Assembly (NCBI GenBank): GCA_034766995.1
Contig: CM068313.1
Location: forward strand, 377,501-441,500
Reading direction: 5' to 3'
Source of the DNA: Acanthacorydalis orientalis
Lineage: Eukaryota > Arthropoda > Insecta > Megaloptera > Corydalidae
DNA: 64,000 nucleotides
The position numbers and the translations under genes are program-made. Shown piece after piece: positions 1-64,000 of the stretch. How positions within the stretch are numbered: the first letter of the stretch is position 1; each line of letters starts with the position of its first letter. The notes under the pieces are model-generated. The model was not told where the DNA came from. It saw nothing but the letters and a program-made list of their open reading frames with translations, and made no database searches.

Positions 1-309
1 CAGAAATCCTCTCTCTCTACGATCAGCCGAACGTCTGCTCTCTTGTGTCGGGCACACGCGCGTTCGTCTCTCTGTGACGTTTTACAACGTTCTGACGTCC
101 TGGCGACCAGTAAGCGACATTTAGATGAATTGTGTCATTATATTGGTCTCTGTAAAAAACTGGACGACGAAACTTGACAGACACGCGTCCATTCGTAAAC
201 TACACAGTCGGAAATTCGGAACGATTGTCGTTTTTTTTTCAAAAAAAATGAGTCAGTTTTCTTGGCAAATATCCAATATAGAATTGGGAGTGTTTTGTTT
301 TTTATTTTA

Positions 310-1560
310 ATTTTTTTTTAAGACAGTTGAAATAATCTTATTAATTTCCAATTAGATATCGTGATCTAACCGTTTCAGTATAGGTAACTATGGAAACGGT
401 AAAACTTGTTCGAAATAACTGTTGAAATATTAAAAAAAAGAAAACAAGTCAAAACAGCCGCCTTCGTGAATGCATATTTTTAACTTGTTCTGTTTGTCGA
501 TTGTTAAACCCATAGCATTAAGTGGGCGTTGTTTTCTTTCCTAATGTATTAAAACAGTTGAAAGAATGTTAAAAATGATCTATAAATGTGATTACAGGTA
601 AATATGAAAACAATCAAACGAATTCGAAATAACAATTGAAATATTAAGAAAACAAAATAGGAATAGCCGCGTTCATGAGTACATTTTTTTCTTAACTTAT
701 TTTGTTTATCGATTTTTAAAGGCATAGGATTAAGTAGGCATGTTTTTCTATTAAAAATTCTATTAAAACAGTTGAAAGAACGTTACCGATTTCGAACTAA
801 CGGACGTGATATATCAATTCGATTACAGGTGACTATGGAAACAGTAAAACAAATTCGAAATAACTATTGAAATATTTTTTTTAAAAAAAAAACAAGAACA
901 AACAGTTAAATTCACGAAAACAAATTTTTATTGAGCGGTATCGGTTATTGAGCGTATAGGGGATCAAGAGGGCATGTTTTTATACTAGGACAGTCGAAAA
1001 AATGTTACTAATTTTAAACAAACACTTGTTTCATGATCTAGTTAGTTGAGAAAACAGTAAAACAAATTCGAAATGACCGTTGATTATTAAAAAAAAACGA
1101 ATACGAACAGCCGCCTTCATGAAATCGACACGAACGTATTTTTTTATCTGATTTTCTTGTCGATTACTGAGCGCGTAGGATTAAGCAGGCGCGTTTTGCT
1201 ATTACAAATTCTATTATAAAACATTTGAACGTCTGTCGCTAATTTCGAACTAACGATCGTGCTGTATAAATTTTATTATAGGTAACTATGGAAACAGTAA
1301 AACAAATTCGAAATTACTGTTGAATATGAAGAAAACAAATACGAACAGCCGCCTTCGTGAAATCGACACGAAAATATTTTTTTTGTACCGATTGTTAAGC
1401 ACGTAGGATCAAGCGGGCGTGTTATTATTTAAAACAGTTGAAAGCGCGTCACTGATTCGAAATTAACGATTGCGTTTCGTGAACGTCGTTATATAGCTGC
1501 AGAAACAACGAAATCGATTCGAATGAAATGTTGGATATTTAAAAACAAAAATACAGGCAG
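310..1560. repeat. Diverged ~220-bp tandem repeat, block 1
   Basis: Five to six degenerate units start near 321, 551, 765, 986, 1219 and 1432, so the spacing is about 213-233 bp. Each unit has a head like AAAACAGTTGAAAGAACGTT, then GGTGACTATG, a GC-richer core near GAACAGCCGCCTTCGTGAA, and a tail near ATAGGATCAAGTAGGCG. Unit divergence is high, with many indels, so the array is old. No open frame is conserved across units. I do not recognise the family. Confidence 0.8.
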
Positions 1561-2098
1561 CCGGCTCGATGTAATACGACGATATAATTTGTACGCCGTG
1601 CTCGCTAATCCAATCTATTTTAATTGTTCTGTTTTTATTCCGTTGTTTTCACGATTGTTCGTGAAAACGAATCGGGAAAAACACGTAAGCGTGTTCGCGA
1701 TTCGGTTGTTTTCTCTCTTAACATGTCGGTCCGGAAAGAAAAAAAAGACTATCTTTCCGTTGGTGCCACGGCCGCGCGCGTCCGTCGTCCGAAGCGGAAA
1801 ATCCCGCGCATAAAAATGCATTCGTCGATTTTAAATCGTCGTTTCGATTCCCTGCGGGCACGTCGAGCTTCCGGCGGCCTTGTAGAACTTTCGTACGACT
1901 TCCACAACTGGAACTGTGCTGTAAAATCGATACCGAACTATTCGTGAGAGCGGCCGCAACAGGCTGCCGATAAATTCGACCGTTGTGGAATGCCGTGTCG
2001 TGTCGTATAGGACGTCTGATTTGTTTTTTTTTTTTTTTTAAAAAAAAACGTGATCGAAGTGCGCGTTGTTCGTATTTCAGTTGTTTAGAAATTAGGGA
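1561..2098. other. Spacer between repeat blocks, no gene seen
   Basis: This stretch is partly CpG-rich (about 1720-1900) and contains a T-run followed by an A-run near 2023-2049. Short open frames on both strands overlap each other and show no recognisable protein features. I see no gene. Confidence 0.4.
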
Positions 2099-2690
2099 CA
2101 GGATGTGTCGAAGGGGTAAATTCGGCCGCAGTGTCAGAACTGTATTAAAACAGTTGAAAGAACGTTATTAATTTCAAACTGACTATAAATTTGATTATAG
2201 GTGACTATGAAACCAGTAAAACAGAATCGTAATAACAATTGATATATTAAGAAAACAAGTACGAACAGCCGCCTTCGTGAATACAATTTTTTCATCTTAT
2301 TTTGTTTGTCGATTATTAAACGCATAGGATCAAGTGGGCGCGTTTTTTGACTACAGACTGTATTAAAACAGTTGAAAGAATGTTACTGATTTCAAACTAA
2401 TTATCGCGGTCTATAAATTTGATTGTAGATGACTATGAAACCAGTAAAACGAAAAACAAGTACGAACAGCCACCTTCGTGAATACATTTTTTTAACTTAT
2501 TTTGTTTGTCGATTATTAAACGCGTAGGATCAAGTAGGCGCTTTTTTCTGCTGCAGACTGTATTAAAACAGTTGAAAGAACGTTACTAATTCCAAACTAA
2601 CTACTGTGTAGTATAAATTTGATTACAGGTGACTGTGAAAACGTTAAAACAGAATCGAAATAACGATTGAAATTAGACGTTTTTCGAGTT
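2099..2690. repeat. ~220-bp repeat, block 2 (with leader)
   Basis: A leader of about 50 bp (ACAGGATGTGTCGA..., then CCGCAGTGTC) precedes about 2.5 units of the same repeat as block 1, with unit heads near 2147, 2366 and 2570. Leader and units recur in block 3, so blocks 2 and 3 look like copies of one larger segment. Confidence 0.8.
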
Positions 2691-3310
2691 TGAAACAAAC
2701 AACGGTAGATGTTCGATTGTTCATTTCGAATCAATAGCGTCTTGATCGAAAACAAAAAAACATTATTTGTTTAATCGTGGCCGTCTACGACACGAAACGG
2801 AATTTATGTACGACTCGATGTGTCTGTGGATGTGCTTTTGTTTATGTGTGTGTGTGTGTGGATATACCGCTGCGAGCTTGTTAAGTCCGCGTTTCCTGAT
2901 GAAGACATAAAAACAAACGAGCGTGTTAATAACGCTTATGACTGTGCGAGGTCGTCCGTGTCCGGGCGGTCGTCGCCGGGCGCGGCGGCGGACGCGCACC
3001 ATTCGGTTTTTCTTCGAAACCGCCCGATTCTGCATCCGTCGCGGGCGGACACGTTTGTCATTCCGTGCGCGCGTCGTATCCAATTTTCCTATTTGATCTA
3101 ATCGCTTAATGCACAACGATTATGCCGTTCTCCCGTCGTCAGTCGTTCGCGCAAGAATCGCGTCGGGTGTCGGTTTCGCTCGATTCGGCCGAATTCGAGA
3201 CACGTATCTGTTTTCATCTCTCGTCATCGTTCGCTGTCATCAGAATGAGTCAACGGACCGCAATCTGAATGAGGTGATCCATAGTAAGATCTAGTGACAC
3301 ATTAAAGAGG
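2691..3310. other. Spacer, no gene seen
   Basis: This contains a short (TG)n run near 2846-2858 and a CpG-rich part at 2945-3080. Overlapping open frames on both strands are short and unlike any known protein. I see no gene. Confidence 0.4.
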
Positions 3311-3855
3311 GCACAGGATGTATCGAGGGAGTCAATTCGACCGCAGTGTCGTAACTGTATTAAAACAGTTTCAAAGAACGTTACTAATTTCAAACTAACT
3401 CCTGCGTAGTATAAACTTGATTATAGGTGACTATGAAACCAGTAAAACAGAATCGAAATAACAATTGATATATTAAGAAAACAAACACGAACAGCCACCT
3501 TCGTGAATATATATTTTTTTCATCTTGTTTTGTTTGTCGATTATTAAACACATAGGATCGAGTAGGCGCGTTTTTCTACTAGAACTGTGTTAAAACAGTT
3601 GGCAGAACGTTACTAATTTCAAAATAACTACCGCGTACTATACATTTGATTATAGTTGACTATGAAAACATTAAAACAGAATCTAAATAACAATCGATAT
3701 ATTAAGAAAACAAGTACGAACAGCCGCCTTCGTGAATACATTTTTTTAACTTATTTTGTTTGTCTGTTATCAAACGTACAGGATCGAGTAGGCGTGTTTC
3801 ACTATTGCATGTTGTATTGAAACAGTTGAAAGAATGTTACTAATGATTTCGGAAG
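3311..3855. repeat. ~220-bp repeat, block 3 (with leader)
   Basis: The same leader as block 2 is followed by unit heads near 3360, 3590 and 3817 (spacing about 227-230 bp). The last unit is cut off near 3855, where a C-rich stretch begins. Confidence 0.8.
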
Positions 3856-6800
3856 AGTTCTTAATCAATACCCCCGCCCCCACCCCCTCCCCCGAAAAAA
3901 AACTATCCGATATTATCGATTCACTTGTCTGTGTTCCAACTTGCAGATTGTTTTCCGTCCGTTCGAATCGACGAGCAAGAAAACAAACAGTCTGTGTTTA
4001 TTCTCGGTTCCTCCCCGCAGAAATATTCGCCACCGCGACGAACTACCGTTCGGAGCGTACGGTCACACGAACGAATAAAAAAAATGTCAAGGTAACATCC
4101 TCGACGGCGCGCGTTTCATCTTAAACGATGCTAAGTGTGTGTAAATTAATTCACCTCACGAACGTGTCCGTCCGTGTACGTGTGTGTGTGTGTCTGTGTG
4201 TTCAGACGGCGTCCATTAAAAACAATAACACGAAAAGATGAACGTCGACGATTGATAGGCACGCGATCGTCGCTGCAGGGGGGAAAAAAAGAAGAAAAAT
4301 CGTCGACAACGTCGCCGCGGCCGCCTCAGAACGCGGCTCGACGGACGGCGGCGACGCGTCGGTACATGCCGGCAGAGCATTCGATAGAGAGTGCACAAGC
4401 CGTCCCGGTTTTTATTATTATTGTGCGTTCGTTGGGAGCGAGCCCGTCGCCGCCGCCGTCGCTAATGGGACACGACGCGTGTCGTCGCTTTCATTACAGG
4501 AATTACGACCGCGGCCGTTCGTAAAAACAAACAGTTTTATTGCCGGCCGCTCTCTTCGCACGTTTACAAACACATTCCGATATGTGTTTACGTTCGTGTG
4601 TCTCTGGCTGTGTGTTGTTTTGTGAACTTATATATGAATTCGCACGCACAGAAATAACAACGTCTTTTGTCTAAACGTCGAATCGTTTGTTTCGCAAATC
4701 ATGCGAGTTGCCGTGGAATTCGTGCATTTTGTTTTCTCGCAGCTGTCAAAAATAACACGAACGGATGAAAGTAGTCGCCGTAGACAATCGGTTCGCGGTC
4801 CGGAACAAAACTTGTGTCTCATAAACCTTTAATTAATTTATATCTAAAATCAGTATCTTATAATAAAGTAATTTTGAAAATCTGCCCTCGTCTTTAATAT
4901 ATAATACAGTATGCTTCATCTAAGAGGAGGGGAGTCGTCAGATCACCGTCTGAGAAAGTGGGCTGTGACTTGAAAACGGCTGGGAAACTATAAGTTACGC
5001 TATGGATTTCAAGGACGCGAGTCCGTGTTTTATTTTTTTTTTTTTTTGAAAACGGGGCTGAGAGCGATTTTTTTTTCAAAAAGCGCGCGGTAGGCGTTCA
5101 CTGGCCGTGCACCCGTGCTCTAGACGATCGGGCGTATCTCGAAACGGGCGATTTAGCAATCGATCTGTCTGTTAGTCGCGTATCCAGTCTGCTGTGGTCC
5201 GTGCGTTGTTTTTTTTCCACTCCGCGTTCGCGTGCAACACTTCGCCGATTATTAAATCGTACCTGCAGTTCGTGGCTATTTTTAGAAAGAATAATCTTCT
5301 TAATTAAATCATGAAGTCATATATTCTGGTACGAGGTTACGTACAAACATGTGTGTATCATACATATATATATATATATATACACATGTATGTAATTGAA
5401 TGAGGAAAAAAAAGGCGTTCGTTCGGTATAAAAACGGTCGATGATGTCACTGTTGTGACAACGCAATCGCGCGATTTAGGTCGCCGGGCGTGTGTAGCGG
5501 CGGCGGCGGGCCGACCGACCGACCGACCTTTGACTACCATTCACACACGAGTCTGGAATTAAAAAATTATGCTCGAAATCAGGAAACATTTCTGATGAAT
5601 TTAACCTTCTTTGCGAATGAAAACGGCGCGCAATTAGCGACCATTCCGCCTGAACTGACGACATTCCTACCAATTTATTATCGACGTGGTTGTCGATTCC
5701 GTCCGCGATTAGCACATGTGCACACACACACACACACACACACGGAGAATGACGTCATGTCAGATCGCTCCGCACGGAAAAACAGTCCGATCGCGTCGCG
5801 ATAGATTTCCCACAGTGTCGGCGCGGCCGCGCCGTTCGCCTCTGATGATCTGTTCGGGTGGGCCGTCCAATTGGCGATGATTCGGCCGTGAAACTGTACG
5901 TCTGGAAGATTGTAAAAGCCACTCGCGCTCGTCTCTGGGATAATCTGTCGATTGCACGCAGTTAGGAAATGAATTGAGACGAAAGTTCGTCCGTTTTTCA
6001 ATTGAAAAAAAATATTTTTCGTTCGGTACGACCTTTTTCCGACCGATAACCGTTTTTCCCCCTCGAGAGAAATGAAAAAGGACGAGAACGTGTTCGATGC
6101 AAAAAGATCACCCGGCTATAGTAGTCTTTGAAAAAACGAACCGCTCGTCACAATCGACAAAACTTGTTTTTATCGGATCTCGGATTTTTTTTCCAGAGCG
6201 TACGCGCTCGTCTCTACCGTGCAACCGCATGAAACCGCATCGACTCGGATGTCGTTCTTCGTGCAGCGCTCGATTTTTCAGAAGAAGAACTCATTCTCGA
6301 AGAGCGAATCCGGTCACGGAGCCAGAGCTGCACCGTGACGCGGGTGTCTTTGTCTAACAGATCCATCGGTTAGCTGTTCTGTACGTTCGGAACTCGATCG
6401 GATTTGAAACGATCGAGTCGACTGAAAACAATCGCTCGTGCTCGGTCGTATATGAGCGTGCGTTTATAAGACTGCTTGGATCTTCGTATCGCCTTTCTTG
6501 AATTTATGAAGAGGGCACATAAAGCCGTACAGGACCCGGGTTTCTTGAAACCGTTTTCCGATGCTCCAACTGTTAAGATTACCCGATACTCGGTACCGTC
6601 GACTCACATTTCCGTTAAAATAGGCTTAAAAGCCGTCGGCTAAGATACCGGATCGTAAATTCAGTGCGAATTCAGCGCACAGCTCAGACGCTCGTGATTT
6701 TAATTCAAAACAATAGAGTCGTTTTCGATTTTGATTTTTGTCCGATTTCGTGTAAATCAGTTAACACGGATGAGTCTCCAGTAGCGTTATCAGTGTGTAG

Positions 6801-7340
6801 AGTGTCGTTATATCGGCAGTACGGACATAGTGTCGCTCGTTTTGCGGCCGTCGGTCAATAACGAATCCGTTGTTGTAAATTATCTGATGTCTTCGAATCA
6901 GACATTATCCGGCTTCGCATTGAAGATCATTCGAATAACGAGAGGGGGGGGGGCAGTCGTCGTCGATAATATTCACGTCGATTAGTGTGAGCGGAAGTTC
7001 TCTACAAAACTCGGCGTCGTGTCAGGAGCAAGAATCAGGAATCCGCGCTGATGTGTGGCGACGAGCCGGTACCCGACGGTCACTTCCCGGTGAACGGGAT
7101 CGAGTCGAACGCGGCCGTGCAATTATGTACAATTATACGTCGTGTAATTGTACTGTAATTGTATTTTTATGCCGGCCTTAAATAAAAATCCACGTTGCCG
7201 TGACGAGTAATCCTCTTATTTACTGTTTTGTTGAAAAAAGAGATTAACGTTCCGCGTTAAGTTTATTAATTGATAAGGCTAGTAGGCTGGGTAAGCACGT
7301 ACACGTTTAAACATGCATGAATGTACGTATTAACAAACAT
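3856..7340. other. Intergenic, no gene supported
   Basis: Mixed AT-rich and CpG-rich DNA with short microsatellites: (TA)n at 5363-5381 and (CA)n near 5717-5741. Many short open frames exist on both strands, but none has a recognisable domain, a plausible splice chain or frame conservation. Unannotated 5' exons or non-coding transcripts cannot be excluded. Confidence 0.4.
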
Positions 7341-7354
7341 GTGTGCGCATGTAT

Positions 7355-7355
7355 A

Positions 7356-7408
<53 letters not shown>
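7355..7408. repeat. (TA)n microsatellite
   Basis: An almost pure TA run of about 50 bp. It is followed by a GC-rich segment at 7515-7690 that ends in a short (TTCG)n run near 7695-7712. Confidence 0.95.
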
Positions 7409-7416
<8 letters not shown>

Positions 7417-7914
7417 TCGTACTTTCATTTTTACATATTCACGGAATAACACAATGGCGTTCTAAAAATAGCTCTTACACATCGCGATTGCACACACATG
7501 TATAAATAAATGTAACGTGCACGGACGGCGACTGCGATCGCGGCGGCGAGACAGAGAGCGGCCGCGCCGGGCGCGCGTCGAGTCGCCGGTGCGCGCCGCC
7601 CGACCGAGCCGACGTGCGCCGGATCGCGTCCGTCCGTCTCGCTCGCTCGCGCGCCGTCCGTCCGGCTCCGTCGCGTCGTGTCGCGCTTCTTCTGTTCGTT
7701 CGTTCGTTCGTTCGTTTCTTCTGTTTCGTGTGTGTGTGTTTTTTTTTTGTTTCTTCGCGGACCGTGACGACGGGTCATCAACTCAGCACACAGTCACAAA
7801 TGCTGATTTCATTTACATATAATTCGACGGTTCATCATTGTCGCGTGTGATGTGGTAATCGTAATGAAACGTTCCGCTATTATGCACTCAGAAAACATTC
7901 GGGCCGTCATTTTT

Positions 7915-7928
7915 ACACACACACACAG

Positions 7929-7970
<42 letters not shown>
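7915..7970. repeat. (CA)n(TA)n compound microsatellite
   Basis: A CA-rich run passes directly into a TA run and abuts the LINE-like fragment on its right side. With the long TA run at 8228-8313 it brackets that fragment. Confidence 0.9.
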
Positions 7971-7974
7971 TAAA

Positions 7975-8223
7975 AAAAAACTTTACATAAAGCTTTTTTA
8001 CGTCAGCATCTATTGGTAAACTCCCTATTTCAAGTAGCACAGCATTATTCACCGCTCCCCTATCTATTCCCGGTATGCTTTTTAGAAAATTAGCTTTATA
8101 ACTATTTAATTTTTTATCGATTCCGTACGGATTCCAGAGCTCAGAGCTATATGTCAGGATTGGTTGGATCATACTTTCAAAAATCCAATAATCACCTTTA
8201 CTGGTATATCTCCGTACCTGTAC

Positions 8224-8225
<2 letters not shown>
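7975..8225 (-). mobile_element. LINE ORF2 C-terminal fragment
   Basis: On the minus strand an open stretch encodes a segment with [16 protein letters not shown], followed by GIDRGAVNNAVLLEIGSLPI. This resembles the region just downstream of the reverse transcriptase core in non-LTR retrotransposon ORF2 proteins, where a Pro-x-Leu-x-Tyr-x-x-Glu-x-Trp motif is typical. Only about 80 residues remain, and the open frame runs at both ends into TA repeats that encode meaningless Tyr-Ile repeats. It is a dead 5'-truncated remnant. The clade is not resolved. Confidence 0.65.

Positions 8226-8227
<2 letters not shown>

Positions 8228-8313
<86 letters not shown>
8228..8313. repeat. (TA)n microsatellite
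   Basis: A pure TA run of about 85 bp, immediately next to the LINE fragment. Its apparent open frames on both strands are repeats only. Confidence 0.97.
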
Positions 8314-8316
<3 letters not shown>

Positions 8317-8319
8317 GAT

Positions 8320-9236
8320 ATACGGCATACAAACGAATTGTCATAGCTGTCTAAGCAAGCAAATATCATAGAACAAATAGATTGTTCGAGAACAATCCAG
8401 CTCGATATAAAAAGGATGCTTAGATAGTTATCGACAGCATTTGTTCAAACAACAACAAACTGATAGACGCATAAAATTATTCGATTTTATTTGACAACAA
8501 CACAATATTCATACGCATAAAATTAGTCTACTGCATTTGTTCAAACGACACACTCGATACACTCGACACGTAAAAACCGCAATTATTTTCGCACCGACCC
8601 GACAATAGACTACAGTAACGACACGTGTGTCAAAAAAAACACACAGAGAGAGATAGACACATCGATGTGTGAGACGTGGACATTTCCAAACATGTCTCGG
8701 ATCGAGTGATCCACGTACATATTGTCATTGAAACAAATGAACGGGCGAACAGAAAACGAGGAATGTCCGAGGAGGACGCGGTCGGATTTCGGGACGCGCG
8801 AGCGAACGCAAGCACGTCCGCGCCGTCGTTGTTTTCTGGGTCAGGTCGCTCGCGATCCGTTCCACTTTCCGCGCGCACTTGTAAGTCATCTCCGTCCGTC
8901 AATCCTTTACATGCCTGTCCGGGCGATCGGTTTTCGAATACATAAAAATGTCAAGAAACGTGTATTTTTGAATCGGAAGTGAGTCGGCGGCGACACGCGC
9001 TAATTAGGTTAGCGCGGCCGCGTCGATTGTTTCGGTCGCACGAATCAAGATCGTCGTTCGAAAAAAAAACAATTTTTAAAAAGAACGCGCTTGTTTATTA
9101 ACGGAAAAAAATTGTACACTGACACGTGATCCGAGTAGTAACTAATGCAGGTACTGGCCGAGCGTATTCAGATTCGAAAACATTTCGTTGATCGTGATTT
9201 AGACGCATGGACTTGTGCGGCCGATTTAATACTTGA
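8320..9236. other. Intergenic, no gene seen
   Basis: AT-rich in the first part, with two partial direct repeats: GCATTTGTTCAAAC near 8433 and 8536, and ACGCATAAAATTA near 8468 and 8513. The part at 8740-8900 is CpG-rich. I see nothing coding. Confidence 0.4.
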
Positions 9237-9360
9237 TGTCACGGCGGTGCCTCTACCGTTGCCGGGTAGTTACCCGCGATTCCTTACTCGCTAGTATTGA
9301 ACGATGGCGTTCGATTGTCTGATTTAAATGTCTGTGATGTCCGGGAAAGAATTTTTAAAA
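9237..9360. repeat. Dispersed repeat copy 1
   Basis: A stretch containing GGTGCCTCTACCGTTGC and later TGTCTGTGATGTCCGGG is similar in order and spacing to 24836-24960. The two copies are diverged and 15.6 kb apart. The family is unknown. Confidence 0.55.
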
Positions 9361-9530
9361 AACCGTGAGGGCCGAGTGTCTAATGCAGGGCACGCATTTA
9401 TATGTTTGTTGTCTCTGCGTTAGTCACTGAACCCTTCTATCGCTTACCTAATATTCGCTCCATCGTGATTCGCCGCAAAGAGATCATGAATATAAGCATC
9501 ATTATTGGTATGGAATATAACGACACGTGT

Positions 9531-9811
9531 AATTGTTGATGAATTGCAGGCGTATAAAATTAACGGAACAAATTCATTAACATGAAAACAATTTATTAAA
9601 TATTTAGCATCTACATAACCGAGAACAGATCGAGTGAATAGCACACACCGATGCCAGACATCTGCACGACGGTGTATCTTGGTTTTATCTTATCGAGATA
9701 ACAGTAGCTACAGCAACCCTAACGACGTACTTTATCTACGCTAGCGACTAGGTAAAAAGTTATTAACTGTCAACATGTTGTAAAAGAACATTTAAATGTT
9801 TTACTTCAACA
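9531..9811. repeat. Dispersed repeat, copy 1 of 2
   Basis: It starts with AATTGTTGATGAATTGCAGG and continues with conserved pieces such as CAATTTATTAAATAT and TAGCATCTACAT. It ends near a TGTTTTACTTCAACA-like stretch. The same order of pieces recurs at 12802-13045. Probably a decayed transposable element; no coding part is seen. Confidence 0.7.
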
Positions 9812-10464
9812 GTAATTAATACTCGGTGTACCGACGCGCGCATATGTTCGAAGATGGCGCGGAACCCGATTCTGTTTTGTCGGTCTGTGCAAGTCGGGCC
9901 ATGAACGAGGAGAGACTTTCTTTTAGTCGGACGGCTTTATGGAAGCGAGGCGGCTGGTTTTCGCATTGTCCGGTCGAGGATGCGCATCGCGCGAACATTT
10001 ACTGAAACAAGAAAGAAAAAAAAAACGTTCGTAACTAGCGTCCAGGATGTCGTCGGAAGAACGTCGAAACGAGTCCCGCCAGCCCGAACGCAAACAGAAT
10101 CGTCGGTTTCGTTCGTGTCGCACATAAACGGACCGAAATCGTCCGCCGCAATCAGAGCCATAAAAAATTAATAGATGTGCTGGCAGGCACAGACGTCGCG
10201 CTCGTATTTAATATATTATTGAGGGAGCGAGCGGGTCGTCCGAAATATTCACTGTGGTAATGAGCGCGTTGTCGTTTGAACCGTCAGCGGACGACACCGA
10301 GCGACATTGTCGTACAGGCGTGTGCACGAAACTGAACGCGCACGCACACTCGATCAGTTCTGTTCGCTCCTAATTAAAATTTTATAGAGTGGACGACGGT
10401 GCGCTTGGATCGCGTTATTTAATTTCGTTAATGTGTTAGATATTATCTCTCTATTATAATTTAA

Positions 10465-10469
<5 letters not shown>

Positions 10470-10516
<47 letters not shown>

Positions 10517-10560
10517 TATATATATATATATATATATGTGTATATATATATATATATGTA
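10470..10560. repeat. (TA)n-rich microsatellite
   Basis: TA runs are interrupted by TG and GA steps. Open frames here are repeat artefacts. Confidence 0.9.
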
Positions 10561-10704
10561 TTCATATGTGTGTGTGTTCTTCTTCTTTTCTTTCCGCCAG
10601 AGAATAACGCGCTTGATGCTTTGGACGATTGAAAAAGATCCGTTTTCGACCGCACACAGTCGTCTCTGATACAGAGAGGCGGCCGTGGAAAACGAACTGT
10701 TCAG

Positions 10705-10772
10705 ATGTCTCGATATCTAGATCTAGATACCTAGATATCTCGATATCTAGACACTTTCGGATATCTAGATGA
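10705..10772. repeat. GATATCTAGAT palindrome cluster
   Basis: Short overlapping palindromes built from GATATC and CTAGAT recur five or more times in about 65 bp. They include the arms CTAGATATC and GATATCTAG around a 2-bp centre. The cluster could fold into hairpins. Function is unknown. Confidence 0.7.
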
Positions 10773-10937
10773 TCAGCTCTCCCCGTTGTTCGCGTCGCGG
10801 TCGGGAAAACGCTCTGTAGACTTGATGTTGTGGCGTTAGTAGTAGTTCGTTATCTCCGAGAGCGGGTTTTCAAATTTACTGTTACCGATTTCACCCGAAT
10901 AATTTGAAGTTTATTGCTAGAAATGCAGGGATATATA

Positions 10938-10940
10938 CGA

Positions 10941-10984
<44 letters not shown>

Positions 10985-10986
10985 AC

Positions 10987-11045
<59 letters not shown>
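10938..11045. repeat. (TA)n microsatellite
   Basis: Two long TA runs are separated by a short GTATACATAA interruption. Confidence 0.95.
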
Positions 11046-11056
<11 letters not shown>

Positions 11057-11263
11057 TCTGACATGTGTATGATTTGAAAAAAAAAATAATAAGATGCTGG
11101 TATAATGTAAACGTCACTTAAACTGTTCCACTCCTCCGTCACAATATCTTAATTAAGATTCCTGACGACTGATGTCACTTGTTAATACGTCGACATTGAA
11201 GGAAACAAAAGGCGCGCGCTGCTGATAATTTTGTGAGAACCGACAGATGGGACCTTAAAAGGA

Positions 11264-11264
11264 G

Positions 11265-11320
<56 letters not shown>
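11264..11320. repeat. (CT)n(TA)n compound microsatellite
   Basis: A run of CT of about 26 bp is followed directly by TA of about 30 bp. Confidence 0.95.
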
Positions 11321-11323
<3 letters not shown>

Positions 11324-11429
11324 ACATAACTCGTGCATATTTGTATTTGCTCAAGCGTCTCGCACGGCCGCCGCTGCACTATTTCTTTACAATAATATTT
11401 ACACGGGAACGCTTTCAACGTAATTGCTT

Positions 11430-12300
11430 ACTTAGAGGCCGACTAAACAGACGGATTGTTAGAATCCGAGGAGGAAGAAAACAGTGACCCGCGCACGTGG
11501 GTGTCCGGTCGGCCGTTTCGGTTTCTCGCCGTCCGCAGGCCACACGCATTCGTTTACGTAAACGGGCGCGTCTCGCGCTGTGCTCAAAACAAAACAGAAA
11601 AATCTGTGCGCGGCCGGCGAGGACCGTTTCCGACGATGCACGTGCGCGAGGCGGCCGTGGAAAAGCGAACCGTCTCGCGTCTCGCGCGCGATCGAACGCG
11701 AGAGTCCGTTTTCGCGGCTGGCCGTGCGAACGTCCGTACAGTCGACGGCGCTGTTTGCAGGTGTCGGGTGTACGAATTCGGCTCCGCGCCTCTGAATCGA
11801 GTCGACCGTAACTCTGTTCCGAATAGAAATATTTGCTCGTACGTACGTACGTACGTGCATACATAACACCTTAACATTTAGAAGCCGCCATATATATATC
11901 TTGGCCGAGCAGTCGGCACAAACTCGCAGGGCGGTATCGAACGCGGTCGCTTCCGAAATGCGGCACACTTTTTCGCGATCCCGGTCGAACGTCCACGTTC
12001 TGCGAGCGAACGAAAGAAGGATATTTGCAGGCAAGAACGGAGCCGGTCGACCGAGTTCGCCGGGGTTCCAGCACTTCACCGCTTCAGCAACGCGGGAGCG
12101 GTCCGTACGCGTCCGATGCGAGAATGTTAACATTTTCAGTTGTTTCGACGACGTGACGTCACACGCCCGCACTCTTATCCGAATTGGATTCGTTTTCAAT
12201 ACACGTGCATGCAAATAGTGCGTCCTATTGTGCGCGTATCGACAGTGGGTAGGTAGGAGCGCGCAATTCACACGCGCGTTGACGTTTTTATCAGCGGCCT
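11430..12300. other. CpG-rich island, no gene supported
   Basis: GC- and CpG-rich DNA inside AT-rich surroundings. Overlapping open frames exist on both strands (the longest about 270 codons on the minus strand), but none has a recognisable domain. Base composition alone makes such open frames likely here. It could hold a promoter or untranslated exon. Confidence 0.35.
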
Positions 12301-12734
12301 CGGCTCACGCTCCAATTAACATGAACTCCTCCATGCACATATCGTGAATGTGCATACACACACGCGCGCTTCTCTACACACACACACATATATATATATT
12401 GTACAAGCTTGAGTCGGTGCAGCAAACATATGCAGACCCTCTGCAATGTCAAACTGCACGCACTTGTTAATTTAATAATAAGTGTATTTTATTTTAAGTA
12501 ATGAATCAATGCAGATCCGATTCCGAATTGTGAACGTGTTCTATTGTGGCCTAGTGCAAATCTCAAACTCAACTGCTCTGGTTGACCGCACGGATGAGAC
12601 TCCGAAAAACCCGTGCCTATAACATTAGCCTGCTCTAACAATGCAATATGCCTTCGTAGGCACCGGCCAGGCTGTCTACTGCTTTTAATTGTCGAATACA
12701 CATTTCTGACACCTATCACACATACTCGAGCCGT

Positions 12735-12737
<3 letters not shown>

Positions 12738-12800
<63 letters not shown>
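12738..12800. repeat. (TA)n microsatellite
   Basis: A TA run of about 58 bp that ends directly at the second copy of the dispersed repeat. Confidence 0.95.
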
Positions 12801-12801
<1 letters not shown>

Positions 12802-12802
<1 letters not shown>

Positions 12803-13045
12803 ATTGTTGATGAATTGCAGGCGTATATATTAACTGAACACATCCATTACTATGAAACAATTTATTAAATATATAGCATCTACATTAACTGGGAACAACC
12901 GAGTGAGTGAGCGAGTCACTAATACGAAAGATCAGCACGATAATTATATTATCATTGTTGTCATGACAAAAATAATCATTGGCTAGCAACCTGAACGACT
13001 GTTAAGATACAAAAAATTAAGTGTTTTACTGCAACAATAATGTTC
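12802..13045. repeat. Dispersed repeat, copy 2 of 2
   Basis: Second copy of the element at 9531-9811, in the same orientation and abutting a TA microsatellite at its left end. It shares the start AATTGTTGATGAATTGCAGG and the later GTTTTACTGCAACAATAAT piece. Confidence 0.7.
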
Positions 13046-13049
13046 TCTC

Positions 13050-14200
13050 AATAATCGAAAAATAGATAATTTGTTTTCGACGACGATAAACATTTCTACA
13101 ACAATCGCTGTTCAAAATTTAACTGGAGTGTTTCCGTCAGCGAATTAGATAAAGAGACCCGACTGTTTCGATCACACGTCACAGATATCGTCGATTTTAT
13201 TAAAACTACTATCGTCCGGCCACGTCGAGCCAGTTACATGTATTTGTATGTGTAACGGGAAGGGGGACGGTGTTCTTCAATCGTTTTTTCTAAGGTCAAT
13301 TGGATTTTTTTTTGAAAATTTTCCTAGCGATAAAAGTCAAGATGTGATTCACGAACGGCGAGATTGCTAATGACACATGACGAATCCTAGATGAAACGGA
13401 ACGAATCGCTAGGCTCGACTACCGCATCAGGAATACGGAGGGGAATGGCCGATATCGGACAAACACCTAAAACTGTCATAAAAAAAAGAAAGACACATCG
13501 AGTCTGCAGAGCGTTGCGACGGCCGCGAGGCGAGCAGCGTAGGCGGCGGCGCGGTGTACAGTTGATGTTTTCAATTGTTTTTCACTATTTTCTTGTAATG
13601 CGCACGTTCTGTCGATACCAGTCGCCGGTGTGAGGATTGACTTTTTTTGACGGTTCTCGGTCTTTGTCTGATATCGGTTAATCTTCTCTGTAATCCTGTC
13701 GTGTGTTGTCGAGCCTCAGGATCCGGTATCCGTTTTATCCAGACTCTGACGTCCGTTATTTAGCGATCTTGCTGTCGATGTGTGATACCTTGACTTACTT
13801 TTATCGCTAGGAAAATTTTCAAAAAAACTAGTTGGCCTTGCAATTGATATTCATTCCAAGTGATCTTCATTTATTTCAATAGACGGATTTCCGATAAAGA
13901 TGCAATTTTTCGATATGAAACAGAACACGGAATTTGCGCCGAAATTGCAAGTTCCCGTATCGGAATCGTCGATACCTGTGACGTGTGATCGGAACAGTCG
14001 GGTCTCTTTATCTAATTTGTTGACGGAAACACTGCCGACGACGGTTAAATTGTGAACAGTGATTGTTGTAGAAATGTTTATTGTCGTCGAAAACAAATAA
14101 TGTATATTTCGATTATTATATTTATATACATATATACATATATCTTGACTTTTATCGCTAGGAAGATTTTCAAAAAGCCCGCTAGACCTTTCTAAGGATT
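13050..14200. repeat. Nested inverted-repeat element
   Basis: The outer arm at 13050-13200 matches the reverse complement of 13966-14118; compare TTTGTTTTCGACGACGATAA on the left with its mirror in the right arm. An inner arm at 13289-13350, holding TTTTCCTAGCGATAAAAGTC, is mirrored at 13782-13845. A third inner-arm copy lies at 14144-14200. The minus strand of the right half has an 81-codon open frame (13851-14096) that I do not recognise. It looks like a foldback or long-terminal-inverted-repeat DNA element. Confidence 0.75.
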
Positions 14201-15289
14201 GCCTTTGATGTTCGACTGGTTAAAAACCGTCGTGTTCCGTCACGAACAGCGATTCTCATGAAAGATATCGGGCGGTAAACCGTGAGCGCTGCGTGTTTTC
14301 TCTCCTGAAAACCGCACCGGGCCGGAAGACCCGAGACGTGCCCGACCTGTGTCTTCGAGTCAGAGTACGTAGAATTCGTTTCGAAAGACGACGCGCCCGT
14401 CCCGCGCGCAGCCTCCTACGGCGGCCCGTCCGAAATTCGACCTCGGGCCGGTTCCCGCGCGCGCTGAATCAGTCGTCGCGTCGTCGACTGACAAACGAGA
14501 ATCTGTTCTCGCGCGGTTCGTCTGCAACGCACACTCGTTTGTCGACGCGTCAGTCAGCCAATCAGTCAGTCACTTCGACGGACTGACAAATGAGCGGCGG
14601 CCGTGCCAGCCGGACGGAATCTGTCCGATTGTTTGTCACGTGTCGCCGAATGCAATAATGACGCCGAGTCCTCCGCGTGGCCCGATGGCGGCACGACGTA
14701 AATTGATCGTGTGCAGCGTTGTGTGTGTGTGTGTGTGTCGTCGTGACCCCCGTTCTATTTTTAACTATTGTGTAATTTCATTAATAAACAGTGGGTCATG
14801 TTTATAGCGGTTTAAATTTAAACTGGAAATGTGTCTGTAGCCGCCGCCGCCATCCGGAAATTGGCACTTGTCGTACACATTGAAATAAATGGCCATTCGC
14901 GTACACACACATGCACGTTAATACGGGACCTTTCAGAGAGAACGCGAGGTCAGGGGCAACTGATATTTTTGAGGCGTCTCGAAATTGGGAACTGTCGTGA
15001 AGAAAATATAAAATGTCTGCGCTCTTCGACGCTCGACAAGAATCGACTTCCAGGTTCTCCTCAGCTGTTCTGTATCCTCAGGAAGACCCTTAACATTGTC
15101 TTTTTCTGCATCCAATGTTTCGGCATACAATTTGTTTATTTGTCATATGTTATGAAACCGGTATATGCACTGCATACAAAGGGTGTGTTTTTCTCAAACA
15201 GATGGAATTAAAAATTGAGGCCCCTAAAATTGTGAGGCCCGGAGCAGCTGCCCCTCTCGTCCTCCCCTGTCTAATAGGATATGCTCATG

Positions 15290-15347
<58 letters not shown>

Positions 15348-15797
15348 CATATATATATACATATATATATATACATATATATATATATGTATGTATGTAT
15401 GTAAACATTGTGTCTCGTCGAGGATTCGACCGACTCACTGATTTGTTTCCTCGCAGGCGGTGCCGTCGGAACCGGGACGTCGACCCGACCCGAGCGCACA
15501 TCGATGAGATGACATTACGTCACAAGAGCGCTGAATCGACAAGACGAACGTGCAGAAAGTGGAGCGGCAGATAAGTGGCGCAGCGGCGATCGAAACCGAT
15601 GCGAAACGCGGACGCGCTCTGCAGAGAAATCGTCAACGGATTGAAGTTCGTCGGATTCGTCGGCACAGGCCCCCGAGTACAGTGACATCGACGCCGCCGA
15701 CGCGGAACGCTCGCCAGTTGGATTTATGAGTATATTTTCGAGGCGCGCGCGTTCGAACCCCCTCTTTACGTAGGACACAAGGATACGCACGGACGCG
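14201..15797. other. Upstream region of the MFSD6-like gene
   Basis: It has a CpG-rich stretch at 14280-14600, a (TG)n run near 14717-14738 and a TA-rich microsatellite at 15290-15390. A good acceptor-like site (TTTCCTCGCAG, ending near 15457) could open a 5' untranslated exon running into the start codon at 15798. No other gene is seen. Confidence 0.4.
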
Positions 15798-18700
15798 ATG
15801 AAGACGCTGGGCTGGAACCCGAACTTGCTGTCGTTGCAGTGCGTCCTGTTCTTTTTCTTCGGAGGTGAGTGCCTCGCCCTCGCCCGTCTATCCGTCCGTC
15901 CGTCTATACATGGATCTATCCGTTTACCTGTCCGTCTTTCGATTCTAATTGCGGCGTGTCCGTCGGCCAGGTCTAGGATGCCTGCTGCCCTTCCTACCGC
16001 TCCACATGTTCGACCTCGGCCTGAATATCGAGGAGGCGCACATCATATCGATCGTGACGCCGTGCGTCGCGGTCCTCGGCCCGCTGGTCGTCGGCCCGCT
16101 GGCCGACAAGCTCGCGGGGAACACCGGCAGCGGCGGCAACCAGCCGGAGAAGACCGGCCGCTACCTCCGCGTGATGATCGCGCTGTGCCTGCTGCTCTCC
16201 GCCGTCTTCTACATACTGCTGATGGCCGTGCCGTCCGTCGCCCGCTTCGAGGTCAGTGCCTTGGCGTTTCCGGTTCGCGCTCGTCCGGCACGCGCGTCAT
16301 CCGGTTCTGTTTTCTTGTGCGCAGGCGCGGAGGCCTTCGGTGACGTTCACGTGCGACATGAACGGCGGCGTGGTGCTGCAGGAACGGTGCACCCAGGAGA
16401 GGAAATGTTATCATTGGGACGAGGAGAAGGTGAGTGTCGGGACGGACTTCGGTGTGTCGGGATGTGTCGACGGAGGACGTCCGGCGATATGTGAAGCAGA
16501 GAGAGAGAGGAGAATCGATTTTAAGTGGGTTAGATTTTAGCGTTGTTCTTCTCCTCTTCTGCGCCACCCCTGCCCTCTTTATCGTCAGGAACTCGTACGT
16601 AACGATCTGATCGTCGATCAGGAGGGGCTCATAAAAGATTCTAAGTTAATCCGAAAGGTGGATTGAGAGAGCGCCGTCGAGCGTGTTCGCCCCGTTAAAG
16701 ATCGAGTCGTCCAGAATAAATCTAACTGCACTTCGAACTCTAACTAATTAGACCGGATTTCATTAATAGAATTTACCGTGACATTCGGAAAAAGTAGGAC
16801 TTTTCAGGTCGAGAGGCCGATCGGCAGTGTTCCGAAGAGACGAACAAACGACACAGTAGAAAAGACAGAGGGTTCCGAAGAGAGGCACAGATTCAGTCGT
16901 CACAATTGATTTTCAGGAATGCCGGCCTCCGTTCCGGCCGAGCCGTCCGGCAGGCGCGCACCGCCGTCGCTGTGTTTCGGTAATTCCGTACGCCGGGCTT
17001 CGAGCTCGGTATCGGCTCGCACGGGACAGCGGACGAGGCGTTGCGATCGTACCGAGAACCGTGTCCTCCCGCTCGTCAGAGATCGACACGTTCGTCGTCG
17101 CTCGAACCGCGACGAGAATTCCGGATCGAGAGCGTTCGACGAATAGTCGTTCGAGCGCGACCGGACGTGATACGCGATCCGGTAGTAGGCCGGGAAAATC
17201 GCTCGTCCGCTGTCTCGTGTGCGATTCTGTGCGCACGTAGAGCCTCTTATATTAGCCAGTGACTTGATTTTTGACTTTGCTGCATAGTAGTAGTCTGTAT
17301 CCGATCTGTGTCCTGTACGTTTTAGTGGACCGAATCGCTTTGGAAACGGTTCGCACGTAGCTAGGGCTCCCGCAGTTAGTTCTCGACGAGATCCGAGCCT
17401 CGCGCGCGCTGCCGTTCGCTCGATAATAAATAGTAAAACGATTCGGCGTGCACGACGGCGACGGTGACGTCGTGATTGCAATTCTTTCCATACCCGTGCA
17501 CCTGTCTGTATTCGAGTTCTGTCTGCTTCTTGTCGTCGAGGTCGCCGTTTGCGTTTTTTCCTCGACCGGCCGTTCCGTCCGTCGGCACCTTCGGGTGGAC
17601 GCGCCGTGTCCGCCCGAGGATGGCGATGGACGAAACGTTCGAATCGCACCTAGGTCGCACCTCGGCGACGTGCCGTAGTATAGATCTCCGGGTCGTTTCC
17701 GTGCACTCTGACTGTTTCCGTTTCGTCGGCGCACGCAGGTCGGTTCGCTGCTGTTGAGTAACTGTCGGTACGCGTGCCACAAACCGCCGACCAGCGGCTA
17801 CCTGCACGGCGACCTGAACCTGACGGACACCGGGAGGGACGCGCACCCGAATCTGACGGACGGCGCGAAGGACCCCGACGCGAACGATCCGACCTATCCT
17901 GACTACAGCGACGAGGTCAGCGGCAGAGAGCCGGGCGACGGCGAGGATCCGACCGAGGTCGAGATCTCGCGCGACGTAAGTGCGACCCGAGACGTTTCTC
18001 CCGGTCGGAGCGGAACGGTAAACGACGCCGACTTGTGCGTTCGCGTTGCAGGGCACGGACGAGCGCCGACGGCGACGCCGTCAGACGTCGCCGCACCAGT
18101 TGGATCCGCCGCCGCACCTCTGCTACAAGGAGCTGAACGGCGTCGAACTCTGTCAGGTCTACACAGAACTGTCGGAGACGCTGAACGTGAACATTAGCCT
18201 GGAGCAGGCGACGAACTCGGACGCCGATCACGAAGAGTGGTGCCGTTATCCAGTCGGTAAGAGTGTGAGAGAGAGAGAAAAGAGAAAAAGAGAGGGAGTA
18301 AAAGAGAGCGAAGGAAAAAGGGGGAAAAGTGGGCTGGGAGGGAGGGGAGAGAAAGTGAAGTGGAGCGGCGGGAGGGAGAGAAAATGAAAATGAGTGGGGC
18401 GAGAGGAGAGACAAGAGAGTGATATCGGGGAGAAAACGAGAAAATGAGAGGTAGCGAGAGTGAGAAAAAGAGAAAGAGTGAGTGAAAGAGAGTGGGAGAG
18501 AGAGAGAGCGGACCGCGTCTGACCCGTGCTGTCTCGTGTCCTCAGCCGGGACGTTCCAGTGCCGGATCCATCCGGCGATCGCGCGCGCGCTGATCGATCC
18601 GAGCAGCAACAGCTGTCGGCCGGTCATCGAGTGCGACGTCGACGATCCGTACGACGCGCCGAACAGCGTGCTCGCCGACAGCCAGTGCGTGCAGACGATC

Positions 18701-21700
18701 GGCGATCCGCACGTCACGTTCTGGACGTACCTCGTGATCCGTTCGATCGCGGACATCTTCCCGACGGCGGCGCTCGCGCTGCTCGACGCGGCCGTCGTGA
18801 TCGCGACGCGCGAGACGTCGACCGGCCGCGGCGACGTCGGCAGACAGTTCGCGGTCGGCGCCGTCGGGCTCGCGGTCTTCCCGCCGTTCGTCGGCCTGAT
18901 ACGCGACGCCGTCCGTCCGCCGTACGTCGGCGTGGTACGCGAGGCCGTCCGTCCGCCGCCGTTCGCCGCCTACAGCACGGCGATCATCGTGTACGCCATC
19001 TTCATGTTCGTCGCCGCCGCCATCATGCTGTTCGCCAGGTAAAACCGTCGAGAACGCCTCGAGCGGCCGACGCGTTCGTCCGGACGGAGGACAGACCGAA
19101 CCCGACCGGAGCGAATCCCTCTCGTTTCGAAACGCAAAACCGACCGACACGACGGAACATAGACGGTCGTTCGTGAAACGGTACGACGTACGAATTATCC
19201 TAGGCGTTATCTTCGATCGACGTAAAAGAACAACGCTATCGTTCGTTACTGAAAAAAAAATACCGTGATTTTACACCGCACACTACAGAAGTGAAACACA
19301 AAATCCGGGCAGGAAACAGGCCAGGTTTGTGAGGTGTAGTTTCCTCGATGATTGTACGCAGTCCGTTGACCGTTTCGATTTATTATTAGATTCGCATTCC
19401 TGAAAAGAGACGATCGGCTTACGTGTAACCAAAGTATAAAATGAACGTTTTCGATTGTGATTTATTTAAATTTCGAACAGACACAGCGCCAGTCGTACTT
19501 CCAGATCTAGTGGTGGATACGTGGTTATTAATTAATCATAGTGACATTAAGTTTACGATATAAAAAATCGATCGAAAGTCGTACCTCCTCTGAAGTAAAG
19601 TTTATATTAAAATCGCAATTCAAATTATAGGCAAAAGAGAGAGCTCTTTATCGACAAACAAATTATCGAAAACATCATTACTGTGCAAGCTTCAAGATTG
19701 GTAAATGAACTGCATTATCTTAGACATAGTTTGATTAGATAGATATATGTTTATATATATATACATATATCCTAATCAAAATATGTCCAAGATAATGCAG
19801 TTCATTTACCAACCTTGAACCTTGTACAGTAATGATGTCTCCGAGAGCAAATTTGTTGATGAAGAGCTCTCTCCACTGCCCCATCATTTTGAGTGGCGAT
19901 TTTAATGTGAATTCAGCCGCCTGTAACGATCGCTGCGGCGATGCCTTCCCAGCATCCCACTCTGGCTGAACGGCACCGACGAGTGGCGGTGCAGCGTTTC
20001 GTTACATGTTCAGCCGCACGAATCCGATTCGCTCCGCTACCGTGCGTAAAAAACAAACGACCACTGTTCAGTATCGAAACGAAAGACGATCGGTCTGTCC
20101 TTCGTCGAGAGCGCGCTGTCTGCGTCCGCCGTTCGAGTCGACCGGCGCTGGTTCGGAGCGATGAACCCGATCGACGGTGTTCTTTTTCCCGACAGGAGAA
20201 TGCCGTTAAGCCCGCCGGAGTGGTGGTGGCACACGAGGTGCGGGATGCTCGCGCTGCCCATGTCCGCCGTCAGGCACTACGGGTCCGAGATAGCGGCGCT
20301 GTTCGGCGTCCTCGTCCTGCTCGGCATGTTCTGGAGCGCGATCGACACGTACCTCCCGTGGTGAGTGGCGCGGAACCTCCGGTCCTCCTCCGACGGTCCT
20401 ACGGACCGCGGCGCGTTCGATTTCGTTCGTCCGTTCGCGATCGACGCGCCCGCGGTAAAAAAAACGACGCGCGCGCGATAGCCGTTCGTACTCGCGCGGC
20501 AGCGCTTCGATGCGTTTGCTGTACGCGTCCACGAGCGACTAGATCGTCGTGCGTGTTTCAGATCGTGTCTAGATGATGTGTGCGAGCGTGTAGGTATGTT
20601 CGCAGCCTGCTTGTTTAGAGCAGCGGTGTCAAACGCGCGGCCCGAAGCCGATTTAATTAAAGTAGTAAAATGTATTCTATATATATATATATATATATAT
20701 AATGTATATATAGAATACATTTTTGAAACACTGCAAATTCGGACATTTTATCGAAACGCGCGTATGTTTGCAGCAAGAATCTTGGTAATGTTCGGCAGTG
20801 CGTGCCTGACCGAACAGTAAATTTTCCCATTTAAAGGCCGATAAGACTTCACACAGGTCAGGACTGACAAATGAACATTCAAACATCTATGGTGAAAATA
20901 TCGTTATCACAAAAAGTTACGTCCGACTTCGGTGATATATTCTCTGCCGAAAGATGTCAAATTCTGACAAAAAATATGTTTTTTTTTTTAATTTCTCCGG
21001 TTTAAAATTCGGTCTTGACGTCTGGTAAACGATACCTGAAATCAATGTACTTTTTTCGATTTTTATAAATTCATTGAAGGAGGAATAAATGTAAAATTTT
21101 AACGAGTCACTTTCGAACGCAAGTGAAAAACGTTTTTTCGCTCGGTGAATTTTTCTCTGTCTGCGGCGCGCAGACTTTCTCGGACTGAATTCGGCGGTCC
21201 GCGTCCATCGATGAGTCAGAGTATTATCGGTGAGTGGGGGCCGCGGGGATCGCTTCGCCGCGATCCTCGAGACGGTCCGGATCGACTGTATCGAATTATA
21301 AAGTCTGCGCGAACGATAATCGAGTGAATCGGACACCGTGAACAGAGCACCGACGCGTCTCGAACGTGAAAAACGGAACGGACATCAGGAAATGTCGACC
21401 GTGCGGCCGAGATTCGAGCGACACGAACGGTCCGAGCTGTTGGGAAGTCGGCGAACACGAATCTAACGTTCTCCTCCCGCAGGCACATCCAGGAGTTGTC
21501 CGGCAAATCCGGCCTGATCGGCCTGACGTTAACGTTCGGCGCGATACCGGCGATCCCGTTCCTCTGGTACGCCGAGCGGATCGTCGATTACTGCGGCCAC
21601 ACGAACCTCCTGATCACGGCGTTCACTATCTACATCGTACGATACGCCGGTGAGTGTGCGAGCGAGCGAGCGAGCGCGCGCGCGCGCTCGGCCGTGTCGC

Positions 21701-23815
21701 GACGCCGTACCTAACGTCCGCCGTCGTCGTCGTCGTTCGCAGGTCTCGCGTACATCACGCTTCCGGGCTCGTCGCTGCTGTTCGAATCGCTCGAAGTGTT
21801 CACGCTGATCCTGATGTGGGTGACGGCGATCCTGTACTTGCGCCACCTGGTCCCGCGCAGGTTCACCGTCTCCGGACAGGCCGCCGCCGTGCTCGCGCAC
21901 TTCTGCACAGGTCGGTGACCGACGTTCGCGATCCGGTCTCGGACGGCCGGCGTCCGCGTCCCGGACGCGCCCGACCGCCGAACGATAACCCGTCGTCGTT
22001 TCGCAGGCCGCTTCCTCGGCGCCCTCGTCGGGAGCATCACGATCGGCTCGCTGCTCGATTCGCATCGGTACGTGTACCGGGTGATGTCGATTTGCGCGGC
22101 CGTCGTCGCGACGCTGTACTTCTGCGTGTACCATTTCGTAATGAAGCCGCGCTACGCGGCGCCGATCACCGGACCGCCGCGACAGCCGCCGACCGTCATG
22201 CAAGGTAAGGACGCCCGGCGGGCGGGCGCGGGCCGCGCGCCCGGACGGCCCCGGCGCCGTCGGACGAGCGCGCCGGCGCGCTCGACGTTCGCCCTTCCTC
22301 TGCGTTTCTCTTTTAGACGTGGCGAACATCGGCGACGGTGAGTCCAAGCCGACAGTACGTATCGAGATCCGTGTTCGAACGTTTACGCTTACGGGGCCGC
22401 TGCTCTTTTTTTTCCCTAAAAACATGTACCGCCGCACAGGCCCGTAGTCAGCGGTTGCCGGGGGAGGTAACGCCCCGACTCCCCCCTCCCTCTCGAACGA
22501 AATCTCCGATTTTGCGAGATTCGAAAATCACGGACGGTCTGGCTACGGACCTGCGGACGGTCGACGCTCGTCTCGACCGGTGGCTCGGGCGGCGGCGGCG
22601 CGCGCGACCTCGCTCGAAACCGAGCGTCGTCGGTCGAGACAGCTTCGGGTCGAACGCACGCCTCTAGGACGCACGCGCACGACCGTAGAAACGGATAAGA
22701 ACAGCGGACGTTAGGTCTGTAGCGTGCGACGCGTCCCGTTCGTCAAACGCTGGCGCACGGTCAGGACGGATCGCATCGTTTCGCGAAAATACGCACGGGT
22801 CGCTTCCGCACGTTTCACACGCGCCGTCGCGCACCGCCGCCCGAACTCGCACGCTACTAAAAGGAGACGAAAATCGTAACGCGTGGCGGCGTCGAGCGCA
22901 CTCGTCGACACGCTGTCACGCTCGTGTACCGAAGCGCCACCGCAACTACGATCGGCGAACAACTCGGCGCACTAGTCGCGACGGTTGTTTTTCCGATTGT
23001 TCGTTTTATTCGGCACCACGAGACTCGATATTCTGGGCGCAGGCGATCGTTCGGAAAGGACCGAACGGATCGTGCCGTATCGTAAAATGTGTTGCGATTT
23101 TGTTATCGTGGAATTCGCGCTGTTCCGTGCATTTTTTTCTATACTTAGATTCCGACTTTCCGAGCGCTGTCGAAATATACAAGCCCGATCATGTATCAAG
23201 GTCGGAACAATTGTCATTTGTAACGATTTTGCGTGCAGCGCCCTCCGAAGGTCCGTTCGATGTCCGCACTGAACTCGCTCTGAACCGACTCTCGAATCTT
23301 ACGACTTCGCTCTGAACTCGTTTCTATCGAACAACATACTGTGAGGCTAGAGTAAAATCATGCGAACGCTGGCGAGTTCGGGCGATTTGTTCATTCGATA
23401 GCGACCGTCACAGACGAAGATGCTCGCGCCGCTCTAACGAGAAGCGAGAGCGAGCTCAGTGTAACGGATCCCCCGTTCTGAACTCACTCTGAACCGTTCG
23501 ACGGAAAGCCCGAGCGAGTTCAGTGCACGCATCGGACGGGCCTAGCGGGGGCGGCCTCGCAGGCTTCCGTCGGCCCGGCACGATTCCCGTGCGTGCCGCG
23601 GCGGAGCGTCGGCAGTGGGACTCGCACGGAGCCGGTAGCGGCACGGGGAGGGCATGCGCGTCGTAGCGTTTAGAACTGTTTCGTGAGCGAGATCGTCGAC
23701 TGATCCTCCGTGTCGGTTCGCAGGCATGAACGGAAACGGTACGAACGGCAGCACGTACACGCCGCTGAGGGTCTACCACAACGGCCGCGCCAGGAAGGGG
23801 CAATTCCGGTACTGA
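15798..23815 (+). CDS. MFSD6: MFSD6-like major facilitator transporter (12 exons)
   Basis: Exons: 15798-15864, 15971-16251, 16325-16429, 17739-17975, 18052-18256, 18546-19038, 20196-20360, 21483-21649, 21743-21910, 22007-22204, 22317-22337 and 23724-23815. All junctions are GT-AG, phases match throughout, and the sum is 2199 bp (732 aa plus TGA). The N-terminus has FFFFGGLGCLLPFLPLHMF (TM1), a TM2 region ending GPLVVGPLADKLA, and TM3 near residues 86-108. A long polar, Cys-containing and acidic loop covers about residues 117-350, as is usual for MFSD6. Further membrane segments follow from about residue 357 (FWTYLVIRSIADIFP) to the last exons (LAYITLPGSSLLFE, RFLGALVGSITIGSLLD). The product should be a multi-pass membrane protein. 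The substrate cannot be read from sequence. The start is the first in-frame ATG, 11 codons before TM1. Family assignment is from recalled MFSD6 sequence pattern. Confidence 0.88.
19598..19915. repeat. Foldback element in MFSD6-like intron 6
   Basis: The arms, about 150 bp each (19598-19750 and 19761-19915), are reverse complements with modest divergence. Both contain GGTAAATGAACTGCATTATC or its complement, around a short TA-rich loop. The whole lies inside the intron at 19039-20195. It would form a long hairpin in the pre-mRNA. It resembles a foldback MITE; the family is unknown. Confidence 0.85.
20676..20712. repeat. (TA)n in intron 7
   Basis: A short TA run flanked by a near-mirror TATATAGAATACAT and ATGTATTCTATATA, making a small hairpin-prone site in the intron between exons 7 and 8. 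Confidence 0.7.
22338..23723. other. MFSD6-like intron 11
   Basis: A GC-rich intron of about 1.4 kb. A short diverged inverted pair is visible: GCACTGAACTCGCTC near 23265-23280, and GAGCGAGTTCAGTGC near 23511-23526. No further exon is supported. Confidence 0.5.
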
Positions 23816-24058
23816 GCCGGCTGAGAAGATTCGGAGGACCGGCGCGTTCACACACACCCTCGTACACGTCGACACACACAGAGAGGAACGGAGGGAGACA
23901 AACACACACACACACACACACGGGCGATCGTGTATGTACATAGGGCGAGGAAGGACATCGAAACGGAGAAGTGGAGACCACACAGCTGTCGCATACCTAG
24001 TTTTACCTTTGTATATGATTTATAAATTTATCCATTATATAAGTATAAATAAGTAAGT

Positions 24059-24060
<2 letters not shown>

Positions 24061-24110
<50 letters not shown>
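24061..24110. repeat. (TA)n microsatellite in the 3' UTR region
   Basis: A TA run of about 50 bp between the MFSD6-like stop codon and its likely polyadenylation signal. Confidence 0.95.
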
Positions 24111-24114
<4 letters not shown>

Positions 24115-24164
24115 TTGTATGTATTCTCGATAGATGACCGTATTTTAAAATGGAACAACTGTAA

Positions 24165-24170
24165 AATAAA
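24165..24170 (+). terminator. MFSD6: Polyadenylation signal, MFSD6-like gene
   Basis: A canonical AATAAA about 350 bp after the stop codon, the first convincing one on this strand. Confidence 0.6.
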
Positions 24171-24199
24171 ACTTTCTAATTAACAAACGCACCCGTCGT

Positions 24200-27100
24200 A
24201 GTTCTTTTCCTGAAACGGCGTTCCGCGCACGGAAGCGGAAGGCCGCGGCCGCGCGACGTTCGCTGCGAACGGTCGACGAGGTGGCCGCGACAGTCGACAG
24301 TGTGATTTGAAGTTCGGAATCCGAGAAAAAATTTCAAAAAATCGGAGGAAATGTGCGCGCATCGTTTTTTTTTTAGGTCTGGTTATTTGACGATCTCGTC
24401 ATCGGGCAGTTCCTCGGGTTTTAACGCCCTGAATGCCTACCTACATCCGACATCTGTTTATATATCGACTTCATTTCTTCTGTTAACTTCATTTCAATGG
24501 ATAGGAAAAAAAATGATGACGTGTGCATCGTCTGCAGTCGTGCTTACATGCAGTCAGTGTGCCGGGCGCCCGACCACCAGCGCGTCGTTGGCCGTAGAGC
24601 TCCGGCAATTCAACGAAATTCGCTGAGCAACACTTGCGAGCCGCACTGCCCGGATATGCGGTTTTCGAAAAACCGCTTTTTTTCACCGCCCAGGAGGTAC
24701 ATGTGCCGTCGATGTTTCTCTTACACTTTGATGCTAAATGTCGTTTACAAATTCGAATCCGAGTTCAAAAAGATTTTATTGATCGTAAACGGCAACGATA
24801 CAGGGCGGCCTGGGGGGACCGGTTCGTTGTATACAGGTCATGCGGTGCCTGTACCGTTGCATGTAATTGGCCGCTTCCCGTTAGTTGTATGCGGTCGTAT
24901 GTTAGTTGAGGTTTTGTAATTGTCTTCGAAATGTCTCTGTTGTCCGGGGAAAAAATTAGGGAGCGATTTCAGGTAACGAAAAAATTTGCATTTACAGCCA
25001 ACGCGCCGACATATCGCGCACCACGGCGCCGAGTAGAAATGAAAGTTCAGAAAAAGTCACTGAGAACACTCTGAAAATTCCGAACTGAAAAGTGACCCAA
25101 CCGGCTCCGGTCGTCCCTACTGAAGAATTCGCTGTTGTTGTGTAGAACGTTCTTGTTATTTTTTTTTCTTTTGTCGTGTCGAACCGAGGAGGCTATGAGA
25201 AGGAGAACGAACTTCGGTGTTTGCGGGCGGTGAAAAGTGACGTTCGAATTTCAGCCGGGTGACTTCTGCGCGGAACGCACTGCGCACAGAAAAAACACGT
25301 GACGGAGGTATTCTAGCCTGAGAGTCCTCGTTGTATCGTTTACGTTCGTTTTGTTAGTGCATGATTTGCCGTGCGCGAAAAAAATGACCAAGGCTTGTTG
25401 CATCGAAGGGTGCGTGAGAGATGAAGGAAAAGCAATATTTTTCATCGACTCGAAAATAATTGGAGTCGATGAAATCAATGACCGGATTCGTATTTCTGCT
25501 GTTCGACTCCGGCGCGCTCAAAAAAAAATGTACTTTTCTTTAGATCTGAACGAATCATATCACTATGTTCTTGTTCGAATGCAATTTTGACTATGTTGAG
25601 ACCCGAGAGTATCAGTATCTCAGTATCAGAAGTAAAAATTACTTTAAAATCGCAGCCGGCCAATGCGTACGATATGAATTTCATCTATCGTAGCTGGCCA
25701 GTGTATATGACGATTTTCATTTGTCTCTCGCGCTGTCAACGAACACAGTATCGGTTAAAATATTTGTTAGTGTACAGTGCAATTCAGAGTAGGCCCTGCA
25801 CTGGTCGATATTAAATGAAATACACTTATCGTTAAATTAATAAGTGTGTGCAGTATGACATTACAGAAGATCTGCATATGTTTGCTGCGCCGACTCACAC
25901 TTACAGACTAATTTCAGCTAAAATCGAGCTATAATTAAGTTTACACACATATCGTGTTGAACAGACGACTCATTATTTTAAACGAAACACATATTTATTA
26001 CAGACATTTTTTCATTCGACAGATGCAAGGAGCTGAGGAAGTTCCGTTTTAGATTTTATTAAATAATTTTTATTTGCAATTCAATTTTTCGCGCACTTCG
26101 CCCTATAAGAAACTGTAAACAAGTCGACACCAGTCACCGCTCTTTACGCAATCAGCTGTGCTTGGCAGATATTGTGGTACCGAGAATTTGTGCGCACAAG
26201 TCCTTTCATCGACACTAGCGTCGCCCCCCCGATGATCGGGTTTCATAAATTGATTGCAATAGGCGATCGGCAGAGTTTCATCTCCTTCTTATAGCCTCCT
26301 TGCGTCAAACGTTCGATCGAACCTCAACTGTTCGTGATAAACGTGCGTACTCTTGACGTGTCAAAAGAGGCTAGACAAAATACAAAAAAAATATACTCGA
26401 CCGACAGAACCCTGTCCTGCCGGCGCCGGTTAGTGTGCCGTGTAGTCGTTCGATGGCGCTAACGCCCCGTCGCGTATCTACGATCACGCACACACGATCA
26501 GTGCGTGCGAGACGTCGTAGTAGTGGTGGTGGCCTGCTGTGATACAGCGGTACGGGAGATCGGTAAGTGGCGATTTTTTTCTCTATTCCTATTTCAGACA
26601 ACACGAATCGATCACGTACGTCTCTCTTCGACACGAGCGTTCATCAATGTTTCTTCGAAGCGACGTCACGTCTACTTAACGCTGCTTACAAACTCATGTT
26701 TTTAAATTACACCGGGTCTCTTTAAATATGTGTATGTGTGTGTATGTACGTACACACACATATATATATATATATACAAAACGATTTTTGAAAATCTGAT
26801 GTTTTCTGAATGTAGATCGGATAAGAATCGATTGAATTTCATAAAGGCATCCGGCCACTCGTACAGAACACGGAATATCATCAATTATAATGTTTTTTTT
26901 TCGAAACTTGAAACTGTAGAAAGAAAATTTATAATTTCAAAAAAAAACCCTCTTTCTTTGCAACACCCGCCGCGCAAAAACTTTCCTAGCCGAACATGTC
27001 GGTCGCTCGTCTAATAAATCTCGATCGATTGTCGCTTATCGGCGCTACGACGCCGTCTTCAGGGCGCCGAGGCACGGCAGAATCCGACCTGCGCCCGAAG

Positions 27101-29340
27101 AGATTTCTCTGCACGTCGGCGGGGCCTCCGTCGTCGTCGTCCGAGACGAGAAAACAATTCGGTTGTGAAACCGAATTCAGTCAGTGTGTCGTAACTGTAC
27201 CGTGAGAGAGATAGATGTGTTTATTGTTTGTACAGAAAGTGGGTAGTAGGCTCTTTCGAAACGTCATCCGATTCGACATTTCTGTAAATCGGAGCCGGCC
27301 GGATCGGTAATATGTCTAGCGTAGTTGACTGCAATCCGATGATTTTGTTTTCGATTCCGTCCACTCGATCCTGTTTAATAAATCGCACACGACTGTTTCT
27401 GTCTGACGGCCAGATCGTCGCGCGTTAGGTAATCCGACGTTCGACACAGCAGCCACTCGTATCGCCGGTTGTGTAATGTGCGGCCGGCGCCGGGCGCAGA
27501 CCTGCAATGTAACCGAAACGTGCGTGCGTTGTTTTCGATCGAGGGGCGCGCGCGCTGATAACCAGAAACGCCTATTAAATACACGCTCGACTGTTTAATA
27601 TCGTTATTATTACAAATTCAAAATCAATATAAACAAAACGTGTCGATTAACATTTTCATATTTTTTATTTAAAAAAAAAAACAATTCTTAAAAAAATATC
27701 CAGCCGACACTCGTACGTGACACTGAACGGTACACGCGCCGCCTAGACAGGCGCGTCGTTTAACACGCGCGTTCATTTCTTTCTACACCGCACGGAATCA
27801 CACATCGTTTCAAACAAGAACAAAAAAACTCCCGCGCGCGGCACTAGTTCCGACCGACTCCGCACTCACTCCCTCCCATTCACATTTTCACTTCGCGTTT
27901 CCGCCTTTTTTCCGCCCGCTCCGTACGTTTTTATACAAAATCGAGAACAAGATTTCCGCACGACCTCCTCCGCAAAACCGGACTCTTGTTCCGGTCGACG
28001 GTACTGTTCAGTTATGCGCGCGCTTCTCAGTTCGAACCATTGAAAAGTCTACCGGTCCGACGTCATTTACTGATTTTATGTAACGGATCTCCAACGTATT
28101 TCATCAAAAGAAAAAAAAAACGAAACAAGTGTACCCGTTCATAGAGTAGACACATCGGTTTTCGGCCAGGTTCCAACACAAGGCCACGCACAAAGCACGG
28201 CATGTAATTTCTTTCAAGATTATCATCGTTTGTAAATGACCGTTTTTGTTTTTTTTTTTTAAAAAAAAAAACAAATCGCATACGTGAAAAGAATGGCCGC
28301 AGATTAAAGCCTGGACGGAAATCAGTATCTCTCTCCTATTCATTCGTTTATTATATTATTTTCATGTTTCACGCGTTTTTTTTTTGCACAAGCTTCGACC
28401 GAAATAGCTGTCAGATCGAACGTTCGACGTGAAAAACAAACATCCCACCGACGATTGTTTTTCGGACAGGAAGCGACGACGTCTCGATCTCTTCTGTTCG
28501 CTAGTGCAGCGGTTCTTTGACTAGGTTTACGGCTCCTTCTTGCAGTTTCTAGCGACACTTTCCTCTTAAATTGTAAATAAACAAGAAGTGAATTCTCGAA
28601 CTAAAATCACATATATCTGGATCCGATCGTTGCGCGGATCCCAGTTTAAGAACCGCTGCTCCGGCGGACACGAGTTCAGAGACGTGTTTTGCGGGTAGAA
28701 ATGCTGCAAGGACTCCGGTGTAATTTACATAAAGGTAAAGCGAATGAATGAACGGATGTCCCTTACTACCGGATTGTGCGAAAAAACGTTTTCGTATCAA
28801 CTTGACACGTAACTTTTTTTCAATCATTTATCAGAAAATTTTTGATCTCAATTACACGAGACTTTTTCCGGTACCGATTGTTCTCGGAAACTAAGACCGT
28901 CCGTACACGGAACACTGGAGATTCGTTAACTTATCGTTCACGTTTTTTTTTTTTTTTTTTTTGTTTCGATCGACATTCGTTTAGAAAACGTTTTGCAAGA
29001 GTATTTTTATTACGGAAAGAAAAACAACGAACCGAACCGTCGGCAACTGTCCGGGCAGACGCCGTCCGCCTCGATCGCTGTCCCCCCCCCCACAGTTATT
29101 CATTTAATTGTTCGTCGCGAACCCGACGGCCGGCTCGTTCCGGCACTCGTTTTTTCTTTCTTCTCTTCGGCATCACCGCGCACCGGCCGACTCGGACATC
29201 TCGCCGGTGCTCCGGACCGCCTGCCCGCCCGATGCGAATCCGCACGATTATTATCGTTCAGCGTTCGTACCGGAGCGCCGCCCGACGGGGTGTCTTTTCG
29301 CGAACTCCGTTCTTATAACACGAGTCATGGTACTTTCTTT
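24200..29340. other. Intergenic, no gene supported
   Basis: The region contains a dispersed repeat (24836-24960) and a TA-rich microsatellite near 26759-26776. A T-run/A-run hairpin lies at 28247-28272. A 68-codon frame at 25384-25590 (starting MTKACCIEGCV) is short and isolated, and I do not assign it. No splice chain or known domain was found. Confidence 0.4.
24836..24960. repeat. Dispersed repeat copy 2
   Basis: Contains GGTGCCTGTACCGTTGC and TGTCTCTGTTGTCCGGGG in the same order as 9237-9360. Both copies are followed by an A-rich stretch. Confidence 0.55.
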
Positions 29341-29341
29341 T

Positions 29342-29347
29342 TTTATT
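29342..29347 (-). terminator. Polyadenylation signal, ADD gene copy A
   Basis: AATAAA on the minus strand, 53 bp past the stop codon. Confidence 0.6.
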
Positions 29348-29399
29348 ATTAAACATCATTTATGAATACACGATACAAACTTTCACGATCGTCCGCCCT

Positions 29400-32300
29400 T
29401 CAACAGTCGACACTAGTTTCACTCTCGTCCCGCTCGTTCGACTTGGCGATACACTTTTCGGCCAACCTCTGCAGCTGCTCCATTTCGTTCTCGAGGTCGA
29501 TCTCGCCGACGGCGTCCGGCCGGGCCGGCGCCGCCTGCTGAGCGCGCGGCGGCGAGCGGGCCGTCGCGACGAAGTTCGAGAACGCGTCGCCGAACGACTT
29601 CGAGTTGTCCGCCGGCGCCGGCCTCTTCGCGCCGTCGTGCGGCCTCGGCGACCCGCAGTCCGGCTTCTTGAACACGACGTTGCTGGTCAGCAGCTCTTCG
29701 AGGTCGCTCGCCGACGGGGTCCTCTCTTTCTTGGGTTTACTCGACGCGACGGCGACGTCGCGTATGCTCTCTCTGATCGCTTCGGCGATCGCGGCGAGGT
29801 CCTCCTCGGAGTCGACGACCGCTCGGTTCGTCCACGCGAGCTCGTGCTTCCGTGCCGTCTCGTCGGTCCGCACGCCGGCCGGCGTCCTCGTCGAGACGGC
29901 CGGCGTCACGCTCCGCGGCCCGCGTTCGTTTCTCTCGTCGGACGACGACGTCGAGACGTTCGACCGGACGGCGTTCCCGACGGACTCGTCGTCGTTTTCG
30001 GAATCGCCGTCCTCGGCGACGGACCCGCGGTCGTTCCGCTCGTGCGCGTCCGGGTCGTATTTCTTCTCCGGCCCGTCGTCCGCTCTTCCCGCTTCGACGC
30101 TCTCCCGCCCGTCGAATTCGTCCGGCGCCGACGCCACGTCGCCGCCGACGGGCGATCGGACGTCTTCGATTCGAACGTCGTCTCCGACGAGCGCGTCTCT
30201 CGACTCGTCTTCGATGACGGTGACGTCGTCGTCGTTCCAAACGTCCGTTTTGTTTTCGGCCGTCTCGTCGTCGACCTCCTGCACCTCGGGCTCGCCGCCG
30301 TCATAATCGTCGTCGTCGTCGTCGTCGATGATGACGACGCTCTTCGCGCTCGACTTGTTCGAAACGACGCTGTCCGTGTCGTCCTCTTCGTCCTCCTCGG
30401 CGACGTAATCGGAATCGTCCCTTTTGGCGGCGGCGGCGGCGGCGTCGTCGTCGTCCGACTCGTCCGAGTCGCACGTCACCTGCATGTCGTAAATGTGATC
30501 GGTCTGATCGCACGGCTGGCCGACGTACGTCGACCGTCTCGTTTTCCGGCCCGGCCTGTCGTCCGCCGACCGCGAGCCGTGCGTGTCCTCTGCCGGACGC
30601 TTTCCGGACTCGGACGGCGAGTCGTCCGTGTTCACGCCCCCGTCGACTCTGCAGCGCTCGTTCCACTCTTCGTCGATGTTTTCGACGCACCGGGTCTCCT
30701 TCGAATTCGCGTCGATCGTTAAGCGCTCGTTCGACGGCGCGTCCGGCTTCGCCGTGACGTCGGAGTCGGTCGCCAGGTCGCCGGTGATCGTCATCGCCGG
30801 CGACTCGCTCCGAGCGACGTCGACGAGCCGCCGCAGGTCGTCGAGTATCGTCGGTATCGCCGCGTCTGCGGCCGGCACGGCCGATTCGGCCGAGACCATC
30901 GAGATGGGCCGGCTGAACGGCAGCGACGTCGCGTTCGACGGCGTCGAGCCGTTCACGATGAACGTCAGCGGGGGCGGGACGTCGTCGGCGGAATCGTGCA
31001 CGATCGCCGACGGCACGGCGCCGGGCGGCTCGTCGTTCTTGTTGCCGCTCGCTTCGGCGCCGGGCGCGCGGCTCGACGGCGCGTGCTTGAAGTAGTTGCT
31101 CGTCAGCCTCCGCTTCAGGTCCTCGATCTTGTCGATCGACGACTGTATCCGCACCAGGAAGTTCGTGTACAGGTATTCCGGGTTAGCCGTGCCGCCGTTG
31201 TACAGGTGCATGAGCTCGACTATGTTCGTCGTGAGCGCCTGTATCACGAACTGCCACTCGGATATCGCTCTGTCGAACCAGTCGAGCCTATCCGTCGACG
31301 TGTCGGCGCTCGCAGGCGCCGGCGGGAGCGTCTGCAGGACGATCGGCGCGGTCGTCACGCCGGGCGGGACGAGCTTCGCCGGATCTATGTAGAAGGACCT
31401 GCCGTCCGGCGAGACGATCTTGATCATCTTCTGGACTGTCTCCGGGAGTTTCATCGGCACGTGCCGCGTCGGCCGCGGCCGGATCGGTCGCGGCGCGTCC
31501 TGCGCCGCGGCGGTCTTGACGAGCGGCGGAGGATCTTTCGGCGAGACCTTCAGGACGGCCGTCGGATAGATGAGCGGCGGCGGCATCGAGTTCTTCGGCG
31601 TCGCGGCGCTCTCGAGCAACTTCGACGCCGGCTTGACCTGCACGTACGGCTTCTTCGGCGGCGGGTCTTCGATTATCTTGCAGTCGTCGTCCGAGTTCGA
31701 GGACGCCGTCGGCCGCGGCTCCTCGGCGTTCGTCGGGTTCCGGGGCGCGGGGTCGTCGACGTCCTCCTCCTCGCCGATCGGGAGTATGTCCGGCGTGCAG
31801 ACGACCTCGTCGCTGTTCTCCTCGGCGACGATCGGCGGTTCGGGAGGGGGCGGAGGCACGACGGGCGGCGGCGCGACGATTTCCGGGCCGGACTTCGACG
31901 CGGGCTTCGCGACTCGTACGGTACCGTACGGTTTCGGAAGTATCGTCTGCTGACAGACGCGAAGCTTCTTCGCCGATCGGTCGTCGGGTTCGGGCAACGG
32001 ACGTTTGAGCCCGGTCGCGTTCCGAGCGAACGTCTCGAGCGTGTCGACTTCGGTTTTCTTCTGCTTGTCCTTTTTGCAACACGTCGTACAGTCTTGGGAG
32101 AGGAGCGCGATTTGCTGCGGCGTCCGTTTCTCGGGGCTGAAACACGTACGACGTTGACGTCGACGACTAGTGAACCGAGAGAGCGACGAGACTCGAAACG
32201 TATCGGCGTTTCGCGAGAACGGAACGGACGTCGCGTCGCTCGTGAGTTACGGCGAGAACGCGCTATTCGCGGAGGGTACTTTCGCTACGACGTCGAAAAA

Positions 32301-33625
32301 ATACGAACCGTGTCGCACTCGTCGCGAACGAAGTACGAGACGGTTTAGACACCGGAGTTCGTTCGTTCGACGGACGCTTTTTTCACCGGATAACGGAGCG
32401 TTCGCCGTCTCCGACGTCGGTATGAAAAATCATATCGACGACGACGACGATAAAAGGGGAAAAAATCGAACGTTCCTCTACCGTGAAGTATCTTTACTCT
32501 ACCGCCTGATCGGAATACGTTCGAGCACCTCGTCGTTTTTACAAACATTTAATTGAAAAGGAACGGGGGGGGCGTTCTTTAACGGCTTTCAGAGCAGACT
32601 CTTTCCGTATTTCGCTAACGTCGCTCGCGTTTCGATTTACGAGCCTCCTATCGTATTTTTATGTTCGACGGCCGATATCGTATTTTTATTTTTTATTAAC
32701 GAGCTCGATTTTTTCGTTTCTCTGCCGCATCGGACGGAAACGATAAAAAGATCCGATATATAAAAAAAAGTACACGTGTCGGCTTCAGAGAAAAACGATA
32801 GCGATCGGAGCATCCGTCTTGTTCTCTACGCACTCACTCGATCGAACACAGCTGCGAAGAGTACCGCTTGAGAGCCCAGTTTATCGCCCTGTGCATCCAG
32901 ATATCGTCCGGACGGCACCCGTAACACAGCCAGTCGTCGCTCTGCTCGATGCTCTTGACCATCGTCGTTCCGAGGTTCCTCTTGATGCATTTCTGCGCGA
33001 CAGATCGAAAAGAACGATATACCGACGACGTATCGAAAGAGACCCGAAGCCGGCGCTCACCTTACAGAACACGAACGGACAGATCGCGCAGCAGTAGACC
33101 TGCCCGCCCTGGCCGCACCACCTGCAGTACAGCTCGCTGCCGTCTTCGTCGGTCTCGAACTCGCCGCTCGTGTAAAAGTCGTAACACTGCAGGCACATCA
33201 GCACCTTGAGCAGCGGATGCTCGAACCGATTCCTCTGGGTCGCCGGAGCGCTTCCGAGGTGCTTGTCGCAGCTCGTGCAGTGGATCCGGTAGAAACGGAC
33301 GCCCGAGACATCTGCGGTTCGACACGAGACCGATACGTTTACGTGCGTTACGATCTAGAGCGCATAGATATAAACAGTGCGTTACCGCTGAACTTCTCGT
33401 GATAGTAGTCCGTCTCCTCCTTCGAAACCTGGCACGACTTCACGTTCGGTCTGACGCCGAGCGTTGCGTTCGACCCGAGCGCTGCGAACATAGAGAGAGA
33501 GAGAGAGAGAGAGAGAGTGTGAGAAGAAGCGAACGGTCGCGAGACACGGCGGCGCACGCGCTCGACTCACCGTCCTCTTCGTCGAATTCATCCGAGGCCA
33601 TCGTGGCGCCGTCGACGACGTCCAT
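29400..33625 (-). CDS. ADD-domain chromatin protein, copy A (5 exons)
   Basis: Minus-strand exons in order: 33625-33571, 33481-33386, 33311-33061, 32992-32838 and 32136-29400. They sum to 3294 bp (1097 aa). The ADD domain covers about residues 55-170. It has GATA-like zinc ligands (HCTSC at residues 62/65, MCLQC at 90/93), then a PHD-like part: CRWCGQGGQVYCCAIC, FCKKCIKRNLG and WLCYGC. This matches the ATRX ADD pattern (CRWCxEGG...FCKKCILRNLG). Such domains read the H3 tail, unmethylated at K4 and methylated at K9. No SNF2 helicase follows, as with the insect ADD1 protein, which is separate from the helicase. The rest is long, charged and probably disordered, with poly-Asp stretches, a conserved KIVSPDGRSFYIDPAKL motif and a helical part near WFDRAISEWQF. 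A second in-frame ATG (33601) before MASDEFDEEDG may be the true start, since that stretch is best conserved in copy B. Confidence 0.85.
33493..33517. repeat. (GA)n in ADD-A intron 1
   Basis: A short GA run (CT on the gene strand) lies just upstream of the exon 2 acceptor and acts as its pyrimidine tract. Copy B has a shorter, interrupted version at 40144-40160. Confidence 0.85.
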
Positions 33626-34011
33626 CGTCTCTTTCTAGGTTAAAGCGACCCGCTCGGCGACGGCGTTTCGCTCGGTCGCCCGTTTGCGGTCTGTTCTCGA
33701 TACGTGTGCGGCGCGCCGACCACTCGCTCGCTTCGTACATACACGACGCTCGTATCAGAGCACGAAAACACACACTAGAGAATCGCTGTCATCCATCTTA
33801 TTGTTCCCGGCATTAGCTTGTTTCGCGAGCTTCGAAACGCAAGCGATAGGTGTCATCGCTATAGGTACCCGTCGTCGATGCCGATGGTGGGGGTCGACAA
33901 ACAGATATCTGTGCCTAGCGTCACGTCGCACGAAATTCCAGTTGACAGAACGCGGTTCGACTCGACGAGGATGTCGCTCGTGGTCGCCGAAATCGATGCC
34001 GGTCGAATACG
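33626..34011. promoter_or_regulatory. Duplicated divergent promoter, copy A
   Basis: The 385 bp between the ADD-A start and the orphan TBC1D19 exon 1 is homologous to 40258-40639. Shared stretches include GATGCCGATGGTGGGGGTCG and the following GCACGAAATTCCAGTTGACA. No TATA box is obvious. This is the copy of a bidirectional promoter whose rightward gene is lost here. Confidence 0.65.
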
Positions 34012-34113
34012 ATGGCCGAAATCAAAGAGAAGAGTATACACAGGACGGCGCCGAAACTCGTCGAGGATTCGCGTGAGACGAAGAATCACAAGTCGCTGTA
34101 CTCGGACGTGCAG
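34012..34113 (+). pseudogene. TBC1D19: Orphan TBC1D19 exon 1 (duplicate)
   Basis: This 102-bp exon copy begins MAEIKEKSIHRTAPKLV, ends SLYSDVQ and keeps the GTGAGACGG donor. It differs from the real exon 1 (40640-40741) by a few silent changes and two replacements, Leu14 to Pro and Leu20 to Ser. No exon 2 follows before ADD copy B, so it cannot make TBC1D19. A transcript from it would be non-coding or make a short peptide. Confidence 0.85.
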
Positions 34114-35539
34114 GTGAGACGGATTCGAACATGCATTCTGACGTAACGGCGCACGCGCACCGCCGCTCCGAAGCGCGCGGGCCCGCCCCCCCAGTGGAAA
34201 GATCATCGCTCTGACACGTGATGTTCCGACATACGTCAGCATTGTTGCGGGGTTTACGCGCGTGCGCAAGAAAGACTCGTTCGTTTGCGCGCGCAAAGCA
34301 AAAATCACGGTTCGCAGACGAACAGCGCGCGCGATGATGGCGCCGACGTCTGTACGAATAGTCTGAAATCGTGTTCGCTTCCGTGGCGGTAAAACGTCAG
34401 CGAGCACGTCTGTCGACCCGTGCGTGTAGAATTATTGTTGCTAGTACTCTTCCTAGATTCCACTGAGCTGTACGAGTCGCACCTTTCCGCATCAGTAGAA
34501 ATAAATAGGAGATTTTTAACGTTCGCTTCTCCCTTCCACGTGTACGCGTTCGTTCCATCGCTTATCGGTAGTTCGTTTTGTATCGAAAATCGAATAAAAA
34601 CCGGACAGTTGTCAGAGTGAGTTAAATCTATGGCTTGAGAAAAAAGACGAACACGGAGCGACGATTAAAAAGTCTGTGAGCTTGTAAAGAATAGAAAAAA
34701 GGTCGAAAGAGTGCAGGTTCGTGGATTTTCCGCAAGATGAAGAACGGATCGAAACGAAACGAGGGAGCAGGTCCTGTTTGCGAAACACTGCTCGGCCCAC
34801 GAGAAAAACATCCTTTCGGAATAACAAGGGTCCAGTGCGGGGGGTCCATCGAAACTGTCGATTGAAAGCGTGAAAATTGCCGAAAGTAGCGAACTTTCGA
34901 ACTAGGATACTTTGTACATCGTCGACAATCGTCTAAGAATACCGAAGGTGAGTAAAGGGCAAGTACCTGGAATTGCAAACGCGGTTCAAGGACGCCGATC
35001 AGTGAAGCTATTTCGGAATTGTTTAGAGATATGTGCGCGGCACTCGCGAGGAGAATGCGGCTCGTTCGATTGTGAGAGAGAGGATGCCGTTCTGTATCAC
35101 GATCGTACATCGGGAATGGAGTACATGGAACGGTATTAAGAAAAAAGGAAAACGGTCTCGCTGAAATTCGACAGAAACTCGAAACGAGCAGTTTCTTGGA
35201 ATTCCAAAACCAGCCGTCCTTTACTATCCGTGAATAAGAGGCTTCGCAGACACTGAACACGGGCCCCGGAGATCAGATACGGTTGCTCTTTACTTTCAAA
35301 AGCGGAAGCCGATACTCGGACAAGTCCAACAAGCCGTTCTTGATCGTTTTGTCATTTGGCAAAACTTGGACATTTTTATGGCACAGAAGTTTTCACTGTA
35401 AGAGGATTTTGGATTTTTTGAAGACGACCAGGAAACTCCTCGTCGCAGTCCCTACTTCTTGTCAAATCTCACGTTGGAAAATCCGACACCGTTCACCGAC
35501 TCTACCGTCACTTTCAGACCTGTCGCTGATAAGATCGGC
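34114..35539. other. Degraded spacer within the duplicated TBC1D19 head
   Basis: After about 20 bp of intron-1 match (GTGAGACGGATTCGAACAT) similarity to the real intron is lost. No TBC1D19 exon 2 or 4 copy is visible. At 35510-35524 the string TTTCAGACCTGTCGC matches the acceptor and first bases of real exon 3, but the following codons do not, so it is at best a decayed trace. Confidence 0.5.
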
Positions 35540-36170
35540 ACGATGGGACGAACTAGCTCGTGTTATTAATTTGACCCTGTTTTTAATTTGTACGCCTGAT
35601 CATAATTAAGCAGGCTGTATTTTGGGTACAACAGACGGTCTTACGTACGGAAAAATTAGCTCTGCGGATAGAAACACTGGGGCCGATACATTTGTGTCGG
35701 CTGTCTATGAAAGGGGATACTTACCGTTTTCGACCGTCGAACCGTATTCTGTACGCTAGAAACGCTCGTGAGAAATCGTTTCTAGACTATGTTAAACACT
35801 GAACGTTCGGCGAAGTAGAGAGGTAAGGGGAGGGGGGAGCAGAATACGCTTGCGTACCGTCTTTTGTCAGCGACGAGCCGTGCGGCCTACGTCGCGTTCC
35901 GAAATGAATATCTAGCAGCTGTGTGGCTGCTATTTGAAACTGAAAAGACGGCCGTTCTGTGTGTCCTTCGAAGAGACGTGGGCGGCGCGCGTGGCAACGG
36001 CTTCAACTGTCTGCTTAAAATGATTGGAGCGACGCAGTTTCAATGCCGAGTGATAATCGCCGGTCGTGCTCGCTGTTTAATCACACTAGACGCTCGTCGA
36101 ATTTCACCTGTTTGTTCGATAACGTTGCCCTCTGGCGATTGTTTTCTGAAGTGAAACTTCTTCAGCCGCG
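35540..36170. pseudogene. TBC1D19: Relic of TBC1D19 intron 4 (duplicate)
   Basis: About 600 bp align with 45064-45680 in the real TBC1D19 intron 4, in the same order and orientation. Shared strings include TTTGTTCGATAACGTTGC, GAAAAGACGGCCGTTC and GTCGCGTTCCGAAA. It places the right end of the duplicated block inside intron 4. Not coding. Confidence 0.75.
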
Positions 36171-36564
36171 TTGGGTATAAATTTTCAAGGCCGAGACGGA
36201 AAAGCGAACGTCACCGAAATTGTTACGGCGTGGAGTGGTATTGAGAGAGAGAGAGAGAGAAGATGGTGGTGCTTTGTTTATAATTTTAGTGTATGAAAGA
36301 ACAAAACGCTATTAATCTCTATCTGTCCCCTCAGAAATAACATCTTTATTTCTATACACTTCTAGATTTCGTAGAATATTTTATCTTACACATCTACTTT
36401 CAATTTGTGTCGTTGATCAAATACGGGACATAACATCAGCAACATAAATAGTACGATGAAAGCGACAAACAATTGAAAATCAAGATACAAAAATAAACGT
36501 GAGGAGGACGGTCCAGTCTATCGTGTTTTCCTCCCAGAATCAATTTCAAAGTTATTTGTATATA

Positions 36565-36614
<50 letters not shown>

Positions 36615-36617
36615 TAT

Positions 36618-36676
<59 letters not shown>

Positions 36677-36683
36677 TATACAC

Positions 36684-36714
<31 letters not shown>

Positions 36715-37020
36715 TATATTTATATATATAGAGAGAGAGAGAAACATTTGTACTTTTTGGACTAACGAACTCTTGTACTCTTTTTTTTGTATTTTTGATT
36801 TTTAAATATCTTCAACATTTTTATGTATAATCGAAAACCATTCACTTAACATGCTCTTAAAACCCTTCACATTTCAACTGACAGCACGGAAGCTTCACTT
36901 CCGACGCGCGTACTGTGTCACGCACGCCCTTTTCCATTATTTCTTAAATGACACACGACCGTTCCTACATTGTAATCGATCGAACGAATATATAATAAAA
37001 AATAAAACAACACATTTCGT
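36171..37020. other. Intergenic between duplication copies
   Basis: AT-rich DNA with a (GA)n run at 36244-36262 and a long (TA)n microsatellite at 36560-36730 that ends in GA repeats near 36731-36743. I see no gene. Confidence 0.5.
36560..36743. repeat. (TA)n(GA)n microsatellite
   Basis: About 170 bp of TA with scattered TAC interruptions, then a short GA run. Confidence 0.95.
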
Positions 37021-37045
37021 TACTCGAATATTATAAACGCAATAC

Positions 37046-37051
37046 TTTATT
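37046..37051 (-). terminator. Polyadenylation signal, ADD gene copy B
   Basis: AATAAA on the minus strand, about 235 bp beyond the stop codon of copy B. Confidence 0.55.
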
Positions 37052-37071
37052 AATACTTATCAAAAACTTTT

Positions 37072-37241
37072 TAAATAAATATCGATTGTTCTGACATATA
37101 AAGTCCGGTATTTGCAAAATTATGCGAGCCGTCCGTGAAGATGTACTTCCACGTGAAAATGCCTTCCCGGCTGGGCACCGAGGCGAGACGCACGTTCCAG
37201 ACCGTCGAAGTCGGCGCGCCGTCGGTGGCTCGAATCACGCC
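37072..37241 (-). pseudogene. Unidentified coding-like remnant downstream of ADD-B
   Basis: In the same frame as ADD-B, after its stop and a second in-frame TAG, the minus strand is open for about 54 codons. It has a protein-like composition, including TVWNVRLASVPSREGIFTWK and IFTDGSHNFANTG. Codons are GC3-rich, like real exons nearby. I do not recognise the family. It may be a captured exon fragment at the duplication junction, or chance. Confidence 0.3.
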
Positions 37242-37286
37242 AGTGTCGCCGGTCTATTCGCCGGCCGTCGGGCTCGACGGCCCTTC

Positions 37287-40257
37287 TCACCCGCGCTCGT
37301 TTTTCCGTTCGGACGACGACGTCGAATCGTTCGACCGGACGACGTCCACGACAGACCCGTCGTCGTTCTTAGAACCGACGTCTTCGGCCACGGACCTGCG
37401 CTCGACCCGCTCGTCCGCGTCCGGATCGTATTTCACTTCCGGCTCGCCGCCGAGCACGTCTTTCCACTCGTCTTCGTTGACGGTGACGTCGTCGTCGTCG
37501 TCGCCGCCGCCGTTCCAGCCGTCGGTTTTGTTCTCGATCGTCTCGTCGTCGACCTCCTGCGCCGCGGACTCGCCGCCGTCGGAGGCGACGGCGCTCTTCA
37601 CGCTCGACTTGTTCGAAGCGACGCTGTCCGAGTCGTCCTCTTCGTCCTCCTCGGCGACGTAATCGGAATCGTCTCCGTCGGCGGATTCGTCCCCGTCGGT
37701 GGATTCGTCGTCGGCGTCCGACTCGTACCGGCCGTGCGTCGCCCGTGCGCCGTAATCGTACGTCGACCGTTTCGTCCTCCGTTCGGGTCTCTTGTTCGAC
37801 GCCCGCGTGCCCCGCGTAGCGTCTGCGGGACGTTTTCCGGACTCGAACGGCGAACCGCCGGTGTTCGCCGTCCCGCCGACTATGCCGCGCTCGTCCCACT
37901 CTTCGTCGAGGTTTTTAACGATTACGCCGGAGCACCGAACGTCCTTCGAATTCGCGTCGATCGTCGAACGCTCCGTCGGCAGCGCGTCCAACTTCGGCTT
38001 GACGTCGACGTCGGTCGCCGGATCGCCGGTGATCGTCATCGACGCGTCGGCGGCCGGCACGGCCGCGACCATCGGAATCGGCCGACCGAACGGCGCGACG
38101 ACTCGCGGATCGTCGTTCTTCGCGCCGGGCGCGCGGTCGAAATAGTCGTGCGCGAGCCTCTGTTTCAAGTCCTCCATCTTGTCGATCGCCGACTGAATCC
38201 GCGCCTGGAAGTTCGTGTACAGGTGATCCGGGTTCGTCGCGCCGCCGTTGTACAGGTGCGCGAGCTCGACTACGCTCGCCGTGTGCGCCTGCGCCAGAAG
38301 CTGCCACTCGGAAATCGACGTGTCGAACCAGTCGAGCCTCTTCGTCGACGTGTCCGCGCTCGCCGGCGCCGGCCGGAGCGTCTGCAGGACGATCGGCGCG
38401 GCGGGCACGCCGGGCGGGACGAGCTTCGCCGGATCTATGTAGAAGGACCTGCCGTCCGGCGAGACGATCTTGATCTGTTGCGTCGGCGCGTTCTGGACCG
38501 CCACCTTCTGCGCCGGACGCGGTCGGATCGGCCTCAGCGCGTCGGTCGCGACGGCGGTCTTGACTAGCGGCGGAAGATCTTTCGGCGCGACCTTCAGGAC
38601 GGCCGTCGGGTAGATGAGCGACGGAGGCGGCGGCATCGGGTTCTTCGGCGTCGCCGTGCTCTCGAGCAACTTCGACGCCGGTTTGACCTGCACGTACGGC
38701 TTCTTCGGCGGCGGATCTTCGATTATCTTGCGGTCGTCGACCGCGGCCGCCGACGTCGGCTCCTCGGCGCCGGTCGAGCTCTGCGGCGTCGGTTTGACGC
38801 ACTCGTCTTCCTCGCCGATCGTGAGTATGTCTGGCGTGCAGACGACCTCGTCGCCGTTCTCCCCGGCCGAGATCGGCGGTCGGGGCGCCGGCGCCGCGAC
38901 CGGCACCGGCGCGACGACTTCCGAAACCGGTTTAGGAATCGGGTTCACCATCACGGCTCGTACGGTCAGGGTCGGTTTCGGAAGTATCCTCTGGTGCCGG
39001 GTCGTGACCTTTTTCGCCGTCCGGTCGTCGGGCTCGGGCAACGGACGCTTGATCCCGGTCACGTTCTGCTTGTCCTTTTTGCAACACGTCGTGCAGTCCC
39101 GGGTCAGCAGGACGTTCTGTTGCGGAGTCCGTTCCTGAGGGCTGAAACACGTACGACGTCGATCACGACCGGCGAACGCGTCGGCCGGCGAGCGAAGAGG
39201 GCGACGAGACTCGAGCGAGAGCGTCCGACGAGAACCGGACGGACGACGCCGGCCACGCGTCCGCGCCTCTACGAGAACGCGACGCGCCGCCCGTCGGCTA
39301 CGACGGACACGCCGAGCGTACGATCGCTACGGATTCCGAGAAACACGAATCGCGGCGCCCTCGTCGCGAAACGACCGTACGAAGTTTCCGATCGGCGGAG
39401 CGCGACCGACCGTCGTTTCGCCGTCCGGCGACGCGAACGTACGGGCGCTCGGTCGCGCGCGTACGCGCCGGTCCCTGCGCACTCACTCGATCGAGTACAG
39501 CTGCGAAGAGTACTGCTTGAGAGCCCGGTTTATCGCCCTGTGCGTCCAGATGTCGTCCGGACGGCATCCGTAGCACGTCCAGTCGGCGCTCCGCTCGATG
39601 CTCTCGGCCGCCGACGTCCCGAGGTTCCTCACGACGCATTCCTGTACGACAGATCGACACGGACGATCACGAACGACCGAAAACGACCCGACGCCGGCAC
39701 TCACTTTACAGAACACGAACGGACACGCCGTGCAGCAGTAGACTCGCCCGCCCTGGCCGCACCACCTGCAGTACAGCTCGCTGCCGTCTCGGTCGGTCTC
39801 GAACTCGCCGCTCGTGTAGAAGTCGTAGCACTGCAGGCACATCAGCACCTTGAGCACCGGATGCTCGAACCGTTTCCTCTGCGCGGCCGGAGCGCTTCCG
39901 AGATGCTTGTCGCAGCTCGTGCAGTGGATCCGGTGCGAACGGACCGCCGAGACATCTGCGGTTCGACACGAGACCGATCGGTTTACGTGCGTTACGATCT
40001 AGAGCGCATAGATATGAACGGTGCGTTACCGCTGAACTTTTTCCGGTAGTACTCGGTCTCCTCCTTCGACACCTGGCACGACTTCACGTTCGGTTTGACG
40101 CCGAGCGTCTCTTTCGGCCTGCGCGCTGGAAACACAAAGTAGGGAGAGAGAGAGCGAGAGTCAGCGGAAGCGAGACCGCGGCGGTGCACGCGCTCGACTC
40201 ACCGTCGTCTTCGTCGAGTTCATCCGAGGCCATCGTGAAGCTGACGATGACGGCCAT
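37287..40257 (-). CDS. ADD-domain chromatin protein, copy B (5 exons)
   Basis: Minus-strand exons in order: 40257-40203, 40125-40030, 39955-39705, 39641-39487 and 39141-37287. They sum to 2412 bp (803 aa). The first four exons have exactly the lengths of copy A (55, 96, 251 and 155 bp) and the same phases. The ADD zinc ligands are all kept: CTSC, MCLQC, CRWCGQGGRVYCCTAC, FCKECVVRNLG and WTCYGC. The tail is shorter. Internal deletions remove acidic repeats, and the frame stops after ERKNERG, where copy A continues for about 190 residues. That stop comes from about 9 extra bases (GTGAGAAGG) relative to copy A. They also look like a splice donor, so an extra 3' exon is possible, but no phase-compatible acceptor is evident nearby. 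The alternative start is the ATG at 40233 (MASDELDEDDG). Confidence 0.83.
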
Positions 40258-40639
40258 CGTATATTTCTAGGTTAGAGCGACCCGCTCGGCGACGGCGTTC
40301 CGCTAGGTCGCCCGTTTACGGTCTGTTCTCGCTACGTCTGCGGCTCGTCGACCCTTCGCCGGCCTCGTGCACGCACGACGACCGTACCTAAACACTAAAA
40401 CTCGCTGTTATCCACCTTATTGTTACCGGCTTCGGCTTGTTTCTCGAGCTTAGACGTGTAAACAATAGGTGTCATCACTATAGGTAACCGTTGTTGATGC
40501 CGATGGTGGGGGTCGATAAACAGATTCTGTGTCGAGCATCACGTCGCACGAAATTCCAGTTGACAGAACGCGTTCGTATACTACGGGAAGCACGCTCGTG
40601 GTCGCCGCCAGTGCACGGTGCCGTTGCCAATCGAACACG
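40258..40639. promoter_or_regulatory. Divergent promoter ADD-B / TBC1D19
   Basis: Only about 380 bp separate the two divergent start codons, so both genes must start transcription here. The region keeps the stretches shared with copy A (33626-34011), including GATGCCGATGGTGGGGGTCG near 40497. No TATA box is clear. Conservation between the duplicates points to the functional core. Confidence 0.7.
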
Positions 40640-43600
40640 ATGGCCGAAATCAAAGAGAAGAGTATACACAGGACGGCGCTGAAACTCGTCGAGGACTTGC
40701 GCGAGACGAAAAATCACAAATCGCTGTACTCGGACGTGCAGGTGAGACGGATTCGAACATCGATAAAAGATCAGATGACAAGGTACGGGCTATAAATCTA
40801 CGGGTGTAAAAACGATCGATGCTGACATAGCCAGGTGCCACTGTCCGCGCGATATTTGTGCGGGAGACTTGAAATTTGAATATTAGCGCCGGTATACATT
40901 CCCATTCGGACATATTTAATTGTAATACAACCTTATAATAATTGTCGAGTAATCGATTCGATATAAAATACGAAATTCATCACTTTAAAACTATTATAAA
41001 ATCGTGTTAAAGTTAAATATTTCCGAATGGACGTGAGTATGTATTAAATTATCTAATTTATTCGCGGTCGTACTGTTGTACGATGCTGTTTACGATTCAC
41101 AAAAAAGACAGCTGTCTATGTAATTTATTTACTTTTAGAAAATATTTAACTAAACACTAGTGATAGATACAAAAAAAGATATCATTCGACACAACACCAA
41201 AAATTTGCTCTACCATCGAAACCAAAGGAAGGGGTCTTTTTTTCGTTTTTGAGGAACTCGAGGAACGCTTTCAGGTTATTGCATCCCATGTCACACCCCG
41301 TGTCCAAACGACTCTACTCGCCGAATAACTTCAAAGGTCATTCGTGACAAATGATCTGAAGTTCAATTTCGATAAAAGTAGTAGGCAGTCGGCTGCTTCC
41401 ATCCACGTCTCGCGTCTCGCACCATAAAAACCATGACACTGTTCCGAAATCGTAACCGTGCCCGGTAATTCTGTCGGCACGTAGGCGATACGACGACCCC
41501 TCGCGAATTGACATTTCATCGAACACTAACGAACAGAAGTTGTCGTCGCCCTCTAAATTACTGATTATGCGTGTTAGGCACGACATAACGTAGTCGTTCG
41601 CGCCTGGTTTCAAACGGATCGGTCTCAAAACAGTCGTTTAAGAATCGATCGACGGTAAAGCTGTTGTGTATCCATCCTCACCGCTGTACTTGTTTATAAA
41701 TGTGTCACGGCTGACTAAAGAATTTCATCATCGAGAGCGGTATATAAAACACGTGCGCATTCATATCTTTAAGCTGATTGTTATAGTTTCAAATGAATTG
41801 TACAATAATTAAAGTATATATTTATCAACGATCAATTTAAACGTATACACTGCGACGACAATCGGCGATAGTATGCTGTTCTATTCCGGTTGATTGTTAA
41901 GCTTAAAAGCCACAACAGTACATAAACGGTGGTTCCTTCCGGTTTTTTGAAAATCTTTTCCGGAATTCAACACTTCAGACCATCCGCTATGCCCACTTCC
42001 TGAATCGCTATTCTCCTGTCAAAACCGGTTTAAGACCCCGGACCGAACCCCAAATTCGGCGTTGAAACATGTAAAATTCACCACAATAAAATATTTTTTG
42101 ATTTTGTTTTTGATTTTTTGATCTCGTAAGTCAGTCAAGTAACAGAACGCTTGTGGTTATATTCATCATAGTAACAACAATTAAACAATTAATAGTAAAC
42201 AAATATTTGTTGTGTTTTATTTCAAACCTGTAGCATTTATGTTATAAAAATGTCCAAGAGATAACATAACATTTTGGTGTCAGAGGTGGGATCGATACAT
42301 AACACCTCCCTCCTTAAAAATAAACATACGGTTATTAAACATTAAATACATTATTGAATATAATTTAAAAATACAATATAGATAACATATAATCAGTTAT
42401 TTACTTCCTTTAAATTATGCCAGATTTCTAAATAATAATGAACAGCCTGTCGAAATTCTATCGAACGATATCATACACTAGAACCTTTCAATGAAAAGGA
42501 AATATTTCGATTTTCTTCGAATAGCAAACTCAAAGATATCAGTCGAAATGGCAAAATAGTAAAAGAAATTAGAACCTCCCATTTAAATATCGAAGAAAAG
42601 GAATCACTTTTAAAAAGATGTAAAGATTTTAATCGTATATTTCACTTAGACGGTGACATTCTAACTCGAACTAACTCTATGAATCATGCAATTCCTGTCA
42701 CGTCTCAAGTGCCTATGTATACTGAAAACTGTCGACGCCCACGAATTCGCAAACGAGAAGTCCAAAATCGAATCGATAGTATGCTACGACAAAAAATTAT
42801 CACACCGTCGACCTCTGCTCGGTCGTCACCACTTTGGGTCGTACAAAAATTAAAATAAATATTTTTTGTTAATTTATAAAGGCCAATGTAAACATTTATG
42901 AATTTTAAAAAAAAATCAGTACACCATCAAATTTTAAAACAGTTATCGGTCGCAATCTAAAATGCACGTTATATATATTGTATCGTATGACATTGTACCG
43001 TTTTGAATTACCAAATTAACTTACACGAAAGTCAGTGTTTCGATTCGAAATAATAATGGAAACATTGCATATCGTGGCTACAATTTCGATAGCAATTATA
43101 ACAGAACCGTTTGTAATTTTACAATATAAACGGACGAATAATTTTACAATATGTCGAACAGCGTCCTTTCAAGCATGCGTGCGTGTTTCTTTGGCCAGTA
43201 AGAAAGCGTACGTACACGTTCACGTTCACTGCCGATAGTAAAACGGTACACAGAACGACTTGTAAATTGAACGGCTGACGCCGTCCACTCGTGTCGGCGT
43301 CACTCAAGAAGCACGCTCGACGCTCTCCGTGTCGCTTCGACCCGGCCGCCGGCCGCGGAAGTCGTTCCGGACGGGCGGCCGCGCGCAGACCCGCGCTCTG
43401 CGTTCGGCCGAACCGATCCGGTCCGTCGGAACGCTCGAGCCCGCCCGTCCGCTCTGTGCAGAAACTCGTCGCGTCGCCGTCGATCAAGACGAACGACTTC
43501 AAGAACACGATGCTGTTGGCGCTGAAGTCGAGCGGGCTCGAGACCGTGCTGCGCAACCACGTCTACCACTGGATACGCGCGAACAATCCCGGCGGCGTCG

Positions 43601-46600
43601 AGATGAACGACGTCGACTCGGCGACCGACTGGAAGTCGCACCTCGACAAGGCGCAGGTCCAGTGGGAGAAGCGGATACACAAGTCGATCAACTCGATGTG
43701 CACTGACCTGGACGCGAGCCTCGCGCGGATACGCACGCCGTCCGATCGCGAGGAGCTCGCCGAGAAGTGGACGGAGCTCAGCACGTACGATATAGGTGAG
43801 CGCCGGAGGTTCCTCCTCCAGGGGGTTCTGGAATGCCCGGGGATCTTTCCGGAAGCCGGTCTTTCTGGAATCACCCGGAACTCTGTCTCGATATCGTCGT
43901 ACTAAGTGTTCCAGAACTTGTTACAATCTTTCCGCGATACTTTCGTTTCTGTTTTACTAACGGCTCGCTCGCGACCGGAAATCAATCGTTTATTGTTTTT
44001 AATCGAAATGCGCACAAACGACAATCAAAAATGATCGATGACGATTTATCAGAAATTTATTTGTCATTAAAAAAAACAATCCATGCGTGAAAGTGAAACT
44101 AGATCCAGTGTCAGAACTGCATCGTGGCGATTGTTTTAAAACAAACGTCGAACATAAGTATTTAAACAGAGCTTTTGTTTTGTTTTTTTTTTTTTTTTAA
44201 TCTCTATCGTTGTCCGTAACAGTTTATCATTTGTTCTGTAGATGTTCAAATATTTTTTTTTGTAGAAATACGGCCGTCTCGATCGAAAATAAATTTCTGT
44301 ACAATCGGTTTCGTCTCGACATCTTGTCACAGAGCCATCAGTGCATGTTTCTATATGTTCGTGTCCCATCGATGCGTTTGTCTGATGCTTCTCGTCCTTT
44401 CGGGTCTCTCGAGTGTCTGTCTTCCGCGAGTATCCGTCGTCGGATAGATTCTAAATCGCTCGTTTACACGACGACCGCACTCGAGCCGAAACCATCAGCG
44501 GAGACAGACTCTCGTGCGATCCGGGCGGACGAAGGCCGCCACGAAGATCCCCGCAACGTCTCCACAAATCGCGCGTCGGAAAACCCGACGTCGTTCGCCC
44601 ACGCTGCCGTCCCTGTTTCAGACCTGTCGCAGTACAAGCCGGTCTACGCGCCGAAAGACTTCCTCGAGGTGATCCTCGGCCTCTACTGTCCCAGCGACCG
44701 GAAAGAGGAGTGAGTACCGCATCCGCACGTGCTGAAAGACAGAATTAACAGACCGAGACCTGTCACGGTCTGCGGGTCCCGCGTGCAATTCGCCTGTCGT
44801 TCTGATTTCCTGCGTGCGCGTTGTTCAGTCGTTCCGTTCGAGCCCTCGGACGTCGTCCGAACGGCGGTTCCGACGGAACGACTCTTGCGATCCGTACGCA
44901 CGTATAACCGCAGACGTTTTCTTACTAGTGTGATATTTGCATGCAGCGGCGCGCCACAGTGGGAGTTCACGCACGTACCGCTCAAAGTTAAGACGCTGAC
45001 GAAACTGGTAAGTATCGTGCGTCGTTCGAGCGGGTGTCCGAACGGATCGAGCGCGTGGATGAGAATGTGACGAACGAGCTCGTGTGCAATTAATCGGGCC
45101 CCTGTTTCAAGTCGGCGCGCCCGACCCGTAACACGACCGGACCAGCTGCACACATCGTGTACATCCGACGGTCCCGCTGTTACGGCGGAAAAGTGCGGCT
45201 CGTCGGCTAGGAACACTCGGGTCGATACGTTCGTTCTCGTGTCGGGCGTACTGACTTTCCGACCGTCGGCCTACGTTCCGTACGCTCTCGGATCGTCGTG
45301 AACACAACAAACGTACTGCGACGGCGGGAGGGAAGGGGGACAGGGAGTACGCATGTGTATTGCTTTTTGTCGGCGTCGCGTTCCGAAACGAATATCAATC
45401 AGGTAGACCGCACGGCTGCTCTGCTCGAAACTGTGAAAAGACGGCCGTTCCGAGGACGCCTGCGATCCAGGCGGCGTGCATGGCAACCGCTTCGACTGTC
45501 TCTGTTCTAAACTGTCGAGAGCGGCGCAGTTTCGTGGCGAGCGATCACGGCTGGCCGTGCTCACTGTTCGATGACACGGGACGCGTTTAGAATTTCAATT
45601 GTTTGTTCGATAACGTTGCTCGTTCGTAAATTGCTTTTCGAATTTCGCCGCGAACGTGCGGCCGTTCACATTTACGGCCGGTCGTACTGAACACAGATAA
45701 GATGTTGTTCCGATACCATAAACAGAAATGTCTTAAAACAGGCGCGGGCGACCGTTCGTAGTTCGGCGGCCAGATTATCGTTCCGTCTCCGAGTCGAGCG
45801 CCGGACCAAATTAAACCAAGTAAAATAAATTAACATTAAATGAATTGCAGTGTGTCGCTGCTTCATATTTCATTCGTCGTGTCGTTCAGTTACTTCGCTC
45901 GTCTTCTCTCGTCGAAAATTACATTCAGAGCCGTGGGTGAATCTCTGTCTCTCTCTCTCTTCCTCCCTCCCCCACCTCCTTTACGCACATCCGCCGTCAC
46001 GGGCCGATCTTCCGCGCGAGTGTGTCGAATGCACCGAACGTAGACCGGCTAGTCGACACGGATGCAGACGTGCGCGTGTCCGGACCGAATGTGCGCGCCG
46101 TCCGGAGGAACGCGCGCACGCACCGGGTGTAACGGTCGTCTTTCAGCGCGCTCACTACTCGGAGCTCGCGCGCGGCGAGTCGATGATCGGCGTGAACCCC
46201 TACATGCCGTCGAGCACGAACTTCCCGACGCTCGAGGCGGAGAGGACGACGCAGGGCGAGAAAGTCATCGGCGAGAACCACGCGCCGATCGCGCAGGAGT
46301 TCCTGAAGCGTGGCAGCCCGCGCTGCCTGCGCAGCAAGCTGTGGTCGCAGGTCCTCGGCTCCGAGATCAAACAGAACGTGAGTGCTCGGTCGCGCGCGGG
46401 CCGGCCGCCGCGCCCGGCGCCGTCGGTCGCGTGTTCGACCGCGAGGTCCGCGCGTCGCCCCGCGGCCGTCGGGCGCTCGAGCGTCCGCCGCCGGGCGCGG
46501 CGCGCCGGGCCGCCGGTCCGCCGCCGAACCGACGCCGTCCGTGCCCGCAGAGCCGCGACCACTTCCAGCACCTGAAGCGGTGCGTGCTCCAGTACGACCT

Positions 46601-47468
46601 GATGGTCGACAAGATCATCATCAAAGACATACAGCTGACCGCGTGCAACGACGACCAGTACTTCGTGTTCGAGGACGTGCTCTATCAGGTGTTGCTCTGC
46701 TTCTCGAGAGACTCCGACATACTGTTCGCGCTGAAGGACAAGCCGGGCGCTCCGCTGCAGGTGCCGCTCAAGAACAAGGCGCCGTCGATGTCCTCGAACG
46801 CGAACAACACGGTGCTGTTCCCGCCGAGCGGCGTCATACCGTTCCACGGGTTCTCCATGTACGGTGAGTTGTCGTGCGGTCGCGCGACCGGGCCGCCCGA
46901 CCTCGCGCTGACGCTCGGTTCCGTTCGCCAGCGACGCCGTTCTGCTACCTGTACGACGATCCGGTCGTCCTGTACTTCACGTTCAGGGCGTTCTACCTGC
47001 GATACTTCTACCGGCTGCACAGCATCGGCGCGCATCCGCAGAGCGTCATGTCGCTGTGTCTGCTGTACGAGCGGCTGCTGCAGACGCACGAGCCGCTCCT
47101 GTGGGCGCACGTCAAGGACTGCGGAATACAGCCGTGAGTGTCCCCCGTCCGCGGGCGTGCCGGCGCGTCTAGACGTCCGCCGTCCGTCATTCGCTCGACG
47201 TTTCCGCTCCAGTGTTCGGCTCGTGTTCAAGTGGCTGATGCGCGCGTTCAGCGGACACCTGCCGCCCGAGCAGCTGCTCTACCTGTGGGACCTGATCCTC
47301 GCGTACGACTCGCTCGAGATAATCGCGCTGCTCGCCGTGTGCGTCGTGACGTTCAGGAAGGAGGCGCTGCTGCAGGTCGACAGTCTGGCGAGCATGGAGA
47401 GCATACTGAGCGACCTGTCGACGGTCGCCGTCATGCCGCTGCTGCAGATGGCGCTGCTGACCGACTAG
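40640..47468 (+). CDS. TBC1D19: TBC1 domain family member 19 (8 exons)
   Basis: Exons: 40640-40741, 43462-43795, 44622-44709, 44947-45007, 46147-46377, 46551-46863, 46932-47133 and 47213-47468. All are GT-AG, phases match, and the sum is 1587 bp (528 aa; human TBC1D19 is about 526). Diagnostic stretches are QWEKRIHKSINSMCTDLD, YKPVYAPKDFLEVIL, FLKRGSPRCLRSKLW (residues 247-261), TACNDDQYFVFEDVLYQVLL, GVIPFHGFSMY (residues 366-376), FKWLMRAFSGHLP and LSTVAVMPLLQ. TBC domains act as Rab GTPase-activating modules. Here the usual motif with the catalytic Arg reads IIKDIQL and the YCQG position reads PFHGF, so canonical dual-finger catalysis is unlikely. The family elsewhere shows the same. Expression probably starts from the shared divergent promoter. 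Confidence 0.95.
42275..42860 (+). mobile_element. Ty3/Gypsy LTR retrotransposon relic in TBC1D19 intron 1
   Basis: At 42275 TGGTGTCAGAGGTGGGAT fits a primer-binding site complementary to a tRNA-Leu 3' end, directly after an LTR-like end (ATAACATAACA). At about 42540-42858 a decayed reverse transcriptase N-terminal part is readable: EEKESLLKRCKDF, IFHLDGDILTRTNSMNHAIP, then IDSMLRQKIITPSTS and SPLWVVQKL. These are hallmarks of Ty3/Gypsy pol just before the RT core. Gag, protease and the rest of pol are missing. The 5' LTR probably occupies part of 41900-42272; no 3' LTR was found. Confidence 0.75.
42861..43461. other. Remainder of TBC1D19 intron 1
   Basis: AT-rich up to about 43200, then GC-rich just before the exon 2 acceptor at 43460-43461. 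No further coding or element signal is seen. Confidence 0.5.
45190..45680. repeat. TBC1D19 intron 4 block shared with 35.6-36.2 kb
   Basis: Source-side copy of the duplicated intron sequence. It carries the same ordered strings as 35650-36170 and marks how far the ancient duplication reached into TBC1D19. Confidence 0.75.
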
Positions 47469-47584
47469 CTCGGTCCGGCGCCGAGGCGGCAGAACCCGTC
47501 CTGTCCGTGTTGACTTTTTAAATTTCCCGTAGTGACTTTACCGGTACTGTTCTTGGAATGAAATTTATTCGATCGATAGTTGAA

Positions 47585-47590
47585 ATTAAA
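47585..47590 (+). terminator. TBC1D19: Polyadenylation signal, TBC1D19
   Basis: ATTAAA, a common variant signal, about 117 bp after the stop codon. Confidence 0.5.
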
Positions 47591-47599
47591 GTTCGATGG

Positions 47600-48566
47600 A
47601 TTTTGTAAAACGATATTTGCTTTCATTTACTTTCATCGTCCGCCTCGTCGTCATTAACAATTTGGAGCCGGCGAGGGGGAAGAGTTCTCTCTCTCTCTAA
47701 CGAGCGTTTTTCGATTAATCGGACATTCCTTCGTCGCAAACAAAATAGAAGTTGCAGATTTGTCGGCCGCGAGAAGAAATGTGTCGGTTCAGGTTAGATA
47801 TCGATTAGAAACTTAACACCTGTCCGACTTATCGTGGAAAATCGTCGAGCATGTTCGCGGGAACGCAAATCTCTGAACCGGGAGCGGGAGAACCGACCGC
47901 GATTGAAAATTTGCAGAAACGACATTACTGCCGAGCGTGACAAATTTGCGGAACGATCGAGCGCGTTGCGCGAAACAGTCTCGCATCGGTCACGCGTAGT
48001 CCGCGGGCGTGGTGTCTCGAAACATTTTACGCGCCTCCTTCCGACGGCGAACTGCCGGGAAGAGATTATTATTCGGTCCGATTCTCGAGTTCGCAGTTTT
48101 TGTAGGCCGTCGGATGAAAAAAACGCGGTTCTTCTGATTTCTCGACTACCGTGATTTTTTTCTTGATGAGAGAGCGGTGTTGTAAATTTAGTCTGACTGG
48201 AGAGAGATCAGTGACCTTCGAATACGTCATCAGGAAGGTAGCGCTCTGAGACCGTCGCTTCTTTTGAAAACATCGATGGATTCGTAGATATGCGGCCGAC
48301 GCCAAACCGTTAATTAACCGCACTTTCACGAATGAATTCTGTTTTCGACGCGCGGACTCCTTCGATCGAAAATGTTCAGTGAATCGCTGTTTGATCGTTG
48401 CACGTGCGCATTTCGGCGGCGATATCTCATCGTCATCAGAGTACCAAAATATAGAAGAATGTTATTCATTTAATATCGTATATTCTCTCTCACTGTCCAT
48501 CTATATATCATTATTGGTATCTAAATGTCTGTCTTTAAGTAATCGAACACATAAATATACATACAT

Positions 48567-48597
<31 letters not shown>

Positions 48598-49420
48598 ATA
48601 TACATATAGAGAGAGAGAGAGAGAGAGAGTACAGTAAGTTAAGAAGATAATTCGACATATATTTTATTTCAACAACCAAACTACCAAGTCTCAATTTTTA
48701 AAAGTAAGAAGAATAGAATGGAACCAATTATCCTCAATTGTGTTACAATCGAATTATAATAAGTTGATTAGTATTTGAAAGTAAATAATGCCAATATAAT
48801 TGAAGTCAATCAGTTTGACCGCTTCCAAAAGTAGATAAGCTCGTTCCGTTTATGGTGGTCCGGCATCCAGTGTCGAATTTCTCGCGATTATCCCGATTTA
48901 AAATAATTGAAACTCGATCTCATAGCGGATGGTTCCACGAACTTCAGATCCAGCCTCTTAACGCGTCTCCAGCACCTCGTTCCGTTTTCCCAATCACTTC
49001 TGTTATTGCTGTCGCACTTCGCCGTTTAAAACAACAACGTGACGGTCGCTGTAGTCGTGGCGATCGATCCGAACCACTGCATTTGTCAGGAAAAAAAACC
49101 GTTTAGATTCCGTACAATTCGATGGCATATAGATGAATTATCTTCCGATTATTAGAACAAGTCTATAAAGATGAATCACACAACACGTGGTGGAAAGTGT
49201 AGAACGGTTTCGAAACGTATGAGGTATGGAATTTGATCGGAAAATAATAACACCGTGTCTGTTGAAGGAGGCGCCGTGAATAGAAAACGTGTAGAGAAGA
49301 AATCGACGGTCTTACATGCAGGTCCGGCAACGGCGGTTTCGAAAACGGCACCGCTCGTCGGCCGAGCTTTCAATAACGATCTCCGCCATTAAGTGGCGCC
49401 ACCCGTAAACGGATACACAC
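47600..49420. other. Intergenic, no gene seen
   Basis: Mixed composition. A compound microsatellite at 48570-48628 contains TA, TG and GA runs in sequence. The segment 48640-48850 is AT-rich. No gene is supported. Confidence 0.5.
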
Positions 49421-49761
49421 TTAACATTATCGCGTGGTATCCAATTCGATTGAATTACTTTCCAGAATGGCGTAGTTTTTACCAAAAAAAACCCATTTTT
49501 GAAGCAGTTTTTCGGCTATAAGTAGTCGAAATTAACTGCGAAACGGCTATTATCGTACATGGTTAGATGCGTCTTAACATTATCTATCACGTGGTATCCA
49601 ATTCGATTGAATTATTTTCCAAAATGGCCTAGTTTTTTACCAAAAAAACCATTTTTGACCCTGCTTTTCGGCTATAAGTAGTCGAAATTAACTGCGAAAC
49701 GGCCATCATCGTACATGGTTAGATGCGTCTCAACATCATTATCTATCACGTGGTGTCCAAT
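49421..49761. repeat. Isolated 155-bp satellite fragment (~2.2 units)
   Basis: It carries the satellite landmarks in order: GGTATCCAATTCGATTGAAT, CCCATTTTTGA, TTTTTCGGCTATAAGTAGTC and GGTTAGATGCGTC. It is of the older variant also seen at the left edge of the main array. Both sides carry the 8-bp direct repeat ATACACAC (49413-49420 and 49760-49767). Confidence 0.85.
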
Positions 49762-49769
49762 ACACACCC

Positions 49770-50226
49770 TCCCTTATCGTTCGTAGTGTAGCGCGAATTC
49801 AAAATATGTATTAACAAAGACGAAATTGTTAAATGCGTGTGCAAGCGCACTACATTTATCATCTTTTAATAACCTGCGACGCCTTATTATCACTCGATAC
49901 TCAACTTCGATGAAAATTCGATTTGTAGCAGACGCTATTGTTGGAGTTACGCCATTGTTACGAGAGCGGTGACGAGTAAAATGCGGTTAGGTAGAAGTTT
50001 ATCGCGCTGTAGATGGTGCCGCGCAGTGGCGGTGATCGTTATTAAAAGTTCGACCGACGAGCTGGACCGTTTCCGCCACTGAAACTGGTATTCGTTGCCG
50101 GACTCGTGCCTAACACCGTGAAAACATCCATATTAACCAAAAACAATCGGCGATGACTTATTGAACGTTTTTTGTGGTTTGTCGACTAAGCAAAGAATTC
50201 ATTTCTACAACTGGTCAGCAGTAGAT
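49770..50226. other. Intergenic, no gene seen
   Basis: Mixed AT/GC sequence between the satellite fragment and the inverted-repeat element. No coding or structural signal found. Confidence 0.4.
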
Positions 50227-50458
50227 CAGTTTAAGGGCTTTCGTTGAAATGTACTTCAAATAATCGTTTTTTTTTTTGCTAAATCGATTTTTTCATACTC
50301 GACATACGTCAGTCGGGCACTCTTTGTATCGTTTTTTCATACTGCTCGTTGCAAATTCCTTGCTCCCCATACTTAAAATCACTTTTTACATTGAAATCAA
50401 TCGATTTAGCAAGAAATCCGATTGTTTGAAGTGCATTTCAACGAAAGCCCTTAAACTG
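50227..50458. repeat. Small inverted-repeat (MITE-like) element
   Basis: The arms 50227-50289 and 50399-50458 are reverse complements; the left arm has GTTTAAGGGCTTTCGTTGAA and its mirror lies in the right. About 110 bp separates them, and a near-repeated TTTTTTCATACT occurs twice in the centre. It lies about 320 bp upstream of the FAM114A start. Confidence 0.8.
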
Positions 50459-50776
50459 AATCTCCACCGATTCGGTCAGAGACAGAACCGCATTCTAACC
50501 ATACTTCTATCGATTTCGTTTAAAAAATACGGGCTTCCCCACAAAGAAAACAAGATCGTTTCTACAATTCTTATTATGCGAGGCAGCTTCTTCGTCGAAT
50601 CTTCTGTATGTTTATCGAGCGACGAGCGACGAGAACAAATTTCTCGGGCCGACGCTCGACAAGGAAAAAAATGTTGAGAGTCACTGGCTCCGTGCTACTA
50701 CGTCGTGCGTTTTGACACGTCGTGTGTCAGCGGATCCGTACGTCAAACCCGAAAAGCGACGACCGCTGCCTCGACG

Positions 50777-53176
50777 ATGGACACGTCGGACAGCGAGGCG
50801 TTCCAGAGCGCCGACGAGGACTTCGACGACGAAGTGACCGTGAAGTTCGTCAGCAGTAAGTGTGCGCACGGCGAGGTTAAGTCGGAACGTGTCGGTGCTG
50901 TCGGATCCGGGCAGGCGGGACGTTCTTGCGGCTCGGATCGACCCGCACACGCACCGGAAGCCGACCCGGCCGCCGGAGATTCGACGTCCGGGCGGCCGGA
51001 CGACTTCGAACCGAAAGAGGAAGACCGCCCGGCCGACCGGACCGGCGATATCGGGTCGTCGGACGACGCGGACCGAGGAAGACGGGATTCGGCCGATGCC
51101 ACGGAGAGCGTCGAGTCTGTCGTCGATCCGAACCCGGGGGTTCACGAAGGGTTCGTCGACCCGCACGCGGTAACGGTGTGCTGGGAGTACGAGTCGTGGG
51201 AAGAGTATAACAGATTCGAACAAGAGAAGAAGGCCCGCGAGAGCGGTAGAAGTAGGACGGACGGAGATCCGGCCGTCGCCGGAACCGAACGAAAGTCTGA
51301 CGCGGACAGCGGGTCGCCCGACGAGCGCGGCCGGGCCGAGGTACGGCCCGACCGCGAAGGTGCGGACGCGCCCGAGAACGTCGAACAGAACGACTGGGAT
51401 AACGATTTCGACGATTGGGGCGACGACGACGACGACGATGAAACCGAAAAACTTATCGAGTCGTCGCGAGAGGGAGACACGAAAGGTACGGAAACGGATA
51501 CGGGACCGGTCCGTTCGAAGGACGTCGACGTCGAATCGAACAGAGGGAGGGGGCACGGAACTCCTCCGCGGCGAGCGGTTCGTCGGGAGACGGAGAAGCA
51601 CGATACGAACGTTCACGCGGCGGGCGAGGCCGACGGTGCGAAGGAGACACGGGCGGATACGGAGAAACGAGGTCGGGCCGATCGAGACGACCCGGACGAC
51701 GAGAACGACCGGGACGGCGACTTCGACGATCGGGACCCGTTCGACGGCGTCGAGAAACCGGCCGCGTCGGAAGAGATCGCGGGGGACGGCGTGACTCCGT
51801 CGCTCGCGAAGCCGTCCGAAACGAGTTCGGACCGATGGGGAAACTGGAGCGGCTGGGGCGTCTCGTCGCTTCTGTCGACGGCGACCGGCGGCGTCCAGAC
51901 GTTCACGAGCCAGGTCTCGCACGGGCTGAGCGCCGTGCTCGAGAGCGGCATCGGGATCGTCGGTCCGGAAGAGTTGGCGCGGATGCAGAAGCTCGAGAGG
52001 GACGGTCGGAGAGCCGAGGCGACGGACGGACGCGCCGAGCGCGCTTCCGAAGACGACGGACGGAGATCGGAGCCGGGCGTGTTCGGGCTCGGGAACCTGA
52101 TGACGGGCGTCGGCCACATAACGAAACTCGTCGAGTCGACCGGTTCGAGAGTCGTCAGCACGGGGCTCGACACGCTCGAGGTGATCGGGAAGAAGACGAT
52201 GGAAGTGTTGCAGGACGGCGACCCGGGCCTCGCGAAGAAGCGCGCGCTGTTCGGGCTCGACGGGGATCGGCCGGTCCTGTCCCGGCTGCTGCGCGAGGCG
52301 AAGGAACGGGCGGAGGCGGACGCGACGCCGTCCGAGACCGTGTCGACGGCCGACGCGAGGCGCGTCCGTTACGAGACGCTGTTCGACGATCACCGCGGCC
52401 TCGTGCACCTCGAGGCGCTCGAGATGCTGTCGAAGCAGTGCGAGATCAAGCTCGAGTCGATGGTCGAGACGACGGTCGGCGCCGCGCTCGACGACCTCCG
52501 CGAGACGCTCGTGCAGGTCGAGGAGCTCTGCGAACTGCCGGAGGAGGACGACGACGAAGACGAAACGAAGTCGGACGTCGACTCGCTCGTGCCGAGACTC
52601 GACGAGGCGGTCGGCGAGCTCGGGATCTCGCTGTCGTACGAGACGTTCGCCGGGTGCTGGAGGGACGCGATCGCCGAGGTCGACCGCTCGTCCGACGTCG
52701 ACGCCGTCCACGAGAGAGCGATAGAGACGCTCGCGAAGCTGACTTCGATAGCGGTCGAACGGTTCCACAGGGCGGCCGAGCTGTTGCTGATCAAAGAGAG
52801 GAGGAGCACCGCCGACGAAGCGGACGCGCTCGTCCGGTACGTAACGTCGCGTTCCGTCCGCCGTCCGATCGCGTGTCAGAACGTCTCTCGTTTCGCAGGC
52901 TGACCGTCACGGTGTCGACGCTGATCGGCACGATCGCCGCGAGGTTCTCCGAGAAGCTCGACGGTCTCTCGGACGAGACGGACGGCCCGGCTCTGAATTC
53001 TCTGATAACGAACGTCTTTTTCGAGGTGAACGGAAGTACACCTGAACACACGTATCCGATATACGTACGTATGTGTGTGTACACATGTATTTTCTTTACA
53101 GGCGACGAACAGCAGTTCGTACGTCCGAGACGCGTTCCAATTACTGATTCCGATCCTGCAGGCCGGAGCCGTGTGA
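50777..53176 (+). CDS. FAM114A: FAM114A (NOXP20-family) protein (3 exons)
   Basis: Exons: 50777-52836, 52899-53025 and 53102-53176, with GT-AG junctions, matching phases and 753 aa. The start gives MDTSDSEAFQSADEDFDDE, the acidic N-terminus typical of the family. A long low-complexity, Asp/Glu/Arg-rich part follows, with W-rich bits (WEYESWEEY, NDWDNDFDDWG). The conserved core begins near residue 355 (NWSGWGVSSLLS). It continues through STGLDTLEVIGKKTMEVLQD, LFDDHRGLVHLEALEMLS and AIETLAKLTSIAVERFHRAA, and ends at the diagnostic YVRDAFQLLIPILQAGAV. Mammalian FAM114A1/A2 share these motifs; their biochemical role is poorly known and I infer none here. A GTAAGT at 50855 could act as an optional donor in the N-terminal exon, but the frame stays open through it. 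Confidence 0.9.
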
Positions 53177-53348
53177 TATCGAACCGCGCGTCGGTACGCG
53201 GCGGACGGGACGACGCTCGGTGCCGGACGCTCGGACACGCGGACGGCGTGCGCGATGTACATAATATTAGTTCCGTATTGAAAGTATGTATTTTTAAGTA
53301 TATCGTTGATTTTTTTGTAGAAAAATGTATTGATAAAAAACCGAAAAA

Positions 53349-53354
53349 AATAAA
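53349..53354 (+). terminator. FAM114A: Polyadenylation signal, FAM114A
   Basis: AATAAA about 175 bp after the stop codon, in an A-rich stretch. Confidence 0.6.
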
Positions 53355-53621
53355 CACCCACGCATACATACGTACGTACATATATACGTATAGATATTAA
53401 AACAATAGACATCGCATCAATTATTTTTAATCCATGTCGTCTTCCACGGTCTCTTTCGACAGATCCGGCCAATAAATAAATGAACTAGCCTGTTGTCATG
53501 CTTGTTTTGTAAAAACAATCTATTATTTATAGCTTCCTCTTTGATGTACGATGTGTCGGGCGTCTGATTGTTCAAAGGTTTCATTTTTCATATGATAGTC
53601 ACGAATGTTTGATTCATGATT

Positions 53622-56600
53622 TAAAATAGGCCATTTATCGCGACGTTTTTGCAAAAAAAATAGGTTTTCAACCTGATATCATACATGGTTAGATGCGCCT
53701 TAACATTATCTATCACGTGATATCCAATTCGATTGAATTATTTTCCAAAATGGCCTAGTTTTTACTAAAAAACCCATTTTTGAACCAGTTTTTCGGTTAC
53801 AAGTAGTCGAAATTAACTGCGAAATGGCTATTATCATACATGGTTAGATGCGTCTTGACATTATCTATCACGGGATATTCAATTCGATTGAATTATTTTC
53901 CAAAATGGCCTTATTTTGCCCAAAAAACCCATTTTTCAACCAGTTTTTCAGCTATAAGTAGTCGAAATTAAGTGCGAAATGGGTAATGTCGTATATCGTT
54001 AGATGCGTCTTGTAATTATCTATCACGTGGTGTGCGATTCGATCCGATTATTTGCCAAAATGGCCTTATTTTGCCCAAAAAACCCATTTTTCAAACAGTT
54101 TTTCGGCTATAAGTAGTCGAAATTCAGTGCGAAATGGGTAATGTCGTACATCGTTAGATGCGTCTTGTAATTATCTATCACGTGGTGTGCGATTCGATCC
54201 GATTATTTGCCAAAATGGCCTTATTTTGCCCAAAAAACCCATTTTTCAAACAGTTTTTCGCCTATAAGTAGTCGAAATTCAGTGCGAAATGGGTAATGTC
54301 GTATATCGTTAGATGCGTCTTGTAATTATCTATCACGTGGTGTGCGACTCGATCCGATTATTTGCCAAAATGGCCTTATTTTGCCCAAAAAACCCATTTT
54401 TCAAACAGTTTTTCGGCTATAAGTAGTCGAAATTCAGTGCGAAATGGGTAATGTCGTACATCGTTAGATGCGTCTTGTAATTATCTATCACGTGGTGTGC
54501 GATTCGATCCGATTATTTGCCAAAATGGCCTTATTTTGCCCAAAAAACCCATTTTTCAACCAGTTTTTCGCCTATAAGTAGTCGAAATTCAGTGCGAAAT
54601 GGGTAATGTCGTATATCGTTAGATGCGTCTTGTAATTATCTATCACGTGGTGTGCGACTTGATCCGATTATTTGCCAAAATGGCCTTATTTTGCCCAAAA
54701 AACCCATTTTTCAAACAGTTTTTCGGCTATAAGTAGTCGAAATTCAGTGCGAAATGGGTAATGTCGTACATCGTTAGATGCGTCTTGTAATTATCTATCA
54801 CGTGGTGTGCGATTCGATCCGATTATTTGCCAAAATGGCCTTATTTTGCCCAAAAAACCCATTTTTCAAACAGTTTTTCGCCTATAAGTAGTCGAAATTC
54901 AGTGCGAAATGGGTAATGTCGTATATCGTTAGATGCGTCTTGTAATTATCTATCACGTGGTGTGCGACTCGATCCGATTATTTGCCAAAATGGCCTTATT
55001 TTGCCCAAAAAACCCATTTTTCAAACAGTTTTTCGCCTATAAGTAGTCGAAATTCAGTGCGAAATGGGTAATGTCGTATATCGTTAGATGCGTCTTGTAA
55101 TTATCTATCACGTGGTGTGCGACTCGATCCGATTATTTGCCAAAATGGCCTTATTTTGCCCAAAAAACCCATTTTTCAAACAGTTTTTCGGCTATAAGTA
55201 GTCGAAATTCAGTGCGAAATGGGTAATGTCGTACATCGTTAGATGCGTCTTGTAATTATCTATCACGTGGTGTGCGATTCGATCCGATTATTTGCCAAAA
55301 TGGCCTTATTTTGCCCAAAAAACCCATTTTTCAACCAGTTTTTCGCCTATAAGTAGTCGAAATTCAGTGCGAAATGGGTAATGTCGTATATCGTTAGATG
55401 CGTCTTGTAATTATCTATCACGTGGTGTGCGACTTGATCCGATTATTTGCCAAAATGGCCTTATTTTGCCCAAAAAACCCATTTTTCAAACAGTTTTTCG
55501 CCTATAAGTAGTCGAAATTCAGTGCGAAATGGGTAATGTCGTATATCGTTAGATGCGTCTTGAAATTATCTATCACGTGGTGTGCGATTCGATCCGATTA
55601 TTTTCGAAAATGGCCTTTTTTTGCCCAAAAAAACAATTTAAAAACCAGTTTTTCAGCTATAAGTAGTCGAAATTCAGTGCGAAATGGGTAATGTCGTATA
55701 TCGTTAGATGCGTCTTGTAATTATCTATCACGTGGTGTGCGATTCGATCCGATTATTTGCCAAAATGGCCTTATTTTGCCCAAAAAACCCATTTTTCAAA
55801 CAGTTTTTCGGCTATAAGTAGTCGAAATTCAGTGCGAAATGGGTAATGTCGTATATCGTTAGATGCGTCTTGTAATTATCTATCACGTGGTGTGCGATTC
55901 GATCCGATTATTTGCCAAAATGGCCTTATTTTGCCCAAAAAACCCATTTTTCAAACAGTTTTTCGGCTATAAGTAGTCGAAATTAAGTGCGAAATGGGTA
56001 ATGTCGTATATCGTTAGATGCGTCTTGAAATTATCTATCACGTGGTGTGCGATTCGATCCGATTATTTGCCAAAATGGCCTTATTTTGCCCAAAAAACCC
56101 ATTTTTCAAACAGTTTTTCGGCTATAAGTAGTCGAAATTCAGTGCGAAATGGGTAATGTCGTACATCGTTAGATGCGTCTTGAAATTATCTATCACGTGG
56201 TGTGCGACTCGATCCGATTATTTGCCAAAATGGCCTTATTTTGCCCAAAAAACCCATTTTTCAAACAGTTTTTCGGCTATAAGTAGTCGAAATTCAGTGC
56301 GAAATGGGTAATGTCGTACATCGTTAGATGCGTCTTGTAATTATCTATCACGTGGTGTGCGATTCGATCCGATTATTTGCCAAAATGGCCTTATTTTGCC
56401 CAAAAAACCCATTTTTCAAACAGTTTTTCGGCTATAAGTAGTCGAAATTCAGTGCGAAATGGGTAATGTCGTATATCGTTAGATGCGTCTTGTAATTATC
56501 TATCACGTGGTGTGCGATTCGATCCGATTATTTGCCAAAATGGCCTTATTTTGCCCAAAAAACCCATTTTTCAAACAGTTTTTCGGCTATAAGTAGTCGA

Positions 56601-59600
56601 AATTCAGTGCGAAATGGGTAATGTCGTATATCGTTAGATGCGTCTTGTAATTATCTATCACGTGGTGTGCGATTCGATCCGATTATTTGCCAAAATGGCC
56701 TTATTTTGCCCAAAAAACCCATTTTTCAAACAGTTTTTCGGCTATAAGTAGTCGAAATTCAGTGCGAAATGGGTAATGTCGTACATCGTTAGATGCGTCT
56801 TGTAATTATCTATCACGTGGTGTGCGATTCGATCCGATTATTTGCCAAAATGGCCTTATTTTGCCCAAAAAACCCATTTTTCAAACAGTTTTTCGGCTAT
56901 AAGTAGTCGAAATTCAGTGCGAAATGGGTAATGTCGTATATCGTTAGATGCGTCTTGAAATTATCTATCACGTGGTGTGCGATTCGATCCGATTATTTGC
57001 CAAAATGGCCTTATTTTGCCCAAAAAACCCATTTTTCAAACAGTTTTTCGGCTATAAGTAGTCGAAATTCAGTGCGAAATGGGTAATGTCGTACATCGTT
57101 AGATGCGTCTTGAAATTATCTATCACGTGGTGTGCGACTCGATCCGATTATTTGCCAAAATGGCCTTATTTTGCCCAAAAAACCCATTTTTCAAACAGTT
57201 TTTCGGCTATAAGTAGTCGAAATTCAGTGCGAAATGGGTAATGTCGTACATCGTTAGATGCGTCTTGTAATTATCTATCACGTGGTGTGCGATTCGATCC
57301 GATTATTTGCCAAAATGGCCTTATTTTGCCCAAAAAACCCATTTTTCAAACAGTTTTTCGGCTATAAGTAGTCGAAATTCAGTGCGAAATGGGTAATGTC
57401 GTACATCGTTAGATGCGTCTTGTAATTATCTATCACGTGGTGTGCGATTCGATCCGATTATTTGCCAAAATGGCCTTATTTTGCCCAAAAAACCCATTTT
57501 TCAAACAGTTTTTCGGCTATAAGTAGTCGAAATTAAGTGCGAAATGGGTAATGTCGTATATCGTTAGATGCGTCTTGAAATTATCTATCACGTGGTGTGC
57601 GATTCGATCCGATTATTTGCCAAAATGGCCTTATTTTGCCCAAAAAACCCATTTTTCAAACAGTTTTTCGGCTATAAGTAGTCGAAATTCAGTGCAAAAT
57701 GGGTAATGTCGTACATCGTTAGATGCGTCTTGAAATTATCTATCACGTGGTGTGCGACTCGATCCGATTATTTGCCAAAATGGCCTTATTTTGCCCAAAA
57801 AACCCATTTTTCAAACAGTTTTTCGGTTATAAGTAGTCGAAATTCAGTGCGAAATGGGTAATGTCGTACATCGTTAGATGCGTCTTGTAATTATCTATCA
57901 CGTGGTGTGCGATTCGATCCGATTATTTGCCAAAATGGCCTTATTTTGCCCAAAAAACCCATTTTTCAAACAGTTTTTCGGCTATAAGTAGTCGAAATTC
58001 AGTGCGAAATGGGTAATGTCGTACATCGTTAGATGCGTCTTGTAATTATCTATCACGTGGTGTGCGACTCGATCCGATTATTTGCCAAAATGGCCTTATT
58101 TTGCCCAAAAAACCCATTTTTCAAACAGTTTTTCGGCTATAAGTAGTCGAAATTCAGTGCGAAATGGGTAATGTCGTACATCGTTAGATGCGTCTTGAAA
58201 TTATCTATCACGTGGTGTGCGACTCGATCCGATTATTTGCCAAAATGGCCTTATTTTGCCCAAAAAACCCATTTTTCAAACAGTTTTTCGCCTATAAGTA
58301 GTCGAAATTCAGTGCGAAATGGGTAATGTCGTACATCGTTAGATGCGTCTTGTAATTATCTATCACGTGGTGTGCGACTCGATCCGATTATTTGCCAAAA
58401 TGGCCTTATTTTGCCCAAAAAACCCATTTTTCAAACAGTTTTTCGGCTATAAGTAGTCGAAATTCAGTGCGAAATGGGTAATGTCGTATATCGTTAGATG
58501 CGTCTTGAAATTATCTATCACGTGGTGTGCGACTCGATCCGATTATTTGCCAAAATGGCCTTATTTTGCCCAAAAAACCCATTTTTCAAACAGTTTTTCG
58601 GCTATAAGTAGTCGAAATTCAGTGCGAAATGGGTAATGTCGTACATCGTTAGATGCGTCTTGAAATTATCTATCACGTGGTGTGCGACTCGATCCGATTA
58701 TTTGCCAAAATGGCCTTATTTTGCCCAAAAAACCCATTTTTCAAACAGTTTTTCGGCTATAAGTAGTCGAAATTCAGTGCGAAATGGGTAATGTCGTACA
58801 TCGTTAGATGCGTCTTGTAATTATCTATCACGTGGTGTGCGATTCGATCCGATTATTTGCCAAAATGGCCTTATTTTGCCCAAAAAACCCATTTTTCAAA
58901 CAGTTTTTCGGCTATAAGTAGTCGAAATTCAGTGCGAAATGGGTAATGTCGTATATCGTTAGATGCGTCTTGAAATTATCTATCACGTGGTGTGCGACTC
59001 GATCCGATTATTTGCCAAAATGGCCTTATTTTGCCCAAAAAACCCATTTTTCAAACAGTTTTTCGGCTATAAGTAGTCGAAATTCAGTGCGAAATGGGTA
59101 ATGTCGTACATCGTTAGATGCGTCTTGAAATTATCTATCACGTGGTGTGCGACTCGATCCGATTATTTGCCAAAATGGCCTTATTTTGCCCAAAAAACCC
59201 ATTTTTCAAACAGTTTTTCGGCTATAAGTAGTCGAAATTCAGTGCGAAATGGGTAATGTCGTACATCGTTAGATGCGTCTTGTAATTATCTATCACGTGG
59301 TGTGCGATTCGATCCGATTATTTGCCAAAATGGCCTTATTTTGCCCAAAAAACCCATTTTTCAAACAGTTTTTCGCCTATAAGTAGTCGAAATTCAGTGC
59401 GAAATGGGTAATGTCGTACATCGTTAGATGCGTCTTGTAATTATCTATCACGTGGTGTGCGATTCGATCCGATTATTTTCCAAAATGGCCTTATTTTGCC
59501 CAAAAAACCAATTTAAAAACCAGTTTTTCTGCTATAAGTGGTCGAAATTCAGTGCGAAATGGGTAATGTCGTATATCGTTAGATGCGTCTTGTAATTATC

Positions 59601-62600
59601 TATCACGTGGTGTGCGATTCGATCCGATTATTTTCCAAAATGGCCTTATTTTGCCCAAAAAACCAATTTAAAAACCAGTTTTTCTGCTATAAGTAGTCGA
59701 AATTCAGTGCGAAATGGGTAATGTCGTATATCGTTAGATGCGTCTTGAAATTATCTATCACGTGGTGTGCGACTCGATCCGATTATTTGCCAAAATGGCC
59801 TTATTTTGCCCAAAAAACCCATTTTTCAAACAGTTTTTCGGCTATAAGTAGTCGAAATTCAGTGCGAAATGGGTAATGTCGTACATCGTTAGATGCGTCT
59901 TGTAATTATCTATCACGTGGTGTGCGATTCGATCCGATTATTTGCCAAAATGGCCTTATTTTGCCCAAAAAACCCATTTTTCAAACAGTTTTTCGGCTAT
60001 AAGTAGTCGAAATTCAGTGCGAAATGGGTAATGTCGTACATCGTTAGATGCGTCTTGTAATTATCTATCACGTGGTGTGCGATTCGATCCGATTATTTGC
60101 CAAAATGGCCTTATTTTGCCCAAAAAACCCATTTTTCAAACAGTTTTTCGGCTATAAGTAGTCGAAATTCAGTGCGAAATGGGTAATGTCGTACATCGTT
60201 AGATGCGTCTTGTAATTATCTATCACGTGGTGTGCGACTCGATCCGATTATTTGCCAAAATGGCCTTATTTTGCCCAAAAAACCCATTTTTCAAACAGTT
60301 TTTCGGCTATAAGTAGTCGAAATTCAGTGCGAAATGGGTAATGTCGTACATCGTTAGATGCGTCTTGAAATTATCTATCACGTGGTGTGCGACTCGATCC
60401 GATTATTTGCCAAAATGGCCTTATTTTGCCCAAAAAACCCATTTTTCAAACAGTTTTTCGGCTATAAGTAGTCGAAATTCAGTGCGAAATGGGTAATGTC
60501 GTACATCGTTAGATGCGTCTTGTAATTATCTATCACGTGGTGTGCGATTCGATCCGATTATTTGCCAAAATGGCCTTATTTTGCCCAAAAAACCCATTTT
60601 TCAAACAGTTTTTCGCCTATAAGTAGTCGAAATTCAGTGCGAAATGGGTAATGTCGTATATCGTTAGATGCGTCTTGTAATTATCTATCACGTGGTGTGC
60701 GACTCGATCCGATTATTTGCCAAAATGGCCTTATTTTGCCCAAAAAACCCATTTTTCAAACAGTTTTTCGGCTATAAGTAGTCGAAATTCAGTGCGAAAT
60801 GGGTAATGTCGTACATCGTTAGATGCGTCTTGAAATTATCTATCACGTGGTGTGCGACTCGATCCGATTATTTGCCAAAATGGCCTTATTTTGCCCAAAA
60901 AACCCATTTTTCAAACAGTTTTTCGGCTATAAGTAGTCGAAATTCAGTGCGAAATGGGTAATGTCGTATATCGTTAGATGCGTCTTGAAATTATCTATCA
61001 CGTGGTGTGCGATTCGATCCGATTATTTTCCAAAATGGCCTTATTTTGCCCAAAAAACCAATTTAAAAACCAGTTTTTCAGCTATAAGTAGTCGAAATTC
61101 AGTGCGAAATGGGTAATGTCGTATATCGTTAGATGCGTCTTGTAATTATCTATCACGTGGTGTGCGATTCGATCCGATTATTTGCCAAAATGGCCTTATT
61201 TTGCCCAAAAAACCCATTTTTCAAACAGTTTTTCGCCTATAAGTAGTCGAAATTCAGTGCGAAATGGGTAATGTCGTATATCGTTAGATGCGTCTTGTAA
61301 TTATCTATCACGTGGTGTGCGACTCGATCCGATTATTTGCCAAAATGGCCTTATTTTGCCCAAAAAACCCATTTTTCAAACAGTTTTTCGGCTATAAGTA
61401 GTCGAAATTCAGTGCGAAATGGGTAATGTCGTACATCGTTAGATGCGTCTTGAAATTATCTATCACGTGGTGTGCGACTCGATCCGATTATTTGCCAAAA
61501 TGGCCTTATTTTGCCCAAAAAACCCATTTTTCAAACAGTTTTTCGGCTATAAGTAGTCGAAATTCAGTGCGAAATGGGTAATGTCGTACATCGTTAGATG
61601 CGTCTTGAAATTATCTATCACGTGGTGTGCGATTCGATCCGATTATTTGCCAAAATGGCCTTATTTTGCCCAAAAAACCCATTTTTCAAACAGTTTTTCG
61701 GCTATAAGTAGTCGAAATTCAGTGCAAAATGGGTAATGTCGTACATCGTTAGATGCGTCTTGAAATTATCTATCACGTGGTGTGCGACTCGATCCGATTA
61801 TTTGCCAAAATGGCCTTATTTTGCCCAAAAAACCCATTTTTCAAACAGTTTTTCGGCTATAAGTAGTCGAAATTCAGTGCGAAATGGGTAATGTCGTACA
61901 TCGTTAGATGCGTCTTGAAATTATCTATCACGTGGTGTGCGACTCGATCCGATTATTTGCCAAAATGGCCTTATTTTGCCCAAAAAACCCATTTTTCAAA
62001 CAGTTTTTCGGCTATAAGTAGTCGAAATTCAGTGCGAAATGGGTAATGTCGTATATCGTTAGATGCGTCTTGTAATTATCTATCACGTGGTGTGCGACTC
62101 GATCCGATTATTTGCCAAAATGGCCTTATTTTGCCCAAAAAACCCATTTTTCAAACAGTTTTTCGGCTATAAGTAGTCGAAATTCAGTGCGAAATGGGTA
62201 ATGTCGTATATCGTTAGATGCGTCTTGTAATTATCTATCACGAGGTGTGCGACTCGATCCGATTATTTGCCAAAATGGCCTTATTTTGCCCAAAAAACCC
62301 ATTTTTCAAACAGTTTTTCGGCTATAAGTATTCGAATTTCAGTGCGAAATGGGTAATGTCGTACATCGTTAGATGCGTCTTGAAATTATCTATCACGTGG
62401 TGTGCGACTCGATCCGATTATTTGCCAAAATGGCCTTATTTTGCCCAAAAAACCCATTTTTCAAACAGTTTTTCGGCTATAAGTAGTCGAAATTCAGTGC
62501 GAAATGGGTAATGTCGTATATCGTTAGATGCGTCTTGAAATTATCTATCACGTGGTGTGCGATTCGATCCGATTATTTGCCAAAATGGCCTTATTTTGCC

Positions 62601-62845
62601 CAAAAAACCCATTTTTCAAACAGTTTTTCGGCTATAAGTAGTCGAAATTCAGTGCGAAATGGGTAATGTCGTATATCGTTAGATGCGTCTTGAAATTATC
62701 TATCACGTGGTGTGCGATTCGATCCGATTATTTGCCAAAATGGCCTTATTTTGCCCAAAAAAAACATTTTTCAAACAGTTTTTCGGCTATAAGTAGTCGA
62801 AATTCAGTGCGAAATGGGTAATGTCGTACATCGTTAGATGCGTCT
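53622..62845 (+). repeat. 155-bp satellite array (~59 units)
   Basis: Units recur every 155 bp; for example TCGTTAGATG starts at 54151, 54306, 54461 and so on, exactly in register to 62831. Landmarks are ATCACGTGGTGTGCGA, CCAAAATGGCCTTATTTTGC, TTTTTCGGCTATAAGTAGTC and GAAATGGGTAATGTCGTA. The first two units (53622-53990) are of an older variant with CCAATTCGATTGAAT; from about 54000 the units are nearly identical. Variable sites (TGTAATT or TGAAATT, GATTCG or GACTCG, TTCGG or TTCGC, GTACA or GTATA) mix in blocks without one strict higher-order period. Open frames within it are by-products. Confidence 0.98.
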
Positions 62846-64000
62846 TTTTCGTGATTTTTGGACAATGTCTAAAAATCCTCGTGAAACCTGGGTGAATTTT
62901 AGACAATGTCTAAAAATTCTCGTGAAACCCGGGTGATTTTTGGACAATGTCTAAAAATCCTCGTGAAACCTGGGTGAATTTTAGACAATGTCTAAAAATC
63001 CTCGTGAAACCTGGGTGATTTTTAGACAATGTCTAAAAATCCTCGTGAAACCTGGGTGATTTTTAGACAATGTCTAAAAATCCTCGTGAAACCTGGGTGA
63101 TTTTTAGACAATGTCTAAAAATCCTCGTGAAACCCGAGTGATTTTTGGACAATGTCTAAAAATCCTCGTGAAACCTGGGTGATTTTTAGACAATGTCTAA
63201 AAATCCTCGTGAAACCTGGGTGATTTTTAGACAATGTCTAAAAATCCTCGTGAAACCTGGGTGATTTTTAGACAATGTCTAAAAATCCTCGTGAAACCCG
63301 AGTGATTTTTAGACAATGTCTAAAAATCCTCGTGAAACCCAAGTGATTTTTGGACAATGTCTAAAAATCCTCGTGAAACCCGAGTGATTTTTAGACAATG
63401 TCTAAAAATCCTCGTGAAACCCGAGTGATTTTTAGACAATGTCTAAAAATCCTCGTGAAACCCAAGTGATTTTTGGACAATGTCTAAAAATCCTCGTGAA
63501 ACCCAAGTGATTTTTGGACAATGTCTAAAAATCCTCGTGAAACCCGAGTGATTTTTAGACAATGTCTAAAAATCCTCGTGAAACCCAAGTGATTTTTGGA
63601 CAATGTCTAAAAATCCTCGTGAAACCCGAGTGATTTTTAGACAATGTCTAAAAATCCTCGTGAAACCCGAGTGATTTTTAGACAATGTCTAAAAATCCCC
63701 GTGAAACCCAAGTGATTTTTGGACAATGTCTAAAAATCCTCGTGAAACCTGAGTGATTTTTAGACAATGTCCAAAAATCCTCGTGAAACCCGAGTTATTT
63801 TTAGACAATGTCTAAAAATCCTCGTGAAACCCAAGTGATTTTTGGACAATGTCTAAAAATCCTCGTGAAACCCGAGTGATTTTTGGACAATGTCTAAAAA
63901 TCCTCGTGAGACCCGAGTGATTTTTAGACAATGTCTAAAAATCCTCGTGAGACCCGAGTGATTTTTAGACAATGTCCAAAAATCCTCGTGAAACCCGAGT
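62846..64000 (+). repeat. 41-bp satellite array, runs off the window
   Basis: About 28 units recur every 41 bp; CTCGTGAAAC is at 63001 and again at 63042. Each unit holds TTTTTAGACA, one base, then TGTCTAAAAA, a palindrome, followed by TCCTCGTGAAACC. The array begins abruptly inside a 155-bp unit and continues past the window edge. Unit ends vary: CTGGGT in the first third, then CCGAGT and CCAAGT. Confidence 0.97.

What the first reader, a model, noticed from the sequence alone, without database searches (positions are those of the whole stretch)
29400..47468. Tandem duplication spanning an ADD gene, a divergent promoter and the head of TBC1D19
Two minus-strand ADD genes have identical lengths for exons 1-4. 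Both are followed by homologous promoters, and both promoters lead into a TBC1D19 exon 1. Intron-4-like DNA lies further right in both copies. Only the right copy has a whole TBC1D19. One event explains this: a block from inside the ADD gene into TBC1D19 intron 4 was copied in tandem, and the left copy of the TBC1D19 head decayed and shortened (about 1.5 kb between exon 1 and intron 4, against about 4.4 kb).
Basis: partly seen in the sequence, partly recalled or inferred. Interest (0 to 1): 0.8.

Follow-up and report, generated by a model that had tools for sequence, protein, structure and literature searches.

The report
Partial tandem duplication of insect ADD1–TBC1D19
In an insect genome, a stretch covering most of a chromatin-reader gene, its two-way promoter and the start of the neighbouring gene was copied side by side; both reader copies still look like working genes, one of them without its tail, while the copied start of the neighbour has fallen apart.

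Summary
The "ADD" genes are two copies of insect ADD1, a relative of the ATRX histone-reader domain. Exons 1-4 have identical lengths. About 29.9-36.15 kb and 37.25-45.64 kb are collinear direct repeats with ADD1, a divergent promoter, TBC1D19 exon 1 and intron-4 DNA. One partial tandem duplication explains this best. The left unit keeps full-length ADD1 but only exon 1 and an exon-3 stub of TBC1D19. The right unit keeps whole TBC1D19 but an ADD1 without its C-terminal tail.

Both ADD1 copies look functional: 558 of 787 aligned residues identical, open frames, omega 0.68, 38 of 38 invariant ADD columns kept. The left TBC1D19 head is dead. L and R are sisters next to Chrysoperla, so the window is probably neuropteridan.

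"Decayed and shortened" is partly right: the interiors show no homology to each other, so insertion or replacement played a part. Also seen: ADD1 and TBC1D19 have consecutive locus tags in three beetles, so the pair is probably old. Not tested: expression, and further copies in this genome (searches unanswered).

The parts
29400..33625 (-). ADD1-L, full-length copy (1097 aa); exons 33625-33571, 33481-33386, 33311-33061, 32992-32838, 32136-29400
   Evidence: spliced ORF; Pfam ADD_ATRX 1.6e-9; best PDB match ATRX ADD 2lbm, 8.8e-25
33626..34011 (.). Left copy of the divergent ADD1/TBC1D19 intergenic (promoter) region
   Evidence: 306 of 372 aligned bases identical to 40258-40639; promoter function inferred from position
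34012..34113 (+). Left TBC1D19 exon 1 remnant, frame open, two replacements (L14P, L20S)
   Evidence: (tblastn 94% of 34 aa, 7.6e-15)
35454..35526 (+). Left stub of TBC1D19 exon 3: end of intron 2 with acceptor and the first 9 exon bases; rest missing
   Evidence: match to 44556-44630, E 8e-11; alignment
35543..36152 (.). Left copy of TBC1D19 intron 4 DNA
   Evidence: 64% to 45065-45644, E 3e-40 and 6e-47
36153..37209 (.). Duplication junction DNA, including a TA array (86 units) at 36559-36730; no counterpart found at either outer breakpoint
37287..40257 (-). ADD1-R, C-terminally truncated copy (803 aa); exons 40257-40203, 40125-40030, 39955-39705, 39641-39487, 39141-37287
   Evidence: Pfam ADD_ATRX 8.1e-10; PDB ATRX ADD 2lbm 7e-24; omega and ORF tests
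40258..40639 (.). Right copy of the divergent intergenic region, shared by ADD1-R and the intact TBC1D19
40640..47468 (+). TBC1D19, complete: exons 40640-40741, 43462-43795, 44622-44709, 44947-45007, 46147-46377, 46551-46863, 46932-47133, 47213-47468
   Evidence: exon 2 end moved by one base to 43795 by hand to restore the frame; 528 aa, 62% identity over 100% to Frankliniella TBC1D19; RabGAP-TBC 5.4e-13
45065..45644 (.). Right copy of the TBC1D19 intron 4 segment, where the duplicated block ends

Best explanation
A single direct tandem duplication copied a block running from inside the last exon of ADD1, through its divergent promoter, into intron 4 of the neighbouring TBC1D19. The left ADD1 kept its own 3' end and is full length; the right TBC1D19 kept its own 3' end and is complete. 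The left TBC1D19 head could make no full protein, lost exons 2 and 4 and most of 3, and is a remnant. The right ADD1 has no C-terminal tail; its stop codon lies at the edge of the homology, in a 9-nt stretch without counterpart in the left copy, and an AATAAA motif lies 236 bases downstream in junction DNA (motif only). Both ADD1 copies have since stayed protein-coding. Inferred: ADD1-R is a tail-less ADD reader expressed from the promoter region that it shares with intact TBC1D19, while ADD1-L keeps the ancestral full-length role; R would bind histone tails and XNP/ATRX through the shared N-terminal part but lack the tail's contacts.
For: Collinear direct homology with the expected complementary truncations; no convincing trace of the ADD tail or later TBC1D19 in the junction. 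L and R are sisters (100/97) beside Chrysoperla (98/87) in the ADD tree. Coding constraint: 558/787 aa identical, Ks 0.261, Ka 0.178, omega 0.68 (bootstrap 0.54-0.87). At 231 random substitutions 0 of 1000 (from L) and 2 of 1000 (from R) neutral runs stayed free of stops. Of 2361 aligned coding bases 2327 are in the same codon phase; the other 34 lie in three short stretches. 38 of 38 invariant ADD columns kept in both. L's tail matches the Chrysoperla C-terminus (5e-6). Left TBC1D19 exon 1 has S at a position that is I, L, M, V or F in 112 of 120 homologues.
Against: Omega of 0.68 is weak constraint: of nine segments with a ratio only three (exon 3, residues 187-330, 331-480) have intervals below 1, six include 1, and residues 701-800 give 1.6 (0.94-3.8); exon 1 has 8 replacement and no silent changes. 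With 115 substitutions 30 and 39 of 1000 neutral runs are stop-free, so the ORF argument for R alone weakens if R carries few of the changes. Asymmetry of R over L is not significant (11:3, p 0.057 in the domain, 20 unresolved; 40:28, p 0.18 overall). About 1.06 kb of unmatched DNA sits at the junction and its exact edge is not resolved. No expression data, no related genome read.
Confidence: 0.85

Rival explanations
1. A larger duplication copied both genes whole; the ADD 3' end and the TBC1D19 exons 5-8 at the junction were deleted afterwards.
For: The junction is about 1.06 kb of unmatched DNA, so something inserted or was lost there. No repeat was found at the outer breakpoints that would explain the block by unequal crossing over: best of the weak matches E 0.17.
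Against: No match to TBC1D19 beyond intron 4 in the junction, tblastn of the ADD tail best E 3.1, one 31-base reverse-strand match to the ADD flank at E 0.016; needs at least one extra event.
Confidence: 0.12
2. ADD1-R is a pseudogene that happens to be open.
For: Lost conserved tail; in R, E to R, Q to R, K to E and D to A changes give residues that 0 of 40 other rows have, and W to R changes a residue that is W in 28 of 40 and R in 3; omega not below 1 in six of nine segments; 30-39 of 1000 short neutral runs stay open.
Against: 803 codons open; at 231 substitutions 0 and 2 of 1000 neutral runs stop-free; R keeps 14 of L's 15 cysteines in the aligned region, the missing one being cysteine in 0 of 40 others, and 38 of 38 invariant columns; overall omega below 1; the TBC1D19 head of the same block has decayed.
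Confidence: 0.12
3. Assembly artefact: two haplotypes placed in tandem.
For: Tandem arrangement next to a microsatellite is a known place for misjoins (recalled).
Against: 408 of 2361 aligned coding bases differ, too much for alleles (inference); complementary truncations and a dead TBC1D19 head do not look like alleles. Read depth was not available.
Confidence: 0.02

Closest known systems
Drosophila ADD1 (dADD1, CG8290) and the insect ADD1 family
   Same: Separate gene with an N-terminal ATRX-type ADD domain and a long remainder without known domain; the ATRX gene split in insects (PMC4249797, passages read).
   Different: Two tandem copies here; one lacks the C-terminal tail. Drosophila makes three spliced isoforms with different C-terminal regions (PMC4249797 and PMC10671109, passages), some with MADF domains that neither copy here shows up to E 1.
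Duplication-degeneration (partial duplication with complementary loss), as in the monkey-king family and as suggested for the ATRX split itself
   Same: Copies each lose a different part. PMC4249797 names this process as a possible route for the ATRX fission (passages).
   Different: Here the copied block straddles two genes, so loss hits ADD1 on one side and TBC1D19 on the other; TBC1D19 ends with one working copy.
Second ADD1 model of Sitophilus oryzae (LOC115886369)
   Same: An additional ADD1 that ends short: residues 1-655 of 663 match 125-755 of the 924-aa copy at 87%.
   Different: Lies on another contig than TBC1D19; also lacks the first 124 residues, so it may be a partial gene model; its missing end was not shown to match L's tail. 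Groups with the other Sitophilus copy in the tree, so a separate event.

Membership tests
Insect ADD1 (ATRX-type ADD reader) | ADD_ATRX domain with its cysteines | tested here: met
   Pfam PF17981 above cut-off in both; ATRX ADD structures best PDB matches; 38 of 38 columns invariant in 40 other rows kept in both, R keeps 14 of L's 15 cysteines.
Insect ADD1 (ATRX-type ADD reader) | No SNF2 helicase in the same protein | tested here: met
   Only ADD_ATRX found up to E 1 in both proteins.
Insect ADD1 (ATRX-type ADD reader) | Groups with other insect ADD1 in a tree | tested here: met
   L+R with Chrysoperla ADD1, 98/87; 40 other rows picked by hand from the 120 listed. All rows are insect ADD1-like or unnamed; no ATRX outgroup was included.
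Insect ADD1 (ATRX-type ADD reader) | Conserved C-terminal module | tested here: inconclusive
   Present in L and Chrysoperla, absent in R; among the 292 proteins held (120 of them TBC1D19) only Chrysoperla matched L's tail at E 0.01, so it is not shown to be general.
Insect ADD1 (ATRX-type ADD reader) | Binds H3 tails and XNP/ATRX | not testable with these tools
   Needs binding assays.
TBC1D19 | Full-length similarity and TBC domain (right gene) | tested here: met
   62% over 100% to Frankliniella TBC1D19, RabGAP-TBC 5.4e-13.
TBC1D19 | Full-length similarity and TBC domain (left copy) | tested here: not met
   Only exon 1 and 9 bases of exon 3 remain; tblastn of the protein finds exon 1, other matches E 3 or worse.
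Partial tandem duplication | Direct, collinear copies with breakpoints inside genes | tested here: met
Partial tandem duplication | End of one copy joined directly to the start of the next | tested here: inconclusive
   About 1.06 kb of unmatched DNA with a TA array lies between them; later insertion or decay is assumed.

The most novel reading that the evidence does not exclude
The duplication turned a splicing option into a gene: the tail-less ADD1-R acts as a permanent short isoform that competes with full-length ADD1-L at heterochromatin, with a changed histone-facing surface (E to R beside the acidic patch, role recalled) and a swapped promoter partner (TBC1D19 now shares its promoter with R, not L). 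A second, short ADD1 model in Sitophilus hints that a short extra ADD1 may have arisen more than once.
Probability: 0.2. Interest if true: 0.55.

Novelty: new member of a known kind. Interest (0 to 1): 0.4.

Why it matters
It is a clean internal experiment: two halves of one duplicated block have the same age, and one half (ADD1) stayed coding while the other (TBC1D19 head) decayed. It also points to an old ADD1-TBC1D19 neighbourhood in beetles and perhaps Lepidoptera, and gives a natural test of what the C-terminal tail of a heterochromatin reader does.

Tried and rejected
Haplotype or assembly artefact: rejected on divergence and complementary truncation. Larger duplication with later loss: no convincing trace in the junction, kept as a rival. 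Unequal crossing over between repeats at the breakpoints: 29500-30100 against 45400-46100 gave only matches of E 0.17 or worse. How far homology runs past R's stop: the word-11 search stops at 37290; the first 22 bases after the 9-nt stretch match at 15 of 22, and a 37-base local match in a shifted register is reached by 3 of 1000 shuffles; I do not claim more. Special conservation of the left TBC1D19 exon 1: 6/102 differences is low against introns (p 2.6e-4), but as the right exon is constrained only one lineage drifts, and 6 is then unremarkable (P 0.107); dropped as evidence of function. Conserved promoter: 66 of 372 differences against 89 of 437 in introns 1, 3 and 4, not significant (p 0.37). 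Strong asymmetry of R: trend only. RT-like ORF in TBC1D19 intron 1: no Pfam hit to E 0.1, no hit in NCBIfam, a prokaryote library, to E 1. Rfam: 0 hits in the window at gathering scores. Literature: searches for dADD1/ATRX/Drosophila (10 papers), TBC1D19+duplication, ADD1+TBC1D19 (39, 2), CG8290+ADD1+duplication and any three of ATRX/ADD domain/insects/gene duplication/Neuroptera (41, 20 of 87 listed) showed no paper on this pair or duplication by title and abstract start; of two papers I read passages, of the rest only the listing.
Full report
What is there. The window is insect DNA by its proteins' nearest relatives. The two minus-strand genes carry an ATRX-type ADD domain (Pfam PF17981 in both) and match ATRX ADD structures best (E 8.8e-25 and 7e-24). 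Database neighbours are the insect ADD1 family, known from Drosophila as dADD1, which the fly makes from a gene separate from the ATRX helicase (PMC4249797, passages read). The plus-strand gene at 40640-47468 is a complete TBC1D19 (528 aa; 62% to Frankliniella over its full length; TBC domain). I moved the end of its exon 2 by one base (to 43795) relative to the script, because that keeps the frame.

The duplication. Exons 1-4 have the same lengths in both ADD genes, 55, 96, 251 and 155 nt. BLASTN with 11-base words gives nine direct matches in one order, 74 to 89% identical, from 29919/37290 to 36128/45619. The truncations are complementary. The left unit has the whole ADD1, but of TBC1D19 only exon 1 and the acceptor with nine bases of exon 3; tblastn with the TBC1D19 protein finds exon 1 there and otherwise only matches of E 3 or worse. 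The right unit has the whole TBC1D19 but an ADD1 that ends at 37287-37289 with a TGA. That TGA lies in a 9-nt stretch without counterpart in the left copy. Homology beyond it is weak: 15 of the next 22 bases match, and a 37-base match in a shifted register is reached by 3 of 1000 shuffles. So the stop lies at or within some tens of bases of the block's edge. In the junction 36153-37209 there is no match to TBC1D19 beyond intron 4, and nothing convincing to the ADD tail (tblastn best E 3.1) or its flank (31 bases on the other strand, E 0.016). It contains a TA array of 86 units. This pattern is what one partial tandem duplication leaves, apart from the extra junction DNA.

Amendment on sizes. 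But the interiors 34133-35453 and 40765-44555 show no homology to each other, and the right interior holds an ORF (42442-42858) that reads like the start of a retrotransposon reverse transcriptase. That is a recalled resemblance; no family was hit. So the difference is deletion on the left plus turnover, and perhaps insertion, on the right.

Age and lineage. Coding Ks is 0.261. In a tree of the ADD region (42 rows; 40 picked by hand from the 120 listed), L and R are sisters (100/97), and their sister is Chrysoperla carnea (98/87); one unnamed row and the beetles come next. In a TBC1D19 tree (33 rows, 32 picked from 120, quick method) the window attaches beside the split of beetles from the rest, but no starred group holds it. 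The window is thus probably from Neuropterida, and the duplication younger than the split from Chrysoperla. One Chrysoperla ADD1 appears in the lists (best 120 of 237; 106 listed); both searches scored only part of the candidates and only certain lengths.

Are both ADD copies genes? 558 of 787 aligned residues are identical; Ka 0.178, omega 0.68 (bootstrap 0.54-0.87). By segment omega runs from 0.35 (exon 3) to 1.6 (residues 701-800, interval 0.94-3.8); in three of nine segments the interval lies below 1, in six it includes 1, and exon 1 (18 codons) has eight replacement and no silent differences. With 231 random substitutions, half of the pairwise distance, 0 of 1000 (from L) and 2 of 1000 (from R) runs stayed free of stops; with 115, 30 and 39 of 1000. 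In a nucleotide alignment 16 of 22 coding gaps are multiples of three; the other six compensate each other, as 2327 of 2361 aligned bases are in the same codon phase and 34 are off in three short stretches. All 38 columns that are invariant in 40 other rows are kept in both copies. In the same block the TBC1D19 head has decayed: exon 1 has L14P and L20S, and position 20 is I, L, M, V or F in 112 of 120 homologues and S in one. I read this as two protein-coding ADD1 copies and one dead TBC1D19 head.

What differs between the copies. L's tail (residues 957-1097) matches the C-terminus of Chrysoperla ADD1 (E 5e-6), with shared stretches such as AIRESIR, SNVVF and GDAFSNF; R lacks it. No other of the 292 proteins held (120 of them TBC1D19) matched the tail at E 0.01. 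R shows changes at conserved ADD positions: E to R, Q to R, K to E, D to A (0 of 40 others have R's residue) and W to R (28 of 40 have W, 3 have R); at several less conserved positions it is L that has the rarer residue. Polarised by Chrysoperla, R has 11 unique changes and L 3 in the domain, 20 unresolved (p 0.057), and 40 to 28 over the whole, 129 unresolved (p 0.18). This is a trend, not proof of faster evolution. The E-to-R change sits beside the acidic patch that in ATRX faces H3K4 (numbering and role recalled).

The old neighbourhood. In some searches the ADD1 and TBC1D19 hits of three beetles carry consecutive locus tags: Rhynchophorus GWI33_002041/002040, Molorchus NQ317_011813/011814, Exocentrus NQ315_016471/016472. 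Counted by eye in the listed rows, 24 species occur in both the ADD1 lists and the TBC1D19 list (best 120 of 723); in 19 the longest contig has the same length for both genes, in 5 not (Chilo, Manduca, Pieris brassicae, Spodoptera exigua, Abscondita). For chromosome-sized contigs this shows only the same chromosome. Orientation could not be checked. It suggests that ADD1-TBC1D19 is an old pair and that the window's divergent arrangement is inherited.

How it most likely works (inferred). Each ADD1 copy has its own promoter copy. R shares its promoter with the working TBC1D19; L's promoter now faces a dead head. In Drosophila all isoforms bind the XNP/ATRX helicase through the N-terminal 625 residues (PMC4249797, passages), and differ at the C-terminus (PMC10671109, passages). 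R should therefore keep chromatin and XNP binding and lack tail functions: a built-in short form. None of this was tested.

Verdict. The event is real and well explained, of a known kind: partial tandem duplication with complementary loss. Its interest lies in the probably old gene pair and the retained tail-less reader. A second Sitophilus oryzae ADD1 model also ends short, but it may be incomplete.

Noticed in passing
33312-33385 and 39956-40029: ADD1 intron 2 (74 nt in both copies) differs at only 4 of 74 bases, fewer than synonymous sites (p 3e-4) or introns 1, 3 and 4 (p 1e-3). It contains a repeated GTAACGCAC donor-like motif; conserved element or small gene-conversion tract.
   Followed up: partly
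Proteins P0067/P0234, P0278/P0223, P0289/P0235 (beetles): ADD1 and TBC1D19 have consecutive locus tags in Rhynchophorus, Molorchus and Exocentrus, and lie on contigs of equal length in 19 of 24 species found in both kinds of list (counted by eye): probably an old linked pair.
   Followed up: partly
P0062 versus P0115 (Sitophilus oryzae): A second ADD1 model on another contig, 87% identical, short at both ends.
   Followed up: partly
window 53682-62846 and 49428-49761: 155-bp satellite, 59 copies at 97% matches, with a related two-copy array of 156 bp about 4 kb away.
   Followed up: no
window 62851-64000: 41-bp tandem array, 28 copies, also matching its own reverse complement; runs to the window end.
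   Followed up: no
window 42442-42858: ORF in TBC1D19 intron 1 resembling the start of a Ty3/Gypsy-type reverse transcriptase (recalled motif; no Pfam or NCBIfam hit).
   Followed up: partly
window 50678-52903 and 15949-16494: Flanking genes: a DUF719 protein (FAM114-like, name recalled; 1.5e-51) and an exon of an MFS_1_like transporter (1.2e-12).
   Followed up: no
window 373-3844 and 19606-19906: Several diverged direct repeats of about 200-500 bp, and a near-palindrome of 300 bp.
   Followed up: no
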